Source: Acinetobacter colistiniresistens
Lineage (GTDB): Bacteria > Pseudomonadota > Gammaproteobacteria > Pseudomonadales > Moraxellaceae
NCBI RefSeq assembly: GCF_000413935.1
Contig: NZ_KE340384.1
Location: 1 to 64,000, forward strand
DNA length: 64,000 bases
Direction: 5' to 3'
This document shows, piece by piece, positions 1-64,000 of the stretch (positions are counted from its first letter, which is position 1; every line of letters starts with the position of its first letter). The notes beneath the pieces are model-generated. The model saw only the letters and a list, made by a program, of their open reading frames with translations, did not search any database and was not told where the DNA came from. The translations under genes were made by a program, and so were the position numbers.

Positions 1-1
1 T

Positions 2-78
<77 letters not shown>

Positions 79-92
79 TCAGATACATCTTC

Positions 93-117
93 GAAGAACA
101 ACTTGTTGTGGATTCTT
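93..117 (-). repeat. 3' arm of the 16S processing stem
   Basis: This spacer segment between 16S and tRNA-Ile is an inverted repeat of the leader segment at 1802-1825. Both contain the core CAACTTGT / ACAAGTTG extended by GAAGAA and by GTGGATT. In the primary transcript the two arms would pair and loop out the whole 16S, as expected for an RNase III processing stalk. The pairing is seen directly; the processing role is inferred from known rrn operons. Confidence 0.7.
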
Positions 118-137
118 ACCAGTCACCAATCTTTCGT

Positions 138-1674
<1,537 letters not shown>

Positions 1675-1801
1675 TAAAATCATTAGTAGCTTATGGCTAC
1701 AAATCTTGGCTCATCAATTTTCTGACTAAAAATTCGCTCAAATAAACTTCGAGAAATTTCTACTCTTCAATCAATGAAATATTTTCGATTGATCAACTAG
1801 T

Positions 1802-1825
1802 AAAAATCCACACAAGTTGTTCTTC
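1802..1825 (-). repeat. 5' arm of the 16S processing stem (rrn leader)
   Basis: This segment lies about 130 nt upstream of the 16S 5' end in the leader. It is complementary to the spacer at 93-117, with roughly 22 paired positions and one small bulge. It is the likely leader half of the RNase III stalk that frees pre-16S RNA. Confidence 0.7.
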
Positions 1826-1877
1826 TATTCTCTTAATGATCTTCTCGATGATTCGTCATCATCAAGCTAGGTCGGCT

Positions 1878-1905
1878 ATATTACTCTCAATTTCTTAAAA
1901 GTCAA
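1878..1905 (-). promoter_or_regulatory. rRNA operon promoter, proximal (P2-like)
   Basis: On the minus strand a -35 box TTGACT and a -10 box TAATAT are separated by exactly 16 bp. The start would fall roughly 200 nt upstream of 16S. The 16-bp spacing and the position directly before the leader match rrn core promoters. It is called from sequence only. Confidence 0.75.
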
Positions 1906-2017
1906 CAGGTAATTTAGATATTTAGTAAACTTATCAATCAACTCAAGAATCCAACCTTTTCAGCCAAATCCTTGTTTCTCAACAAGTTTTTATCTGCATC
2001 ACCGCCGATGGATGTGC

Positions 2018-2045
2018 ATTCTACAGCATTTCAGAACCGTTGCAA
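2018..2045 (-). promoter_or_regulatory. rRNA operon promoter, distal (P1-like)
   Basis: On the minus strand a -35 box TTGCAA and a -10 box TAGAAT are separated by 16 bp. It lies 140 bp upstream of the proximal promoter. Very AT-rich DNA follows further upstream (2046-2300), which could act as an UP element. Two tandem promoters are the norm for gamma-proteobacterial rrn operons. Confidence 0.6.
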
Positions 2046-2319
2046 GCACTTTCAAAAATTAAATTATTCGGTTGTTTTATTTTTAAACTTTAACGCATCT
2101 AATTCACTGATTTATATAATTTAAAATTTATTAATTATCTTAAAAGTGAATTTAAACACACTAACCATTTGAAATTTAACTACTTTATTAAAAATATGTT
2201 TTTATTATCAGCAATAAAACCGCTTTATTTTTATATTTTGCTTTTATTTTAAACACCTCACTCGATTCAAAAATCTGTCTCCTATTCAATGAATGTTTAA
2301 AATTCCATCACCCAGAATA

Positions 2320-2355
2320 AAAACAACGGCTTTGATCGCTCAAAACCGTTGTTTT
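2320..2355 (-). terminator. Terminator after the BCCT transporter gene
   Basis: A 10-bp inverted repeat (AAAACAACGG / CCGTTGTTTT) with a 16-nt loop lies 25 nt past the stop codon at 2380. The flanking A and T runs make it usable in both directions. It separates the transporter gene from the rRNA operon promoters. Confidence 0.75.
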
Positions 2356-2379
2356 CAGTATTGCAATAAGTACTTTCTC

Positions 2380-4356
2380 TTAAGGAGTACTCCCTCTCAC
2401 AATATTCAAGAAGTATAGATGACGTTCATATTGATCAATAATGTCCTGGATTAAATCTTCCTGCGTCCAATCCATCACATCATAGTTTTGCCCACCCTCT
2501 CTTAAGAAGACTTCTGCTTGGAAGTAATTGGCCTCATCTTCCTCCGCTCGTCCCAACATAAAACTTGGTGGAACAGTGGCATGGGAGATCACTTTATAAG
2601 TGAAGTTAATTTCATGATGATGATCGACATGCAATTGCAGACCATTTTCGATTTCACGTATCTCCACTTCCAAGTGACGGCGTTTAAATTCACGTTGAAT
2701 ACTTTCAAAGGCTTTACGCACCTGTGTCTCGATATAGTGCTGAACTTCAGTTTCTGTATGCGGGTAATGCATGATCAGACCCAGACGTTGCTGCCAACTA
2801 CGTGGATTATTGATGGCACGTGGGGTAATGCGCGCTTCCTGAATGGCTTTCATCTTGGTGACATCCAGCTTTAAGGCCTTTAACAGCCCCCAGCTCATCA
2901 GCAACATAATAAAAGTAAAAGGTAATGCACTCATAATGATGGAAGATTGCAATGCAGACAGACCACCCACCAACAATAGAATAATGGCCAATGCTGCCAT
3001 CAACACCGTCCAAAACAAACGTTGCCATGTTGGAGAGTTTTCAGTTTTAGCGGTGAGATAATCGGTAACCAACGCACCCGAATCCGCAGAGGTGACGAAA
3101 AAGAGCATCACCAATACCGTCGCCAATAAGCTCATCACTCCTGAAAACGGCAAGTGATTCAAAAACTCAAATAAAGCCACTGATGAATCCGTTTGCACAG
3201 CATGAAGCAAACTTACATTATGTTCTTGCATAATACTGAATAAAGCAGCATTACCTAAAAAGCCCATCCAGATGATGGTAAAGCCTGTCGGGATGAGTAA
3301 TACCCCCACAATAAATTCACGGATGGTTCGTCCACGTGACACACGCGCAATAAACATCCCCACAAATGGTGACCATGAAATCCACCATGCCCAGTACATA
3401 ATGGTCCAACCGCCAATCCAGCCATTCGGTTGATAGGCATAGAGGTTAAAGGTCATACCAAATAGATTCGACATATACGAACCCATGTTTTGAATGGTGG
3501 TTTGCAGTAAATAGATACTTGGCCCCGCAATAAACACAAAGGCCAGCAGCACCAAAGCCAGAATCAGATTCAGCTCAGAAAGGCGTTTTACCCCCTTATC
3601 TAAGCCCAAAAATACGGACATGGATGCCAAAATACTCACAAATACAATTAAACCGACTTGGACTTGGCTACTTTGCTCGATTCCAAATAGATAATGTAGG
3701 CCTGAGTTGATTTGCGTCACACCAAAACCGAGAGAGGTTGCTACACCAAAAACGGTACCAATGGTAGCGAAGGTATCAATACCATCGCCCCAAGGCCCAT
3801 AAATTTTCTTACCAATAATGGGATATAAAGCCGAACGGGTTTTTAACGGCAGATTATGGCGATAAGCAAAATAGGCCAAAGCCAGTCCAACCACGGCGTA
3901 AATCGCCCATGCATGTAAACCCCAATGGAAAAAGGTAATCCTCAGGGCTTGTTGTGCCGCAGCTACACTTTCAGGGTCACCACTCGGTGGGCTGACATAG
4001 TGCATCACAGGTTCAGCCACACCAAAGAACATCAAACCGATGCCCATGCCTGCGGTAAACAGCATGGCAAACCACGAGCCATTGCTATATTCAGGTTGGC
4101 TGTGATCAGGTCCTAATTTGATTTTACCGCTGGCTGAACAGGCAATATAAATCAGCAGAATCAGAAATACCGCAACAGATAAAACATAGAACCAGCTAAA
4201 AGAGTCCGTAATCCATTGCTTCAGTTGTTGGGTCAAAAATTCAAATGAACTGGGTGCGATGACAACGATTGCGATAAAAATCGCAATGATTATTACCGTG
4301 CTTAAAAACACGTTTGGATTCACATTCGCAAACTGCGAAGATGGCTTGGAAGGCAT
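2380..4356 (-). CDS. betT: BCCT-family choline/betaine transporter
   Basis: This inner-membrane secondary transporter of the betaine-choline-carnitine family imports an osmoprotectant such as choline or betaine, driven by an ion gradient. The 658-residue protein has the expected 12 membrane segments. It carries the tryptophan-rich BCCT signature around residues 310-335 (MYWAWWISWSPFVGMF). A hydrophilic C-terminal tail of about 150 residues resembles the osmosensing tail of BetT. The start is supported by a GTGAGGG ribosome site 4 nt upstream. No bet dehydrogenase genes are adjacent, so the exact substrate is uncertain. Confidence 0.9.
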   Translation of the reverse strand: MPSKPSSQFANVNPNVFLSTVIIIAIFIAIVVIAPSSFEFLTQQLKQWITDSFSWFYVLSVAVFLILLIYIACSASGKIKLGPDHSQPEYSNGSWFAMLFTAGMGIGLMFFGVAEPVMHYVSPPSGDPESVAAAQQALRITFFHWGLHAWAIYAVVGLALAYFAYRHNLPLKTRSALYPIIGKKIYGPWGDGIDTFATIGTVFGVATSLGFGVTQINSGLHYLFGIEQSSQVQVGLIVFVSILASMSVFLGLDKGVKRLSELNLILALVLLAFVFIAGPSIYLLQTTIQNMGSYMSNLFGMTFNLYAYQPNGWIGGWTIMYWAWWISWSPFVGMFIARVSRGRTIREFIVGVLLIPTGFTIIWMGFLGNAALFSIMQEHNVSLLHAVQTDSSVALFEFLNHLPFSGVMSLLATVLVMLFFVTSADSGALVTDYLTAKTENSPTWQRLFWTVLMAALAIILLLVGGLSALQSSIIMSALPFTFIMLLMSWGLLKALKLDVTKMKAIQEARITPRAINNPRSWQQRLGLIMHYPHTETEVQHYIETQVRKAFESIQREFKRRHLEVEIREIENGLQLHVDHHHEINFTYKVISHATVPPSFMLGRAEEDEANYFQAEVFLREGGQNYDVMDWTQEDLIQDIIDQYERHLYFLNIVRGSTP

Positions 4357-4508
4357 AATTCCCTCACGTTATTCTAATGATAATGGACAGGCCATAATGG
4401 CCAAAGAAGACATTCACACAGTGAACAAAAGCGAGCTTAAATTTCGCAAAACTCGGTATAAATTATAAAAAATGTGAAAAATAAAGCAGTTGTAATGCTG
4501 TAACAAAG

Positions 4509-5204
4509 CTAATCTTTATCATTCAACTGTTTAGGCACATGCGCAATATACTGTAAAGCAATCAAACGAGAGACCACCACAGCCAGATACATCACCCCAC
4601 CAAACATTTGTAACATGGCCAGCACACGAGCTGCTGGACTCAGTGGCATCAAATCAGACAGACCCGTTGCCGATTGCAGGCTAAAGCTGAGGAAGAGTAG
4701 ATCAAGCCAACTTTGTAGTGCTTGTGGCTGATTGGGATTTTGGAAACTATCAGGCAGAATTAGCTGACAGATACTATATAGAAAGGCAAAAGCCCAAGCG
4801 ATTAAGGTAAATACCGCTCCCGCTGCAAACAATTCATCTTTGGTCAGATAACGATCCGCAAACATATAGCGCAACAGACCATAGGCCGCATAGAAATAGG
4901 CCAAAGCTTCGAAACTATGGGCAATGATTTGAATGGTCGGGTTGCCATAACCCATAAAAATCATAATCGAAAATAGAAAGGCACCACTGACAAAGATCAG
5001 TCCCCAAAAGGTAAACACAGGGCTTTGCCGAATCACTTTGGCAATAATCAATAATGCCAAAACACCCAAGGACCAGGTTAAAGCCCGATATTCACTGTGC
5101 CCTGTAGTCAACATATATAAAACCAATAACGCCAGCTGAACCAGTAATAACCATGCCGATGGCAATAGCCGAAAGCTATCCCAAAATTGTTTTAAGCTCT
5201 GCAT
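4509..5204 (-). CDS. Ion channel family protein with degenerate selectivity filter
   Basis: This 231-residue membrane protein has about six hydrophobic segments. A pore-loop-like stretch near residues 172-187 reads SFSLQSATGLSDLMP and is followed by a last membrane helix. The layout resembles two-transmembrane potassium channel domains (Ion_trans_2). However, the classical TVGYGD filter is replaced by ATGLSDL, so potassium selectivity cannot be assumed. It is preceded by an AAGGA ribosome site. It sits between a BCCT transporter and a TetR regulator on the same strand and may contribute to osmotic or ionic balance, which is inference from position. Confidence 0.65.
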   Translation of the reverse strand: MQSLKQFWDSFRLLPSAWLLLVQLALLVLYMLTTGHSEYRALTWSLGVLALLIIAKVIRQSPVFTFWGLIFVSGAFLFSIMIFMGYGNPTIQIIAHSFEALAYFYAAYGLLRYMFADRYLTKDELFAAGAVFTLIAWAFAFLYSICQLILPDSFQNPNQPQALQSWLDLLFLSFSLQSATGLSDLMPLSPAARVLAMLQMFGGVMYLAVVVSRLIALQYIAHVPKQLNDKD

Positions 5205-5249
5205 GTTGTTTTCCTTGCTATTGTTATGATTTTCATTGTGTTAATCGCA

Positions 5250-5846
5250 TCAGAATGTAACTAAAAAGGCAACAATCATTTTAGAGAGTTCTTGTTGCAG
5301 TCGTTGTTCTTCAATCAACAAGGTATTCTTACTGGCATAACGCATCATGGTAAATAAAGTACTGTTAATTATCACAAAAGATTTATGTTTTAAAGTTTCA
5401 AAATCCCAGTGTGGATAATAGCGACCAAATAAATACATGCCGATTTCCAGAAAATGTTGTTCCAGTAGCTGTGCCGCTTCGGAATCGCTATAGGCATGCC
5501 AGTTTTTGAGAATCTCGATGAAAAAACCCTGATCGGATTTCAACGTTTCAAAGCCAAAAGCGATACTTAATCTGATGATGTCCTGAATAGCAGTTTGTTG
5601 TTGCAGCATCACCAGTTGCTTGAGTGCTTGCCCCAAGTGTTCACTTTTACGCAACAGCAATTCCGCGATGATCTGTTCTTTATTTTCAAAATACTGATAA
5701 ATTGAACCGACACTAACCCCTGATTTTTCAGAAATTTTTGGGGTTGTGATCTGTAGCACACCATACTCAGAAATACATTTCTGTGTCCCTTCCAGAATGC
5801 TGTTAACAATCATTTTGGCGCGCTGTTGCTGTGGTCTTTTTCTCAT
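5250..5846 (-). CDS. TetR-family transcriptional regulator
   Basis: This one-component repressor of about 198 residues has an N-terminal TetR helix-turn-helix (TPKISEKSGVSVGSIYQYF, near residues 35-55) and a ligand-binding helical C-terminal half. The frame also opens 12 nt earlier at a TTG. The ATG at 5846 is preferred because GAGG lies 6 nt upstream of it. The gene is divergent from the MpaB-type oxygenase at 5932, with an 85-bp gap that contains repeated GCGAAT and GAAT/ATTC half-sites. It probably controls itself and that neighbour. Confidence 0.88.
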   Translation of the reverse strand: MRKRPQQQRAKMIVNSILEGTQKCISEYGVLQITTPKISEKSGVSVGSIYQYFENKEQIIAELLLRKSEHLGQALKQLVMLQQQTAIQDIIRLSIAFGFETLKSDQGFFIEILKNWHAYSDSEAAQLLEQHFLEIGMYLFGRYYPHWDFETLKHKSFVIINSTLFTMMRYASKNTLLIEEQRLQQELSKMIVAFLVTF

Positions 5847-5854
5847 CCTCAGCC

Positions 5855-5900
5855 TCAATTGAAATGCGAATTGAATGCGAATAAATATTCATATTAAGCT
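5855..5900. promoter_or_regulatory. Candidate TetR operator region between divergent genes
   Basis: The gap contains two direct GCGAAT copies (5867-5872 and 5878-5883) and the near-palindrome GAATAAATATTC (5879-5890), which runs into CATATT. TetR proteins usually bind such sites between themselves and a divergent target. The assignment rests on position and symmetry only. Confidence 0.35.
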
Positions 5901-5931
5901 TTGATTAAATAACAATCACAGGCAGTATGCA

Positions 5932-7140
5932 ATGCAAAGCATCGTTAGACCTAAACGCTTGGCGGCGTTTGAAGACATGATTCAAACCAATATCAAAACT
6001 AAAATTCTCAGTTATATGACTCATCAGCAGGTGCAACCGAGCTATGAAGAATACCTCGCGCTCAATACCGCCCTGCAAAGCGGAGATGCACCGATGGATC
6101 AATTGCTGCTGTGGGTATTACAAAATCCCAAACAGCATCGTAAATACTTTGAAACGGCGCTATACGAAGGTCTCGATAAATTGCCGCATGAAATTGCTGA
6201 ACTGACCGCCTTCTTCCAGTTAGTGGAACAAAAACCTGATTGGTATGAACAAGTCAAAATCGATGAAGCCATTAAATTTACTTATCGCCTCGGCATCAAT
6301 AATGGACTTGTTCTGCGAGATTTATCGCTAATGACAGGTTATTTGTACCCTGGTTTTAATCAACCTTTAATTCTGACAGGCGCTTTAAAAAAACAGGCAG
6401 GAACCCGTTTAGCCGAAACCACCAAATGGTGGGTGGATATCACCGAACCAAACGGGTTTGAACGTTTTAGCAAAGGCTTTACCTCTACGATTTTTGTACG
6501 TTTTATTCATTCACTTGTTCGTCATCAGCTACAAAAATCAGAGAAATGGGATGCCGACACTTGGGGTCTACCAATCAACCAGTATGATCAGGCGATGACC
6601 AATATTGCTTTTAGTGGTGTGGTACTGATTGGTATTCGGGCTTTGGGGGTTTTTCCTAACAAGCAGGAAATTGATAGCTTTTTACATTTCTGGAAATATG
6701 TAGGCTGGTTAATGGGTGTGGATGAAAAATGGTTAGTCAATAAAGAATCAGAGGGTTGGAAAATGATGTACTGGATGCAATTTGCACACCCCCAATCAGA
6801 TGCCAGCAGTATTTCATTAGGTTCCAGTCTGTCCAAAGAACCCTTCGAGCGGAAATATCGCTATCTACGCTCTTTCCAGCAGAAGCTGGCGTATAAGCAA
6901 CATCTAGAAATTACCCAGTTTTTTATTGGTCGCAAAAAAATGCAGAAGTTGGGTTTAGCCCCACAATCGGCCTCATGGTTTGCCTATTATCTGATTGGTC
7001 GCAATTTAGCGCTGTATAGCAGTGCCAAATTTATTCCAAAGTTAAACCGAGTGCTTGAGCAAAATGGACGACATCTACAACGCATCGGCTTGTCTCTTTA
7101 TCGAAATCAGACGCAGCAACTGGCCAGTATGCATCAATAG
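5932..7140 (+). CDS. Oxygenase MpaB / DUF2236 family protein
   Basis: This 402-residue protein belongs to the DUF2236 family, whose characterised relatives include the rubber oxygenase Lcp and fungal MpaB; those use a b-type heme. Family features seen here are the RLGINNGLVLRDLSLMTGYL block (about residues 124-143), GTRLAETTKWW near 157-167 and the histidine pair in HSLVRHQ near 192. No secretion signal is visible, so it is probably cytoplasmic or membrane-associated. The substrate is unknown. It is divergent from a TetR regulator that likely controls it, and ends at a strong terminator. Confidence 0.75.
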   Translation: MQSIVRPKRLAAFEDMIQTNIKTKILSYMTHQQVQPSYEEYLALNTALQSGDAPMDQLLLWVLQNPKQHRKYFETALYEGLDKLPHEIAELTAFFQLVEQKPDWYEQVKIDEAIKFTYRLGINNGLVLRDLSLMTGYLYPGFNQPLILTGALKKQAGTRLAETTKWWVDITEPNGFERFSKGFTSTIFVRFIHSLVRHQLQKSEKWDADTWGLPINQYDQAMTNIAFSGVVLIGIRALGVFPNKQEIDSFLHFWKYVGWLMGVDEKWLVNKESEGWKMMYWMQFAHPQSDASSISLGSSLSKEPFERKYRYLRSFQQKLAYKQHLEITQFFIGRKKMQKLGLAPQSASWFAYYLIGRNLALYSSAKFIPKLNRVLEQNGRHLQRIGLSLYRNQTQQLASMHQ

Positions 7141-7146
7141 TCCATA

Positions 7147-7177
7147 AAAAAGCCCTCAATCAATGAGGGCTTTTATT
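7147..7177. terminator. Bidirectional terminator between convergent genes
   Basis: The 10-bp stem AAAAGCCCTC / GAGGGCTTTT encloses an 8-nt loop and has T-rich flanks on both strands. It lies 6 nt past the MpaB-family stop codon and 17 nt past the actP stop codon, so it can serve both. Confidence 0.85.
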
Positions 7178-7193
7178 TTACAATTGATTGTGA

Positions 7194-8909
7194 TTAATGA
7201 TCTGAAGCACCAGATGCACCGATCCCCGTCATTGAGCGAACAAACTGAGCATCAAAGGCTTTACGCTCTTTCTCTGCACGTGCTGATTTGTCCGTAACCG
7301 AGAAGAACCAGCAGCAAAGGAATGAAAGCGGCATAGCAAATAATGCTGGACCATTGAATGGGTTTGGCGCAGTTTCAGAAATCGCCAGTGTATCTACCCA
7401 AACCGCTTTCGACAGAATGATCAGGCTCACTGCACCCACGAGACCAACAACACCACCAATCACTGCACCACGTGTGGTTAAACCTTTCCAGAACATGGAT
7501 AACACCAACACTGGGAAGTTTGCACAACATGCCACCGAGAAGGCCAAACCCACCATAAAGGCTACGTTTTGTTTCTCGAACAAAACCCCCAAGATCATGG
7601 CAAAAATTGCTAAACCTAGCGTTGCGATTTTTGACATACGCAACTCTGATTGTGGCGTGGTTTTGCCTTTTTTAAACACGTTGGCATACAGGTCATGTGA
7701 AATTGCAGATGCACCTGAAAGGGTTAAGCCCGCTACCACAGCAAGGATGGTTGCGAATGCCACCGCAGAGATAAAGCCCATGAACAGGTCACCGCCGACG
7801 GCATCACTTAAGTGAACCGCAGCCATGTTGTTCCCCCCCACCAACTCCAATTTACCCGTCAATGCTGATTTCGCTACATCAAGAAACTGTGGATTGTTGG
7901 CAACAAACAGGATCGCACCAAAACCGATAATGAAGGTCAAAAGATAGAAGTAACCAATAAAGCCTGTTGCCACCACAACCGATTTACGTGCTTCTTTCGC
8001 ATCTTTCACAGTGAAGAAACGCATCAAGATATGCGGTAGGCCAGCCGTACCAAACATCAAGGCCAGACCAAGAGAAAGCGCATCAATCGGGTTGGCAGCC
8101 AGTTTACCCGGTCCCATGATTTTTGCGGCTTCATCCCAACTCATATGATGTACTTGGCTATAAACACCAATGGCTTGGTTAAACATATTGGTGAAGCTAA
8201 AACCAACCGCTTTCATGACCATGAAAGCCATAAAGGTTGCACCACTGAGTAACATGACCGCTTTAATAATTTGTACCCAAGTCGTCGCCAACATCCCACC
8301 GAACATGACATAGGCCATCATCAGCAAACCGACGATCACTACAGCAATGTTGTAGTTCAAACCAAAGAGTAGTTTGATCAACTGACCTGCACCCACCATC
8401 TGTGCAATCAGATAGAACGCAACCACCACCAATGAGCTGAATGCAGCCAAGGTACGGACGGGTTTTTCTTCCAGACGGAATGACACCACATCGGACAGGT
8501 TATATTTACCCAAGTTACGCAAACGTTCCGCCACCAAGAATAAAACGATTGGCCAACCCACCATGAAACCCAGTGAATAGAGTAGACCATCAAAACCAGA
8601 ACTGAATACGAGTGCCGAAATACCGAGGAACGATGCCGCTGACATAAAGTCACCTGCAATCGCCAAACCATTTTGAAAACCGCTGATTCCGCCACCTGCG
8701 GTATAGAAGTCTTGTGCGGATTGCGTCTGTTTTGCTGCCCACTTGGTGATGAACAAGGTAAAACCAACAAAGATCATAAACATAATGATCGCATGCCAGT
8801 TGGTTGCCTGCTGTTCAGCCGCACCCAAATCTGGGCCCGCAAATGCGACACTGCTACAACAAAAGCTGAGCAGCGTAAACAATATCGCTTTAAATGATGT
8901 CCCTTTCAT
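7194..8909 (-). CDS. actP: Cation/acetate symporter
   Basis: This sodium:solute symporter (SSS family) imports acetate and similar short acids across the inner membrane. The mature protein has about 13 membrane segments and begins with a signal-peptide-like stretch ([17 protein letters not shown]), as in ActP of other proteobacteria. The frame opens 19 codons earlier, but the ATG at 8909 is preferred. It starts 1 nt past the yjcH stop codon and follows a GGGATG ribosome site, giving 571 residues. The yjcH-actP pair is a standard operon, and the CrbS-like kinase divergent from it probably controls it. Confidence 0.92.
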
Positions 8910-8910
8910 C

Positions 8911-9243
8911 TCAGTGCATCCCTTTTTCATGTGCAATGGCCTCAACTTCCTTGAGCGCCTCTTCATTCAGTTGGTCGAGCGTATTATTGGCAATGTAGGA
9001 ATACACACCACATAAGACAAATGACAATACGATAATGCCTAACCCAAGAGGAATTCCCCAAGTAGTTACGCCACCGCTAAATGAACTCGCTAAAAATTCT
9101 TTGTTGTAACCAACCAAAAGCATAAATCCAACGTAGATAAACAGCATGATTGCTGTTAATGTCCAACTTAATGTGCGCTTTTTGCTGACCATCTCTTGAA
9201 ACTTTGGATTATGTAGAATGCGATCTACCTGTGAATCATCCAT
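8911..9243 (-). CDS. yjcH: DUF485 inner-membrane protein YjcH
   Basis: This small protein of about 110 residues has two membrane segments typical of DUF485. It is the partner routinely found upstream of actP, and its role in acetate uptake is not well defined. The frame can be opened at a TTG two codons earlier. The ATG at 9243 is chosen because it sits 6 nt after AAGGAG, whereas the TTG would touch the ribosome site. The stop codon is 1 nt from the actP start, so the two are translated together. Confidence 0.9.
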
Positions 9244-9427
9244 AATCAACTCCTTATTTTTGTGCCCAACCGTGGACCCTTTTCCGCATGGGATTTTTCA
9301 TTATTCAAATTAACAAGATTATGCTTGACTCGTAACTTAGACTTTGGTCTCTAAATGCAAATCTCTACTCCTTGCTCTGCCTGTGCTTCGGGTATGATAA
9401 AAAATGGAATTTGATCACGTGAGCAAT

Positions 9428-12400
9428 ATGAACAGTTGGCTTATTCTTGGGGTATTGGCCCTGTATATTGTGCTGTTATTCGGCTGTGCTTTTTTTGGTG
9501 AAAAACACGCCAGCCGTTTAGGTATGCGCGGTCGGATGCTGCTGTTCAGTTTAACCTTGGGTGTCTATTGCTCTTCATGGACCTTTTACGGTGCGACAGG
9601 CGCAGCCGTTCGCCAAGGTGTGATTTTCCTCCCCATTTATCTGGGTCCATTACTGTTTATCTGGTTTGGTTATGATATCTGGAAGCGCTTAGGCCGGATT
9701 CGTCAGCACCATGCCATTTCGTCGATTGCCGATTTTGTTGCCGCTCGTTACGGCAAGAGCGGTAGTTTAGCTGCGTTAGTGACCATTCTGGCCGTGATTG
9801 CAATTGTGCCCTATCTGGCGTTGCAACTGCGTGCCATTGCCTTGAGTGCGTCAGTGATTCTGGAGCAAAATGCCCATATTCACACCACCACCAATAGTGT
9901 GTTGGTATTGACAGCCGTACTGGCAATTTTGGCGATGATTTTTGGTACCCGTCATATTGCGCATACCGAACAACACGGCGGCTTGATGTTAGCCGTTGCA
10001 TTTGAGTCCTTTGTCAAACTGTTTGCTCTACTCTGTGTAGCGGCTTTCTTCTTATTGCAATCGCCTGACAATATCAAACAGGTCAGCAGCGATGTTCACC
10101 AGCATTTCCATGACCTGCAACAATTGGGCGTTCCTGAAACCTTTTGGGTGCAGACCTTGTTGGCGGGCTTAGCCATGATTTGCCTGCCGCGCCAGTTTCA
10201 CGTGGCCGTGGTCGAATTACGTGATGAAAAACATATCCGCGGCGCACGACGCTGGTTCGCGGCTTATCTCATTCTGACTGTGATTGCAATTATCCCGATT
10301 GCCAGTTGGGCATTACACTCCTTACCAGAATCACTGGGTACGCCAGATATAGCGGTATTGGCCCTGCCTTTAAGCTATCAACAAGAATGGTTGGCCTTAT
10401 TGGCATTCTTAGGCGGCTTTTCAGCTTCAACAGGGATGCTGTTGGTGGCCTCAGTAGCACTGTCGATCATGCTGAGTAATGACCTGATCATGCCTGCATT
10501 ATGGCGCTTTAAAATCATTTCCCGCCATGATCAACATTTGCCGCGTGTGCTGAAACTGACCCGTCGGATTAGCATCATCAGTGTGATGTTGCTGGGTTTT
10601 TTATTCTTCCACTTCTTTAATGACATTAACCAGCTTTCTGTTTTTGGTTTATTGGCCTTTAGTGCAGTGGCACAATTTTCTCCTGCACTGATTGGTGGAC
10701 TCTACTGGCGCGGTGCCAGTCGTCAAGGGGTCTATGTCGGCTTACTCATGGGCTTTGCCATGTGGAGCTATACACTGCTCTTCCCAACGGTATTGCGTAG
10801 TTTGCCTGATCATTATCAAGACTTTGCACAACATCTGTTATTGTTTGGCCCTTTTGACATTAATGGCTTACGTCCTGAAGCACTCCTCGGATTTGAATCT
10901 TTTGCGCCCCTCACCCACGGCGTATTGTGGTCATTGGGTCTCAACGTGGTGCTGTATATCTGGGTATCTCGCCTCTATCGTCCAAGTGTGGCGGAACAAA
11001 TTCAGGCAGAAAGCTTTTTCTATTATGAAAGCAAACCGTTGCCATCTGCACAATCGAATACTGACCTGACCGACCTGCATTTGAATGCTGCACGCCTCAA
11101 AGTCGGTGATCTACTGGCTCTGGCCAAACGGGTTACAGGGGATAAGCCTACCCTGCAAGCCTTCCAGCAGTTCTGTGAACAAAACCATGTAGTTTTAAAT
11201 GAGAATCACGTAGCCAATGGCATGTGGTGGCGTTTCACCGAGCAGTATCTGGCAGGTATTATTGGGGCAGCCTCTGCCCGTACCTTGCTGACCACCGCCA
11301 TGATTAACAATGGCCTAGCCCTTGGGCAAGTCGCCAATATTCTGGATCAGGCCTCGCAGTGGCAACGTTTCAACCAAAACTTACTCATGACCATGATTGA
11401 TCATATGACCCAGGGTGTCAGCGTGGTAGATAAAAACATGTGTCTGGTGGCATGGAATAATCAATATCTTAAACTGTTTGATTATCCTAAGGATCTGGTC
11501 TATGTCGGCTGTCCAATCGCTGATTTGATTCGTTATAACGCGGAGCGTGGTGAATGTGGTCCCGGCCCTGTGGAAGAACACGTCCGTAAACGGCTGCACT
11601 GGATGAAAGTCGGCAGTGCACATGAATTTGAGCGCATCCGTAAAGATGGTTTGGTCATTCAAATGCGCGGCAATCCAATTGAAGGCGGTGGTTTTGTCAC
11701 AACATTCGCGGATATTACCGCCTTCCGCGAAAATGAAGCCATCTTGGAAGAGCGTGTCAGTGATCGAACTCAACAGCTAGCCAATGCCCTGACTGAACAG
11801 CAATTGGCGCTGGAACAAGCCGATAAAGCCAATCAATCCAAAAGCCGCTTTTTGGCAGCCGCCAGCCATGACTTATTACAGCCGATGCATGCAGCACGTT
11901 TGTTTAGTACCGCGCTAGAACAAAGCGTACATTCAACGGAAGATCAACAAACCTTGCAACAGCTGGATCGTGCCCTGTATGGCGCGGAAAGTATGCTCTC
12001 TGCACTACTGGATATTGCCCGTTTGGAAGGCGGTACCATTCAAGCTAAACGTCAAGCCTATTCTCTGCATGACCTGTTAAATGACCTTGAGCTGCAATTT
12101 AAATCGATTGCGGCGCAACGCAATATTCAACTGTCTGTACATGATACCCAGTTCTGGGTAGATACGGATCCACAATGGATGCGACGCATTATTCAGAACT
12201 TTGTCAGCAATGCCTTGCGTTATACCGCACAAGGCCGTGTGGTGGTCGGGGTATTACGCTCCGCACATCGCCCGAAGCATATTCGGATTGGGGTCTGGGA
12301 TACTGGCCCTGGGATTAATGAACAACAACGCCTGAAACTATTCCAAGAGTTTGAACGTTGTGGGCACACCTCACCTTGGGGTGAACAAGGTCTTGGTCTC

Positions 12401-12922
12401 GGGCTGGCGATCGTGCAACGCATGACCAGCCTGCTTGATTTTCCGGTATATGTGTATTCGCAACTGGGCAAAGGCTCATGCTTCATGATCGAAGTGCCGT
12501 TGGTCGATGCACCGAAAATTAAGATGAACACGCCACAAGTGACCGCACTACAGCACACCGCCTACAAAGTGTTGTGTTTGGATAATGATGAAACCATTTT
12601 AGCAGGCATGCGCACCTTGCTAAGTAAATGGGGGTATCAGATTTTTACGGCCACTGAACCTGAGCAAGCATTGCAATTGATTGAACAGGAAGATATTCAG
12701 GTTTGGCTCATCGACCAACATTTAAACCATGATCAACGTGGTCTAGATTTCATTGAACAATATCGTCCTGCACATATTCCAGTGGCCCTGATTACTGCAG
12801 ATTCTGATCCTGAGTTACCACAATATTTAAAGCAGCAGAATATTGTATTGTTGAAAAAGCCATTAAAACCTGCGGGTTTAAGAGCTTGGTTATCAGGTTT
12901 AAAAATCATGCCAATGCAATAA
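9428..12922 (+). CDS. SSSF-fused hybrid histidine kinase, CrbS/MxtR-like
   Basis: This 1164-residue membrane sensor kinase combines several domains. An N-terminal sodium:solute symporter domain has about 13 membrane segments (1-480). A STAC-like linker follows (about 550-630), then a PAS domain (about 650-760). The HisKA domain has phosphoacceptor His near 813 (AASHDLLQP). The HATPase has its N box near 924 (NFVSNALRY) and a GLGLGLAI G box. The C-terminal receiver has Asp near 1094 (LIDQHL) and Lys in LLKKPLKP. CrbS/MxtR proteins sense acetate and control acs and actP. The divergent yjcH-actP pair supports that role here. An ATG 24 nt upstream is an alternative start. No CrbR partner lies in the window. 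Confidence 0.88.
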   Translation: MNSWLILGVLALYIVLLFGCAFFGEKHASRLGMRGRMLLFSLTLGVYCSSWTFYGATGAAVRQGVIFLPIYLGPLLFIWFGYDIWKRLGRIRQHHAISSIADFVAARYGKSGSLAALVTILAVIAIVPYLALQLRAIALSASVILEQNAHIHTTTNSVLVLTAVLAILAMIFGTRHIAHTEQHGGLMLAVAFESFVKLFALLCVAAFFLLQSPDNIKQVSSDVHQHFHDLQQLGVPETFWVQTLLAGLAMICLPRQFHVAVVELRDEKHIRGARRWFAAYLILTVIAIIPIASWALHSLPESLGTPDIAVLALPLSYQQEWLALLAFLGGFSASTGMLLVASVALSIMLSNDLIMPALWRFKIISRHDQHLPRVLKLTRRISIISVMLLGFLFFHFFNDINQLSVFGLLAFSAVAQFSPALIGGLYWRGASRQGVYVGLLMGFAMWSYTLLFPTVLRSLPDHYQDFAQHLLLFGPFDINGLRPEALLGFESFAPLTHGVLWSLGLNVVLYIWVSRLYRPSVAEQIQAESFFYYESKPLPSAQSNTDLTDLHLNAARLKVGDLLALAKRVTGDKPTLQAFQQFCEQNHVVLNENHVANGMWWRFTEQYLAGIIGAASARTLLTTAMINNGLALGQVANILDQASQWQRFNQNLLMTMIDHMTQGVSVVDKNMCLVAWNNQYLKLFDYPKDLVYVGCPIADLIRYNAERGECGPGPVEEHVRKRLHWMKVGSAHEFERIRKDGLVIQMRGNPIEGGGFVTTFADITAFRENEAILEERVSDRTQQLANALTEQQLALEQADKANQSKSRFLAAASHDLLQPMHAARLFSTALEQSVHSTEDQQTLQQLDRALYGAESMLSALLDIARLEGGTIQAKRQAYSLHDLLNDLELQFKSIAAQRNIQLSVHDTQFWVDTDPQWMRRIIQNFVSNALRYTAQGRVVVGVLRSAHRPKHIRIGVWDTGPGINEQQRLKLFQEFERCGHTSPWGEQGLGLGLAIVQRMTSLLDFPVYVYSQLGKGSCFMIEVPLVDAPKIKMNTPQVTALQHTAYKVLCLDNDETILAGMRTLLSKWGYQIFTATEPEQALQLIEQEDIQVWLIDQHLNHDQRGLDFIEQYRPAHIPVALITADSDPELPQYLKQQNIVLLKKPLKPAGLRAWLSGLKIMPMQ

Positions 12923-13238
12923 ATGACCAAATATTTTGCAACATAGGCAGAAACCATCAAAAAGCAGCGCTTAGTGCAACGATAAATTGACCAAAGTGCT
13001 CAAATCATGATTGGCTATGGCAAAAACGTTCACTTACATTAGTGAACGTTTGTACACTTACTTACAATTACATAAGATAATGTTTTTATTTATAAATTTT
13101 AGCATAAAAATCCTATCTACAACTTTAGTCGTATTCTACTTGCTTTCTTGATCCCGCATAAATTGATCAACGAGATTGAAAGCCCAATGAAGGTTTATTG
13201 GGTTCTCATCAGAAACATTGTCAAAAAGGACATTGATC
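12923..13238. other. Intergenic region with a perfect hairpin
   Basis: There is no gene here. A perfect 10-bp inverted repeat (AACGTTCACT / AGTGAACGTT, 6-nt loop) lies at 13025-13050, about 100 nt past the kinase stop codon. It lacks a real T tract, so it may be a weak terminator or a protein-binding palindrome. AT-rich DNA follows (13070-13130) and presumably holds the promoter of the next gene. Confidence 0.5.
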
Positions 13239-14000
13239 ATGAATAGTAATCACTCATCAACTGACCACAGTTCACAACAGCTGTATCGCCAATATAGTGC
13301 CAATGCATTATTACCTGAACTGGATTGGCAAACGATTTTTGTGCATAGCAAACTGGAGGATACCCATTTACGTGCACTGAATACGCTTTATCAAGCCGCT
13401 GTTCCACTGGCACTCAATGTATTTGATCAACTCAATTTTGATGTGTTTGCACCTGCGGCTTATCATCCACAAGGCTTGGGCTTATTTGAAAAACTGGCAC
13501 AACAAGAACAAAAATTCTTGGAAGCGCTGGAAAATGAATCTGCTCATCTTGACCATGAGACCCGCTATCAAATCTGGAGTATGTTATTGCGTGGTGGTGC
13601 GGTACTGGTATTCAAAGCCTGGTTAGGCCATGTCAAAGGCGGCGAAAACCAGCTCGATAAAACCCATTTTGATGAACTTTCTGACTTACTATTTATCAAA
13701 ACACGTCCCGATCAATTGGCTCAACGCTTAAAAGTTGATACCAATGCCCCGCTTACCCATATTTTCTTGATGTATGAAAATGACGTGTTTCTGGATCACT
13801 TTAACAGTTTGGAAACCGCCGCTTTATTTGTTGATTTGGGTGTATATGATGCTGCATTTTTAAGTTTGCGTGATGATCGTGTGGCTGAATATCTCAAAGC
13901 CAAAGGTTATGTGACTCAAGAGCAGATTGATGATTTGCAATGCGCATTGAATCCCTTGTATTGCGATAGCTTAATGCCAAAACAGGATTGTCTGGCCTAA
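13239..14000 (+). CDS. Unrecognised 253-residue cytoplasmic protein
   Basis: I do not recognise this family. The protein is acidic, mostly helical in appearance and rich in Leu, Asp, His and Gln. It has no signal peptide or convincing membrane segment and only two cysteines near the C-terminus. The frame opens at a TTG 21 nt earlier, but the ATG at 13239 has AAAAAGGA about 8 nt upstream. It is transcribed alone, in the same direction as the sensor kinase but 316 nt away. Codon use looks like its neighbours. It is probably a real, genus-restricted protein of unknown role. Confidence 0.75.
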   Translation: MNSNHSSTDHSSQQLYRQYSANALLPELDWQTIFVHSKLEDTHLRALNTLYQAAVPLALNVFDQLNFDVFAPAAYHPQGLGLFEKLAQQEQKFLEALENESAHLDHETRYQIWSMLLRGGAVLVFKAWLGHVKGGENQLDKTHFDELSDLLFIKTRPDQLAQRLKVDTNAPLTHIFLMYENDVFLDHFNSLETAALFVDLGVYDAAFLSLRDDRVAEYLKAKGYVTQEQIDDLQCALNPLYCDSLMPKQDCLA

Positions 14001-14009
14001 CCGACCGAG

Positions 14010-14035
14010 GCCACAATCAAGATTGTGGCTTCGCT
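14010..14035. terminator. Hairpin between convergent genes
   Basis: The stem GCCACAATC / GATTGTGGC has a 2-nt loop and is perfect over 9 bp. It lies 9 nt past the stop codon of the 253-residue protein and 19 nt past that of the convergent gene. The T tract is broken (TTCGCTTTGGCTTTT), so termination on the plus strand may be partial. Confidence 0.55.
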
Positions 14036-14047
14036 TTGGCTTTTCAT

Positions 14048-15235
14048 TCAAGAACGATCTTTTTCTAAACGCTGTTTATGGATCTGCATCACCACATCAC
14101 TAAACTCGTTTAAAACATAATTGACCCATAAACGGCTATACCAGTTATATTCAGTGGATAAACGATAATCAATGCTCAGAATCAACTTGGTGGTGTGCGC
14201 ATCGATTTGTTGCAACTGATAATCTGTTTTCAGCAAATCGAAATACTTACCGCCCATTTCCAGGTGGTCATCCAGTGATCCCTTCGGAAAAGAATCTGGA
14301 GCAAACTGGTATTTCCATGACAATAAATACGGCGCATGTGATGCGGTCACCTTTTCTTCAAACTTGATACCACGTTCCCACTGGATGGTGCGTATCAACT
14401 CGCCTTCATGCTGCTCGGTCATACCAAAAATAGGTTTGGGAAAGCCCATGCTAAAAATAAAACTGTGTTTGACTTCTTCAGGCTGAATCTTACCAATTTG
14501 GTTAATAGCCTGAAATACTTGCTGTGCTGGCGCATGAATCACGACCGAGCGCTGGGTTTGTCCATATTCAGTACGGCTAAAATCAGGCAACAACAACCAT
14601 AAAATCAGAGGCAGCAGTGCAAAAGAATAGATTTTTGCACTAGGTTTCCATAGATAATGACAAATCAATCGCATCAAGCCCGCACCCAGCAGCAACCCCA
14701 TCAACAGAATGGGTAAGAGCATGATTAGACAGATAATGCCTTCTCTCAACACGATCACACAGAATACAATTACGATCACAAAAACAAGCGGCTGAATTTT
14801 AAACAGTCTGGAGAGAAAAATGGGATTGGGCTGTTTTCGAATCATAAAGTATTCGAATAATGAACCGAGTATTGCCGGAATCACGAGAACCACGACAAAG
14901 GACATTAGATCTTTGGCATAACTACTCAGCAGCACGGTAAATGCCATCAAGCTCGCAGCCAGAATTAGCGGTAAAATCCGTAAAAAAGACGATCTGGCTG
15001 GATAAACCTTTTCCAAAGCATAAGGCAGATCATGAGTTAAATTTGTCAGAACAAGCACATAACTGTTCTGCTCATGCTTAATTTTATGCACATGGTAGTG
15101 CCTGAATCCTGCCTGCCGCAACATCTGATCGATACTGTCCCGAACTTCATCAGTCCAGGCTTCAACTACAATGCGGGCATACCCCTGTTGTTGTAATTCT
15201 TGAATAATTGTTTTTGGATCCTGAAGATAATGCAT
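14048..15235 (-). CDS. Membrane protein with C-terminal SRPBCC-like domain
   Basis: This 395-residue protein has a cytosolic N-terminal part of about 85 residues, then roughly six hydrophobic segments (about 86-225). A soluble C-terminal part of about 165 residues follows. It begins RSVVIHAPAQQVFQAINQI, a typical opening of START/SRPBCC lipid- or ligand-binding folds. The start is supported by GAGG 5 nt upstream. A membrane-anchored SRPBCC protein suggests handling of a hydrophobic ligand, but no substrate can be named. It is convergent with the 253-residue gene and lies 66 nt downstream of the copper receptor's stop on the opposite side of a short gap. Confidence 0.65.
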   Translation of the reverse strand: MHYLQDPKTIIQELQQQGYARIVVEAWTDEVRDSIDQMLRQAGFRHYHVHKIKHEQNSYVLVLTNLTHDLPYALEKVYPARSSFLRILPLILAASLMAFTVLLSSYAKDLMSFVVVLVIPAILGSLFEYFMIRKQPNPIFLSRLFKIQPLVFVIVIVFCVIVLREGIICLIMLLPILLMGLLLGAGLMRLICHYLWKPSAKIYSFALLPLILWLLLPDFSRTEYGQTQRSVVIHAPAQQVFQAINQIGKIQPEEVKHSFIFSMGFPKPIFGMTEQHEGELIRTIQWERGIKFEEKVTASHAPYLLSWKYQFAPDSFPKGSLDDHLEMGGKYFDLLKTDYQLQQIDAHTTKLILSIDYRLSTEYNWYSRLWVNYVLNEFSDVVMQIHKQRLEKDRS

Positions 15236-15301
15236 GCCGGCCTCGATTCAAATCTCAATCAGCCCAATGCAGGTCATTGAGCTGATTGATTCTAACCGAG
15301 C

Positions 15302-17422
15302 TTAGAACTTCATGCTCATACGCATCCAATAATTGCGTCCAGTATTATTGAACTGCTCTTCACTGGCAAAACCAAAGCCTGAACTACCGGCTTTATTGAG
15401 ATGCTCTGTATAAGTTTTATCCAACACATTATCGACACCGACTGAAAGGTCGATATCTTTACTCAGACTATAACTACCATTTAACGAAATCGTTGAGAAA
15501 CCAGCACTTGGCTTGAGGTCATAACCCACAATGTTCCCTTGATGCAAACTGACACGGTTTTGCTGATCTACCACACGCCACAACATGCCCAGTGTATATT
15601 TATCTGCGACATAACGTAGGTTCAAACGTCCTTCTAATGGTGCAATTTGTGGTAAAGGTGTATTGTCCGTGGTATTTTTACCCCACGCATACATGGCACT
15701 TAGATCCGCTTGGATATGATCAGTAAACTGATAGCCAATTCCAGCCTCGGCACCTGCAATCGTGGCATCCACATTCTTGGCACTTGCAGTAATCTCACTG
15801 CTGCCATGCCCGCCATGTCCACCACCATGCAAATGGCTATGATCGTGATAATTCATCAGAATATAATCATCAATCAACCCTGCATACGCCGACACCCAAG
15901 ACGTAAAAGCGCCCTGTTGCTGGGTAAAACCAAAATCTAACTGCAAGGTTTTCTCTGGACGCACACCATTAAAAGTATTTGTCGAACCTGCATTGCCATG
16001 TTCAGGACTGAACAACTCCCAATAATCAGGCATACGTTCGACATAACCTACGCCAACATAACTATTTAAGCCATGTTCAACATTCTGATTTTCCAAACGC
16101 ACAAATGCACTTGGTAGAGTTTTTTCAAGCTGGGTATTGAATCCTTTGGTTTTCGAATCAACACGCTCATCATCAACAGTGACTTGGTCTACGCGAGCAC
16201 CTGTCACAATCTTATTCTGCGGGTTCAATTGATAAGTCAACTCACCGAAAGCACCATAAGACTGGAAGCGCATATCCTGACGGAAGGGTACATTCATCGA
16301 TGGCATGGTCGGCGATGACATACTGCCACCATGTTTATTGAACTGAGAATCAACTCCAGTAATTAAACTCCATTGATTCCATTCCGAGGTCATGGCCAAA
16401 CGCGAGTTCAAGGTACGGCGTGTCACTTGCATGGCCATCGGGTTTGGCATCAGCATGGTCATGCCATCATGGCTCATTTCAACCAAAGGCGGTGTACGCA
16501 AACTATAGTTATCCATAATATGGTCGTTATAGCTATAGTTCACCTGAGCTTCAATTTTCTTGATCACATCGGTGACATTTTTCTTTTCAAACCGTAAACC
16601 TAAGCTTTCACGCGCAAATTGTGCACCGTCCATACCACGACCAGCATATTCCGCTTCACCATCAGCCTTGCCACCCGTCAATTCCAGCCAGGTATTCTCA
16701 TCTGGCATCCAGCCTAAAGCGACATCGGCATTCCAGCGTTCCCATGAAGATGGAATGGTTTTACCATCACCATCTTGATAACTATTCGATTCAGAACGGT
16801 TGGCATTTAAGCGGATATATTTTTTCTCATCACCAACTGCTGCTTCAACATTCTGATCTAAACGTCCAAACGAACCCCACAATACACTCGCCTGCCCACG
16901 ATATGGTTTTTCTTGCGTAAGCTTTTCAGGTTCACGTTCAAAAATCACCGTCGCTGCTGAGCCGGTATTGGCATATTGAACAGTTTGCGGCCCTTTAATC
17001 ACTGAGATTCGATCATAACTTTCAGGGGAAATATAAGAGGTTGGTGCATCCATACGAGCAGGACATGCACCGAGGTTCTCGCTACCATCAGTCAAAATCT
17101 TGATGCGGGAACCAAACATACCACGGAAAGTTACATCCCCATTGGTACCACCACTTTGTATCGAATTAAACCCCATAATGCTTTGTAGATAATCCGCCCC
17201 ATCTGTCGCAGGGATCGGTTGAATCGGTTGCTTTGGATCGGCTTGCACCACCAGACCATTATTCTGATTCGGTTGTTGTGCTGTTATCACAATCGGTGCA
17301 AGTGAGGTGTGCGCATGATGAGTATCTGCTTGCTCAACAGGATTTGCCCAAGCCATCACTGTATTTGAGGCAGCCAAGATCGCAACCGTAAGCGGTTGTA
17401 GTAAAAATTTAGGTTGAGCCAT
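15302..17422 (-). CDS. TonB-dependent copper receptor (OprC/NosA-like)
   Basis: This 706-residue outer-membrane receptor has a signal peptide (cleaved after VMAWA near residue 26) and a TonB-box-like IVITAQQ near 44-50. A plug domain carries RISVIKGPQTVQYANTGSAATVIFE, and a beta-barrel ends in aromatic F. A histidine/glycine-rich loop (HDHSHLHGGGHGGHGSS) and methionine-rich stretches (MSHDGMTMLMPNPMAM) suit metal binding. The plug resembles the TonB-dependent copper receptor family (OprC). It follows a DUF2946 gene, the usual companion of these receptors. It should import copper ions or complexes. Confidence 0.85.
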   Translation of the reverse strand: MAQPKFLLQPLTVAILAASNTVMAWANPVEQADTHHAHTSLAPIVITAQQPNQNNGLVVQADPKQPIQPIPATDGADYLQSIMGFNSIQSGGTNGDVTFRGMFGSRIKILTDGSENLGACPARMDAPTSYISPESYDRISVIKGPQTVQYANTGSAATVIFEREPEKLTQEKPYRGQASVLWGSFGRLDQNVEAAVGDEKKYIRLNANRSESNSYQDGDGKTIPSSWERWNADVALGWMPDENTWLELTGGKADGEAEYAGRGMDGAQFARESLGLRFEKKNVTDVIKKIEAQVNYSYNDHIMDNYSLRTPPLVEMSHDGMTMLMPNPMAMQVTRRTLNSRLAMTSEWNQWSLITGVDSQFNKHGGSMSSPTMPSMNVPFRQDMRFQSYGAFGELTYQLNPQNKIVTGARVDQVTVDDERVDSKTKGFNTQLEKTLPSAFVRLENQNVEHGLNSYVGVGYVERMPDYWELFSPEHGNAGSTNTFNGVRPEKTLQLDFGFTQQQGAFTSWVSAYAGLIDDYILMNYHDHSHLHGGGHGGHGSSEITASAKNVDATIAGAEAGIGYQFTDHIQADLSAMYAWGKNTTDNTPLPQIAPLEGRLNLRYVADKYTLGMLWRVVDQQNRVSLHQGNIVGYDLKPSAGFSTISLNGSYSLSKDIDLSVGVDNVLDKTYTEHLNKAGSSGFGFASEEQFNNTGRNYWMRMSMKF

Positions 17423-17494
17423 GATCGGTCTCTCTTAAAACATAAATAAAACGTGGCTAGGGCTATAAAAACCCTAACGAAAATAAAGTCTTAA

Positions 17495-17932
17495 TTATGC
17501 AAAGAGTGGTGGTGCTCGCCCTTGAGGCAATAAAAACAAACGTTGTAGCGCAAAATAAATATGCTTAAACGCTTGTTGATAGGCAACTAGACGGATTTGG
17601 ATGCGGACCAGAACTTCTTTCACCCCAAATTCAGGCGGCAATACCAAATTGGCATACACCGTACAGTACTGACATTGGTGATTGGGATCGTGATGATCGT
17701 GTTGCGGCCTCGACACTTGAGCCTGTTCAAGCTGAGCTACATGATGCTGAGATGCATGGGCCGAATGGCTCTGCGAAGCTTGTAATTTAGGTAAGAGTAA
17801 GGCCTGAGTAATGGTTTCACAGACTGGCGCGATTTGATACTGCTTCGGAAGTAACGGCTGCAAGAAAACCGCAATCTGTAAACAGACCGCGGTTAAGGCA
17901 AGCAGCAAGCCACAACGAAACAGAGACAACAT
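17495..17932 (-). CDS. DUF2946 family protein
   Basis: This 145-residue protein starts with a hydrophobic signal or anchor segment. It then has a histidine-rich stretch ending in a cysteine pair (DHHDPNHQCQYC, about residues 79-90). It closes with RAPP, a feature common in the DUF2946 family. Histidines and the CxxC pair suggest periplasmic metal handling. The gene lies directly upstream of the copper receptor on the same strand and 12 nt after the def stop codon, so it may be co-transcribed with both. Its biochemical role is not established. Confidence 0.75.
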   Translation of the reverse strand: MLSLFRCGLLLALTAVCLQIAVFLQPLLPKQYQIAPVCETITQALLLPKLQASQSHSAHASQHHVAQLEQAQVSRPQHDHHDPNHQCQYCTVYANLVLPPEFGVKEVLVRIQIRLVAYQQAFKHIYFALQRLFLLPQGRAPPLFA

Positions 17933-17943
17933 CTTTAAAAAAA

Positions 17944-18474
17944 TTATCGCTTGACGCTAACTTTTTCTTTTTCGCGCTGGCGAACCACCTTTTCCACTTT
18001 TTCACGTGCGCGCTGACGCTTCAATGGTGATAAATAGTCAACAAAAAGTTTGCCATTTAAGTGATCCATTTCATGTTGGATACAAACAGCGAGAAGTTCG
18101 TCAGCTTCTAACTCAAATGCTTGACCTTCAAGGTTAATTGCCTCGATTTTTACGCGTGACGGACGCTCAACTTTGTCGTATATTTGAGGCACAGAGAGAC
18201 AGCCTTCTTCATACGGCTGCGTATCTTCGGTCAGTGGAATGACTTTGGGGTTAATGAACACCATCGGTTGGTTTTTCTCTTCAGAGATGTCCATAACAAT
18301 AAGCTGAATATGATGATCAACCTGAGTTGCCGCTAAACCGATACCCGGTGCCTCGTACATGGTTTCAAACATATCTGCTGCAAGCTGACGAATATCATCA
18401 GTGACTTCTTCGACTGGCTTGGCAATGGTACGAAGGCGGGGATCAGGAAAACTTAGAATAGGTAATAAGGCCAT
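17944..18474 (-). CDS. def: Peptide deformylase
   Basis: This enzyme removes the formyl group from the N-terminal methionine of new proteins. All three family motifs are present: [10 protein letters not shown] (motif I), EEGCLSVP (motif II, metal-binding Cys) and QHEMDHLNG (motif III, HExxH). The frame can open 10 codons earlier. The ATG at 18474 gives the standard MALLPIL start, has GAGGA 8 nt upstream and yields 176 residues. It is divergent from the LysM gene, a common gamma-proteobacterial arrangement beside dprA and tsaC. Confidence 0.96.
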
Positions 18475-18596
18475 ACTGTCGTCCTCACTTATGCCATTGA
18501 TCAAAAAACCAACTGAAGGGAATGCTTGATCAAAAAATTGTGTGTAAAGTCGTTATTATAGCGCAACTACACACATAATTTTTAGGAATTATGATA

Positions 18597-19748
18597 ATGA
18601 AAAAGGTTTTAAACGGCATACACTCATTTCATGCCTTGGGGTTAAAAAAACAACTGATTGCTGCTGCGATTTGTGCAGGACTGGGGATGGGAGTAAATTT
18701 TGCCCATGCAGCCAGCCCAAATGTCAGCCCACCCTCAGTTAAAGTCGGTGCCCCACACGTTTATGTGGTGAAAAAAGGCGATACACTTTGGGATATCTCA
18801 GGGAAGTTTTTAAGCAAGCCATGGCGCTGGCCAGAAATCTGGGCAAGCAACAAACATGTCAAAAATCCGCACTGGATTTATCCAGGCGATCGCTTGCTGC
18901 TGTGCAGCTTGAACGGTAAACCCTTAGTTGGTAAAGATGAAGGCGACGGTTGTGACGGAATTATCCGTCGTTATACGGGGAATACCTCAACATTACGCCC
19001 ACAAGTGCGTGTCGAAGCATTGAACAACAGCGTTCCAGTGATTCCTCTGGCCGATATTCAACAATGGCTGGAACGTACTTCAGTTCTGCCAGCGGATGCC
19101 ATTGCCAACACTCCTTATATCCTGGGCACAGCAGATAACCGTGTCATCGCTGGTAAAGGTCAGAGTGTTTATGTCCGAGGCAAAGGTCTGGAAAATGGCC
19201 AACGCTATGGGGTCTTCCGTGAAGGTGAACCTTATGTGGTCTTAGATCCAAATGGTAAAAAGCAGGTCCTTGGTGTTGAACTGACCCAAGTCGCTTCAGG
19301 CGTTACCATTCGCAATGAAAATGACATCACCACGCTTGAACTCACGGAAAGTTATAACGGCGAAGTGCGGCGTGGCGATCGGGTAATGGCCGAACAAGAT
19401 GCCATGTTACCGACTTTATTCTATCCCGTTGATGCTCAGCAGATCAAAGACGGCGGCAAAATCATTCGGGTGATGGGTTCAATTGGTACAGCGGCCAAAA
19501 ATGGCGTTGTAACGATTGATCGTGGCACCGCAGACGGCGTTGAAATCGGTCAGGTGCTCAGTGTCTACCAAGATGGTGAAATGATCAGAGACCCAAAAAC
19601 CAAAGAAAAAGTTAAACTACCAGGTCAATATCTGGGAAGCATCATGGTCTTTAAGAGCTTTGATCGGATCAGCTATGCCTACGTGCTTGAAAGTGAACTG
19701 CCAATCAAGATTGGCTCAAATATTAAGCCACCCCGCCTCGATGACTGA
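18597..19748 (+). CDS. LysM peptidoglycan-binding protein
   Basis: This 383-residue exported protein has a signal peptide ending near NFAHA (about residue 38). One LysM motif follows directly (HVYVVKKGDTLWDISGKF ... NPHWIYPGDRLLL, about residues 55-105). A long beta-rich C-terminal part follows. LysM binds peptidoglycan, so the protein acts in the periplasm or at the wall. The ATG at 18591 is an alternative start but would leave only 3 nt after AGGA. The def / LysM / dprA / tsaC order is widely conserved. Confidence 0.88.
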   Translation: MKKVLNGIHSFHALGLKKQLIAAAICAGLGMGVNFAHAASPNVSPPSVKVGAPHVYVVKKGDTLWDISGKFLSKPWRWPEIWASNKHVKNPHWIYPGDRLLLCSLNGKPLVGKDEGDGCDGIIRRYTGNTSTLRPQVRVEALNNSVPVIPLADIQQWLERTSVLPADAIANTPYILGTADNRVIAGKGQSVYVRGKGLENGQRYGVFREGEPYVVLDPNGKKQVLGVELTQVASGVTIRNENDITTLELTESYNGEVRRGDRVMAEQDAMLPTLFYPVDAQQIKDGGKIIRVMGSIGTAAKNGVVTIDRGTADGVEIGQVLSVYQDGEMIRDPKTKEKVKLPGQYLGSIMVFKSFDRISYAYVLESELPIKIGSNIKPPRLDD

Positions 19749-19758
19749 GTAATTGCCG

Positions 19759-20886
19759 ATGTTGAATCAACTATCACCACATCACTATCACACTGTGCTG
19801 GTGTGGTATTTGGTTCAACATTCACTCTCCAGTTTTGCCAAGCTTCAACAACATTTTGGTAATTGTGAACAAGCCACACAGCCACACCGTTTCTCTGAAT
19901 GGTCACAACTGGGCTTACACGCCAATCACTTAAAACGTTTGGCGGAATTTCAAAGTCCTCAGGGTCAACAACAATTTAAACAGTTGCTTGATCAGGTGTG
20001 TAAACATAGTGATTTTATCCTGACTCCTGAAGATCTGGGCTATCCGACCCAATTACAGCCTTATGCAGACCGCCCCCCGATTTTATTTGGACAAGGTCAG
20101 GCACAAGCCTTATTACAACCGCAAATTGCCATGGTCGGTAGTCGTAAACCGAGTCCTCATGGACGACAAGTTGCTTATGATTTTGCCTATTATCTCAGTG
20201 AAAAAGGCTTCTATATCAGCAGTGGTTTGGCGCAGGGTATTGATCAAGCCGCGCATCAAGGAGCTTTAGCTCATCAACGTACCATTGCCGTGACGGGCAC
20301 TGGTTTAGATAGCGTTTACCCTGCTCAGCACAAGCAATTGGCACAACAAATTACCCAATCAGGTGCTGTCATCACTGAGTTTTTACCCTCCACCCTGCCA
20401 TTGCAACAGCATTTCCCAAGACGTAATCGAATTGTCAGTGGTTTGAGTCTGGGGGTATTGGTGGTCGAAGCTGCACTGAAAAGCGGCTCTCTCATCACAG
20501 CGAATGAAGCAGCCAATCAAGGCAAAATGGTCTTTGCGATTCCTGGACATATTTACAGTGAGCATCATCAAGGTTGTCATCAACTGATTCGGGAAGGTGC
20601 GATTCTGGTCGACCATCCCGAGCAAATCATTGAAGATTTAGCCTTGCCAACGCAATGGCAAACGCAACAACAAACCGTGGAAGCCATCAACTCTCCACCT
20701 AGCCTGCCAACCCATTTGATTGCGTTGTATCAAAGTCTAGACTGGGTCGGACAAGATATAGATCAACTGGCACAGCGCCATCCAATCACGACTGCAGCAC
20801 TCACCGCTCAATTGATGGAGCTGGAATTACTCGGTTTATGCCTGCAACAAGCAGGCCGCTATTTACGTTGCCGCCCAATGCATTAA
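19759..20886 (+). CDS. dprA: DNA-processing protein DprA
   Basis: DprA loads RecA on incoming single-stranded DNA during natural transformation. The 375-residue protein shows the Rossmann-fold core with MVGSRKPSPHGRQVA, SSGLAQGIDQAAHQGAL, GTGLDSVYP, FPRRNRIVSGLS and a C-terminal winged-helix-like domain. The frame opens at a TTG two codons earlier, but the ATG at 19759 is preferred. It follows the LysM gene by 10 nt. Its presence fits the natural competence common in Acinetobacter. Confidence 0.94.
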   Translation: MLNQLSPHHYHTVLVWYLVQHSLSSFAKLQQHFGNCEQATQPHRFSEWSQLGLHANHLKRLAEFQSPQGQQQFKQLLDQVCKHSDFILTPEDLGYPTQLQPYADRPPILFGQGQAQALLQPQIAMVGSRKPSPHGRQVAYDFAYYLSEKGFYISSGLAQGIDQAAHQGALAHQRTIAVTGTGLDSVYPAQHKQLAQQITQSGAVITEFLPSTLPLQQHFPRRNRIVSGLSLGVLVVEAALKSGSLITANEAANQGKMVFAIPGHIYSEHHQGCHQLIREGAILVDHPEQIIEDLALPTQWQTQQQTVEAINSPPSLPTHLIALYQSLDWVGQDIDQLAQRHPITTAALTAQLMELELLGLCLQQAGRYLRCRPMH

Positions 20887-20921
20887 ACTAGTCATATTCT
20901 CCCATTTGTTTTAGTTATCCT

Positions 20922-21491
20922 ATGATTACTTCCTCTATTGCTGAAGCAGCACATCTATTAAAACAAGGGCAGGTTCTGGCTTATCCGACCGAAGCAGTCT
21001 GGGGCCTAGGCTGTGACCCCTTCAATGAGCAGGCATTTCAGGACATTTTGGAACTGAAGCATCGTCCCGTTGAAAAAGGGGTGATTTTATTGGCGGGACA
21101 TATACAGCAAGTAGAACATTTATTGCAGGACTTAAATACAGACATCCGCCAGCAAGTGATCGCCAGCTGGTCTGATCGTCAGCCAACTGAACGTGCGACG
21201 ACATGGCTATTGCCTGCAAATGCGTCTATTCCGACGTGGATTAAAGGACAGCATCCGCTAGTTGCAGTTCGGGTCACCACACATCCTCTCTGCATAAACC
21301 TCTGCCAGCAATTTGGTGGCTTTATTGTTTCGACCAGTGCCAACCCGACAGGTCTTGCACCTGCGCAGAGCTTAGACAGTGCACAGGTTTATTTTGGCAA
21401 CAACTTAAATTACCTTCAAGGAGATTTAGGGTTGAGTAGCGAACCAAGTCGCATTTTAAATGCTTTAACCGGTGAAGTGATTCGTGCTTAA
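20922..21491 (+). CDS. tsaC: Threonylcarbamoyl-AMP synthase (TsaC/Sua5/YrdC)
   Basis: This enzyme makes threonylcarbamoyl-AMP for the t6A37 modification of tRNAs that read ANN codons. The 189-residue YrdC domain shows AYPTEAVWGLGCDP near the start, KHRPVEKGVIL, and the SAxxSG-like FIVSTSANPTGLAPA. The length matches the short TsaC form. It follows dprA by 35 nt and is probably co-transcribed with it. Confidence 0.93.
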   Translation: MITSSIAEAAHLLKQGQVLAYPTEAVWGLGCDPFNEQAFQDILELKHRPVEKGVILLAGHIQQVEHLLQDLNTDIRQQVIASWSDRQPTERATTWLLPANASIPTWIKGQHPLVAVRVTTHPLCINLCQQFGGFIVSTSANPTGLAPAQSLDSAQVYFGNNLNYLQGDLGLSSEPSRILNALTGEVIRA

Positions 21492-21516
21492 TTAGGTGAA
21501 TAGCGGACAAAAAAAA

Positions 21517-21542
21517 GCTCAGTTATATAGGGATAACTGAGC
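21517..21542 (-). terminator. Strong terminator, best read on the minus strand
   Basis: A perfect 10-bp stem (GCTCAGTTAT / ATAACTGAGC) with a 6-nt loop has a run of eight A on its left side, which is a T run for minus-strand transcripts. It lies 25 nt past the tsaC stop codon. Because the T tract is on the minus strand, it best ends leftward transcription from the ABC transporter block 370 nt away. Confidence 0.75.
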
Positions 21543-21909
21543 ATAAAAAGGATGTGTATAAGCACATCCAGAGGGTTCATCAATTTGGTGAGCAACGTAT
21601 TCATTATCCAATGAATCATCTTGCTATGTTTGCTATTATGAGGGAATAATCACATTTATACAAATATATTATTTATCTAACAAAAAGTGTGAAAAGCGTA
21701 CAATTTTTGTCACTCCTACATTTTCAATAAAATTATATTGATATTTTTATTCAACTTTTTTTGATCATAAATTCAAGAGTTGTTAAAAATATATTTGCAA
21801 ATCATATAGAAGACACGGCAAAAAAATTTTAATTTTAATTTTAGATGCTTAAAATCTGATAATAAATAGATGATCCAAGCTGATTCATCTATTGATCATC
21901 ATAAAAATA
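21543..21909. other. AT-rich region without a gene
   Basis: No protein gene is visible between the terminator at 21517 and the stop of the last ABC permease. A 9-bp inverted repeat (AATAGATGA / TCATCTATT) lies at 21865-21893, shortly after that stop, and could be a weak first terminator. The remainder is very AT-rich and would be the 3' untranslated region of the operon if transcription runs on to 21517. Confidence 0.45.
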
Positions 21910-22827
21910 TTAAGGAATAAAGGATTTCCCCAATGATGCAGGTAAGTTCATTTGCAATAGTTTTTTATCACGTGAAATCAGGACCAGAACTAAAATCGTA
22001 ACCACATACGGCAACGCAGCCAGTAATTCGACAGGCAGATCCAGACCCAACGCTTGCGCATGGAATTGTAAAATGGTGACACCACCAAATAAATAAGCAC
22101 CGACTATCAATCGTGCAGGTTTCCAGACCGCAAATACCACTAGTGCAATGGCAATCCAACCACGGCCTGCTACCATATTTTCAACCCATAATGGCGTATA
22201 TACCGTTGATAAAAATGCCCCACCTATTCCAGCCATTGCTCCACCGAACAACACGGCACCATAACGAATCAACAGTACTGGATAACCCATGGCATGTCCT
22301 GACTCTGGTGACTCGCCCACCGCTTTAAGCAATAAACCCAGCTTGGTTTTTGCCAAAATCCACCAAATGACAAAAAAAGATAAAATCGATAAATACACCA
22401 TATAATTTTGGTGAAATAAAATCGGCCCAATAAAAGGGATCTCCGACAGGACGGGAATATCCAGTGCCTTTAGCCCCTCCAAACTGTTACTGACAAAATG
22501 TTGCCCCACGAAAGCGGATAACCCTACACCGAAAATGGTTAATGCAAGCCCACATGCAGCCTGATTAGCTGCGAGCGAAAGGGCCAAAATTGCAAAAATG
22601 AGTGCAGCACTCGCACCTGCAATGGCCCCTGCCAAAAGTCCTGCCGCAGGCCCTAGACCTGTGCTTGCACAAAAAGCAAAACCCGCAATGGCACCAATCA
22701 ACATCATGCCTTCAACACCCAGATTAATCACCCCTGTTCGCTCTGCAACCAACTCACCCATTCCTGCAAAAATCAGGGGTGTGCCTGCGGCTAGAGTACC
22801 CGCCAAAATTGGAACTAAATCAATCAT
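21910..22827 (-). CDS. ABC transporter permease, nucleoside/BMP type (NupQ-like)
   Basis: This second inner-membrane permease of a purine nucleoside importer has 305 residues and about eight to nine membrane segments. It contains the conserved MGELVAERTGVINLGVEGMMLIGA opening and the AVGESPESGHAMGYPV coupling region near 190-205. This is the branched-chain-type permease fold (BPD_transp_2). TTAGGAG lies 6 nt before the start. It follows its partner permease by 9 nt. With the ATPase at 23972 and the BMP lipoprotein-like binding protein at 30783 it makes a complete importer. Confidence 0.9.
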   Translation of the reverse strand: MIDLVPILAGTLAAGTPLIFAGMGELVAERTGVINLGVEGMMLIGAIAGFAFCASTGLGPAAGLLAGAIAGASAALIFAILALSLAANQAACGLALTIFGVGLSAFVGQHFVSNSLEGLKALDIPVLSEIPFIGPILFHQNYMVYLSILSFFVIWWILAKTKLGLLLKAVGESPESGHAMGYPVLLIRYGAVLFGGAMAGIGGAFLSTVYTPLWVENMVAGRGWIAIALVVFAVWKPARLIVGAYLFGGVTILQFHAQALGLDLPVELLAALPYVVTILVLVLISRDKKLLQMNLPASLGKSFIP

Positions 22828-22836
22828 GTCTAACTC

Positions 22837-23943
22837 CTAAGCTGTTTCAATGGATGCAATCGAAGATGTATGCTTTTTCATTGTTTCAGACCTGCCAAAC
22901 CGATAGCGATTTTCGATGAAAGCATCCGCAGCCAATAAGAAAAACAACAACATTCCCTGAAATAATCCTGTAATTGCCGCAGGAAGCTGTAGATTTAGCT
23001 GTGCGGTTTCTCCACCAATGTAGAGCAAGGCCATCAAAAATCCTGACAAAACAATCCCGATCGGGTTTAATCGTCCCACATACGCCACAATAATTGCGGC
23101 ATAACCATAACCTGGGGAAATATTTGGATTGAGTTGTCCAACCGGACCTGCAACCTCACCAATGCCTGCAATACCTGCCATAAAACCTGAAATCATAAGA
23201 CTAAACCAGATAGCCTGCTTTGCAGAAAACCCCGCGTAGCGTGCAGCATCAGGTGCTTGACCACCGACTTCAAGCTGATATGCAAGAAAACTGCGTTTAC
23301 TAAACAGCCAGAATGCCAACACTGCAAAAATGGTCACCCCAATCACAGCATTGATTCGTGTGCCTTCAAATAAAATAGGAAATAAAGTTCCACCGTCGAA
23401 CATAACCGATTGTGGAAAATTCATGCCTTCAGGATCTTTCCACGGCCCGTTAATCAAATACAGTAAAATAAATGTCGCAATATAATTCAGCATTAATGTG
23501 GTCAGAGTTTCTTGCGCATTAAAATGGGTTTTTAGTAATGCAGGAATAGCTCCCCATAAGGCTCCGCCAATTGCACCCGCAATCACCATAGAGGGTAAGA
23601 CCCAGAATGCGGAGGTTCCCTGACAGGCAATGGCTAAACCACCGCCAAAAATTGCCCCCATAATAAGCTGGCCTTCAGCACCGATATTAAAAATACGGGC
23701 TTTAAATCCAACAGATAGGCCTAATGCAATTAAAATTAAGGGGCTGGCTTTAATAATCAACTCACTCCAGCCATACCAACTGGATAAGGGTTCAATAAAG
23801 AACACCAGAAATGCTTCAAGCGGATTTTTGCCTAAAATCATAAATAATAGGCCACCAATAGAGAATGTTGCCACCAAAGCAATTAAGGGAGAAAGCCACT
23901 TCATTAAAATCGATGGATGATCACGCGGTTCGAGTAAATGCAT
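22837..23943 (-). CDS. ABC transporter permease, nucleoside/BMP type (NupP-like)
   Basis: This first permease of the same importer has 368 residues and about nine membrane segments. It has the RIFNIGAEGQLIMGAIFGGG motif near residues 82-101 and a coupling region at EVGGQAPDAARYAGFS. GGGG lies 6 nt before the ATG. It starts 28 nt after the ATPase gene ends and pairs with the NupQ-like subunit. Family members in firmicutes and spirochaetes carry guanosine and other nucleosides. Confidence 0.9.
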   Translation of the reverse strand: MHLLEPRDHPSILMKWLSPLIALVATFSIGGLLFMILGKNPLEAFLVFFIEPLSSWYGWSELIIKASPLILIALGLSVGFKARIFNIGAEGQLIMGAIFGGGLAIACQGTSAFWVLPSMVIAGAIGGALWGAIPALLKTHFNAQETLTTLMLNYIATFILLYLINGPWKDPEGMNFPQSVMFDGGTLFPILFEGTRINAVIGVTIFAVLAFWLFSKRSFLAYQLEVGGQAPDAARYAGFSAKQAIWFSLMISGFMAGIAGIGEVAGPVGQLNPNISPGYGYAAIIVAYVGRLNPIGIVLSGFLMALLYIGGETAQLNLQLPAAITGLFQGMLLFFLLAADAFIENRYRFGRSETMKKHTSSIASIETA

Positions 23944-23971
23944 ATGTAACCCCAGTTCAAATGATATAGAC

Positions 23972-25579
23972 CTAAGCGGATGCGTCTAAAACGCTTGGAC
24001 TTTGCGATTGCCGATGCAATCCGGACATCATCAAACCAATCGTTTCAGCATTGGTTTCATTCACAGGTTGAGCTTCACTTAGGCGACCTGCGGCCAAAAC
24101 AGCAATTCGATCACTGATCTCAAATAACTCTTCCAATTCTTCAGAAATTACAATAATGGCGACACCCTGACGCGACAGATCAATTAGTGTTTGACGAACA
24201 AAGGCGGCTGCACCGACATCGACCCCCCAAGTGGGTTGGGCCACCAGCATAACTTTAGGCTGTTGCAAGATTTCACGACCTACGATGAATTTTTGTAGGT
24301 TGCCACCCGACAAAGAACGCGCGACAGCCGCCGTTCCAGAGGCCTTTACCGCAAATTTCTGCATACAGTCTTGTGCAAAATGACGCGCTTTTTCGTAATT
24401 GACCAATCCATAACGCACAAAACCTTGTCGAAATGCGGTCAGTAAAGCATTTTGAGTTAGACTCATCGCGGGAATAGCGCCTCGTCCCAAACGTTCTTCA
24501 GGCACAAAACCAAAACCCAGTGCGCGGCGCTGTCCCGCATTTAAATGGCCGATCGCCCGTCCCTCTAACATTACGCAGCCTTTTGCAGTCGTTATTTCGC
24601 CAGACAAGGCCGTCAACAGTTCGGCTTGCCCATTTCCTGAAATACCTGCAATCCCCAGAATCTCTCCTGTTTTCACACTAAGCTGAATATGTTCGAGCGA
24701 GGTTCCAAAAATATCAAGTGCCTGAACATTGAGCTGTTTCACTTCAAATATAGGCTTACTCTCGCCTACATAAACAGGATGTTCATAAGCAGGAAGATCA
24801 CGCCCAATCATCATCTTAGCCAGACTCACGGTACTTTCCTGTTTAGGAATAGCAGTTCCTGTCACGGTTCCACCCCGTAAAATAGTAGCGCAATCACATA
24901 AGCTCTGTATCTCATGGAGTTTATGACTGATATATAAAATTGATACCCCTTCACTGGCTAAACGGCGTAACGTTTCAAACAAGATTAATACCGCTTGAGG
25001 CGTGAGTACCGAAGTAGGTTCATCTAAAATTAACAATGATGGGTTTTGCAATAAACAACGTACAATTTCAACACGTTGTCGCTCTCCAACCGATAAACTA
25101 TAAACGGTTCTTTTCGGATCAATGGGCAATCCATACTTTTCAGAGACTGCAATGACGCGCTTGGATAATACGTTTAGATCAAATTTTTCATCCAGACTCA
25201 GGGCAATATTTTCCACTACCGTCAACGTTTCAAATAAAGAAAAATGTTGATACACCATACCGATTCCCAAACGTCGGGCCGCAGCAGGACTTTCGATCGT
25301 GACAGAGCGACCATTCCAGACAATTTCTCCTTCATCAGCCTTGACTGCCCCATAAATAATTTTCATCAGGGTACTTTTGCCTGCCCCGTTTTCACCCAAT
25401 ACTGCATGGATTTCACCGGGTGCGACCTGTAAATTAATATGGTCATTGGCCACTAAACTGCCATACTGTTTCGTTATATTGATTAACTCCAGACGATTTT
25501 TCTGCAAGATAGGTGCAGGTCTGCTGGTGCTCATATTCAAGTCTGGATTAACAGAGATTTTATCGGTCGGTAAAGCCAT
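23972..25579 (-). CDS. ABC transporter ATP-binding protein, nucleoside type (NupO-like)
   Basis: This 535-residue ATPase has two fused nucleotide-binding domains. The first domain carries Walker A GENGAGKST, signature LSVGERQRVE and Walker B LLILDEP. The second has the altered Walker A GISGNGQAE, signature LSGGNLQKF and LVAQPTWGVD in place of a canonical Walker B, as usual for sugar/nucleoside importers of this class. It drives the two adjacent permeases. It is the third-from-last gene of the block and follows the deaminase gene by 98 nt. Confidence 0.92.
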   Translation of the reverse strand: MALPTDKISVNPDLNMSTSRPAPILQKNRLELINITKQYGSLVANDHINLQVAPGEIHAVLGENGAGKSTLMKIIYGAVKADEGEIVWNGRSVTIESPAAARRLGIGMVYQHFSLFETLTVVENIALSLDEKFDLNVLSKRVIAVSEKYGLPIDPKRTVYSLSVGERQRVEIVRCLLQNPSLLILDEPTSVLTPQAVLILFETLRRLASEGVSILYISHKLHEIQSLCDCATILRGGTVTGTAIPKQESTVSLAKMMIGRDLPAYEHPVYVGESKPIFEVKQLNVQALDIFGTSLEHIQLSVKTGEILGIAGISGNGQAELLTALSGEITTAKGCVMLEGRAIGHLNAGQRRALGFGFVPEERLGRGAIPAMSLTQNALLTAFRQGFVRYGLVNYEKARHFAQDCMQKFAVKASGTAAVARSLSGGNLQKFIVGREILQQPKVMLVAQPTWGVDVGAAAFVRQTLIDLSRQGVAIIVISEELEELFEISDRIAVLAAGRLSEAQPVNETNAETIGLMMSGLHRQSQSPSVLDASA

Positions 25580-25677
25580 CAGGTCATCTCTTTAGCTCAT
25601 GTGATTAGAGAGAAGCAAGGGGCATGCCATGCTGCAATCACTTTATTTTGTGGATCATATTTAAATAAAAAATCTGT

Positions 25678-26184
25678 TTAGTGACTTAATTCAGTCCAAA
25701 ACCCTTGATGTGCTTGCGCTGCTTCTTCACTCAAACACGGCCCAATGACCCTGATTTCGCGTTGTCCACTAGCAAATACCTGACGACAAGGTAAAGATAA
25801 TGTCGGGTTTTCTGGGTGATTCCCTGTAATTTCGAGGAGTTGTGTTTCACTCATGCCATAGACGACCCGACCAATGCCGGTCCAATAAATCGCACCAGAA
25901 CACATCGCACAGGGTTCAGCATTGGTATATAAAGTACAGTTACGCAACTGTTCCAATGACAAAAGTCGTGCGGCCTGCCCTGCTGCAACAGTTTCAGCAT
26001 GACGGGTGGGATCACCCGTCGGAGGTAATGAATTATTGCCTGCCTGAGTGACAACCTCGCCTAGTGCATTCACCACAATTGCAGCAAAGGGATGCAAGCC
26101 TTGCAATTTAGTTTGTTCTGCCAATTCAAACGTTTTTCTTAGAAAAAACAGATCTTGCGCTGTTGCCTGATCATTTAATGTCAT
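25678..26184 (-). CDS. Nucleoside/guanine deaminase (CMP-dCMP deaminase family)
   Basis: This 168-residue zinc deaminase has the catalytic HAE at 62-64 and PCAMC at 91-95 (zinc ligands His62, Cys92, Cys95; general acid/base Glu64). Overall layout is close to the small GuaD-type guanine deaminases, which turn guanine into xanthine. tRNA adenosine deaminase is less likely, because the gene sits in a purine transport block and lacks the TadA arginine/lysine-rich profile. The product xanthine would be a plausible substrate for the Rieske oxygenase of the same block. Activity is inferred. Confidence 0.8.
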   Translation of the reverse strand: MTLNDQATAQDLFFLRKTFELAEQTKLQGLHPFAAIVVNALGEVVTQAGNNSLPPTGDPTRHAETVAAGQAARLLSLEQLRNCTLYTNAEPCAMCSGAIYWTGIGRVVYGMSETQLLEITGNHPENPTLSLPCRQVFASGQREIRVIGPCLSEEAAQAHQGFWTELSH

Positions 26185-26281
26185 TTTGATGTCTCTTTTA
26201 ATTCAATAACGATTGATCTTAAAGACGGAGCGTAAGTAAAAATTTTCTATTTAGGCTCTATCTGCATCATTGCCGATATTT

Positions 26282-27190
26282 TTAAAAATGATAGTCAACC
26301 CGAACCATTGGTGTACTGGCCGTGGCACCTTTTCCTGCAAAGCCATCGCTGTCACTGCCAAATTTATTTTTCCAATACTCATAGCCTGCGCCTGCGCGTA
26401 ACTTGCTGCCTTTTAACCCAATAACTGGGCCCAAGTCATACATCACACTTACATCAATATGGGTTTCAGCTTTTGTATCACCACCAGACTCATTTTTTCC
26501 TTTTGAATCAATCCAAAGTGCATATCCTTCAAAAGATAGCGGTGTTTTTCCAATTGGAATGCCCCATGTAAACTGTGCAGCAGCATGAGTGTCATAGGTG
26601 TAACGCCCCGAAGAATACCCAAATCGCGGGGTATCTGATGAAGGATCATTACTTTCAAATAATGCCAATACGCTAAAATCTAGAAAACCAGGCACATCAA
26701 ATTGAATAGTTGGCCCTACGACCCACATACGTTTTTTTGAACCATAACTATCATTTTTAGTGTTCCAGTCCAGCCCCAATGTTAAACCTGCACCACGAAT
26801 GTAACCTGGTACAGATAAATTTGTTTTAGTAATGGCGCCAACATCCAGATAACGACGAATGACCACATAGGCTTCCTGAGTTCCTTTAGCATTGGATTGA
26901 GTGCTATTCGGTTCATCATCTGACTGAAGCAAATCGACATTAAAGAAATTTGAACCATACTTATCACCACTGGCATGGGTCAGATTAAAAATTTGTTTGG
27001 TGATATCGGTACGACTGCCATCTGAATCATTTTTATACGGTTCTGCAAATTGTGATCCATAACGCCATCCAATAGAGGTATCGCTCCATGTGGAAGCCTG
27101 TACAGATTGCATGGTTCCAATTCCCCCCAGAATAGTAGCCATAGCAGTCATTAGCGTTTTTAATGCATTCTCTTGTTGGAATACCTTCAT
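26282..27190 (-). CDS. Outer-membrane nucleoside channel, OmpK/Tsx-like
   Basis: This 302-residue protein has a signal peptide ending at VQAS near residue 33. The mature part is rich in alternating beta strands and aromatic residues and ends in DYHF, a typical outer-membrane barrel terminus. The opening WSDTSIGWRYGSQFAEP resembles the Tsx/OmpK channel family, which passes nucleosides. GGGG lies upstream of the ATG. In this block it would bring nucleosides or bases into the periplasm for the BMP importer. Confidence 0.82.
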   Translation of the reverse strand: MKVFQQENALKTLMTAMATILGGIGTMQSVQASTWSDTSIGWRYGSQFAEPYKNDSDGSRTDITKQIFNLTHASGDKYGSNFFNVDLLQSDDEPNSTQSNAKGTQEAYVVIRRYLDVGAITKTNLSVPGYIRGAGLTLGLDWNTKNDSYGSKKRMWVVGPTIQFDVPGFLDFSVLALFESNDPSSDTPRFGYSSGRYTYDTHAAAQFTWGIPIGKTPLSFEGYALWIDSKGKNESGGDTKAETHIDVSVMYDLGPVIGLKGSKLRAGAGYEYWKNKFGSDSDGFAGKGATASTPMVRVDYHF

Positions 27191-27502
27191 TGCACATTTC
27201 CCCTTATCATGTTCTCAAGATCAAAGCTCACAATATTCATCTCAAGACTCATAATGATGGCTTTTCAAAAATCACGTTTGCCCAATGCAAAACGATCTGA
27301 CCCTGTGATAAAGGCAAATTTCCTACCAAAGATTGGCATATTAAAAATGTGCAATGTTGCTTATGTTAAAACAGATATAAACAATAAGATGATTGTTTTG
27401 AACCGATGTCATGAAATCACAGACAGAATTTAGCACAGGAAAATGAGCGTTATCTTCCTGTGCTTAAGCAGAAGTAATTGAGACAATGAGCTTAGATATT
27501 GG
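27191..27502. other. Intergenic region upstream of the OmpK/Tsx-like gene
   Basis: There is no gene here. A 9-bp inverted repeat (GCACAGGAA / TTCCTGTGC) at 27431-27461 lies 40 nt past the LysR stop codon and may end its transcript, though the T tract is poor. The rest should hold the promoter of the channel gene. I could not pick a convincing -10/-35 pair by eye. Confidence 0.45.
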
Positions 27503-28444
27503 TTAATTGACCACATGACTATCGTTTCTCAGAACCGAAATCACCAACTCTCTGAACCAGCGAAACTCAGGAGAACGATGCTGACGTTCATGCCAAAGTA
27601 GATAATAGGAAATTTTGGGAAACTGGATTGGCGCATCGGAAATAGTCAAAGGCAATAATGCACTATAATGGCGAGAAAATGAGCGCGGCGCAGAAAAAAT
27701 CGCGTCAAGTTGTAGCAGCATATAAGGAATCATTCCAAAGTACGGAATAAATGCCACAATATTACGTTTTAGGCGTTCTTTGGATAAATGTAAATCGATA
27801 ACTCCACGTTGCCCAACGGTATAAGGTGTTGGAGCAATATGATCAGCATTAAGATAATCATCCATCGACAAGGTCTTATGCGCCAGAGGATGTGACTTAC
27901 GCAGCAAACAGACCACTTCATCCTCGAACAATGGAGCAAGCCGTAAATATTCAGGAGGCTGTGGCCAGTTACCAATCACCGCATCGTACATACCACTTTC
28001 CAATGCGTGTGCATAATCTACATTATGTCCCATGGAATGCATGATGACCGTGCAATGGGGTGCTTCAACATGAATCCTGCGAAGAATTTCACCAATCGCG
28101 ATGGGGTTTAAATAGTCCGATGCTGCCAGATTAAATATCTGACGCGATTGTGCCGGATCAAAATTAACTTGTTGGGTGGCAATTAATTCAAGCTGGCTTA
28201 ATACCTGACTCACTGGCTCGAGTAAGGATAAACCACGCTCAGTAGGGGTCATGCCATTACGGCTACGCACCAAAAGCTGATCACCTGTGATCTCCCTTAA
28301 TTTTTTTAAAGCGGTACTAATGGCCGGTTGTGATTGATTTAGTCGTTTGGCTGCATTAGAGACACTTTTTTCTGTTAAAAGCATATATAAAACTTGCAGC
28401 AAATGTGCATCTAATGCTTCCCATTTATTTGTAGGATGAATCAC
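27503..28444 (-). CDS. LysR-family transcriptional regulator
   Basis: This regulator of about 313 residues has an N-terminal winged helix (SVSNAAKRLNQSQPAISTALKKLR) and a C-terminal substrate-binding-like effector domain. The frame opens at a GTG at 28468. The GTG at 28444 is preferred because AAGGA lies 7 nt before it. It lies between the oxygenase genes and the channel/deaminase/ABC genes, all on the same strand, so it is the likely regulator of the purine block. The effector is unknown, perhaps a purine intermediate. Confidence 0.88.
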   Translation of the reverse strand: MIHPTNKWEALDAHLLQVLYMLLTEKSVSNAAKRLNQSQPAISTALKKLREITGDQLLVRSRNGMTPTERGLSLLEPVSQVLSQLELIATQQVNFDPAQSRQIFNLAASDYLNPIAIGEILRRIHVEAPHCTVIMHSMGHNVDYAHALESGMYDAVIGNWPQPPEYLRLAPLFEDEVVCLLRKSHPLAHKTLSMDDYLNADHIAPTPYTVGQRGVIDLHLSKERLKRNIVAFIPYFGMIPYMLLQLDAIFSAPRSFSRHYSALLPLTISDAPIQFPKISYYLLWHERQHRSPEFRWFRELVISVLRNDSHVVN

Positions 28445-28562
28445 CAATCTGTCCTTATCTAAGATCACCCGAGTCCATAGGCAAAATTTATACCATCTCT
28501 GGGCTACAATAAGGCAGAACGATTCATAATGATGAAAATAAAAACGATTTTTACGATTTATC

Positions 28563-29180
28563 TCAGTTGATAGCCAATAAACCAGCCATTGGAATAAATT
28601 TTGGTTGATGGCGAATATGATTGATCCAACGACGAATGTGTAAAAAAGGCAGCAAACTTACACCCGCATCCCAAGCCAATGCAACTTGAGGAAATACAAT
28701 CAAGTCAGCGGCCGTCAGTTGCCCACGCAATAAATAACGGTGTCCGCAAATGGTTTGCTCACATAAATGATCATCCAGCTCACGGAACTGCTGCGCTGCC
28801 TGCTGAAGTAATCTTTTCTCATCTGTCAAAAATTGATCCATTGTCAGACCGGCCTGACGTAATTGTCCCAAACTCAGTTTGAGTTTCTCATTAAAATCAT
28901 GCCACTCCTGTATTTGCGATGACAAATAAACTGGTATCCATTGAGATTGTGTTCCTGTTAATTCAATTAAATATTGAAAGATAAACATCAGCCCAGATAT
29001 GTTTGAAGAAGAATCTAATAAAACTGGCGATTCAAATTGATTATCGAACTGTTCAACATCTGCATATACAGACTGGTAAGGAAGTTGTAAAAACTCAAGT
29101 AACAAACGTACGCTATAGCAATCTGTCGATAATGGATCATCGGCAAAATTTAGAGGCAATGTTGATAGATTCACGTTCAT
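28563..29180 (-). CDS. GST-like protein coupled to the split Rieske oxygenase
   Basis: This 205-residue protein has a glutathione S-transferase-like layout: an N-terminal thioredoxin-like part (DPLSTDCYSVRLLLEFL) and a helical C-terminal domain (LLRGQLTAADLIVFPQVALA). Its start overlaps the stop of the oxygenase gene by 4 nt (ATGA), so the two are translationally coupled. In the caffeine-degrading NdmCDE complex of Pseudomonas, a GST-like protein (NdmE) is a structural partner of a Rieske-less oxygenase. A similar scaffolding role is possible here. That comparison is inference; catalytic GST activity is not excluded. Confidence 0.78.
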   Translation of the reverse strand: MNVNLSTLPLNFADDPLSTDCYSVRLLLEFLQLPYQSVYADVEQFDNQFESPVLLDSSSNISGLMFIFQYLIELTGTQSQWIPVYLSSQIQEWHDFNEKLKLSLGQLRQAGLTMDQFLTDEKRLLQQAAQQFRELDDHLCEQTICGHRYLLRGQLTAADLIVFPQVALAWDAGVSLLPFLHIRRWINHIRHQPKFIPMAGLLAIN

Positions 29181-30091
29181 ACCACTTGCTCCGTTTGTAT
29201 GCTTTTATGTACTCCATAGCTCCAATTCTTGGTGATCAGCCATTTGCGATATGCAGTCGCCAGTGCATCAGCTTTGGTCGGAATTTCCAGTTTGTCCAAA
29301 GGAAGTTTTAAAGGCACATGATTTTCCAGAATCGGTTTGTCCTGAGTAAAAATTTTCTGCTGAAATAAAACCATATCGGTCATGCTGCTCGTCTGATCAT
29401 CCAAAATCATCAGCAAATGCGCCCGAATATGAGTTTCACTCAGGGGTTGAATAAAAAGACACACTACATCAGCAGGAATAATCCCCTTAGCCGCAGTATT
29501 CACTTTATATAAAATCGCGTTTAAGGGGGAAGCAACGCGATAGATATATTCAGTTTCCTGCGGCTGGGGTGAACTCGGTGCGGCAAGTGGTTGCGTAAAA
29601 AAACACTCCGTTGCCCAGATTTCATCGACATCTTCACGCCATTCAACGTGATAGGGTTTGACTGCAGTTTCTGGTTCAGCTCCCAAAATACCAGTATGGA
29701 CATACGGAAAATGTGCCATATCCAGAAAATTTTCTATGCCACGTAGTGGTGAAGTGCGTACCCCGTAAGCACCACACGGCACACGGCGTGCCTCTACAAC
29801 CTCATATTCATCAAGCTGAAATAATGGTTTTTTTTCAGTTCCGACACATAACCATACAAACCCAAAAGCCACTTGCACAGCCAAATTCAACATGTCTACA
29901 TCGAGTGAATCGAACTTCACCTGATAAACATGGACATCATTGATGATATCTCGATGGATCGTTAAAATTTGTCCATCCAGACATGTTTTTATCTGCTGGC
30001 ACCGAACGAATTCCTGCTCTGACGCAACCACAATCCATTCCCCCATCAAACTAGATGAAATCATCTGCGAATACTGCTGTGTATTAGGCAT
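29177..30091 (-). CDS. Rieske-less oxygenase subunit (mononuclear iron domain)
   Basis: This 304-residue protein resembles the catalytic half of VanA-type Rieske non-heme iron oxygenases. The iron site is readable as NFLDMAHFPYVHTG, giving Asn121, Asp124, His127 and His132. A possible third ligand lies in TQDKPILENH near 275. It has no CxH/CxxH cluster, so it cannot hold a 2Fe-2S centre. The missing cluster is supplied by the neighbouring protein, whose gene overlaps this one by 8 nt. Substrate is unknown; the purine context suggests a purine base. The layout recalls NdmC/NdmD. Confidence 0.8.
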   Translation of the reverse strand: MPNTQQYSQMISSSLMGEWIVVASEQEFVRCQQIKTCLDGQILTIHRDIINDVHVYQVKFDSLDVDMLNLAVQVAFGFVWLCVGTEKKPLFQLDEYEVVEARRVPCGAYGVRTSPLRGIENFLDMAHFPYVHTGILGAEPETAVKPYHVEWREDVDEIWATECFFTQPLAAPSSPQPQETEYIYRVASPLNAILYKVNTAAKGIIPADVVCLFIQPLSETHIRAHLLMILDDQTSSMTDMVLFQQKIFTQDKPILENHVPLKLPLDKLEIPTKADALATAYRKWLITKNWSYGVHKSIQTEQVV

Positions 30092-30755
30092 GGCTGAGTT
30101 TCTCCGACTCCAGATTTTCTCGCATCTGTCTTAATAAAGGATAACATTGAGTAGGCTTTGCGCTTTGTAATAGCATGGCATGTACCGTTACAACATTGGT
30201 CTGTGTCGGCGTGAGATAAATACGCAATCTACGATCTGCTGCATCATCTCGCCAACTCAATCCATTATGCATAGCGCATTCAGTCAAACCCGCTTCCAAT
30301 AAATAATCTTGTACTTGAGGGAGTGTGACCGAGATAGTGACAGACCCTGCATAGACTAATTGTATTTCCTCAAATAAAGGATCAATGTCAGGTAAAGCAT
30401 CTTCGCCATACCAGATCAGGCCTGAATTTTCCATGACTGCATAAGATCTTGCACATACACTTTTCGGTGCGCGCTGTTCAGGCTGAGCAGGAATACGCTG
30501 ACAATGCCCATCTTCTGCGGCAAACTGCCAACCGTGATAGGCACAGACCAGACTTTCACCCTGTACCTGCCCCAAACTTAAACGCACACTACGATGTGGA
30601 CAACGGTTTTCCCAGATTTGAACATGACCCTGCATGGAACGCCAGACAGCAACATCTTTCCCCCTCACCAGAACCTGCTCTACCTCACCTGTTTCGATCA
30701 GTATAGAAGGGACTAACGGAATCCATTGACCTGTAATCATGCCCATTTTCCTCAA
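30084..30755 (-). CDS. Rieske 2Fe-2S protein, partner of the Rieske-less oxygenase
   Basis: This 223-residue protein has a complete Rieske motif: Cys52-Pro-His54 and Cys71-Ala-Tyr-His74 (CPHR and CAYHGW). The remaining 120 residues look like a short remnant of the oxygenase fold but lack the two-histidine iron site. It therefore should carry electrons but not bind substrate iron. It is the first oxygenase gene after the binding-protein gene (27 nt gap). Together with the next gene it would form one functional oxygenase from two polypeptides. A ferredoxin reductase is needed but absent from the window. Confidence 0.85.
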   Translation of the reverse strand: MRKMGMITGQWIPLVPSILIETGEVEQVLVRGKDVAVWRSMQGHVQIWENRCPHRSVRLSLGQVQGESLVCAYHGWQFAAEDGHCQRIPAQPEQRAPKSVCARSYAVMENSGLIWYGEDALPDIDPLFEEIQLVYAGSVTISVTLPQVQDYLLEAGLTECAMHNGLSWRDDAADRRLRIYLTPTQTNVVTVHAMLLQSAKPTQCYPLLRQMRENLESEKLSHA

Positions 30756-30782
30756 TATAACTTAAACCACTTTGCCCAATTT

Positions 30783-31961
30783 TTATTTTGGCAATACACC
30801 TTGCACGCCTTGTACATAGAAGTTCATTTTGTCGAGTTGCGCTTCGGTATAAGCACTCCCCGCCTTAACAAATTCTTTACCTGCCTGTGTATATAGAGGG
30901 CCAGCAAATGGATTCAATTTGCCTGCTTTAATCGCATCACGACGAGCTAATACCATCTTTTTGGCATCCGCAGAGACCGCTGTGCCAATATTTTCAACAT
31001 TGATCGTGCCTTCTTTTACACCAGAGTAGATCGGTGCATTGCTCCATTTTTTCGCAGCAACATCTTTCAGCACTTTGTCGTAAATCGGATCCCAATGTAG
31101 TACCGCAGCACCCAATTGCGCATCGCCACCAAATTTACCCATATCTGAGTTCCAACCTAAGCCCCAAACACCTTTTTGTTTGGCTGCCTGAACAACTGCT
31201 GGCGAATCAGTATTTTGTAATAACACATCACAACCTTGTGAAATCAAAGCCAATGCAGCATCACGTTCTTTACCCGGATCAAACCATGAACTCACCCAAA
31301 CCACCTGTGTCGTGATTTTTGGATTAACACTACGCGCGCCAATGGTAAAAGCATTGATATTACGCACTACTTCTGGAATGGGGTAAGAACCGACAAATCC
31401 AATTTTATTGGTCTTACTTTTGCTTCCTGCCAATACACCCAGTAAATAAGCCCCTTGATAGGTACGGATATTGTAGTTACCCATATTCTTACCAGACTTA
31501 TAGCCCGTCGCATGCATAAATACGGTATTCGGATAAGTACGTGAAACTTTTTCCATCGCATTCATATAGCCAAATGACGTTCCGAAGATCACTTTATTGC
31601 CTTGCTGTGCTAGATTACGAAATACTCGCTCCGCATCTCCTGTTTCAGGCACATTGGCAACAAAGGTGGTTTTTACTGCTCCTTTCAGATCTTTTTCGGT
31701 GCGAATGCGAGATTGGTCATGTGCATATGTCCAGCCATGATCACCTGGCGGACCAATATAAACAAAAGCTGCTTTGAGTGGATCAGCCGCATAAGCTGCA
31801 GTCACCATTGTTGCTGTTGTCGATAGAGCCCCTACGGTGAGTAAACCACTACTAGCCGCACAAAATGCGGTCTTTTTAAATTTTGAGAATAATTTTGAAA
31901 ATAAACCCTGCGGGCTTTGATCGTGTAACGTATTTGGATTTTTGTTCATTTCAATAGGCAT
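30783..31961 (-). CDS. BMP-family ABC substrate-binding protein
   Basis: This 392-residue periplasmic binding protein has an unusually long N-terminal leader (about 30 residues before the hydrophobic signal) and a cleavage site near ATMVTAAYAADP (about residue 59). The mature part shows PLKAAFVYIGPPGDHGWTYAHD, the hallmark opening of BMP/Med proteins, and YKSGKNMGNYNIRTYQGAYLLG. Family members bind purine nucleosides. GGGG lies 7 nt before the ATG. No lipobox cysteine is present, so it is probably soluble. It is the first gene of the purine block. Confidence 0.9.
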   Translation of the reverse strand: MPIEMNKNPNTLHDQSPQGLFSKLFSKFKKTAFCAASSGLLTVGALSTTATMVTAAYAADPLKAAFVYIGPPGDHGWTYAHDQSRIRTEKDLKGAVKTTFVANVPETGDAERVFRNLAQQGNKVIFGTSFGYMNAMEKVSRTYPNTVFMHATGYKSGKNMGNYNIRTYQGAYLLGVLAGSKSKTNKIGFVGSYPIPEVVRNINAFTIGARSVNPKITTQVVWVSSWFDPGKERDAALALISQGCDVLLQNTDSPAVVQAAKQKGVWGLGWNSDMGKFGGDAQLGAAVLHWDPIYDKVLKDVAAKKWSNAPIYSGVKEGTINVENIGTAVSADAKKMVLARRDAIKAGKLNPFAGPLYTQAGKEFVKAGSAYTEAQLDKMNFYVQGVQGVLPK

Positions 31962-32313
31962 CGCATTACCCCAATTTTGTTATGGTATAAACGCCAGAAA
32001 ATAAAATTGCTCGAATCACAATGATCTATTTTCCAGAATACATAGAGGTAAAATGCAACGTTTGCGCCAACATTCAGTTTAATATTTTTAATTGATCATT
32101 TTTAAATAAAGGTTATACAAAAATTAAAATAGATCACTCTTTAAATTAAAAATAAAATTCATAACAATCAAATTGTTAAAATAAATTTTTTTAGCAACCG
32201 CTACTTTCTCTTACGGCGCAATAATCGCTCCAAAAAGTAATTTCTTGATCGTGATAATTATTTTGCACAAGTGTGGAACATCTAGGACCCACACCTGCTT
32301 CAAAATCGTATTT
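31962..32313. other. AT-rich region upstream of the purine block
   Basis: There is no gene here. The right part (32270-32300) holds a short inverted repeat, GTGTGG / CCACAC, just past the EamA stop codon that may terminate that gene. The remainder should contain the promoter and regulatory sites of the purine block. I saw no known purine riboswitch signature by eye and no clear promoter. Confidence 0.4.
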
Positions 32314-33231
32314 CTAATTCCGAAGTAACTGCGCTACCTTTGCAGGAGTTTTCTTCTGTGCCATGACAATACCGATCAGAATCATGATCCCACCAATGCT
32401 ATGATAAACAGTCCAATGTTCCGACAACCACAGGCTGGCAATAATTGCGGTAAATACAGGCATTAAATTCATAAAAATACTGGTACGGTTTGGGCCAATC
32501 GCCTGTACCGCCACCATCCATAATAAAGGTGCAATCAGCGATGGAAACACCCCTGCATAGAAAACACTGGCTGCATTTTCAGCATTAATCCCATCTAGGC
32601 CAAGCCAGAGTAGAAATGGCAGGTGATACAACAATGCAAACGCAATTTGTACATATAGACTGGTCAGCAATGGCAATTGCAGCTGCCATTTTTTTAGAAA
32701 AACCCCATAAAAGGCATAGAACCCGACAGCGAGTACCATCACCGCATCGCCCCAGTGTCCGCCCTGTGCAAACAAACTGGAAATATGCCCTTGGCTCATG
32801 ACATAGATCAAGCCAGCAAAGGACAACAGACTGCCAAAAATCGCAAAACGGTTTGGTGCATCTTTTAAAATGAAATAAGAGATAAAAATGGTAAATATCG
32901 GGACAAAGGCATTCACAATGCCCATATTGGTTGCGGTGGTATAATGCGCTGCGGTATAAGAAAGACCTTGATACAACACCATCCCAAAAGCACTCAACAC
33001 CGCTAATTTAGGCAGGTATGGCACAATTAAACTGCGCTGTTTCCATACCTTGGGCAACATGAATGGTGTTAAAATCAGAAAAGCCACAAACCAACGATAA
33101 AAACTAATACTGACGGGTGAAATATAATCAGCCACATAACGAGTCACCGCAATATTCAGCGACCAAATCAAGACGGCAATCAAGGGCAAGACAAAGGCCC
33201 ATTTTTGGTATTTACTCAACTGACCCATCAT
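32314..33231 (-). CDS. EamA-family (DMT) inner-membrane permease
   Basis: This permease of about 305 residues has ten membrane segments in two EamA repeats. The first begins AVLIWSLNIAVTRYVADYISPVSISFYRW. The second carries WMVAVQAIGPNRTSIFMNLMPV, a common closing motif. Such proteins export amino acids or other small metabolites; the substrate here is unknown. The frame opens at a TTG 45 nt earlier, but the ATG at 33231 follows GTGAGAAA. A CACAATAT-12-ATATTGTG inverted repeat sits directly upstream. Confidence 0.85.
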   Translation of the reverse strand: MMGQLSKYQKWAFVLPLIAVLIWSLNIAVTRYVADYISPVSISFYRWFVAFLILTPFMLPKVWKQRSLIVPYLPKLAVLSAFGMVLYQGLSYTAAHYTTATNMGIVNAFVPIFTIFISYFILKDAPNRFAIFGSLLSFAGLIYVMSQGHISSLFAQGGHWGDAVMVLAVGFYAFYGVFLKKWQLQLPLLTSLYVQIAFALLYHLPFLLWLGLDGINAENAASVFYAGVFPSLIAPLLWMVAVQAIGPNRTSIFMNLMPVFTAIIASLWLSEHWTVYHSIGGIMILIGIVMAQKKTPAKVAQLLRN

Positions 33232-33236
33232 TTTCT

Positions 33237-33264
33237 CACAATATCTCAGCAATGCTATATTGTG
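33237..33264. promoter_or_regulatory. Inverted repeat before the EamA gene
   Basis: CACAATAT and ATATTGTG form perfect 8-bp arms around a 12-nt centre, 6 nt upstream of the ATG. It could be an operator or a 5'-UTR hairpin that includes the ribosome-binding region. Symmetry is seen directly; function is inference. Confidence 0.45.
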
Positions 33265-33333
33265 AAAGATGTCCAAAATAATTGAAATATTGAATTTCAG
33301 ACATTTATATCGCGCTCACGACATCTGTTATGC

Positions 33334-33978
33334 TTAGAATAGCTCCCAAGCACGCATGGCGTGTTCAACCACCCGATGCAATTGTTCAACCGTCGCACCA
33401 TCGCGTGCCTGAATAGTTAGCCCCTGCACAACCGTTGCATAAAAGTCTGTCATTTCCTGTAAAGGCGCTGTTGCTGGCAAATCCCCGTTGGCAACGCCCT
33501 GCTCTAAACGTTCAAACAGTTTTTGCTTGGTCTGCAAACGTTTTTCCAGAATATTGTGTTGCACCGCCTGTGCATTGTCCGAGCAGTTCATGGTTGCAAC
33601 CACCAACATACAGCCTGCTGGTTTATTGGGTTGAGCCAAACGTTTGACGTTGTCATATAAATAAAGCTCAAATGCAACTTTGGCGGTTTTGGCTTCTAAA
33701 AAAATAGGAATTATCGGGCAAGCTTCATGTGCCAAATAATAATCGATGCATTTATAAAACAGCCCAGCTTTATCACCAAAACTGCTGTATAAACTCGGGG
33801 CAGTCAGCTCTAGCGCTTGTGTCAAATCACTGATTGACGTAGCTTCATAACCATGCTCCCAAAATAACAACATTGCTTTTTCCAAAGCCTGCTGCTCGTC
33901 AAAACACTTCGGACGACCACGCTTCTTTTTCAAGCTATCATCACATGGTGTTGGCAGAGGATCAGGTGCATTTGTCAT
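33334..33978 (-). CDS. TetR-family regulator of the MFS exporter pair
   Basis: This repressor of about 214 residues has a basic KKKRGRPKCFDEQQALEKA lead-in and the TetR helix-turn-helix (TSISDLTQALELTAPSLYSSFGDK). The frame opens further upstream at a TTG (34041) and at an ATG (33999). The start is uncertain, and I prefer 33978 because the upstream part overlaps operator DNA. It is divergent from two tandem MFS genes. The four GATC-centred palindromes upstream of both exporters and over its own start region are its probable binding sites. Confidence 0.85.
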   Translation of the reverse strand: MTNAPDPLPTPCDDSLKKKRGRPKCFDEQQALEKAMLLFWEHGYEATSISDLTQALELTAPSLYSSFGDKAGLFYKCIDYYLAHEACPIIPIFLEAKTAKVAFELYLYDNVKRLAQPNKPAGCMLVVATMNCSDNAQAVQHNILEKRLQTKQKLFERLEQGVANGDLPATAPLQEMTDFYATVVQGLTIQARDGATVEQLHRVVEHAMRAWELF

Positions 33979-33997
33979 AACAGTCACAGGTATTTTC

Positions 33998-34012
33998 ATA
34001 ACGATCACTATC
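33998..34012. promoter_or_regulatory. TetR operator copy 1
   Basis: ATAACGATCACTATC is an imperfect GATC-centred palindrome of the form TATARYGATCRYTATA. It overlaps the 5' end of the tetR frame and lies 8 bp upstream of the -35 box of the first exporter promoter. Its centre is 56 bp from that of copy 2. Confidence 0.65.
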
Positions 34013-34019
34013 AAACTAA

Positions 34020-34048
34020 TTGACGCAGCAACATTAATCAACTATTTT
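34020..34048 (+). promoter_or_regulatory. Promoter of the first MFS exporter
   Basis: The -35 box TTGACG and -10 box TATTTT are separated by 17 bp. The promoter is flanked by operator copies 1 and 2. The same boxes with the same spacing recur at 35517-35545 before the second exporter. Confidence 0.7.
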
Positions 34049-34050
34049 AT

Positions 34051-34070
34051 TTTATAGCGATCATTATAAA
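34051..34070. promoter_or_regulatory. TetR operator copy 2
   Basis: TTTATAGCGATCATTATAAA is a nearly perfect palindrome placed just after the -10 box, over the likely transcription start of the first exporter. A repressor bound here would block initiation. Confidence 0.75.
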
Positions 34071-34123
34071 ACTTATTATTTTTAAATTTTATTGTTATCC
34101 GACTAACAATAAACGGAATTTTT

Positions 34124-35356
34124 ATGGAAAACTCATCTGCAACTGAGATCAGCTCACTGGAGTCAAACCCTTCGCAAGGGAACTGGCTCGCGCTGCTTTC
34201 AGTGACATTCAGTGCCTTTGCTTTAGTTACGGGTGAATTTCTTGCCATTGGCGTACTCAACGACATCGCACGGGATTTCCAGATCTCAGTGGGAACAGCG
34301 GGTCTCACGGTTTCGTTAACTGCAATTGTGGGTATGTTCGCTGCTGTGCTGATTCCAATTTCAGCGAAGACACTCGATCGACGTAATTTGCTCTTGCTGC
34401 TCACTCTGTTCATGATTGTTGCCAATCTTCTTACTGCATTTGCGCCTAACTTTCTCCTGCTTTTAGTCGGGCGCATTATTTTGGGCGTTGCTGTTGGAGG
34501 CTTCTGGGCCACTGCGGTTGCTTTAAGCGGCCGTCTTGCACCCCCTCATTTACCCATTGCCAAAGCTACCGCATGGGTCGCGTTCGGAGTCACTTTAGCC
34601 AGTGTATTGGGTGTTCCCATGGGCACCTGGCTGGCTCAATATAATGGCTGGCAAACCTCTTTCACGGCGATTTCATTGATGGGGATATTCCTGTTTATAT
34701 TCCAGTATCTATACCTGCCTCAATTGAAACCCGCATCTTCCCTACGCTGGAAAGAGCTTCCGATCCTGCTACAACATCAGGCTGCACGTAAAGGACTGAT
34801 TATCTTTCTTTTTATGGGTTTCGCACATTTTGCAGCTTATAGTTATTTTTCTGCCTTTTTTAAGCATGAACTGGATTTCTCTGAGGGCTTGATTAGCCGT
34901 TTACTGCTGGTCTATGGGATCGCAGGGATTTTTGGCAATATTTTTGCGGGCTACCTCGGACAGATCAATATTCGTTATACCTTCGCAGTGAGTGGTATTG
35001 CCTTCTTGTTTGCCTTTCTCAGCCTGCCGCTGTTTGGCACCCATATCATCTCTGCAATCATATTGACTGCCGTGTGGGGCTTCGCTTATGGCATTATTCC
35101 AACTGCAGTCAACATCTGGATGTTTACCCATGCACCCGAAGCCGTTGAAAAAGGCATGCCTATGGTAACATTGACCTTTTTAATCCTGATTGCGCTAGGC
35201 AGTATGTTTGGCGGCATTATCGTTGATTATTTTAATGGTACGATCTTATTTTTTGCCATGCTGCCCTTGGTCTTCTGTTCTCTGGTATTGATCTTTACGC
35301 TGGCACGCGGCTTAAACAATCCTAAAAACCATTATCAAAACAATAATACAGGCTGA
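34124..35356 (+). CDS. MFS exporter, first tandem copy
   Basis: This 410-residue major facilitator of the DHA1 drug/metabolite efflux type has 12 membrane segments. It has the family motif around LDRRNLLLLLTLFMIVANLL (motif A region) and GRIILGVAVGGFWATAVALS (motif B/C region). GGA lies 6 nt before the ATG. It is under a promoter flanked by two TetR operators. It is roughly half identical by eye to the next gene, so the two are tandem duplicates. The substrate is unknown. Confidence 0.88.
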   Translation: MENSSATEISSLESNPSQGNWLALLSVTFSAFALVTGEFLAIGVLNDIARDFQISVGTAGLTVSLTAIVGMFAAVLIPISAKTLDRRNLLLLLTLFMIVANLLTAFAPNFLLLLVGRIILGVAVGGFWATAVALSGRLAPPHLPIAKATAWVAFGVTLASVLGVPMGTWLAQYNGWQTSFTAISLMGIFLFIFQYLYLPQLKPASSLRWKELPILLQHQAARKGLIIFLFMGFAHFAAYSYFSAFFKHELDFSEGLISRLLLVYGIAGIFGNIFAGYLGQINIRYTFAVSGIAFLFAFLSLPLFGTHIISAIILTAVWGFAYGIIPTAVNIWMFTHAPEAVEKGMPMVTLTFLILIALGSMFGGIIVDYFNGTILFFAMLPLVFCSLVLIFTLARGLNNPKNHYQNNNTG

Positions 35357-35490
35357 GATGGAACCTGTCTGTGATCAATGATGAATGGTCGCCGCTATAG
35401 TACGATAAGTTAAGGCGACCGTATTGATTGCTTTCTGTTCCAGCATCCATTTCCCCGACCATGCAAATTTATAATAAGCCTTACAGATAT

Positions 35491-35512
35491 TTTTATAATG
35501 ATCACTATAAAA
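35491..35512. promoter_or_regulatory. TetR operator copy 3
   Basis: TTTTATAATGATCACTATAA and flanks form a GATC-centred palindrome just upstream of the second exporter's -35 box. It corresponds to copy 1. Its centre is 56 bp from that of copy 4, the same spacing as copies 1 and 2. Confidence 0.75.
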
Positions 35513-35516
35513 ACAT

Positions 35517-35545
35517 TTGACGACCTTCTATTTATGCACTATTTT
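35517..35545 (+). promoter_or_regulatory. Promoter of the second MFS exporter
   Basis: The -35 box TTGACG and -10 box TATTTT have a 17-bp spacer, identical to the promoter at 34020-34048. Operator copies 3 and 4 flank it. Confidence 0.7.
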
Positions 35546-35546
35546 A

Positions 35547-35568
35547 TTTTATAGCGATCGTTATAAAA
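35547..35568. promoter_or_regulatory. TetR operator copy 4
   Basis: This is a GATC-centred palindrome with arms TTTTATAGC and GTTATAAAA, placed directly after the -10 box over the transcription start. It is the most symmetric of the four copies. Confidence 0.75.
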
Positions 35569-35622
35569 AATTAATCAATTCTTCACCCTTTTGTCATGCT
35601 ACTGACAAATAAGGATATTCAC

Positions 35623-36837
35623 ATGGAACAATCCACCTCTTCAGACACCCGACCCACTGAAACTACACAAGGAAGCTGGTATGCAATTTTAGCGGTAGCT
35701 GTTGCTGCCTTTGCACTGGTCACCAGTGAATTCTTACCTGTGGGCGTCCTCAATAGTGTCGCGACCGACTTGAATATTTCAGTAGGCACAGCGGGATTAA
35801 TCATTACCTTACCTGGTGTTATGGCTGCAATTGCAGCGCCGCTCTTGCCCATTTCCGTGAAACAGCTTGATCGACGCTATGTATTGATCTTGCTGACCGC
35901 AATTATGGTGATCGCCAATACCATTACTGCTTTTGCAGATAGCTTCAATGTGTTATTGCTTAGCCGCTTGGTACTGGGGATTTCAATTGGCGGCTTCTGG
36001 GCCACCGCCATCGCGTTAAGTGGCAAACTTGCACCCGCACATTTGCCAATTGCCAAAGCTACTGCGATTGTCATGGCTGGTGTTACTTTTGCTACTGTAC
36101 TCGGTGTTCCAATCGGGACTTGGCTCAGTGAATTCTATGGTTGGCGCAGCGCCTTTGGAATTACCGCTGCCATCGGCTTAGTGGTGTTAGTACTGCAACT
36201 GATTTTCTTACCTGCACTAAAACCTGAATCTGCCATTCATTTACATGATCTGCCCGCCCTACTCCGTACACCAAAGGCGCGTAGTGGTATGTTGATTGTC
36301 CTGTTAATTGGTCTAGCTCACTTCTGTGCCTATAGTTATTTAGCGCCTTTCTTTAAAAATATTGCAGGCTTTGATGGTACCACCATCAGTTCATTGTTGT
36401 TGCTCTACGGTATTGCAGGTATTTTTGGTAATGCATTTGCTGGCTATAGCGGCAATTTAAATGTGCGCTATACGCTCGCCTTTGTCGGGATCTGTTTTGT
36501 AATCGTATTTTTCGGCTTCCCGATTTTCGCGACTCACCAGTTTGGGGCAATTGTATTGACTGCTTTATGGGGGTTTGCATTTGGTGCTTTCCCGACTTCA
36601 GCCAATATCTGGATGTTCGTGCATGCCCCTCACGCTGTTGAAAAAGGTATGCCGCTATTTGTAGGGATGTTCCAAGTGATGATTGCCACGGGTTCATTAC
36701 TCGGCGGCTATGTGGTTGATCATTTCAATGAAAATATCTTAATTTATGGTGTAATTAGTTTTGTTGCCTTGGCATTGATCAGTATCTTCACTTTGGCCAA
36801 AGGCTTGAATAACCCCAAAGTGACTTTCGAAAATTAG
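35623..36837 (+). CDS. MFS exporter, second tandem copy
   Basis: This 404-residue DHA1-type major facilitator has 12 membrane segments and the same motifs as the first copy (QLDRRYVLILLTAIMVIANT, SRLVLGISIGGFWATAIALS). The frame opens at an ATG 27 nt earlier. The ATG at 35623 is preferred because AAGGA lies 7 nt upstream. It has its own promoter with the same pair of TetR operators. An AraC-type regulator follows after 14 nt, so that gene is probably co-transcribed. The substrate is unknown. Confidence 0.88.
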   Translation: MEQSTSSDTRPTETTQGSWYAILAVAVAAFALVTSEFLPVGVLNSVATDLNISVGTAGLIITLPGVMAAIAAPLLPISVKQLDRRYVLILLTAIMVIANTITAFADSFNVLLLSRLVLGISIGGFWATAIALSGKLAPAHLPIAKATAIVMAGVTFATVLGVPIGTWLSEFYGWRSAFGITAAIGLVVLVLQLIFLPALKPESAIHLHDLPALLRTPKARSGMLIVLLIGLAHFCAYSYLAPFFKNIAGFDGTTISSLLLLYGIAGIFGNAFAGYSGNLNVRYTLAFVGICFVIVFFGFPIFATHQFGAIVLTALWGFAFGAFPTSANIWMFVHAPHAVEKGMPLFVGMFQVMIATGSLLGGYVVDHFNENILIYGVISFVALALISIFTLAKGLNNPKVTFEN

Positions 36838-36851
36838 CATGAGATCCTCAA

Positions 36852-37625
36852 ATGAAGCGTGATGTTGCTGAACAATTTCCATTCTTGCACGGTATAGAAG
36901 TCCATGAATTTCTGTATCAAAAGGATGATATTGTCACACCTCATTCTTCACTTTGGGGCGATTTCAATTTCAGTCTGAATGGGACTTTAGAGTTTGATAT
37001 TGAAGGTAAATATTACCTATCACCCCCCTGTTATGGATTATGGTTACCCCCACGAACCGAACATCAATCACTGCCGGTTGAGCATGAAATTCATTATATC
37101 TGTATTCGTCTACATCCGAAGTTTGGCGATTTTTTGGGTGCTGAATGCCGTTGTTATAGTATCGAACCATTTTTGCGGGCCTTGGTACTGCAGATCCTTG
37201 AGCAGCAAAAACAGGCTGCTGCGCCTGAATATCGTGAACATCTGCTTCAAGTTCTGTTGGATCAACTGAAACAAGCACCCGCTTATTCTCATTACCTCCC
37301 ACAAAGTAGCCACCCGATCTTGGCTCCTATTCTGGAAAGACTGGCAGATCCAGATCAATTTAATCAAAGCCTGCAACAGCTCTTACAACAGTTTCCAGTC
37401 AGCGAACGACATGTATTACGCCTTAGTCAGCAGGAATTACAACTTTCATTATCTGAATGGCGTAATCGCGCCAAAATCATTTTTGCCATCAATCAGATTC
37501 GGCAAGGCATGACCATCAAGCAACTGGCTTTTACGCTGGGCTATCATCATAGCTCCAGCTTTATTGAATTCTTCAAACGCTATACCGGGCAGACGCCAAT
37601 TCAACTCAAAAATTCAGCAGTCTAA
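36852..37625 (+). CDS. AraC-family transcriptional regulator
   Basis: This 257-residue regulator has an N-terminal cupin-like sensing domain (GLWLPPRTEHQSLP near 57-70) and a C-terminal AraC double helix-turn-helix (MTIKQLAFTLGYHHSSSFIEFFKRYTG). It follows the second MFS gene by 14 nt and is probably in its transcript. It may sense the exporter substrate or control a related gene. Its target is not evident in the window. Confidence 0.87.
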   Translation: MKRDVAEQFPFLHGIEVHEFLYQKDDIVTPHSSLWGDFNFSLNGTLEFDIEGKYYLSPPCYGLWLPPRTEHQSLPVEHEIHYICIRLHPKFGDFLGAECRCYSIEPFLRALVLQILEQQKQAAAPEYREHLLQVLLDQLKQAPAYSHYLPQSSHPILAPILERLADPDQFNQSLQQLLQQFPVSERHVLRLSQQELQLSLSEWRNRAKIIFAINQIRQGMTIKQLAFTLGYHHSSSFIEFFKRYTGQTPIQLKNSAV

Positions 37626-37743
37626 AACAAATCTTTGGTTTTACTTATTATTTGTATGGATTCATATCAAGAGGATTGCACTCTGAAGCAATAGCAGTTA
37701 AAACAAACAGGTCTTGTCACAACAACAAATTAGGACGCATTCC

Positions 37744-38289
37744 ATGAGCCAGTCGGTTTATCACATTCCTGTTAAGGACATCAAAGGTCAAGAGGTTGAT
37801 CTTGCTCAATATCAAGGCAAAGTTCTGCTTATCGTTAACGTCGCATCAAAATGCGGTTTAACCCCACAGTATGAAGGTTTAGAAAAACTCTATCAGGCCA
37901 AGAAAGAACAAGGCTTGGAAATTCTGGGTTTCCCTGCCAATAACTTCTTGGAACAAGAACCAGGTACGAATGATGAAATTCAACAATTCTGTTCTTTGAA
38001 TTATGACGTGCACTTTCCGCTATTTGCCAAAATCTCGGTTGCAGGTGATGACAAACATGCATTATATCAAACCCTTACTCAAGCCATTCCTGAACGTATT
38101 GGCGAAGGGCCATGGTGGAAAGATCTCGTGGATTATGGTTTAACCCCAAATAATCCGCCAGAGGTGTTATGGAATTTTGAAAAATTTCTCGTGAATAAAC
38201 AGGGTGAAATTGTCGCTCGTTTTGCACCAGACATCACTGCAGATGACGAGCGTATTGTCAGTGCCATTGAAGCTGAATTGGCCAAATAA
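37744..38289 (+). CDS. Glutathione peroxidase family protein
   Basis: This 181-residue thiol peroxidase reduces hydroperoxides. It has the peroxidatic Cys37 in NVASKCGLTPQY, the FPANNFLEQEPG motif with conserved Gln, and the WNFEKFLV motif with conserved Trp and Asn. The active residue is Cys, not selenocysteine. The frame opens at a TTG 30 nt earlier; the ATG at 37744 has AGGA 8 nt upstream. Thioredoxin may be the true reductant, as for many bacterial homologues. It ends at a strong terminator. Confidence 0.92.
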   Translation: MSQSVYHIPVKDIKGQEVDLAQYQGKVLLIVNVASKCGLTPQYEGLEKLYQAKKEQGLEILGFPANNFLEQEPGTNDEIQQFCSLNYDVHFPLFAKISVAGDDKHALYQTLTQAIPERIGEGPWWKDLVDYGLTPNNPPEVLWNFEKFLVNKQGEIVARFAPDITADDERIVSAIEAELAK

Positions 38290-38307
38290 ACTTTAAAAAC
38301 ATATAAA

Positions 38308-38334
38308 AAAGAGCAGTTGATCTGCTCTTTTTCT
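38308..38334 (+). terminator. Terminator after the glutathione peroxidase gene
   Basis: The stem AAAGAGCAG / CTGCTCTTT has a 5-nt loop and is followed by TTCTATTT. It lies 19 nt past the stop codon. Confidence 0.85.
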
Positions 38335-38458
38335 ATTTGAATTCCCTCTCTCCATATGATCGTCTGCCATCAAACTGTTGCAGAATTGCAAAAATCACTT
38401 TTTTCTCCACACTTTCTCACTATAGTGACTTCCCTCTTATAATCTGGTGTGTTCAGCC

Positions 38459-39058
38459 ATGATGGAAAAGCGATCTATCAAAGCCATTCTCACAACATCT
38501 ACACTTGCCGCAGTGCTTGCCTTGGTCGGTTGTGACCAAACACCACAGGACAATCAACAGGCTGAACAATCCACTGAGCTGGAGCAATCCATCAGCACAC
38601 CAGAAGATCAACAAGGTCACAGCTCAACTGCGCAGCAAAGCCAGAATTTAAGCCGTGGCAATATGCTCAATATTGCCCGTGATATTGCCAAGCTTCAGAT
38701 CGAAACCGATGACTATGTCACGCTGCTGAAACAATCGCAAAGCAATCTAGAGCAGGCGATCCAGGATAAGAATGCACAGAAGTTACAAAGCACCACAGGT
38801 GAGTTAAATCAGCAACTGCATAACTTGCACGACGCCTTATTGTCATTGAATCTCAGAAGTGATGAAGTCGATCAGATCCGCCAAAGCCTATTGGCTGCCA
38901 ATCAGCAGCTGTTAAATATGCCTCTCTTGCATGGTCAAACCGACCTTTCAAAAATTGATTTTGCCAAGATCGAGAAACAGTTTAATAGCATTCAAATGGA
39001 CATGGTGAAACTGGCCACTTTGGTATTGGGCAATCATAAAGCCGATTCGAATGCCTAG
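38459..39058 (+). CDS. Small lipoprotein of unknown function
   Basis: This exported protein of about 199 residues has a signal peptide ending in a lipobox (ALVGC), with the lipidated cysteine near residue 24-25. A Gln/Ser-rich low-complexity segment (about 25-60) and a helical, probably coiled-coil body follow (TDDYVTLLKQSQSNLEQAIQ). The frame opens at a GTG 12 nt earlier. A TATAAT box at 38438-38443 would start transcription only about 9 nt before the ATG, so the mRNA may have a very short leader. The function is not recognised. Confidence 0.72.
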   Translation: MMEKRSIKAILTTSTLAAVLALVGCDQTPQDNQQAEQSTELEQSISTPEDQQGHSSTAQQSQNLSRGNMLNIARDIAKLQIETDDYVTLLKQSQSNLEQAIQDKNAQKLQSTTGELNQQLHNLHDALLSLNLRSDEVDQIRQSLLAANQQLLNMPLLHGQTDLSKIDFAKIEKQFNSIQMDMVKLATLVLGNHKADSNA

Positions 39059-39090
39059 AGATTAATTCTTTTAATTTTCAATTTGCGATA

Positions 39091-39117
39091 AAAAAGCCAC
39101 CTGACGGTGGCTTTTTT
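39091..39117. terminator. Bidirectional terminator at the end of the atp operon
   Basis: The 11-bp stem AAAAAGCCACC / GGTGGCTTTTT with a TGAC loop has A and T runs on both sides. It is 20 nt past atpC and 33 nt past the convergent lipoprotein gene, so it can end both transcripts. Confidence 0.9.
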
Positions 39118-39136
39118 AATCTCGAACCTGCAGTAA

Positions 39137-39556
39137 TTAAAGTGCGCGGTTTTTGATTTTACGAATTGTTTCAAGCTGGCCTGAGATCTCTGAAAGAGAT
39201 GCCAATGCCGCAGCTGAGTCCAAATCACTCTTTTGATTGGCTAACAATGCTTCAGCTTGTTTACGAGCTTCCATAATTGCAGCTTCATCCAAGTTGTCAG
39301 CGCGAATTGCAGTATCTGCAAGTACGGTCACAACGTGAGGTTGAACTTCTAACACACCGCCTGATACATAAACGATTTCTTCTGTACCATTTTCCAACTG
39401 AACACGAATCGGGCCCGGTTGGAGCAAAGTTACGAGTGGCGCATGTCCTGGTAAAATACCAAGCTCACCGCCCGCACCTTTTGCGATTAACATCGTAACT
39501 TGTCCAGAGTAAATCGACTCTTTAACACTTACAACATCACATTGCATAGTCGCCAT
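39137..39556 (-). CDS. atpC: ATP synthase epsilon subunit
   Basis: This 139-residue F1 central-stalk subunit couples rotation to catalysis and restrains ATP hydrolysis. The N-terminal beta-sandwich is clear (VVSVKESIYSGQVTMLIAKG, GELGILPGHAPLVTLL). The C-terminal helical hairpin follows (AIMEARKQAEALLANQ). It is the last gene of the atp operon and starts 28 nt after atpD. Confidence 0.97.
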   Translation of the reverse strand: MATMQCDVVSVKESIYSGQVTMLIAKGAGGELGILPGHAPLVTLLQPGPIRVQLENGTEEIVYVSGGVLEVQPHVVTVLADTAIRADNLDEAAIMEARKQAEALLANQKSDLDSAAALASLSEISGQLETIRKIKNRAL

Positions 39557-39584
39557 GAGAATCTCCTTAAATTAGAGTTGCTAA

Positions 39585-40994
<1,410 letters not shown>

Positions 40995-41009
40995 TCAAAC
41001 TTAATAATG

Positions 41010-41879
41010 TTAAACGGCAGCGGCACCGCCAACGATCTCGGAAATTTCCTGAGTAATCGCGGCTTGACGCAGCTTGTTGTAAATGAGCTGTAGGTCTTTA
41101 ATCAATTGTCCTGCGTTGTCTGTCGCTGCTTTCATCGCGACCATACGAGCTGACTGCTCACATGCAACGTTTTCAATCACACCTTGATAAACCATAGACT
41201 CGATATAGCGAACCAACAAACCATTTAACAATTCTTCTGCTTCTGGTTCGTAGAGATAGTCCCAACCATAAGTACGGTTGAGGTCATCGCCTTCTTCTGC
41301 CGGTGCTAAAGGAACAAGTTGTTCAACTTTAGGCTGCTGAGTCATTGCATTGACAAAGCCATTTGATACGAGGTAGATACGATCTAATTCGCCCTTATCA
41401 AATGCATCAAGCATAACCTGCACTGAGCCTGTTAACTGTTCCAAACTCGGCGCATCGCCAAGTTGGGTCGTTGCACCAAGCACTTTACCGCCGTAATTCT
41501 TAAAAAACGAAACCGCTTTTTGACCAATCAAAGCAAATTCAACTTCAATTGACTGCTGTTGTTGTGCTTTGACATGCTGCACAACTTTCTTGAACAAGTT
41601 AATGTTCAAGCCACCTGCCAAACCACGATCTGAAGACACTACGATATAGCCAACACGCTTAACTGGGCGTTCAACCATATAACGGTGTTTGTATTCAGGG
41701 TTTGCTTGGACCAAGTGAGCAATTACACGGCGCATATTATCGGCATACGGACGGCCCTGAGCCATGCGCTCTTGCGCACGACGCATTTTCGAAGCAGCTA
41801 CCATTTGCATCGCGCGAGTAATCTTTTGCGTGCTCTTGATACTAGCTACTTTGGCGCGAATTTCTTTTAAATTTGCCAT
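41010..41879 (-). CDS. atpG: ATP synthase gamma subunit
   Basis: This 289-residue central shaft of F1 has conserved termini: [21 protein letters not shown] at the start and the [20 protein letters not shown] helix at the end. [11 protein letters not shown] is the conserved middle motif. It lies 77 nt after atpA and 30 nt before atpD. Confidence 0.97.
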
Positions 41880-41956
41880 ACGCTTAACCTAGTATTCGAA
41901 AGCTCTTTCGAGCTTCCGAAGGTTGATCCGTGAACCAAACTTAACTAAAGATAAAC

Positions 41957-43501
41957 TTAGTAAGTTTGAGTCGCTTTGAAGCTCTCAATACCTGATTTGA
42001 TTGCTGCTTCGATGTCTTTGTTGTAATCACCAGTTTCATCGATCTGTTGCATTAACGCAGCATATTCAGAGCGGAAGTAAGAGATTAACGCAGCATCAAA
42101 GTCTACGATTTTCTTCACTTCTACGTCAGCCATATAGCCTTCGTTCGATGCATATACAGAAACAGCTTGGTCAGCAATTGAGTATGGAGCATATTGTTTT
42201 TGCTTCATTAACTCAGTTACACGTTGACCATGCTCAAGTTGCTTACGTGTTGCTTCATCAAGGTCAGAAGCAAACTGAGCAAACGCAGCCAATTCACGGT
42301 ATTGTGCTAGAGCAGTACGGATACCACCAGACAATTTTTTGATGATCTTAGTTTGAGCTGAACCACCAACACGTGATACCGAGATACCCGCGTTCACAGC
42401 AGGACGAATACCTGCGTTGAATAATGATGTTTCTAAGAAGATCTGACCGTCAGTAATCGAGATTACGTTGGTTGGTACGAATGCAGATACGTCACCAGCT
42501 TGAGTTTCAATGATCGGTAATGCAGTTAAAGAACCAGTTTGACCTGTTACAGCACCGTTCGTGAATTTCTCAACATAATCAGCTGAAACGCGCGAAGCAC
42601 GTTCAAGAAGACGCGAGTGAAGATAGAATACGTCACCTGGATACGCTTCACGACCTGGTGGACGACGTAACAATAATGAAATTTGACGGTAAGCAACAGC
42701 TTGCTTAGACAAATCATCATAAATGATTAACGCATCTTCACCACGATCACGGAAGTATTCACCCATTGTACAGCCAGAATACGGAGCTAAATACTGCATT
42801 GCTGCAGGATCAGCGGCCGCAGCTGCGACAACAGTTGTATACGCCATAGCGCCAGTTTCTTCTAGCTTGCGTACTACGTTTGCAATTGTTGATTGTTTTT
42901 GACCAATCGCAACGTATACACATTTAATGCCAGAGTTTTTCTGAGCGATGATCGCATCGATCGCCATTGCTGTTTTACCAGTTTGACGGTCACCAATAAT
43001 CAACTCACGCTGACCACGACCTACAGGGATCATGGTATCAACTGATTTATAACCAGTTTGAACAGGTTCGTCGACAGACTGACGCCAAATTACACCTGGT
43101 GCTACTTTTTCAACAGCATCCGTTAGTTTTGCATCAATCGGGCCTTTACCATCAATTGGGTTACCCAAAGCGTCTACGACACGGCCAAGAAGTTCAGGAC
43201 CAACCGGAACTTCTAATACACGACCTGTGCAACGAGCTTTTTGACCTTCTTGCAGGCTTAGGTAGTTACCTAAAACAACGGCACCCACTGAATCCTGTTC
43301 TAGGTTCAGTGCCATACCAAATAAGCCGCCGTCGAATTCGATCATTTCACCGTACATTGCATCTGCAAGACCGTGAATACGCACGATACCGTCAGATACC
43401 ATGACGATGGTACCTTCATTCTTCGCGGTCGCGCTGGTGTCCAGATCGCCGATACGCTGTTTAATGAGCGCACTGATCTCGGATGGATTCAGTTGTTGCA
43501 T
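41957..43501 (-). CDS. atpA: ATP synthase alpha subunit
   Basis: This 514-residue non-catalytic nucleotide-binding F1 subunit has Walker A GDRQTGKT near 169-176 and the arginine-finger region ([10 protein letters not shown]). The frame opens 5 codons earlier, but the ATG at 43501 ([10 protein letters not shown]) has AGGA 8 nt upstream. It is 42 nt after atpH. Confidence 0.98.
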
Positions 43502-43543
43502 TGCGCTATTCCTCAATCTTTTTTAAGTTCAGTCTTTTTGCTA

Positions 43544-44080
43544 TTAGGCAAGAAGACGAGTCCGCATTTTTTCAAGCTTGTTAAGCGCAGAGTCATCTAT
43601 CACTTGGTCGCCTGCACGAATCACAACACCTGCGATTAACGCTGGATTAACGTTAACAGTGACATGAACTGTTCTGTTAAAACGTTTTTCAAGCGCGTGA
43701 GCTAAAATATGCTCTTGTGTCGCATCCATTGGAAAAGCAGATTCAATCTCTACTTCCAATGTGTTGTTGTTCTGCGATTTAAGTAATTCGTATTCTGCTG
43801 CGATTTCAGGCAATAAAACCAAACGATCGTTGTCTGCAAGCAAGGTCAAGAAATTTGACACTGATTGAGACTGATCTTCACCTAAAACCTTCGCAAAAAG
43901 ACCTACTTGTTCCGCAGGAGTCAGCTCAGGGCGATTTAAATAAGCGGAAAATGCTTCGTCTTGCACCGCAGCACCGAGCAGTTGTAACGCATTTGACCAA
44001 GCGTCAGTTGCATTCTGCTCAGATGCATAAGCAAATGCTGCTTTGGCGTACGGGCGTGCTAACGTCAAGAGTTCAGCCAT
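43544..44080 (-). CDS. atpH: ATP synthase delta subunit
   Basis: This 178-residue subunit links the F1 head to the peripheral stalk. It has the typical opening [16 protein letters not shown] and the C-terminal [16 protein letters not shown] motif. It starts 11 nt after atpF ends. Confidence 0.96.
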
Positions 44081-44091
44081 ATTCGCCTCGC

Positions 44092-44562
44092 TTAAAGTTT
44101 AGCAGCCAGCTGATTCAGCATGGCATTATGAGCTTCTGCGTCAACTTGTTGGTTCAGAATTTTTTCTGCGCCAGCAACTGCCAAAGCAGCAACTTGTTGA
44201 CGTAATTCTTCGCGAGCAGAATTGATGTCTTGATCAACAGTTTCTTTCGCCTGTTGACGAATACGCTCACCTTCAGCAGATGCTTGGGTACGCGCTTCTT
44301 CGATCAATTGTGCTGCACGACGGTTCGCTTGTTCGATCAATTGAGCCGCTTGTGCTTTTGCTGCGTCTAATTCTGCCTTAACTTGTGCTTGCGCATCAGC
44401 AAGGTCAGCTTTTGCTTTTTCAGCAGCATTTAAGCCATCAGCGATTTTACGCTGACGCTCACTAATCGCATTGATTAGTGGTGGCCAAACAAACTTCATG
44501 CAGAATGCGACAAAGATCGCAAATGCAATTGCCTGGCCAATCAATGTGAGGTTGATATTCAT
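44092..44562 (-). CDS. atpF: ATP synthase subunit b
   Basis: This 156-residue peripheral stalk subunit has an N-terminal membrane anchor ([20 protein letters not shown]) and a long charged, alanine-rich helix. The frame opens 5 codons earlier; the ATG at 44562 has AGGA 8 nt upstream, as in atpA. Confidence 0.96.
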
Positions 44563-44601
44563 TTCGCTATTCCTCAATATGTGGATTTAGGAATTAAGCT
44601 A

Positions 44602-44880
<279 letters not shown>

Positions 44881-44929
44881 TTAAACTAAAATTTAAGCCC
44901 AACTGTCAGGTGACAATCAGGCAATACCA

Positions 44930-45808
<879 letters not shown>

Positions 45809-45904
45809 TCACACCTGGTCAATGTCAATCATTAAAAAGAAGAGAAACGAATCATGCGGATGGCCATAATTCCGCTTCTACTTCCAAAAATCTCAAAATG
45901 TGCC

Positions 45905-46303
45905 TTACCCTCGTTTTTGTAGACGTGCCACCCAAAATGGCGCGACCCACGACATCGCTTGTACGAGAATAAATCCACAAAACAATGCAACCGGTGACAG
46001 CGGTTTAACATTGCTCAAAATTAATATAAAACCCACGATCACAATCGCAAACTTACCGAGCATTCCTCGGTACATATTCAGCATGACTTGTTTTGATGCT
46101 CTTGCGCCTGCCGTTCTAAACGACTGCCAAGCAAAATAACAGTGTGCCAACCAACATACCAAAGCCCCAAGCGCAGCACTCAAAGCAGCAGTTGTATCTT
46201 TTATTGCCCATGCAAGCAACGCTGCAACAGCAATCATACACGCTTGTAAGAAGACCAAAGCTTTTGCTAATCGTCGGTCAATCATGCGACTAGTTTGGCT
46301 CAT
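45905..46303 (-). CDS. atpI: ATP synthase assembly protein AtpI
   Basis: This 132-residue inner-membrane protein has four hydrophobic segments. It is the usual first gene of the atp operon and is implicated in c-ring assembly. It lies 99 nt upstream of atpB and just downstream of a good promoter (46368-46396). Confidence 0.9.
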   Translation of the reverse strand: MSQTSRMIDRRLAKALVFLQACMIAVAALLAWAIKDTTAALSAALGALVCWLAHCYFAWQSFRTAGARASKQVMLNMYRGMLGKFAIVIVGFILILSNVKPLSPVALFCGFILVQAMSWVAPFWVARLQKRG

Positions 46304-46367
46304 TTTTTACCCACTTACAGCAGAACTGCTTGACAAGTTTTAATCATGATCGTTTCGAATCGCAGGC

Positions 46368-46396
46368 ATTATAGAGTTACACCCCTGAACATGCAA
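46368..46396 (-). promoter_or_regulatory. Promoter of the atp operon
   Basis: On the minus strand, -35 TTGCAT and -10 TATAAT are separated by 17 bp, about 65 bp upstream of the atpI ATG. The consensus -10, ideal spacing and position make it the likely main promoter of atpIBEFHAGDC. Confidence 0.75.
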
Positions 46397-46404
46397 TCTT
46401 TTCT

Positions 46405-46422
46405 CGACTTAAGTCGGGTTTT
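46405..46422. terminator. Palindrome between znuA and the atp promoter
   Basis: CGACTTAAGTCG is a perfect 12-bp palindrome followed on the plus strand by GGTTTTTT. It lies about 60 nt past the znuA stop codon. It may help end znuA transcription, although the T run is on the opposite strand. Confidence 0.4.
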
Positions 46423-46473
46423 TTCGTTACCATATTTTCTGACGATAGAGTCAATTGATTTTTATTTTTTTGA

Positions 46474-47313
46474 TCAATTTTGTGCACTTATTACGCATTT
46501 ATCGGTTTTTGAAGCCAATTTTTGCCACGCTGTTACAAAATTGTCTTCGCCACGCATGCTTTCATCGACCGGTTGGAAAACTACTGGGTTCATTTTTTGG
46601 TACTGACTGGCACTCGCTGTCGTTTCAGCCAATAAGCACATTTTATTTTGTGGGCGATTATCTCTTAAATACTTGATTTGGGCTGCAGTCGGAGCAATGT
46701 GCGGATCATCCGTTAATGCGCCTGCAAATTTCAAGTTTAAGGCCCGCTCCAAGTATTGATAGGCATCATGATAAGACCAATAGTTCTTGGTTTTGGTTGA
46801 ACTTTCATATTGTTGAGAAGCCTGCAACATTTGCTGTGAAAATTCTTTGGCATTGGCCATATATTTGGCCCGATTTTCGGGATATTGCTGCGAACGTAAG
46901 GTCGCGATAAAAAATGCGATGCGAACTGCATTATTCGGATCCAACCACACATGACTATCTATAGTATTTGGCATAGACGCACCACGCAAATTACGTAGTG
47001 GCAAAGTGGTTAAAATACCTGAGTCCAATAAAGCAATCGCTTTACGGTTCGAGCTCAACATTTTTTCCAGTGGCGCTTCATGGGATTTACCCAACCAGAT
47101 GACCAATGACGCATCTTGAATCGCTTTACGATGAGCAGGGGTAAGTTGTACATCATGACCACTCTGGTCTTTCAGGAGCAGAACAGGTTGTTCTACTCCA
47201 TCTGTGACTTGTTTGGCAATCAAATAAATTGGATGTGTTGAAACCACCAAGCTTTGTGTCCAGCCCCATGTGCTTAACATCGAAAACAAGACAAAAACAA
47301 TTAGGCGGGACAT
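46474..47313 (-). CDS. znuA: Zinc ABC transporter substrate-binding protein
   Basis: This periplasmic zinc-binding protein of about 279 residues feeds ZnuBC. It has a signal peptide (MSRLIVFVLFSMLSTWGWTQ) and metal-ligand histidines in STHPIYLIA, SHEAP and DSHVWLDP. The charged His-rich loop typical of many ZnuA proteins is absent. The frame can open at 47355, but that start would fall inside the Zur-like box; the ATG at 47313 gives a proper signal peptide. It is divergent from zur-znuCB. Confidence 0.88.
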   Translation of the reverse strand: MSRLIVFVLFSMLSTWGWTQSLVVSTHPIYLIAKQVTDGVEQPVLLLKDQSGHDVQLTPAHRKAIQDASLVIWLGKSHEAPLEKMLSSNRKAIALLDSGILTTLPLRNLRGASMPNTIDSHVWLDPNNAVRIAFFIATLRSQQYPENRAKYMANAKEFSQQMLQASQQYESSTKTKNYWSYHDAYQYLERALNLKFAGALTDDPHIAPTAAQIKYLRDNRPQNKMCLLAETTASASQYQKMNPVVFQPVDESMRGEDNFVTAWQKLASKTDKCVISAQN

Positions 47314-47337
47314 TTCAACATTACTCACGAAATAAAG

Positions 47338-47356
47338 CATGTTATAATATAACAAA
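47338..47356. promoter_or_regulatory. Zur-like box, znuA side
   Basis: CATGTTATAATATAACA is a near-perfect palindrome that matches the gamma-proteobacterial Zur consensus (GTTATA-TATAAC core). It sits 25 bp upstream of the chosen znuA start. Binding of zinc-loaded Zur would shut off znuA. Confidence 0.78.
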
Positions 47357-47441
47357 AGTTAAAAAATGCCTATGTCTATTTTAAGATTCATAGCCCGATC
47401 GACCACGAGCTTAACTTATATATAGCTCGTTATATTAAATT

Positions 47442-47460
47442 GCATGTTATGATAGTAAAT
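47442..47460. promoter_or_regulatory. Zur-like box, zur side (weaker)
   Basis: GCATGTTATGATAGTAAAT matches the znuA-side box at most positions but has an imperfect right arm. It is 75 bp upstream of the zur ATG and likely serves the zur-znuCB promoter. Confidence 0.6.
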
Positions 47461-47533
47461 CTATTGAAATGTCATAAACCTTTATGACCCACTGAAACAT
47501 CGATAGATTTTACAAAAACAATGAGGTCAATCT

Positions 47534-48031
47534 ATGAGTTCTTGTTCACATGAACATGACAATGCCTTACATGGTGTTCATGGTCATCATGACATTAAAG
47601 CGCGACTTACTGAGGCAGAACTGTTATGTACTGCAACTGGCGCTCGCCTGACACCTTTACGTAAAGAAGTGCTTGAACTCATTTTAAATGCCTCTGGCCC
47701 AATGGGCGCCTATGATTTATTGGCGAAAATCAAAGGTCAGGCAGACCGCCCTGCTGCACCACCAACAGTGTATCGTAGCTTAGACTTTTTATTAGAAAAA
47801 GGGTTGATTCACAGGCTGACTTCAATTAATGCCTATATTCCTTGTTGTCACCCGCGTGAAGGACATCAAGCCGCGTTTCTCATCTGTACAGAATGTCATT
47901 CCGTCAAAGAAGCATCTGCACAAGGGCTGATCCAGCAGCTTGATCAACTCGCCGCCTCAGACCAATTCTTAGCGCAGCACAGCATTATTGAAATTTCTGG
48001 AAAATGTCATCAGTGCAGCACACGCCAATAA
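47534..48031 (+). CDS. zur: Zinc uptake regulator, Fur family
   Basis: This 165-residue zinc-responsive repressor has an N-terminal winged helix (LTPLRKEVLELILN, PPTVYRSLDFLLEKGLIHRL), a histidine-rich opening (SHEHDNALHGVHGHH), and structural zinc cysteines in CTECHS and CHQCST. It is placed beside znu genes, which separates it from Fur. The stop codon lies 28 nt inside znuC, so the two are tightly coupled. Confidence 0.94.
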   Translation: MSSCSHEHDNALHGVHGHHDIKARLTEAELLCTATGARLTPLRKEVLELILNASGPMGAYDLLAKIKGQADRPAAPPTVYRSLDFLLEKGLIHRLTSINAYIPCCHPREGHQAAFLICTECHSVKEASAQGLIQQLDQLAASDQFLAQHSIIEISGKCHQCSTRQ

Positions 48032-48792
48032 GCACTCCACTTATTCAACTGGAGAATATCTCAGTTCGGCGAGACGAACGGGATATTTTGAGAAATGTAG
48101 ATTTTGCTTTGCAGGCAAAAGAGATTGTGACGCTGATTGGTCCCAATGGCGCGGGTAAATCTACATTAATCAAAGTACTGCTTGGCATCATGTCCCCCAA
48201 TAAAGGCAAGATCCACTGTGCTAAAAAATTAAAACTGGCCTACGTGCCGCAAAAGTTTAATCCATCTGCCAGCTTGCCTTTACGAGTACAAGATTTACTG
48301 GATCTGGAAATCTGCACAGCAGATTTACGTGCAGAGATTATTCGCGACACAGGCATCCAAAAATTACAGGCATCCAAAGTACAGCAGCTGTCAGGGGGTG
48401 AACGGCAACGGGTGTTACTGGCTCGCGCCTTACTGCGTCAGCCTGATATTCTCGTCTTGGATGAACCGATGCAGGGGCTGGACATTCAGTCCGAAGCTGA
48501 ACTGTATGAATATGTACGTAGCTTACCTGAACGTTATGGCTGTGCTGTGCTGATGGTGTCGCATGATTTGCAATGGGTGATGCAAGGGACGCACCGTGTG
48601 GTCTGCCTGAACAAACACATCTGTTGCAGCGGTCTACCTGAAAGCATTCAACAGCATCCAGAATACCAAGCCATTTTTGGTACCCAAAGGATGTTCTACC
48701 AGCACCATCACAACCACTGTGGCCATAGTGATCATGCTGAACCGTGTTCCCACGATCCGCGTCCTCATATCCACCCAGAACCAAAGGTCTAA
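48004..48792 (+). CDS. znuC: Zinc ABC transporter ATP-binding protein
   Basis: This 262-residue ATPase has Walker A GPNGAGKST, signature LSGGERQRV, Walker B ILVLDEP and switch His in VSHDL. The C-terminus is histidine-rich (YQHHHNHCGHSDHAEPCSHD), which may bind zinc. The ATG lies inside the end of zur (28-nt overlap). Confidence 0.95.
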   Translation: MSSVQHTPISTPLIQLENISVRRDERDILRNVDFALQAKEIVTLIGPNGAGKSTLIKVLLGIMSPNKGKIHCAKKLKLAYVPQKFNPSASLPLRVQDLLDLEICTADLRAEIIRDTGIQKLQASKVQQLSGGERQRVLLARALLRQPDILVLDEPMQGLDIQSEAELYEYVRSLPERYGCAVLMVSHDLQWVMQGTHRVVCLNKHICCSGLPESIQQHPEYQAIFGTQRMFYQHHHNHCGHSDHAEPCSHDPRPHIHPEPKV

Positions 48793-48795
48793 GCC

Positions 48796-49605
48796 ATGAT
48801 GGAATGGTTACAACTCCTGTTACCTGCTTGGATCATGGGGTCATTGCTGGTTTTCCTGACCGCTCCACTCGGTTGCCTGATGCTGTGGCGCAGAATGTCT
48901 TTTTTTGCCGACACCATGGCACATGGTACCCTGCTCGGTGTGGCAGTTGCAGGTATTCTGAATTTACCGTTCTGGCTCGGTGTAGCCTGCCTCGCCCTAT
49001 TGCTGGTTGCCCTGCTATGGGTGCTGCATGATTCACGCTTACCCAATGATGCACTGCTCGCTTTAAGCTCGGCCACCCTACTCTGCTCTGGCCTACTGTT
49101 AATTCAGCAAGTGCCAAGCCTACGCCCGGAATTATTGAGCTATCTATTTGGTGATTTACTCAGTATCGAGTGGTCTGATTTACCCATGTTTGCAGTGGTG
49201 ATCAGTGCTGCACTGATCGTGCTCTATCGTTCATGGTCAGCTCAGATTCAGATTGCAATTGATCCTGATATTGCGATGAGTGAAGGGGTAAATGCCAACT
49301 GGCAACGTCTGGTCTTTATGTTGTTATTGGCATTGTTTACGGTACTGGCGTTACGTGCGGTGGGTTCACTCTTGATGGGCGCGCTGCTGGTCATCCCAGC
49401 CCTCAGTGCCCGTTTACTGGCACACTCTCCTAAACAAATGGTGATCTGGGCATTTGTGTTAGCACAGTTTGGCGTTACCGTTGGCTTATGGTCAAGCGCT
49501 GCTTTAAATATTGCAACGGGGCTAAGCATCGTTTTATGTATGGCGCTGTGTTTTGCTGCCATTTTTATCGCACAAAAATTTAAAAGCCAGTCACAATCTG
49601 CCTAA
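48796..49605 (+). CDS. znuB: Zinc ABC transporter permease
   Basis: This 269-residue ABC-3 family permease has about eight membrane segments. It has FFADTMAHGTLLGVAVAGIL near residues 35-54, the usual opening of this family, and SLLMGALLVIPALSARLLA. It starts 3 nt after znuC ends. A second ATG follows the first directly, so the start may be one codon later. Confidence 0.95.
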   Translation: MMEWLQLLLPAWIMGSLLVFLTAPLGCLMLWRRMSFFADTMAHGTLLGVAVAGILNLPFWLGVACLALLLVALLWVLHDSRLPNDALLALSSATLLCSGLLLIQQVPSLRPELLSYLFGDLLSIEWSDLPMFAVVISAALIVLYRSWSAQIQIAIDPDIAMSEGVNANWQRLVFMLLLALFTVLALRAVGSLLMGALLVIPALSARLLAHSPKQMVIWAFVLAQFGVTVGLWSSAALNIATGLSIVLCMALCFAAIFIAQKFKSQSQSA

Positions 49606-49611
49606 CACGAT

Positions 49612-50238
49612 TTAGGCCGATTGCTGAATTACACTCAATAATAAGGCTGCACCACTAAACATCACGGCAAACCCACGATTTAAATATTTTTGCTGTGTCG
49701 GTGAGCGAAGCAGTCTCAACACTTTCGATGCCAGTCCGGTATAGCCCGCCATGACAATCAAATCAATCGTCACCATTGTCATTGCCATGATCAGGTATTG
49801 CAGCCACTGTGGTCGATTTAAGTCCAAAAACTGCGGTAGAACAGCCAATAAAAATACGATTGCTTTGGGGTTGCTCATATTCACCACAAAGCCTTTAAAC
49901 ACCAAAGCCAAAGCAGATTTATCATTCTGTTCCTGCTGAATCTCGATGTTTTGGATAGGTGCTGTCCACTGCATATAAGCTAGATAGAGCAAATAAATCA
50001 CACCAAACCATTTCACCACCTGAAAAGCCCAAGGAGTCGTGGCAAATAGGACACCAACGCCCGCAGCGACAATCAAAATTTGTAGAATCAGGGCCACTTG
50101 CAAACCGATCGCATTCCAATAGCCATGCTGAAAGCCATAGTTGAGACCACTCGACATTGAGGCAATTGCACCAGCCCCTGGAGAAATACTAATCACCCAG
50201 CAAGCCAACATAAAAGCAAACCAAATATGCAAAGACAT
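49612..50238 (-). CDS. LysE-family amino acid/homoserine exporter
   Basis: This 208-residue permease has six membrane segments. It contains the LysE/RhtB opening SPGAGAIASMSSGLNYGFQHG (near 20-40) and the KGFVVNMSNPKAIVFLLAVLPQF motif. It probably exports an amino acid or homoserine lactone; the substrate is not evident. It is convergent with znuB with only a 6-nt gap. Confidence 0.9.
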   Translation of the reverse strand: MSLHIWFAFMLACWVISISPGAGAIASMSSGLNYGFQHGYWNAIGLQVALILQILIVAAGVGVLFATTPWAFQVVKWFGVIYLLYLAYMQWTAPIQNIEIQQEQNDKSALALVFKGFVVNMSNPKAIVFLLAVLPQFLDLNRPQWLQYLIMAMTMVTIDLIVMAGYTGLASKVLRLLRSPTQQKYLNRGFAVMFSGAALLLSVIQQSA

Positions 50239-50395
50239 AGAAGTCGTGTCTGAAAAAAACGGAAATTATACCGTTTTATCAAGCTATCATGATGATATTT
50301 TGGACAATAAAATTTCATAAATAAGCTACTCAGCCTTCATCACATCAGGCACAATTATTCTTTTTGTCCCTTAAAAAACAACTAAGGAGATTTTA

Positions 50396-51316
50396 ATGAC
50401 TGCGCAATCTGTCATTCTTCCACTACCTTCTGACCATGCCCGCTTTATTGTTTTACGTTTAAAAGATTTAAGTGTTGCCGAATTAAAACAACAAATTGAA
50501 GTTCTACTTTCAACACGTGATCGCCTGATCACACAGCATCCCAATGACCAGATCAAAACTGCGGTTGCATTTGGCCCTGAACTCTGGTCAAAACTCTATT
50601 CTCAAACTCCAGAAGGCTTTAAGCAACTCGATCCGCAACAAGGCGCCTTCAATATGCCTGTAGTTCCTGCCGATGTGTTTATTCATATTGCCAGTGCCCG
50701 TGCAGATATCTGCTTTGCCATCAGCCAAGCCTTCTTTCAGGGTATTCAAGATAAAGTTGAGGTTTTGGATGAACGTGCTTGCTTCCGTTTCTTTGATGGC
50801 CGTGACATGACCGGCTTTATTGATGGGACGGAAAACCCGCAATTCCCAGATGACCGTGCTGAAGCCGCCCTACTCCCAGAAACAGCCGAAGCTTTTGCCA
50901 ATGGCAGTTTTATCTTTGCACAACGCTATGTTCATGATCTGGCAAAATGGCAAATGCTCAAAGTCGATGCGCAAGAGCATGTCTTTGGTCGTACCAAACT
51001 AGAGTCAATTGAACTAGATGATGAGATCAAGCCAGAAAACTCACATGTGGCACGTACCGTGGTGGAAGATGATAAAGGGGAAGAAATGGAAATCTTGCGC
51101 CACAGCTTGCCTTATGGAGATGGCAAAGGTGAGCAAGGTTTATTTTTCGTCGCTTATACCAACAACCTCAGTATTATTGATGAAATGCTGAAACGCATGT
51201 TCGGCACCACAGGTGATGGTATCCATGACCGCTTATTGCATTTCACTACTGCCATTGATGGTGCTTATTATTTTGCGCCAAGTGATGAATTATTAGCACA
51301 ACTTTTAGAAGACTAA
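50396..51316 (+). CDS. Dyp-type heme peroxidase
   Basis: This 306-residue peroxidase has the GxxDG motif in GFIDGTENP (near 141-149) and the proximal heme histidine in SHVARTVVEDDKGEE (His near 220). The catalytic Arg and the GLFFVAYTN strand follow. No secretion signal is present, so it is cytoplasmic or encapsulated. AAGGAG lies 6 nt before the ATG. No encapsulin gene is adjacent. Confidence 0.92.
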   Translation: MTAQSVILPLPSDHARFIVLRLKDLSVAELKQQIEVLLSTRDRLITQHPNDQIKTAVAFGPELWSKLYSQTPEGFKQLDPQQGAFNMPVVPADVFIHIASARADICFAISQAFFQGIQDKVEVLDERACFRFFDGRDMTGFIDGTENPQFPDDRAEAALLPETAEAFANGSFIFAQRYVHDLAKWQMLKVDAQEHVFGRTKLESIELDDEIKPENSHVARTVVEDDKGEEMEILRHSLPYGDGKGEQGLFFVAYTNNLSIIDEMLKRMFGTTGDGIHDRLLHFTTAIDGAYYFAPSDELLAQLLED

Positions 51317-51322
51317 AACACC

Positions 51323-51356
51323 AAGATGCTATATCTATCAAGGGTATAGCATCTTT
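51323..51356 (+). terminator. Terminator after the Dyp peroxidase gene
   Basis: The stem AAGATGCTATA / TATAGCATCTT has an 11-nt loop. It begins 6 nt past the stop codon. The T tract is short, but the stem is perfect over 11 bp. Confidence 0.65.
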
Positions 51357-51488
51357 AAAACCCAGCTTTAAAACATGAACTTAAAAAGTTTTATAGGAAT
51401 ATGTTAATTCCAGATCAATCCCACTCCCCCTAAGCCGATAAAGTTTGCTATATTGTTCGTTTTTCCGCGACATTTATTTTCGGTAACT

Positions 51489-53279
51489 ATGAATACGGCA
51501 ATACAAGCAGCTCTTGATCATGCGGTACAAACTCTGCAACAGCAAGGTGTACTTCCTTCAGATTGGACCAACACGAGCCATTTAACCCGTACCAAAGACC
51601 GAAGTCACGGAGACTTCGCTTCAAATATTGCCATGATCGGTTCAAAAGCCGCGGGCATGAAACCACGCGATCTTGCTGAAAAAATCCTGGCGGCCCTCCC
51701 TGAAGTGGCGGACATTACTAAGTCAGAAATTGCAGGTCCGGGTTTTATCAACTTCTTTTTAAATGCTGATCAGCGCTATGCAGTGCTCGACCAAATTCAA
51801 GCGCAAAAAAATGATTATGGTCGCAGCCAAGCCAATGCAGCTAAAAAAATCCAAGTCGAATTTGTCTCTGCCAATCCAACTTCTAGTCTGCATGTCGGAC
51901 ATGGTCGTGGTGCAGCCTATGGCATGACTGTTGCGAACTTATTAGAAGCAACAGGTGCATCCGTTGACCGCGAATACTATGTCAATGATGCAGGCCGTCA
52001 AATGGATATTTTGGCCACTTCAACTTATTTACGTTATTTAGAATTGACTGGTCAAACTTTAGTTTTTCCTAAAAATGCCTACCAAGGTGACTACGTCAAA
52101 GAAATTGCACAAGAAATTATTGATAAAGATGGCAATGCCCACGTTCGTGCCGTTGCTGACATCTATAAAGATGTACCCGAAGATGTTCAATACGCTGAAC
52201 AACTCGATGCAGAAGGCAATAAAGTTATTCTTTCTGGCGACAAAGAAAAGCACATTGATGGTTTGATCGCAAACTCACAACAACACTTGGGTGCGGACTA
52301 CCGTGTTTTCCATCAAGCAGCTTTACATGCCATCTTGGATGATATCAAAGATGACTTGGCAGACTTTGGTGTAACCTTTGACAAATGGTTCAGTGAAGAC
52401 TCCCTGACCGACAAGATTGACGAAGCGCTTGAGACATTAGACCAACGTGGTTACCTCTATGAAAAGGACGGTAATATCTGGTTTAAATCGACCGAGTTCG
52501 GTGATGAAAAAGACCGTGTAGTGAAACGTCGTAATGGTCAAACCACTTACTTTGCTTCTGACATTGCTTATCACTTGAATAAATTACAACGTGGCTATAC
52601 TGACCTGATTGATATCTGGGGTTCAGACCACCACGGGTATATTGCACGTGTGAAAGCAGCGATTGATGCCATGGGTTACGACTCCAAAAAACTGACCGTA
52701 CTTTTGGTTCAGTTCGTAAGTTTGTGGCGTGGTGGCGAGATGGTACAAATGTCATCTCGTTCAGGTCAGTTCGTGACATTGCGTGATCTTCGTAAAGAAG
52801 TGGGGAATGACGCGGCGCGTTTCTACTATGTGATGCGCAAGTCTGAACAACACATCGATTTTGACCTCGATCTTGCCGTCTCACAAAGCAAAGACAATGC
52901 AGTGTATTACATTCAATATGCACATGCCCGTATTTGCCGTATGTTAGAAAAAGCAGCCACTACAGGGATCAGTTTTGATGCTGTTGCGGCGCGTGAACAA
53001 GCCAACCGTTTAGAACTTGACGCTGAAACAGAAATTTTATCTAAGCTTGCTGCGTATCCAGATATCTTGGTTCGTGCAGCCAATGCCTATGAACCGCACC
53101 AGATTGGTAACTATCTGAAAGAATTGGCGGCCTTGTTCCACGCATGGTACAACGAGCATAAAGTATTGGGTGATGATGTGGCTCTGACTCAAGCACGTTT
53201 ATTGCTTTCAATCAACGTACAGCAAGTTCTACATAATGGCTTAGAATTGCTTGGTGTCTCCGCTCCTGAGACCATGTAA
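51489..53279 (+). CDS. argS: Arginyl-tRNA synthetase
   Basis: This 596-residue class I synthetase has the HIGH-type motif in SLHVGHGRGAA (near 134-144), the MSSRSG loop in place of KMSKS (near 419-424), and a C-terminal anticodon-binding domain (YNEHKVLGDD). The frame opens at a TTG 36 nt earlier; the ATG at 51489 gives the standard start. The gene is followed by the structured repeat array and then by the SPOR protein gene. Confidence 0.97.
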   Translation: MNTAIQAALDHAVQTLQQQGVLPSDWTNTSHLTRTKDRSHGDFASNIAMIGSKAAGMKPRDLAEKILAALPEVADITKSEIAGPGFINFFLNADQRYAVLDQIQAQKNDYGRSQANAAKKIQVEFVSANPTSSLHVGHGRGAAYGMTVANLLEATGASVDREYYVNDAGRQMDILATSTYLRYLELTGQTLVFPKNAYQGDYVKEIAQEIIDKDGNAHVRAVADIYKDVPEDVQYAEQLDAEGNKVILSGDKEKHIDGLIANSQQHLGADYRVFHQAALHAILDDIKDDLADFGVTFDKWFSEDSLTDKIDEALETLDQRGYLYEKDGNIWFKSTEFGDEKDRVVKRRNGQTTYFASDIAYHLNKLQRGYTDLIDIWGSDHHGYIARVKAAIDAMGYDSKKLTVLLVQFVSLWRGGEMVQMSSRSGQFVTLRDLRKEVGNDAARFYYVMRKSEQHIDFDLDLAVSQSKDNAVYYIQYAHARICRMLEKAATTGISFDAVAAREQANRLELDAETEILSKLAAYPDILVRAANAYEPHQIGNYLKELAALFHAWYNEHKVLGDDVALTQARLLLSINVQQVLHNGLELLGVSAPETM

Positions 53280-53284
53280 AAAAA

Positions 53285-53552
53285 GTGAAGCGAAAGCTTC
53301 ACACATGGTCGCAAGACGAAGGGCTGTGCCCGAAGTAACCATGTAAATAGTGAAGCGAAGCTTCACACATGGCTGCAAGACCGAAAGCTATGCTTGAGGT
53401 GGGCTGTAAAATAGCAAAGCAACGCTTTGCACATCGTCGCAAGACCGAAGGCGATGCCTGAGGTACCGATGTAAGCAAGCCCTCTTTGCATCGGAGGGCT
53501 ATGCCTAAGGTGAACGGTAATGAGTAAAGCAACGCTTTAAACCCATGTAAAC
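53285..53552. repeat. Array of structured ~64-bp repeats with compensating changes
   Basis: Three full units (from 53285, 53350 and 53414) and two truncated ones follow argS. Each full unit has a 7-bp hairpin (GTGAAGC/GCTTCAC in units 1 and 2, GCAAAGC/GCTTTGC in unit 3), then an outer stem enclosing CGCAAGACCGAAGGC-type sequence with a small inner hairpin (GGGC/GCCC, AAGC/GCTT, AGGC/GCCT). The outer stem is ACATGGT/ACCATGT in unit 1 and ACATCG/CGATGT in unit 3; in unit 2 it is decayed. Bases change in pairs, so folding is conserved, not sequence alone. Protein-like ORFs across it are not genes. Confidence 0.8.
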
Positions 53553-53580
53553 TTAAGCCATCATTGTTAAACAATATGGT

Positions 53581-53618
53581 AAACAAAGCATTATTTTTAA
53601 ACATAATGCTTTGTTTTT
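53581..53618 (+). terminator. Terminator after the repeat array
   Basis: The 14-bp stem AAACAAAGCATTAT / ATAATGCTTTGTTT has an 8-nt loop followed by TT. It is the only strong terminator after argS, so the repeats would be transcribed as part of the argS 3' region. Confidence 0.8.
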
Positions 53619-53668
53619 AAGCAGATTCAAGTTACAAATAAACCAATAGGATCAAGAGGAATTTTCCG

Positions 53669-54283
53669 GTGTTTGGAAAAACGCAACGTGGTGTATCTGA
53701 ACGACCAAACAAGCCTAAAAAACCGCTCATTCCAAAGTGGTTAGGAATGCTTGTCGCCATTCTCGCGATTCTATGTGCTGCGGTGATGTTGATGCTTTGG
53801 CAACCATGGCAGCCCGTACCTGCGAAAAATCAGGTGACCTCTGAACATTATCAAGAAGAAAATACCAATAAAGACTACCGTTTTTATGACTTGCTTCCTC
53901 AACAGCAAGTAACCCCAATTCCTGAACAAGCGGTACCTGAGACCAAAACTCAAGGAAATGTAGTCATTATTGAATCACCAAAACCACAAACCACCACAAC
54001 TCAAGAGCCTGATAGCGGAATTAGTGCAACTGAACAACCCACAGCACCCGCACATGCGACCTACATTTTACAGGTTCGCAGCTATCCTGACCCAGACAGT
54101 GCCGATGCGCGTCGTGCAGAAATTATTCTAAATGGTTTATCTGCTGATGTGGTGAAAAGCGTTGAAAATGGTCAGACTTGGTACCGTGTATTCTCTGGAC
54201 CTTACGATAGTCAGGAATCTGCACTGGCCGCACAACAAACCTTGCAACACAGCGGTATTGACTCTATTGTGATTAAACGCTAA
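53669..54283 (+). CDS. SPOR-domain cell division protein, FtsN-like
   Basis: This 204-residue bitopic protein has a short cytosolic N-terminus, one membrane helix (LGMLVAILAILCAAVMLMLW, about 25-44), a proline/glutamine-rich periplasmic linker, and a C-terminal SPOR domain (ATYILQVRSYPDPDSADARR ... SGIDSIVIK). SPOR domains bind denuded septal peptidoglycan. It starts with GTG, supported by GAGGA 8 nt upstream. Linkage to argS is typical for gamma-proteobacterial ftsN-like genes. Confidence 0.85.
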   Translation: MFGKTQRGVSERPNKPKKPLIPKWLGMLVAILAILCAAVMLMLWQPWQPVPAKNQVTSEHYQEENTNKDYRFYDLLPQQQVTPIPEQAVPETKTQGNVVIIESPKPQTTTTQEPDSGISATEQPTAPAHATYILQVRSYPDPDSADARRAEIILNGLSADVVKSVENGQTWYRVFSGPYDSQESALAAQQTLQHSGIDSIVIKR

Positions 54284-54415
54284 GGCAAAAATCCATTAAA
54301 AAAGGGAACCCATGGTCACTACTGTCCCATAGTTTGCTTTAAATAAAAAAAACCTGAGTCTAAATAGTTAAAATATGAGTGCAAACAAACACTTTAACTA
54401 TAAAGGAGTCAGGTT

Positions 54416-55570
54416 TTGTCACATCAGAATACCGTATTTCATCAATTACTCAAACCCATTCTAAGACAAGATTTTGAACGTCTGGCTAAACTACACCACT
54501 CTGGGCAAAAATTAAGATCAGCCACCCGCTGGGATCAGTTTGTTGCTATATTGATGTCCCAACTTTCTTGTCGGCAAAGCTTAAGAGACATTCAATCCAA
54601 TCTCGAATCCCAGCAGGAAAAGCTCTATCATCTTGGCGCGAAGAGAATTGCGCGAAGCACCTTAGCAAGACTCAACGAAGAACAGCCCGCCAGCCTGTAT
54701 CAGCAATTGTTCACACAGCTGCTTCAGCGCTGTGAAAACTCTAAAACTGCACATAAATTTAGATTCAAAAATCCGCTGTATTCACTAGATGCCAGTCATA
54801 TTGATCTTTCACTGTCATTGTGCGCATGGGCAAAAGTGCATGAATCCAAAGCCAGTATTAAACTCAGTGTTGGCTTAAATCACAGCAATACCATTCCTGA
54901 ATTTGTAGCGCTTGGGGATGGTATTGAAAATGATATGGTGCAAGGCAGAGCATTTAAATTTCCTGCTGGCAGCATTATCGTCTTTGATAAAGGATATGTT
55001 GATTATCAATGGTTTGCTCAGTTGACACTTCAGAACGTCAGCTTTGTAACCCGGCTACGCCCAAAGACAGTTTATCAAGTTAAATCAAGCCGCAGCGTAT
55101 TAGAGACTAAAGGGATTATTGCGGATGAATGTATTGAATTGAGCAGTGCGCATGCCAAGAAAAGAGGCGCACCTGAATTATTAAGACGTATAGAGTTTTA
55201 TGATACAGATAAGAAAAGAACATTCGAATTTCTGAGCAACAACTTTCATCTGGCAGCATCCACCATTGCTGCAATTTATAAAGATCGCTGGAAGATTGAG
55301 TTATTCTTTAAAGCCATCAAGCAGAATTTAAAACTGAAGTCATTTCTAGGTCGAAGCCGCAATGCGATACAAACGCAAATATGGATTGCATTAATTGCCT
55401 ATTTGCTGGTGAACTTCGCTAAACACATGGCACAAGAAGGATGGAGTGTTCAGCGTTTACTGAGAATTATTCAGGTCAATTTATTTGAAAGGAAACTTTT
55501 AAGGTCACTCTTTGTGCCTGATAAAAAATGGCGAAAACAAGAAGAACCTCAATTGAGGTTCTTCTTGTGA
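54416..55570 (+). CDS. IS4-family transposase
   Basis: This 384-residue DDE transposase has catalytic residues Asp125 (LDASHIDL), Asp191 (VFDKGYVDY) and Glu295 in the YREK-like signature (YKDRWKIELFFKAIKQN). It starts at TTG, supported by AAGGAG 7 nt upstream; no ATG gives the conserved N-terminus. The frame is intact, so the element may still be active. Its last codons overlap a terminator hairpin. Confidence 0.92.
   Translation: MSHQNTVFHQLLKPILRQDFERLAKLHHSGQKLRSATRWDQFVAILMSQLSCRQSLRDIQSNLESQQEKLYHLGAKRIARSTLARLNEEQPASLYQQLFTQLLQRCENSKTAHKFRFKNPLYSLDASHIDLSLSLCAWAKVHESKASIKLSVGLNHSNTIPEFVALGDGIENDMVQGRAFKFPAGSIIVFDKGYVDYQWFAQLTLQNVSFVTRLRPKTVYQVKSSRSVLETKGIIADECIELSSAHAKKRGAPELLRRIEFYDTDKKRTFEFLSNNFHLAASTIAAIYKDRWKIELFFKAIKQNLKLKSFLGRSRNAIQTQIWIALIAYLLVNFAKHMAQEGWSVQRLLRIIQVNLFERKLLRSLFVPDKKWRKQEEPQLRFFL
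55538..55567 (+). terminator. Terminator embedded in the transposase stop region
   Basis: The 13-bp perfect stem CAAGAAGAACCTC / GAGGTTCTTCTTG with an AATT loop overlaps the last codons of the transposase gene. It may stop transcription out of the element. Confidence 0.6.
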
Positions 55571-55621
55571 TATTTGTGGGACAGCAGTGACCCATGGTTC
55601 CCTTTTTTAATGCTCAAAATT

Positions 55622-56275
55622 CTATGCGCATTGCGAATGTAAGGTTTTTTGTTCAGCACGCTGAAAGGCTGGACGTTGTTGAACCCGTTGTACAAAAGCT
55701 TGAATATGCGGATATTTACCATGTAAACGATTTTGTATGGCGATCAACGGAAAGGCCATTTGAATATCTGCAAAAGAAAAGTCGCCTGCAAAATAATCAT
55801 GTTTTGCCAGATAATCTTCAAGATACAAAATATGTTCTTTGACGCGCGGACGCACAAAACCTGCTTTGACACCATCACTAATTTTTTCAGCGATGGGACG
55901 AATCACCCAAGGAACATGTTTACTGACATTGTTCATCACCAAAGTCATGACCAATAAAGGCATTAATGAGCCTTCTGCATAATGCATCCAATAGGAATAT
56001 TGGCGTTGATCAGCAGCTTGTTGCGGTTTAAATTGATGTTGCAGATCATACTGTTGCTGCAAGTAGTCTAAAATGACAGCAGATTCAACAATCACATCGT
56101 CACCATCCACTAAAATAGGTGCTTTACCCAATGGATGGATCTGTTTGAGGCTGTTGGGTGCTGAGAAATTGGCTAACCTTTGATAATACTCAACTTGGCA
56201 ATCCACACCAAGTTCTTCTAATGCCCACAAGATACGGAACGAACGTGAACATTGTAGGTAATGTAAGGTAATCAT
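55622..56275 (-). CDS. Glutathione S-transferase family protein
   Basis: This 217-residue protein has a thioredoxin-like N-terminal domain (LHYLQCSRSFRILWALEELG, with Ser11/Arg as likely glutathione contacts; GKAPILVDGDDVIVESAVIL for the gamma-glutamyl site) and a helical C-terminal domain (GDFSFADIQMAFPL). The substrate is unknown. Its stop lies 11 nt from the IS right end, so its original terminator may have been displaced by the insertion. Confidence 0.9.
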   Translation of the reverse strand: MITLHYLQCSRSFRILWALEELGVDCQVEYYQRLANFSAPNSLKQIHPLGKAPILVDGDDVIVESAVILDYLQQQYDLQHQFKPQQAADQRQYSYWMHYAEGSLMPLLVMTLVMNNVSKHVPWVIRPIAEKISDGVKAGFVRPRVKEHILYLEDYLAKHDYFAGDFSFADIQMAFPLIAIQNRLHGKYPHIQAFVQRVQQRPAFQRAEQKTLHSQCA

Positions 56276-56372
56276 TTTTGTGCCTGCTTTTGAGCTGCGT
56301 AACCATGGTGTTAGTCCCTCTCACGGTTACGCTTAGAATTTTGTTTTGCCCAAGCACAATAGCACTTTAGTC

Positions 56373-56771
56373 TTAAAGAATCATGGTGTGAATGTCTAAA
56401 CTACGTAACAAAGTTTTAGTTACTGGTGTTTTGCTACAGACATTAAGAAGTTTTTCTTGCAAATCCTGTGCAACAGGTTGCTTAAACACAACTCGACGTT
56501 CTATACGCTCCTGCTGCTCGCGATTGATATGAAAATCCACCTCAACCTTGAATTCACCTAAATCGATTTCCTTATGCTGCGCATACATACGCAAGGTGAT
56601 CATGGTACATGAAGCCAAACTTGCGGTGAGGAAATCATAAGGTGCAGGACCTGTATCATGTCCTCCAAACTGTTCTGGTTTATCGGTAAGGAATTGATGC
56701 CTGCCACTGTGTACCTCACCCTTCCAAGGTTCTGGCAAAGTCTGGACGGTTGCACTTGCAATCATACTCAT
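56373..56771 (-). CDS. OsmC/Ohr-family protein
   Basis: This 132-residue protein of the OsmC-like superfamily has the two redox cysteines at Cys55 (LTASLASCTMITLRMYA) and Cys112 (LLNVCSKTPVTKTL). Members reduce organic hydroperoxides; this one is of the short YhfA/OsmC type. It overlaps the pirin stop codon by 4 nt (ATGA), so the two are translated together. Confidence 0.9.
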   Translation of the reverse strand: MSMIASATVQTLPEPWKGEVHSGRHQFLTDKPEQFGGHDTGPAPYDFLTASLASCTMITLRMYAQHKEIDLGEFKVEVDFHINREQQERIERRVVFKQPVAQDLQEKLLNVCSKTPVTKTLLRSLDIHTMIL

Positions 56772-57715
56772 TTTGATGCCCTCATTTGATCGGGTAACAC
56801 AGGGGCTTCCAAACGTTTGCCCTGATAATCTGGAATTTCGCCGAAACGTGCATCATGGTTCACCCAGTCTTCACGCGCTTGCTTTAACTCTTCCATCGTT
56901 CGGCCTACGAAATTCCACCACAGCAAAATCGGCGATTGAAACGGTTCTCCGCCAATCAGCAACAAACGATGCCCTTGGGTAAGTTCTACCTCAATTTCCG
57001 TCAGCCCAGTTTCCAGTACCACCATGTTATCGGCAGTAAGTTCATGACCATTAACGCGAGCGGTACCTTCAAGTGCCATAAACGCATATTCAAACTCTGG
57101 GTTTAATGGAATACGGGTCTTGGTATCGGCTTGTGCGGTAAGATCTACACCCACTAAAGGCGTATGCACCTGCACAGGTGAAGTTGTGTCGAGGAAATCT
57201 CCAACCAGTACGGTAAATTCAACCTGATCTTTATTTACAATTGGTAATTCTGGATAGTGTTCAAACTTAGGCTGTATATTCAGTTTGTCATCAGGCAAGG
57301 CAATCCATAGCTGAGCAGCGTGCATTTTAGTTTCAGTATCAGGTGCAACTTCAGTGTGTGAAATCCCACGACCGGCGGTCATCAAATTGACCTGTATCGG
57401 ACGGATGAGTTGTTTTGAACCCAGACTATCGGTATGCATCATGGTGCCTTCAATCATCCATGTAAAAGTCTGCAAACCAATATGTGGATGCGGCCCCACA
57501 TCCAGACCATCACCTGCAGGAAAGCTCACAGGCCCAGCATGATCGAGAAAACACCATGCCCCGACCAAGCGCTTTTGTCGACTCGGTAAAGCACGTTTAA
57601 TCACGGTTCCCTTGCCAATTTCGGCCGAGCGAATAGTAAATTCTTGAATAAATTGATTGATATATGTTTCGCAGTCTTTTGAATCAGAAATATCGTAGTC
57701 GTTATTATTGCTCAT
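56768..57715 (-). CDS. Pirin family protein
   Basis: This 315-residue bicupin has the pirin signature FLDHAGPVSFPAGDGLDVGPHPHIGLQTFTWMIEG (about 57-91, metal-binding histidines in PHPHIG). MTAGRGISHTE follows, with a C-terminal pirin domain. Pirins bind iron, and some have quercetinase activity. Coupled with the OsmC gene, it points to an oxidative-stress operon. Confidence 0.92.
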   Translation of the reverse strand: MSNNNDYDISDSKDCETYINQFIQEFTIRSAEIGKGTVIKRALPSRQKRLVGAWCFLDHAGPVSFPAGDGLDVGPHPHIGLQTFTWMIEGTMMHTDSLGSKQLIRPIQVNLMTAGRGISHTEVAPDTETKMHAAQLWIALPDDKLNIQPKFEHYPELPIVNKDQVEFTVLVGDFLDTTSPVQVHTPLVGVDLTAQADTKTRIPLNPEFEYAFMALEGTARVNGHELTADNMVVLETGLTEIEVELTQGHRLLLIGGEPFQSPILLWWNFVGRTMEELKQAREDWVNHDARFGEIPDYQGKRLEAPVLPDQMRASK

Positions 57716-57885
57716 GATATTGCTCTCTGTTACCTATGCTAATGCAATGAGTTGATATCTTGATCTTAACAATACATACATTCAGCAATATAGTCTTTTC
57801 GTAATACACAGAGTGCTATTCATAGGACAATCCTGATGAAAATTCAAGAAGCGTTGCCCTTCTAGATAATGCCGCCTCATCCAGT

Positions 57886-58158
57886 TTATGGCTTAGGTTG
57901 CATATCCACAATCAGACCTGTTAATCGCCGAACTACGGGCAATAAAATCAACACCAAAGGATAGGCGATCAGCCAGGAAAACATCCATGTCTCTAGCCAT
58001 ATGATCAGAAAACCTGGAATAAAACCTGTCCTCATCCATAGATTAACCAGTGACAGCGTCCCACTCATAAAAAAGGATAGAATCAATGGTAATATCCACA
58101 TCGCATACTTGGCGGGCAATTTCGCAATCCGCCAAGAGCTTGCTTTCAATTCCTGCAT
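57886..58158 (-). CDS. DUF2798 family small membrane protein
   Basis: This 90-residue protein has two membrane helices (WILPLILSFFMSGTLSLVNL and FMSW-type LETWMFSWLIAYPLVLILLP) and matches the DUF2798 layout. The function is not known. AGGC lies 5 nt before the ATG. It stands alone between the pirin gene and DUF3861. Confidence 0.78.
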   Translation of the reverse strand: MQELKASSWRIAKLPAKYAMWILPLILSFFMSGTLSLVNLWMRTGFIPGFLIIWLETWMFSWLIAYPLVLILLPVVRRLTGLIVDMQPKP

Positions 58159-58302
58159 TTTCAGCCTATTTTAATAAAAAAACTCTTTAGTTTATTTTAA
58201 CAATTTAAAGCTTCGTCGACACCATATATTGCTGATACGCAGAGTGCTATCTATGCAACAACCTGTTGTCAAATTGACAATACCTCTTGTTTTAAATTCG
58301 TC

Positions 58303-58611
58303 TTATTCCAGAAGATCTTGTTTCACCTGCTGTTTTAAATTTTTCATAAATTGACCAAATTGAGGTAAGAACGTTGCGAATAATGGATGATCTTTATTTT
58401 CTAACATCACCTCACTAAATAGTTTTAAACCCACTGCAAATGACTTGGTGGTTTGATCATCAAAAAAATCTGCTTTCTTCAAACGTTCGACTATCTCGAA
58501 GAGATCGTCATGATTGCCCGTATAAAACTCTAGACGCTCACTATAGGTTGAGACATGCCCTTTCGCATCTTTTAAATGTTGCACCGTGACATGATATTGA
58601 TGTTGTTTCAT
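58303..58611 (-). CDS. DUF3861 family protein
   Basis: This 102-residue soluble protein opens with YHVTVQHLKDAKGHVSTYSE and contains FDDQTTKSFAVGLKLFSEVML, which fits DUF3861. The function is unknown. Its ATG overlaps the TGA of a 64-codon upstream frame (tcat at 58608-58611), which suggests coupling to that frame or to padR. Confidence 0.75.
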   Translation of the reverse strand: MKQHQYHVTVQHLKDAKGHVSTYSERLEFYTGNHDDLFEIVERLKKADFFDDQTTKSFAVGLKLFSEVMLENKDHPLFATFLPQFGQFMKNLKQQVKQDLLE

Positions 58612-58802
58612 ACTTCTGCTCCAAGGTGCTGCTCAGCACTCTCTTTGATTTCAACCTCTATCAGATCGACTTTAAATTGATGAAATACCGCAGCCAAAGA
58701 CTGTACAAACGGTGCCCGCTTGTTTTGTGTTGTAGCTCTGACAACTCGCCCCAACTTATAAACGTCCGATTGCGATGGCGGCCTGATCAATTTTTTCCGC
58801 AA
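58608..58802 (-). CDS. Possible small protein linking padR and DUF3861
   Basis: A frame of up to 64 codons overlaps the end of padR by 47 nt and ends in a TGA that overlaps the DUF3861 start (ATGA). It has no ATG; TTG at 58802 is the longest option, and TTG or GTG codons further in are alternatives. The ATGA overlap is the main support. The encoded sequence is basic at the start and has a conserved-looking end (FKVDLIEVEIKESAEQHLG). Low confidence without homologues. Confidence 0.35.
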   Translation of the reverse strand: MRKKLIRPPSQSDVYKLGRVVRATTQNKRAPFVQSLAAVFHQFKVDLIEVEIKESAEQHLGAEV

Positions 58803-59289
58803 TTTGATGGATCTGCTCTTGTTGCAAATCCGCGATATTCAGTTTTAAGCGCAATGCCGTCTTGAGGTTCTCCATGGCGCGGTGGATATCAATCAGCTGA
58901 TCATTATTGTGAATTTCACGTCTTAGTCGTAGCTTTTGTAGAAGTGCCAATAGCATGTCTTGCTGCTCTTTTAAATAACTGTCGCCATAGTCGGTGATCT
59001 GGTATTGCTTACGTTCGGCATCCAGCAGGCGAATCAAATTCATTTCTTCCAGTGTGGTCAGCGTTGGATAAATCGTTCCTGCACTTGGGCTATAACCATC
59101 ACCGACCAGATCGCTAATTTCTTTAATAATTTCATAACCGTGTTTGGGGCTTTGCTGAATCAAATGCAACACCAACAGTTTCATGCGACCTGATTCAAAT
59201 AAGCGACCACGGCGGCCTGAACGAGGATGTTCCCGATGGAATAAAGCCGCTTCGGCTTCATCATGAGAATGCTCGGATTGATATTTCAT
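58756..59289 (-). CDS. PadR-family regulator, YqjI-like
   Basis: This 177-residue regulator has an N-terminal histidine-containing extension (His7, His9, His18, His21), then GRRGRLFESGRMKLLVLHLI and the PadR winged helix (GYSPSAGTIYPTLTTLEEMNLI). The extension and RGRxxxSGxxxLL motif resemble YqjI, which senses nickel and controls a siderophore-interacting protein. Two identical palindromes (59327-59342 and 59359-59374) just upstream are likely autoregulatory operators. No YqjH-like gene is adjacent. Confidence 0.85.
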   Translation of the reverse strand: MKYQSEHSHDEAEAALFHREHPRSGRRGRLFESGRMKLLVLHLIQQSPKHGYEIIKEISDLVGDGYSPSAGTIYPTLTTLEEMNLIRLLDAERKQYQITDYGDSYLKEQQDMLLALLQKLRLRREIHNNDQLIDIHRAMENLKTALRLKLNIADLQQEQIHQIAEKIDQAAIAIGRL

Positions 59290-59326
59290 CTGTTATTTTT
59301 CTCTATATTTGCTTAATTTGCGACAA

Positions 59327-59342
59327 TTAAGATATATCTTAA
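59327..59342. promoter_or_regulatory. PadR operator 1
   Basis: TTAAGATATATCTTAA is a perfect 16-bp palindrome 38 bp upstream of the padR ATG. The same palindrome recurs with its centre 32 bp away, about three helical turns, so both sites face the same side of the DNA. Confidence 0.7.
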
Positions 59343-59358
59343 ATAGTCTTATAGCAAG

Positions 59359-59374
59359 TTAAGATATATCTTTA
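59359..59374. promoter_or_regulatory. PadR operator 2
   Basis: TTAAGATATATCTTTA repeats operator 1 with a single terminal mismatch. The pair probably binds two regulator dimers and controls padR itself. Confidence 0.68.
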
Positions 59375-59442
59375 AATTTTAATATTTTGATAATCAATGA
59401 ATTATTTATTCTTTAAAAAGCGCTTGAGCAAAATTAAGCAAT

Positions 59443-59470
59443 AAAAAAGAGTGCTCAGGCACTCTTTTTT
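59443..59470. terminator. Terminator after the porin gene
   Basis: The 12-bp stem AAAAAAGAGTGC / GCACTCTTTTTT with a TCAG loop lies 17 nt past the porin stop codon and can work in both directions. It ends the gentisate cluster transcript. Confidence 0.88.
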
Positions 59471-59486
59471 ATGACTTTGCATGCAA

Positions 59487-60743
59487 TTAGAATCGTTTCG
59501 TATAATTCACAAACAGACGATCTTCACCAAAGTCATTGCCATGTTTGACTTTGTAATCAACACGTAGATATTGAATGGCAAAGCCCTTTAAATAAGGCTG
59601 CTGAAAAGCATAATTGACCAAGACATTCGATTCAGTTTCATGGTTTTTCACACCATCGGCTGTTTTAAAGTCATAACCATAGACATATTTCACCATAGCA
59701 TTTAACCCTGGTACGTAGTCCTTAAAATCATAGCCGTACATCAGATGATAGGACTTTTCATTCTGCTTAAAAAAGCCTGTGGCATTCCAGTTGATAAAAT
59801 ACAACTCAGGTAAAAATCCATCGGGTAAAGGATAGGCTGATTCACCCATAATTTGCTGATAACCCAAACCAAAACTCTGATTGTTTACTTTCAGCATTTC
59901 CAACACCCCGATATTCTGGGCATCGATCTTAAAATTGTCGCCATCATTTTTGGCATTGAAATATTTAAACTTGGAGTTCAGTGAAAAAGTGGGCTGTTTC
60001 CAGGTATGCTCCAGACCGAGATAGTGTTTGTTATATAAATCTTCTAAATTGCCAAAGTAATATTCAGCTTTGAGCGAGGGGGTCAGCTGATAACGTAGGT
60101 CAAGATAATTCAGGCCATCGGAATAGGCCGTTTTACCATTCGAGCTGAAGGAGAACTTATGAAAGTTATCTTCATTACGTGGAGACACTTTTGTCACCCG
60201 ACCCAGTTCAGCATAGAGTTGATCCGAAATCTGTGATTTTAAACTGCTGCCCCAATAGGAGGTAATTAACTGACGACTGGCATCCGAGCTGGTAACAGGC
60301 AAGTCCAGCCATAGCTCCCCAACACTCAATAAAGTTTTGCCATAGCCTAGTTTCAGGGTTGCTCCATACTTTGAATAATCAGCCGCTTGGGACTGGGTCT
60401 GCCGATCAAAAGGCAATACCATATCACTGACGTGTCGATCTGCGCTTAACCGTACTGCATATTGTACCGAAGCATCCGCCCCGATCCGAATTGGCTTGTC
60501 TGCGATCACGAAAGGGGTATCGTATAAGTTTGAGGTATAAAACAAAGATACCCCTTGAGACCAACTGCCAAAGTTTTTTGCATTGCTATTGGCATAATCA
60601 CGGTATAGATAGGCATTCTTCAGGTTAAATTTCCATTCGTCTTGAATGGGCTGGGTGGGGTCAGCTGCCCATACGCCCGAACTTGCCCCAGACATTGGCA
60701 GCAAGATACTCAGCGCTACAATTTTCACATTAAAGTGGTGCAT
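59487..60743 (-). CDS. OprD-family outer-membrane porin
   Basis: This porin of about 418 residues has a signal peptide ending at GVWAADP and a beta-barrel ending in YTKRF. The OprD opening (DEWKFNLKNAYLYRDYAN, FGSWSQGVSLFYTS) and the GKTLLSVGELWLDLP strand are clear. OprD porins pass small carboxylates including aromatic acids. The frame opens earlier at 60788, but AGGATG placement favours the ATG at 60743. It is downstream of an aromatic acid transporter and gentisate genes and likely admits the aromatic substrate. Confidence 0.87.
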   Translation of the reverse strand: MHHFNVKIVALSILLPMSGASSGVWAADPTQPIQDEWKFNLKNAYLYRDYANSNAKNFGSWSQGVSLFYTSNLYDTPFVIADKPIRIGADASVQYAVRLSADRHVSDMVLPFDRQTQSQAADYSKYGATLKLGYGKTLLSVGELWLDLPVTSSDASRQLITSYWGSSLKSQISDQLYAELGRVTKVSPRNEDNFHKFSFSSNGKTAYSDGLNYLDLRYQLTPSLKAEYYFGNLEDLYNKHYLGLEHTWKQPTFSLNSKFKYFNAKNDGDNFKIDAQNIGVLEMLKVNNQSFGLGYQQIMGESAYPLPDGFLPELYFINWNATGFFKQNEKSYHLMYGYDFKDYVPGLNAMVKYVYGYDFKTADGVKNHETESNVLVNYAFQQPYLKGFAIQYLRVDYKVKHGNDFGEDRLFVNYTKRF

Positions 60744-60820
60744 AGAATCAATCATCCTGTGTTGAGTTGCCGTGCCATCCACTGGCACAGCGATCTATTT
60801 TTATTGGCAATGGCTTGAAC

Positions 60821-62164
60821 TCAGCCGAGAGTTGTCACAACGCTAGGCTGTTCTTTTTTAAGACGTTTAATCAACAACAATGAAACTGCGGCACAAAAAG
60901 CGGGAATGGCGAGCAGACTGAGAATAGCAAAGTTAGAAAGATGCAATGACATCAGCCAGCCCCCCATGATCGAACCCACCACAGAACCAGCACGTCCGAC
61001 CGCATTGGCCCAACTCACGCCTGTTGCACGACAATGGGTGGGATAAAAACTGGAAGAAAAGGCATTGGCACCGACCTGTGACCCACTGATTCCGGCACCG
61101 ACACCAAACATGGCAAACATCAGCAATACCGTGTTGGCTTGTTCGATTCCCAAACCGAGACAAATCAGAAATAGACCACCAAATGCATAAGCGGTGCTTA
61201 ACACTTTGGTGGCATCCAGCTTGTCCATCAGCAAGCCCAAGACAATGGCACCAATCGTCCCGCCAATCTGGAAAATCGAGGTGAGCCATGAGGCGTTGGA
61301 TAAGTTAAAACCGGCGTTGGTCAATAAGGTTGGCATCCAGCTTGAGATCATATAAATAATCAGAAAGCTCATAAAAAAAGTGAACCAGATCAGAAATGTT
61401 CCCAAGGCAAAACCTTTGCCGAACAAATTTTTTAAACTCGATTTCGCAACTTCATTTACGGTGGGTACTAAGTGTGGAATCTCGCTGATCTGTGGTGCGA
61501 TACGACGGATAATGCTTTCAATTTTTTCGGTACTTTTTTGTTTCAGCACAAGAAACCGTAACGATTCAGGCAGTAAATAATATAAAAAAGGGACTGTGCA
61601 TAAAGGAGCAATCCCACCAATCAGTAAAATGCCATGCCAACCAATATGTGGCAGCAATTGAGCCGACAAAATCCCACCCAAGGCAGAGCCAATGGTAAAA
61701 CCACAAAACATCATGGTGACCAGATTTGAACGTCGGGAAGTTGGTGCATATTCTGAAGTTAAGGTAATCGCATTGGGTAAAGCACCACCCAAACCTAAAC
61801 CTGTCAGAAAACGCCAGATAATCAGGGTTTGTAGGTCTGAAGAAAAGGCTGCAAATAGACTGGCGCAACCAAACATGATCACTGAGCCGATCAAAATCGG
61901 TTTACGGCCTAATTTATCGGATAACGGTCCAAAAACCAGTGCACCTGCCATCAAACCAAATAAGCCTGCACCAAATAACGGTGCCAGATCGGTGGGTTGT
62001 AGTCCCCATTCGGCTTTTAATGCAGGCGCGATAAATCCCACTGCTGCGGTATCAAAACCATCAATTGCAACAATCAAAAAGCACAGCCACATGATTAATT
62101 TTTGCAAAGCTGAAAGCGGAATTTCATCGATGAAACTTTGCACATCTATTGTTTTTTGAGACAT
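60821..62164 (-). CDS. Aromatic acid:H+ symporter (MFS, AAHS family)
   Basis: This 447-residue MFS importer has 12 membrane segments. It has the AAHS motif DGFDTAAVGFIAPALKAEW (near 34-52), GPLSDKLGRKPILIG (motif A) and WRFLTGLGLGGALPNAITL. Relatives carry benzoate, 4-hydroxybenzoate, 3-hydroxybenzoate or gentisate. AAGGAG lies 5 nt before the ATG at 62164, preferred over an opening 45 nt earlier. The neighbours point to gentisate or 3-hydroxybenzoate as substrate. Confidence 0.9.
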   Translation of the reverse strand: MSQKTIDVQSFIDEIPLSALQKLIMWLCFLIVAIDGFDTAAVGFIAPALKAEWGLQPTDLAPLFGAGLFGLMAGALVFGPLSDKLGRKPILIGSVIMFGCASLFAAFSSDLQTLIIWRFLTGLGLGGALPNAITLTSEYAPTSRRSNLVTMMFCGFTIGSALGGILSAQLLPHIGWHGILLIGGIAPLCTVPFLYYLLPESLRFLVLKQKSTEKIESIIRRIAPQISEIPHLVPTVNEVAKSSLKNLFGKGFALGTFLIWFTFFMSFLIIYMISSWMPTLLTNAGFNLSNASWLTSIFQIGGTIGAIVLGLLMDKLDATKVLSTAYAFGGLFLICLGLGIEQANTVLLMFAMFGVGAGISGSQVGANAFSSSFYPTHCRATGVSWANAVGRAGSVVGSIMGGWLMSLHLSNFAILSLLAIPAFCAAVSLLLIKRLKKEQPSVVTTLG

Positions 62165-62272
62165 AACGACTCCTTTTGCCAATACCTTGGCCGATGCAAT
62201 CCTTAGCAAAGGTGCTCAACTTTATTTGTTCTTCAGCTTGAGCACCTGTTTAAACCACTCAGATCAAGTGCG

Positions 62273-62974
62273 TTATTTCACATTCACGGTAATGCCAGTC
62301 AATCCGGTAATCTCAGCACGCATCACATCACCTCGAACCACAGCACCCACCCCTTCAGGTGTTCCTGTAAAGATCAAGTCGCCTGCTTTGAGTTCAAATA
62401 AGGTCGATAGATTGGCAATGGTTTCAGCAACTGACCAGATCAAATGGCTAATATCACTGCGTTGCTCAGTTGTACCGTTGACGGTCAAATGAATATCCGC
62501 CTGATTCATTTCACCTGTTTCGGTGATGGGATGAATCGGACCAATCGGCGCAGAAAAATCGAATGCTTTTCCAATTTCCCATGGACGCCCTTTTTCACGC
62601 ATACTCATTTGCAGGTCACGGCGCGTCATGTCCAAGCCCACTGCATAACCATAGATATACTGTGCAGCCTCTTCGACTGAAACATTCTTGGCATCCCGAC
62701 CAATCGCAACCACCAACTCAATTTCATAGTGATAATTTGAGGTCTCGCTTGGATAAGGAATATCTACCGCCTCTTGATCAACAGGTACAATCGACTCTAA
62801 GTCATTCGGTTTGCAGAAAAAGAACGGTGGTTCACGATCTGGATCAAAACCCATTTCACGCGCATGGGCAGCGTAGTTACGTCCGACACAGTAAACTCGA
62901 CGGACTGGAAATTGTTGATCTGAGCCGTGGATAAACAGGCCTGCTGGTGTCATGGGTTCAAATATAAAGCTCAT
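62273..62974 (-). CDS. Fumarylpyruvate hydrolase (FAH family)
   Basis: This 233-residue FAH-fold hydrolase has metal-binding acidic residues in HYEIELVVAIGRD, the CVGRNYAAHAREMG opening, and the closing GDLIFTGTPEGVGAV. Next to a gentisate dioxygenase and a maleylpyruvate isomerase, its likely reaction is fumarylpyruvate to fumarate plus pyruvate. It could be called FAA hydrolase without that context. Confidence 0.9.
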   Translation of the reverse strand: MSFIFEPMTPAGLFIHGSDQQFPVRRVYCVGRNYAAHAREMGFDPDREPPFFFCKPNDLESIVPVDQEAVDIPYPSETSNYHYEIELVVAIGRDAKNVSVEEAAQYIYGYAVGLDMTRRDLQMSMREKGRPWEIGKAFDFSAPIGPIHPITETGEMNQADIHLTVNGTTEQRSDISHLIWSVAETIANLSTLFELKAGDLIFTGTPEGVGAVVRGDVMRAEITGLTGITVNVK

Positions 62975-63009
62975 GGCATATTCCTTATTGATATAGGTGG
63001 ATCAGCAAC

Positions 63010-63645
63010 TTAAAACGCATCTGCTTGCTGTTCAGGTGCAGCTTTCTGAAATGCTTCAAGCGTCATACAATGCTGATAAATTTCATTAATTTGGGGATAG
63101 GCCGATAGGTCGACCTGAAAGCGTTGTGCAGACACTACCTGTGGAATCAAATAGGCATCGGCTAGGCTAGGTTGATTGCCATAGCAGAACTTTTTCCGCG
63201 TAGGATCTTGTGCCAAGATCTGCTCTAAAGCCGAAAAACCATCTTGAATCCATTTAGCACACCATGCATTGATCTGGTTCTGATCCAACCCAAGCTGGCG
63301 TAAATGTTCCAGCACACGTTTATTGTTTAAGGGATGAATATCACAGCCAATCAACGCCGCAATGGCGCGTACTTTTTCTTTACCCAATGCATCTGCTGGT
63401 AACAAAGCAGGCTCTGGATATTGCTGTTCAATCCATTCGATGATGGCTGGACTTTGTAGCAGCAGACCAGATTCAGTTTCCAATACGGGGACAAAACCCT
63501 GTGGATTCAATCTCTTAAAGTCCAGCTGTTGATGCTCATTTTTAGCCAGTGAGACATAACTTATCTCATAATCCAAACCCTTTAAATTCAGAGCAATGCG
63601 GGTTCGATGTGATGTACCACTACGAAAAAAACTATAAAGTTTCAT
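63010..63645 (-). CDS. Maleylpyruvate/maleylacetoacetate isomerase (GST zeta)
   Basis: This 211-residue zeta-class GST has the signature SGTSHRTRIALNLKGL (SSCxxRVRIAL equivalent with Ser-Gly-Thr-Ser) and GFVPVLETESGLLLQSPAIIEWIEQ. With a gentisate dioxygenase beside it, it most likely isomerises maleylpyruvate to fumarylpyruvate using glutathione. The frame opens 21 nt earlier; the ATG at 63645 has GGAG 7 nt upstream. Confidence 0.9.
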   Translation of the reverse strand: MKLYSFFRSGTSHRTRIALNLKGLDYEISYVSLAKNEHQQLDFKRLNPQGFVPVLETESGLLLQSPAIIEWIEQQYPEPALLPADALGKEKVRAIAALIGCDIHPLNNKRVLEHLRQLGLDQNQINAWCAKWIQDGFSALEQILAQDPTRKKFCYGNQPSLADAYLIPQVVSAQRFQVDLSAYPQINEIYQHCMTLEAFQKAAPEQQADAF

Positions 63646-63693
63646 ATACTCGCTCCTCAGCAGCATGTGCTTTCACCACAGCTGAGATTAAAA

Positions 63694-64000
63694 TTATGGA
63701 CGTGCAGCAGTTCGCTCACGGATTGAATACAGGCCCAACTTACGCTGCAAAGGAGCTTCATCTGCGATAAAGACATAGCATGGCTGTTCGGATGTATTGA
63801 TTAAATCAATAACAGCAAAACACGGTGCACAGGCGGTATCGGCTTTACTCAAATGAAAATCCTGTTGATCGATCTGGATCGTTAAGCCCCCTTCAATGAC
63901 ATGAAACACCTGTGGGGTGGAACGTAAAGGCAGAGATAGTGTTTCATTCGGACGCAGCAGCAGTGCTGAATAGCCTAGAATATGTTGACAATCTTGACCC
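63694..64000 (-). CDS. Gentisate 1,2-dioxygenase, partial (C-terminal part)
   Basis: The frame runs without a stop from the right edge of the window to a TAA at 63694, so only about the last 102 codons are present. It reads GYSALLLRPNETLSLPLRST then QVFHVIEGGLTIQID, a C-terminal cupin typical of gentisate dioxygenases, which cleave gentisate to maleylpyruvate with Fe(II) and oxygen. A GTG at 63907 is an internal codon, not the start. The N-terminal catalytic cupin lies beyond the window. Confidence 0.85.
   Translation of the reverse strand, partial: GQDCQHILGYSALLLRPNETLSLPLRSTPQVFHVIEGGLTIQIDQQDFHLSKADTACAPCFAVIDLINTSEQPCYVFIADEAPLQRKLGLYSIRERTAARP

Follow-up and report, generated by a model that had tools for sequence, protein, structure and literature searches.

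In a stretch of 64,000 nucleotides of Acinetobacter colistiniresistens DNA (hereafter the window), the two metal-binding signatures of a Rieske oxygenase, the Rieske CxH...CxxH motif and the 2-His-1-carboxylate site, are both present, but they reside on two separate proteins. We consider it likely that these proteins, here called A and B, are reciprocally degenerated copies of an alpha subunit that together rebuild one Rieske oxygenase, with a GST-like protein as partner and a guanine-related purine as substrate. The evidence suggests that the A-B-GST set is the free-standing form of the NdmCDE-type split oxygenase; what looks new beyond NdmCDE is the free-standing Rieske half and the nature of the two halves as reciprocally decayed copies. 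Anatomy, homology, co-occurrence, operon context and predicted folds are what the analysis establishes, while the complex itself, its electron path, the role of the GST-like protein, the substrate and the reaction are inferred from these.

The genes belong to a run on the minus strand that descends from position 31961 to position 21910 of the window, through an importer gene, A, B, the GST-like gene, a LysR gene, a barrel gene, a deaminase gene and further ABC genes:

30783..31961, minus strand: BMP/PnrA-type binding protein of an ABC importer, AtzT-like (phmmer to AtzT, E 1.7e-113)
30084..30740, minus strand: protein A, free-standing Rieske protein, 218 aa (Pfam Rieske, E 1e-19; the ORF extends to a TTG at 30755)
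29177..30091, minus strand: protein B, NdmC-like catalytic protein, 304 aa (VanA_C, E 2.7e-19)
28563..29180, minus strand: GST-like protein in the NdmE position (Pfam, phmmer and alignment)
27503..28468, minus strand: LysR regulator (Pfam; adjacent in 8 of the 10 Acinetobacter genomes with the split form)
26282..27190, minus strand: outer-membrane barrel-like protein (Tsx-like by eye; Pfam match not significant)
25678..26184, minus strand: CDA-fold deaminase (best solved relative guanine deaminase, 1wkq, E 4.7e-17)
23972..25579, minus strand: ABC ATPase of the importer (Pfam)
22837..23943, minus strand: ABC permease 1 (Pfam)
21910..22827, minus strand: ABC permease 2 (Pfam)

The ORFs and their overlaps are as the sequence-only reading had described them: A and B share 8 nt, and B and the GST-like gene share 4 nt (ATGA). 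No reductase was found among the operon proteins by ORF and Pfam analysis, and an Rfam search over positions 21000-34500 at E values up to 1 returned zero matches and thus no riboswitch match. The third gene had been called GST-like, an assignment that stands on a weak Pfam match to GST_C_2 (E 0.00093, under the curated cut-off) and a phmmer match to a solved GST (E 2.9e-6); the GST gene is adjacent in 10/10 Acinetobacter loci. The window's protein is 26-34% identical to the GST-like proteins of related loci; with regard to glutathione-site motifs of the N-terminal domain, an NPxGx(I/L)P block is, on a reading of the alignment only, absent in the three Acinetobacter sequences aligned and kept in the five non-Acinetobacter ones.

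Within A and B the following features can be distinguished, all of them on the minus strand:

30534..30602, minus strand: Rieske cluster motif of A, C47-H49 ... C66-H69 (codons checked; invariant in 25 aligned sequences)
30090..30359, minus strand: tail of A, a predicted shrunken, ligand-free catalytic domain of strand-helix-strands-helix order (AF2 model; hhalign to the B catalytic domain)
29837..30049, minus strand: N-terminus of B, apparent Rieske scaffold minus a cluster-binding insert of ~47 residues (hhalign to Rieske domains)
29696..29722, minus strand: iron motif of B, D124..H127....H132 (codons checked; invariant in 31 rows)
29339..29341, minus strand: D251 of B, putative third (carboxylate) iron ligand (invariant in 31 rows; aligns with the EDKP stretch of NdmA)

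The more likely start of A is the ATG at 30740, with a GAGG 9 nt upstream, rather than the TTG of the ORF at 30084-30755; counted from the ATG the ligands are C47, H49, C66 and H69, which correspond to Cys52, His54, Cys71 and His74 in the TTG-start numbering of the sequence-only reading. The codons of this full Rieske motif were confirmed, and all four ligands are invariant in the 25 aligned sequences, the window's included. The accompanying claim that A lacks a mononuclear-iron site also holds, as the motif check found no D..H....H motif in it. The AF2 model of A (pLDDT 87.5) nevertheless extends beyond a Rieske domain: its residues 1-215 align with residues 5-289 of SxtT (Z 20.4, rmsd 2.4, 211 residues; over SxtT/GxtA together the match spans 1-218 at Z about 20), whereas the plain Rieske ferredoxin 2qpz aligns over only 103 residues (Z 16.8). 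Comparison by hhalign of the last 100 residues of A with the catalytic domain of B yields a weak match (E 5e-4, probability 30%, score 28.8) against a best score of 14.5 in 30 shuffles, and the match to the catalytic domain of full-length enzymes is weaker still (E 0.0034, probability 9.5%).

Protein B presents the mirror image. Its proposed iron site (Asp124, His127, His132) was confirmed at the codon level and by the VanA_C match, and the motif check detected no Rieske motif, in keeping with the reported absence of Rieske cysteines. None of D124, H127, H132 and D251 varies among the 31 sequences aligned, the window's being one of them; by its conservation and alignment D251 is probably the third iron ligand, and D124 may, by analogy, be the bridging aspartate. 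The first 90 residues of B match the Rieske domains of full-length oxygenases in hhalign (E 7e-16) with a score of 85.4, compared with at most 16.9 for the reversal and 30 column-shuffle controls, and the alignment skips about 47 residues, namely those bearing both cluster-binding loops. Residues 10-295 of the B model (pLDDT 85.2) align with residues 1-334 of SxtT (Z 30.7).

For both proteins the best PDB sequence match is SxtT or SxtDIOX/GxtA, and from the models each looks as though it is folded like a whole alpha subunit, with one working domain and one decayed. In this they resemble the single-chain Rieske oxygenases SxtT/GxtA, NdmA and NdmB, to which the models align over nearly their whole length; unlike those enzymes, which carry both metal sites on one chain, A and B would each retain a single site, the other being present in decayed form. 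The conservation is complementary by domain, with the tail of A and the N-terminus of B diverging fast and the functional halves conserved. In comparison with the A. baylyi proteins (L035), identity is 64% over the Rieske part of A and 22% over its tail, and 39% over the N-terminus of B and 86% over its catalytic part.

The two halves also travel together. Orthologues of B (at least 67% identity) occur in 10/149 Acinetobacter genomes and those of A in exactly the same 10, with the gene order BMP-A-B-GST kept in 10/10; this association is more than chance, and it supports the earlier proposal of an oxygenase divided into a Rieske protein and an iron protein with a GST partner. When the B alignment was used for a wider, pattern-based scan of genome_contigs, 57 loci were recovered, nine from Acinetobacter (including A. 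baylyi, A. ursingii and A. proteolyticus) and the remainder from other Proteobacteria and Actinomycetota. At these loci A is free-standing in 16; in 20 (one of them cut by a contig end) it forms an NdmD-like fusion with a VanB-like reductase; 17 have B without A in the stretch examined and four have a single-chain oxygenase only. Searching the whole genomes behind the 17 loci without an adjacent A recovered a free A in six, a fused A in ten and a contig-end fragment in one, such that the 57 loci sorted by genome comprise 22 with free A, 30 with an A-reductase fusion, four with a single-chain enzyme only and one unassigned. This search covered 25 B-bearing genomes (the 17 without A at the locus, seven with free A and one with fused A) and produced an A-family match in all 25, of at least 190 bits in 24 and only a contig-end fragment in one. 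Homologues occurring without each other, which would have spoken against a joint function, were thus seen in 0/25 B-bearing genomes; the reverse case of A without B was searched in the 149 Acinetobacter genomes only. In 22/22 free-standing cases a GST gene lies beside A or B. Counting against the two-protein reading, two genomes (G517 and G523) hold two B genes but a single A of this type among the matches listed.

The free-standing form is common and extends beyond this one locus. In the plasmid collection, 213 of 72,556 records contain a B homologue at E values up to 1e-30, of which 124 are from Rhizobium and 65 from Sinorhizobium. Ten plasmid regions were opened: five, rhizobial or rhodobacterial, have free A in the order A-B-GST-amidohydrolase-BMP-ABC-permease-permease, three have fused A (by annotated length), in one, that of P. 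caffeinilytica, the annotation names it no more closely than as a VanB oxidoreductase, and one is unannotated.

These data bear on two simpler accounts of the locus. In the first, A would be an ordinary Rieske ferredoxin shared among several oxygenases, B would accept electrons from whichever Rieske protein is at hand, and a common operon would be all that links the two. The Rieske part of A does align with ferredoxins, as the 103 residues matched to 2qpz attest, but a Rieske ferredoxin is a Rieske fold of about 100 residues alone and A is predicted to have the fold of a whole alpha subunit, with an extra folded domain in the tail that ferredoxins lack. The restriction of A and B to the same ten genomes and the A-reductase fusions that lie next to B in other lineages argue against this account as well, and we regard it as unlikely; A as a plain ferredoxin was rejected on the extra domain together with the strict co-occurrence. 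The second account, a broken and non-functional full-length gene that arose by fission or frameshift, would explain why two halves of a common enzyme lie on consecutive ORFs, yet each half holds a remnant of the other's domain and a single cut cannot yield both, on which ground a broken gene was rejected. Since the functional halves also show strong conservation across the genus, and split pairs are known from other classes as well as from Actinomycetota, such breakage is highly improbable. The reciprocal remnants render descent from one cut gene unlikely, and duplication followed by complementary loss would be the better account.

The nearest precedent had been named as NdmCDE, and the comparison supports this choice, given that B lies beside an NdmD-like Rieske-reductase fusion in 20/57 loci and that ten more genomes encode the fusion elsewhere. 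NdmCDE is the N7-demethylase of caffeine degradation in Pseudomonas putida CBB5, of which NdmC is reported to contain iron and no Rieske cluster, NdmD to carry a Rieske cluster and a reductase, and NdmE to be a GST-like protein with a proposed structural role (PMC4408171). The window shares with that system (PMC4408171; PMC13237722) a B protein without a Rieske cluster, a separate Rieske polypeptide and a GST-like third protein; its B has an iron motif without a Rieske motif, falls in one clade with the B proteins of the NdmD-like loci surveyed here, to which it is 36-42% identical, and has the GST-like gene alongside. The window differs in that its Rieske protein is free-standing, NdmD-like proteins being the same protein fused to a reductase, and in that its operon has a purine importer and a deaminase instead of ndmA/ndmB. 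No Rieske-reductase fusion is found here, as A has 218 aa and the operon is reductase-free; the separate Rieske half that the sequence-only reading had singled out is genuine, and a free-standing A likewise occurs in 22/57. The N-terminal part of the NdmD-like fusions corresponds to A together with its tail, and one of them matches the solved NdmD ferredoxin domain at its C-terminus (6icm, E 7.5e-17). Matches to ndmC and ndmD have been listed for the Acinetobacter strains S40, S54 and S55, in separate clusters and with no ndmE in the available part of that paper (PMC8055839). Judging from its E value, the ndmC match given there is presumably this B gene. In strain S54 (L030 in our survey) the A and GST genes flank the B gene. 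No description of a free-standing Rieske partner for an NdmC-type protein was found among the papers listed by an open-licence library.

A tree of B catalytic domains places the 56 split rows in one clade against 11 full-length rows (support 99/93), to be read with the warning that long branches may meet between a full-length group and the split rows. This careful tree has 67 rows, compared with 71 in a quick tree, after removal of the L023, L082, L083 and L085 rows as very long branches; both omit the same-genome duplicates L024-L028 and L086-L090. Support is low (52/33 and 58/72) at the deep forks that separate the split clades. When B-only rows are labelled by genome the catalytic-domain tree requires three changes, of which full-length versus split accounts for one and free versus fused for two; with B-only as a label of its own the counts are larger. 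In a Rieske-domain tree of 111 columns with many open forks, the 20 fused forms fall in one clade (97). In Pelomonas the genes for BMP, A, B, a reductase of its own and GST follow one another, as would be expected of the state before fusion.

The mechanism that we propose would begin with duplication of the alpha subunit. One copy, A, would have kept the Rieske site for the [2Fe-2S] cluster, with its catalytic domain shrunken and devoid of iron ligands; the other, B, would have kept the 2-His-1-Asp iron site and a Rieske scaffold from which the cluster-binding insert was deleted. Ordinary Rieske oxygenases transfer an electron from the Rieske cluster via a bridging aspartate to the iron of the neighbouring subunit. 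Such crossing between subunits takes place within C3 assemblies in known enzymes (PMC12445004). By the same route the cluster of A would pass its electron to the iron of a neighbouring B (D124, H127, H132, D251), with the GST-like protein as a structural partner, as proposed for NdmE. Because none is encoded in the operon, the reductase feeding A is presumably borrowed from elsewhere in the genome; the window's genome has five HpxE-like reductase relatives, and in the two neighbourhoods seen both lie with other oxygenases (by eye). The NdmD-like proteins would be A fused to a reductase. How A/B alternation can be squared with the reported C3 oligomers is a puzzle of quaternary structure: strict alternation misfits a ring of three, so the assembly would have to be mixed in some other way.

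A more far-reaching version of this history is conceivable, and we advance it tentatively. A duplicated alpha subunit would have undergone opposite cofactor losses to become an obligate A-B pair held by the GST-like protein, and the free pair would represent the parent state of NdmCDE, with NdmD arising when A fused to a reductase. As A and B must alternate, their ring could not be the usual three-fold trimer, and the non-trimer assembly would be one unseen in Rieske oxygenases; the set would serve a widespread route for guanine-derived purines, possibly methylated or 8-oxidised.

According to a 2026 paper, the NdmCDE complex still lacks a solved structure (PMC13237722). The free-standing A-B-GST set indicates that fusion to a reductase is not obligatory for the Rieske part and suggests, through the tail of A, that NdmD-like proteins carry a decayed catalytic domain in their middle region. 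It is also a naturally occurring system for mixing and titrating the two metal centres of a Rieske oxygenase, each on its own protein. Both on rhizobial plasmids and in Acinetobacter baylyi, the set furthermore flags an operon with a purine connection, the substrate of which is directly testable.

The likely job of A-B-GST is the oxidation of a guanine-related purine. AtzT is reported to bind guanine with a KD of about 110 nM (PMC6834077). An AtzT-like importer, a deaminase whose best solved relative is guanine deaminase (1wkq) and neighbours resembling 8-oxoguanine deaminase together make a purine base the likely substrate; the amidohydrolases of two rhizobial/rhodobacterial loci (L145 and L146) are closest to 8-oxoguanine deaminase, at 371 and 401 bits, under the cut-off of 532. 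An importer for vitamin B6 was ruled out, as the NCBIfam B6 models score far under their cut-off and AtzT is a far better match. We propose that a guanine-related purine base would be imported by the AtzT-like ABC system and processed together with the deaminase, the likeliest reactions being N7-demethylation, as in NdmC, or ring (C8) hydroxylation.

In the demethylase version, to which we give somewhat short of an even chance, the enzyme would remove the N7-methyl group of 7-methylguanine or 7-methylxanthine and, with the guanine-deaminase-like enzyme, deliver xanthine and formaldehyde. The common clade and 36-42% identity of B with the B proteins of NdmD-like loci favour it, as do FrmA-type formaldehyde dehydrogenases in 4/20 fusion loci and in Pandoraea, and an FrmA-type dehydrogenase with an S-formylglutathione hydrolase beside the B gene of Paraburkholderia caffeinilytica; however, in the stretches examined a formaldehyde dehydrogenase, which would be expected next to a demethylase, accompanies 0/9 Acinetobacter loci and 1/13 other free-standing loci, and formaldehyde genes are not annotated in the five rhizobial/rhodobacterial free-standing loci opened. 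PF02738 (xanthine-dehydrogenase-type) is found in 6/10 split genomes against 10/139 others (Fisher p 1e-4, kinship ignored), which agrees with a demethylase, yet 4/10 split genomes have no PF02738 match. This domain is also found in other molybdenum hydroxylases. Acinetobacter ndmCD homologues have been suggested to be able to act on 7-methylxanthine, but S40, S54 and S55 are not among the eight caffeine-growing strains in the available part of that paper, an assay of caffeine and not of 7-methyl purines (PMC8055839).

Tentative, although quite conceivable, is the hydroxylation of a purine without methyl groups, such as guanine (giving 8-oxoguanine) or xanthine (giving urate), in a molybdenum-free manner like that of HpxDE, which provides the precedent (PMC7373994). 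An amidohydrolase is the next gene in five plasmid loci, those of L145 and L146 being closest to 8-oxoguanine deaminase, the importer resembles the guanine-binding AtzT, and the window's genome has no PF02738 match. The presence of PF02738 in 6/10 split genomes speaks against hydroxylation and is the ground on which a simple xanthine dehydrogenase stand-in was rejected; moreover, the job could fall to a separate full-length oxygenase of the window's genome, HpxD-like by eye and encoded next to an allantoinase, and the nearest characterised relatives, the NdmC proteins, demethylate. HpxDE of Klebsiella and the HpxD-like (by eye) oxygenases of Acinetobacter at L021-L023 and L096 are similar to the proposed A-B-GST enzyme in being Rieske oxygenases of purine catabolism, and those at L021-L023 lie near the same BMP-ABC importer. 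They differ in being full-length, with 23-27% identity to B over the catalytic part; HpxDE pairs a full-length HpxD with the reductase HpxE, and neither A nor B has both motifs. A closer single-chain relative is found in a betaproteobacterial locus (L078), which is 43% identical to the catalytic part of B and likewise sits in a BMP-ABC and 8-oxoguanine-deaminase locus, its amidohydrolase scoring 638 bits, above the 8-oxoguanine deaminase cut-off of 532; unlike the window's proteins this relative is unsplit, with the Rieske and iron motifs on one ORF.

The GST-like protein encoded next to the NdmC-like iron-site protein in the window (28563-29180, minus strand) and its Acinetobacter orthologues lack, when aligned with five relatives, a stretch of about 12 residues as well as the NPxGx(I/L)P block that all five relatives retain. 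Taken together, these two absences hint that glutathione binding may have been lost in the Acinetobacter proteins.

At a Pelomonas locus (L155, G534:C10) every component of the system is encoded by its own gene: BMP, the free-standing Rieske protein, the iron-site protein, a stand-alone reductase and GST come one after another, followed by a full-length oxygenase carrying both metal sites on one chain. On pSymA of Sinorhizobium meliloti (L153) two neighbouring genes, each carrying the annotation oxygenase alpha subunit and encoding about 288 and 301 aa, are followed by a single NdmD-like fusion of Rieske protein and reductase and by a gene for GST; a member of the xanthine dehydrogenase family is encoded in the vicinity.

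Two iron-site genes share a single contig in a Rhodospirillales MAG (G517:C211; L156 with L038): one adjoins a CDA deaminase and a BMP-ABC importer and has no Rieske protein of its own; the other is accompanied by Rieske protein and GST genes, with xanthine-dehydrogenase-like genes close by. Pandoraea terrae (G523, L157) carries two mutually facing sets, ordered BMP-ABC-full-length oxygenase-Rieske protein-iron-site protein-GST and iron-site protein-GST-free reductase-formaldehyde dehydrogenase-permeases; its iron-site genes number two and, among the matches listed, its Rieske proteins of this type one.

A full-length oxygenase lies approximately 1 kb upstream of the iron-site gene at each of the Acidimicrobiia loci L067, L068, L072, L073, L074, L076, L077 and L079. 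In other Acinetobacter (L021, L022 and L023), full-length Rieske oxygenases occur near the same AtzT-like BMP-ABC purine importer as that of the window, and in L023 an HpxE-like reductase gene is situated between two oxygenases.

The whole window genome yielded no match to the xanthine-dehydrogenase-type domain PF02738 (MoCoBD_1), yet it encodes a transthyretin-like (HIUase-type) protein and an allantoinase. The window further contains the following transporter genes, apparently a tandem duplication:

34124-36837, plus strand: two adjacent MFS transporter genes (410 and 413 aa), alike in appearance
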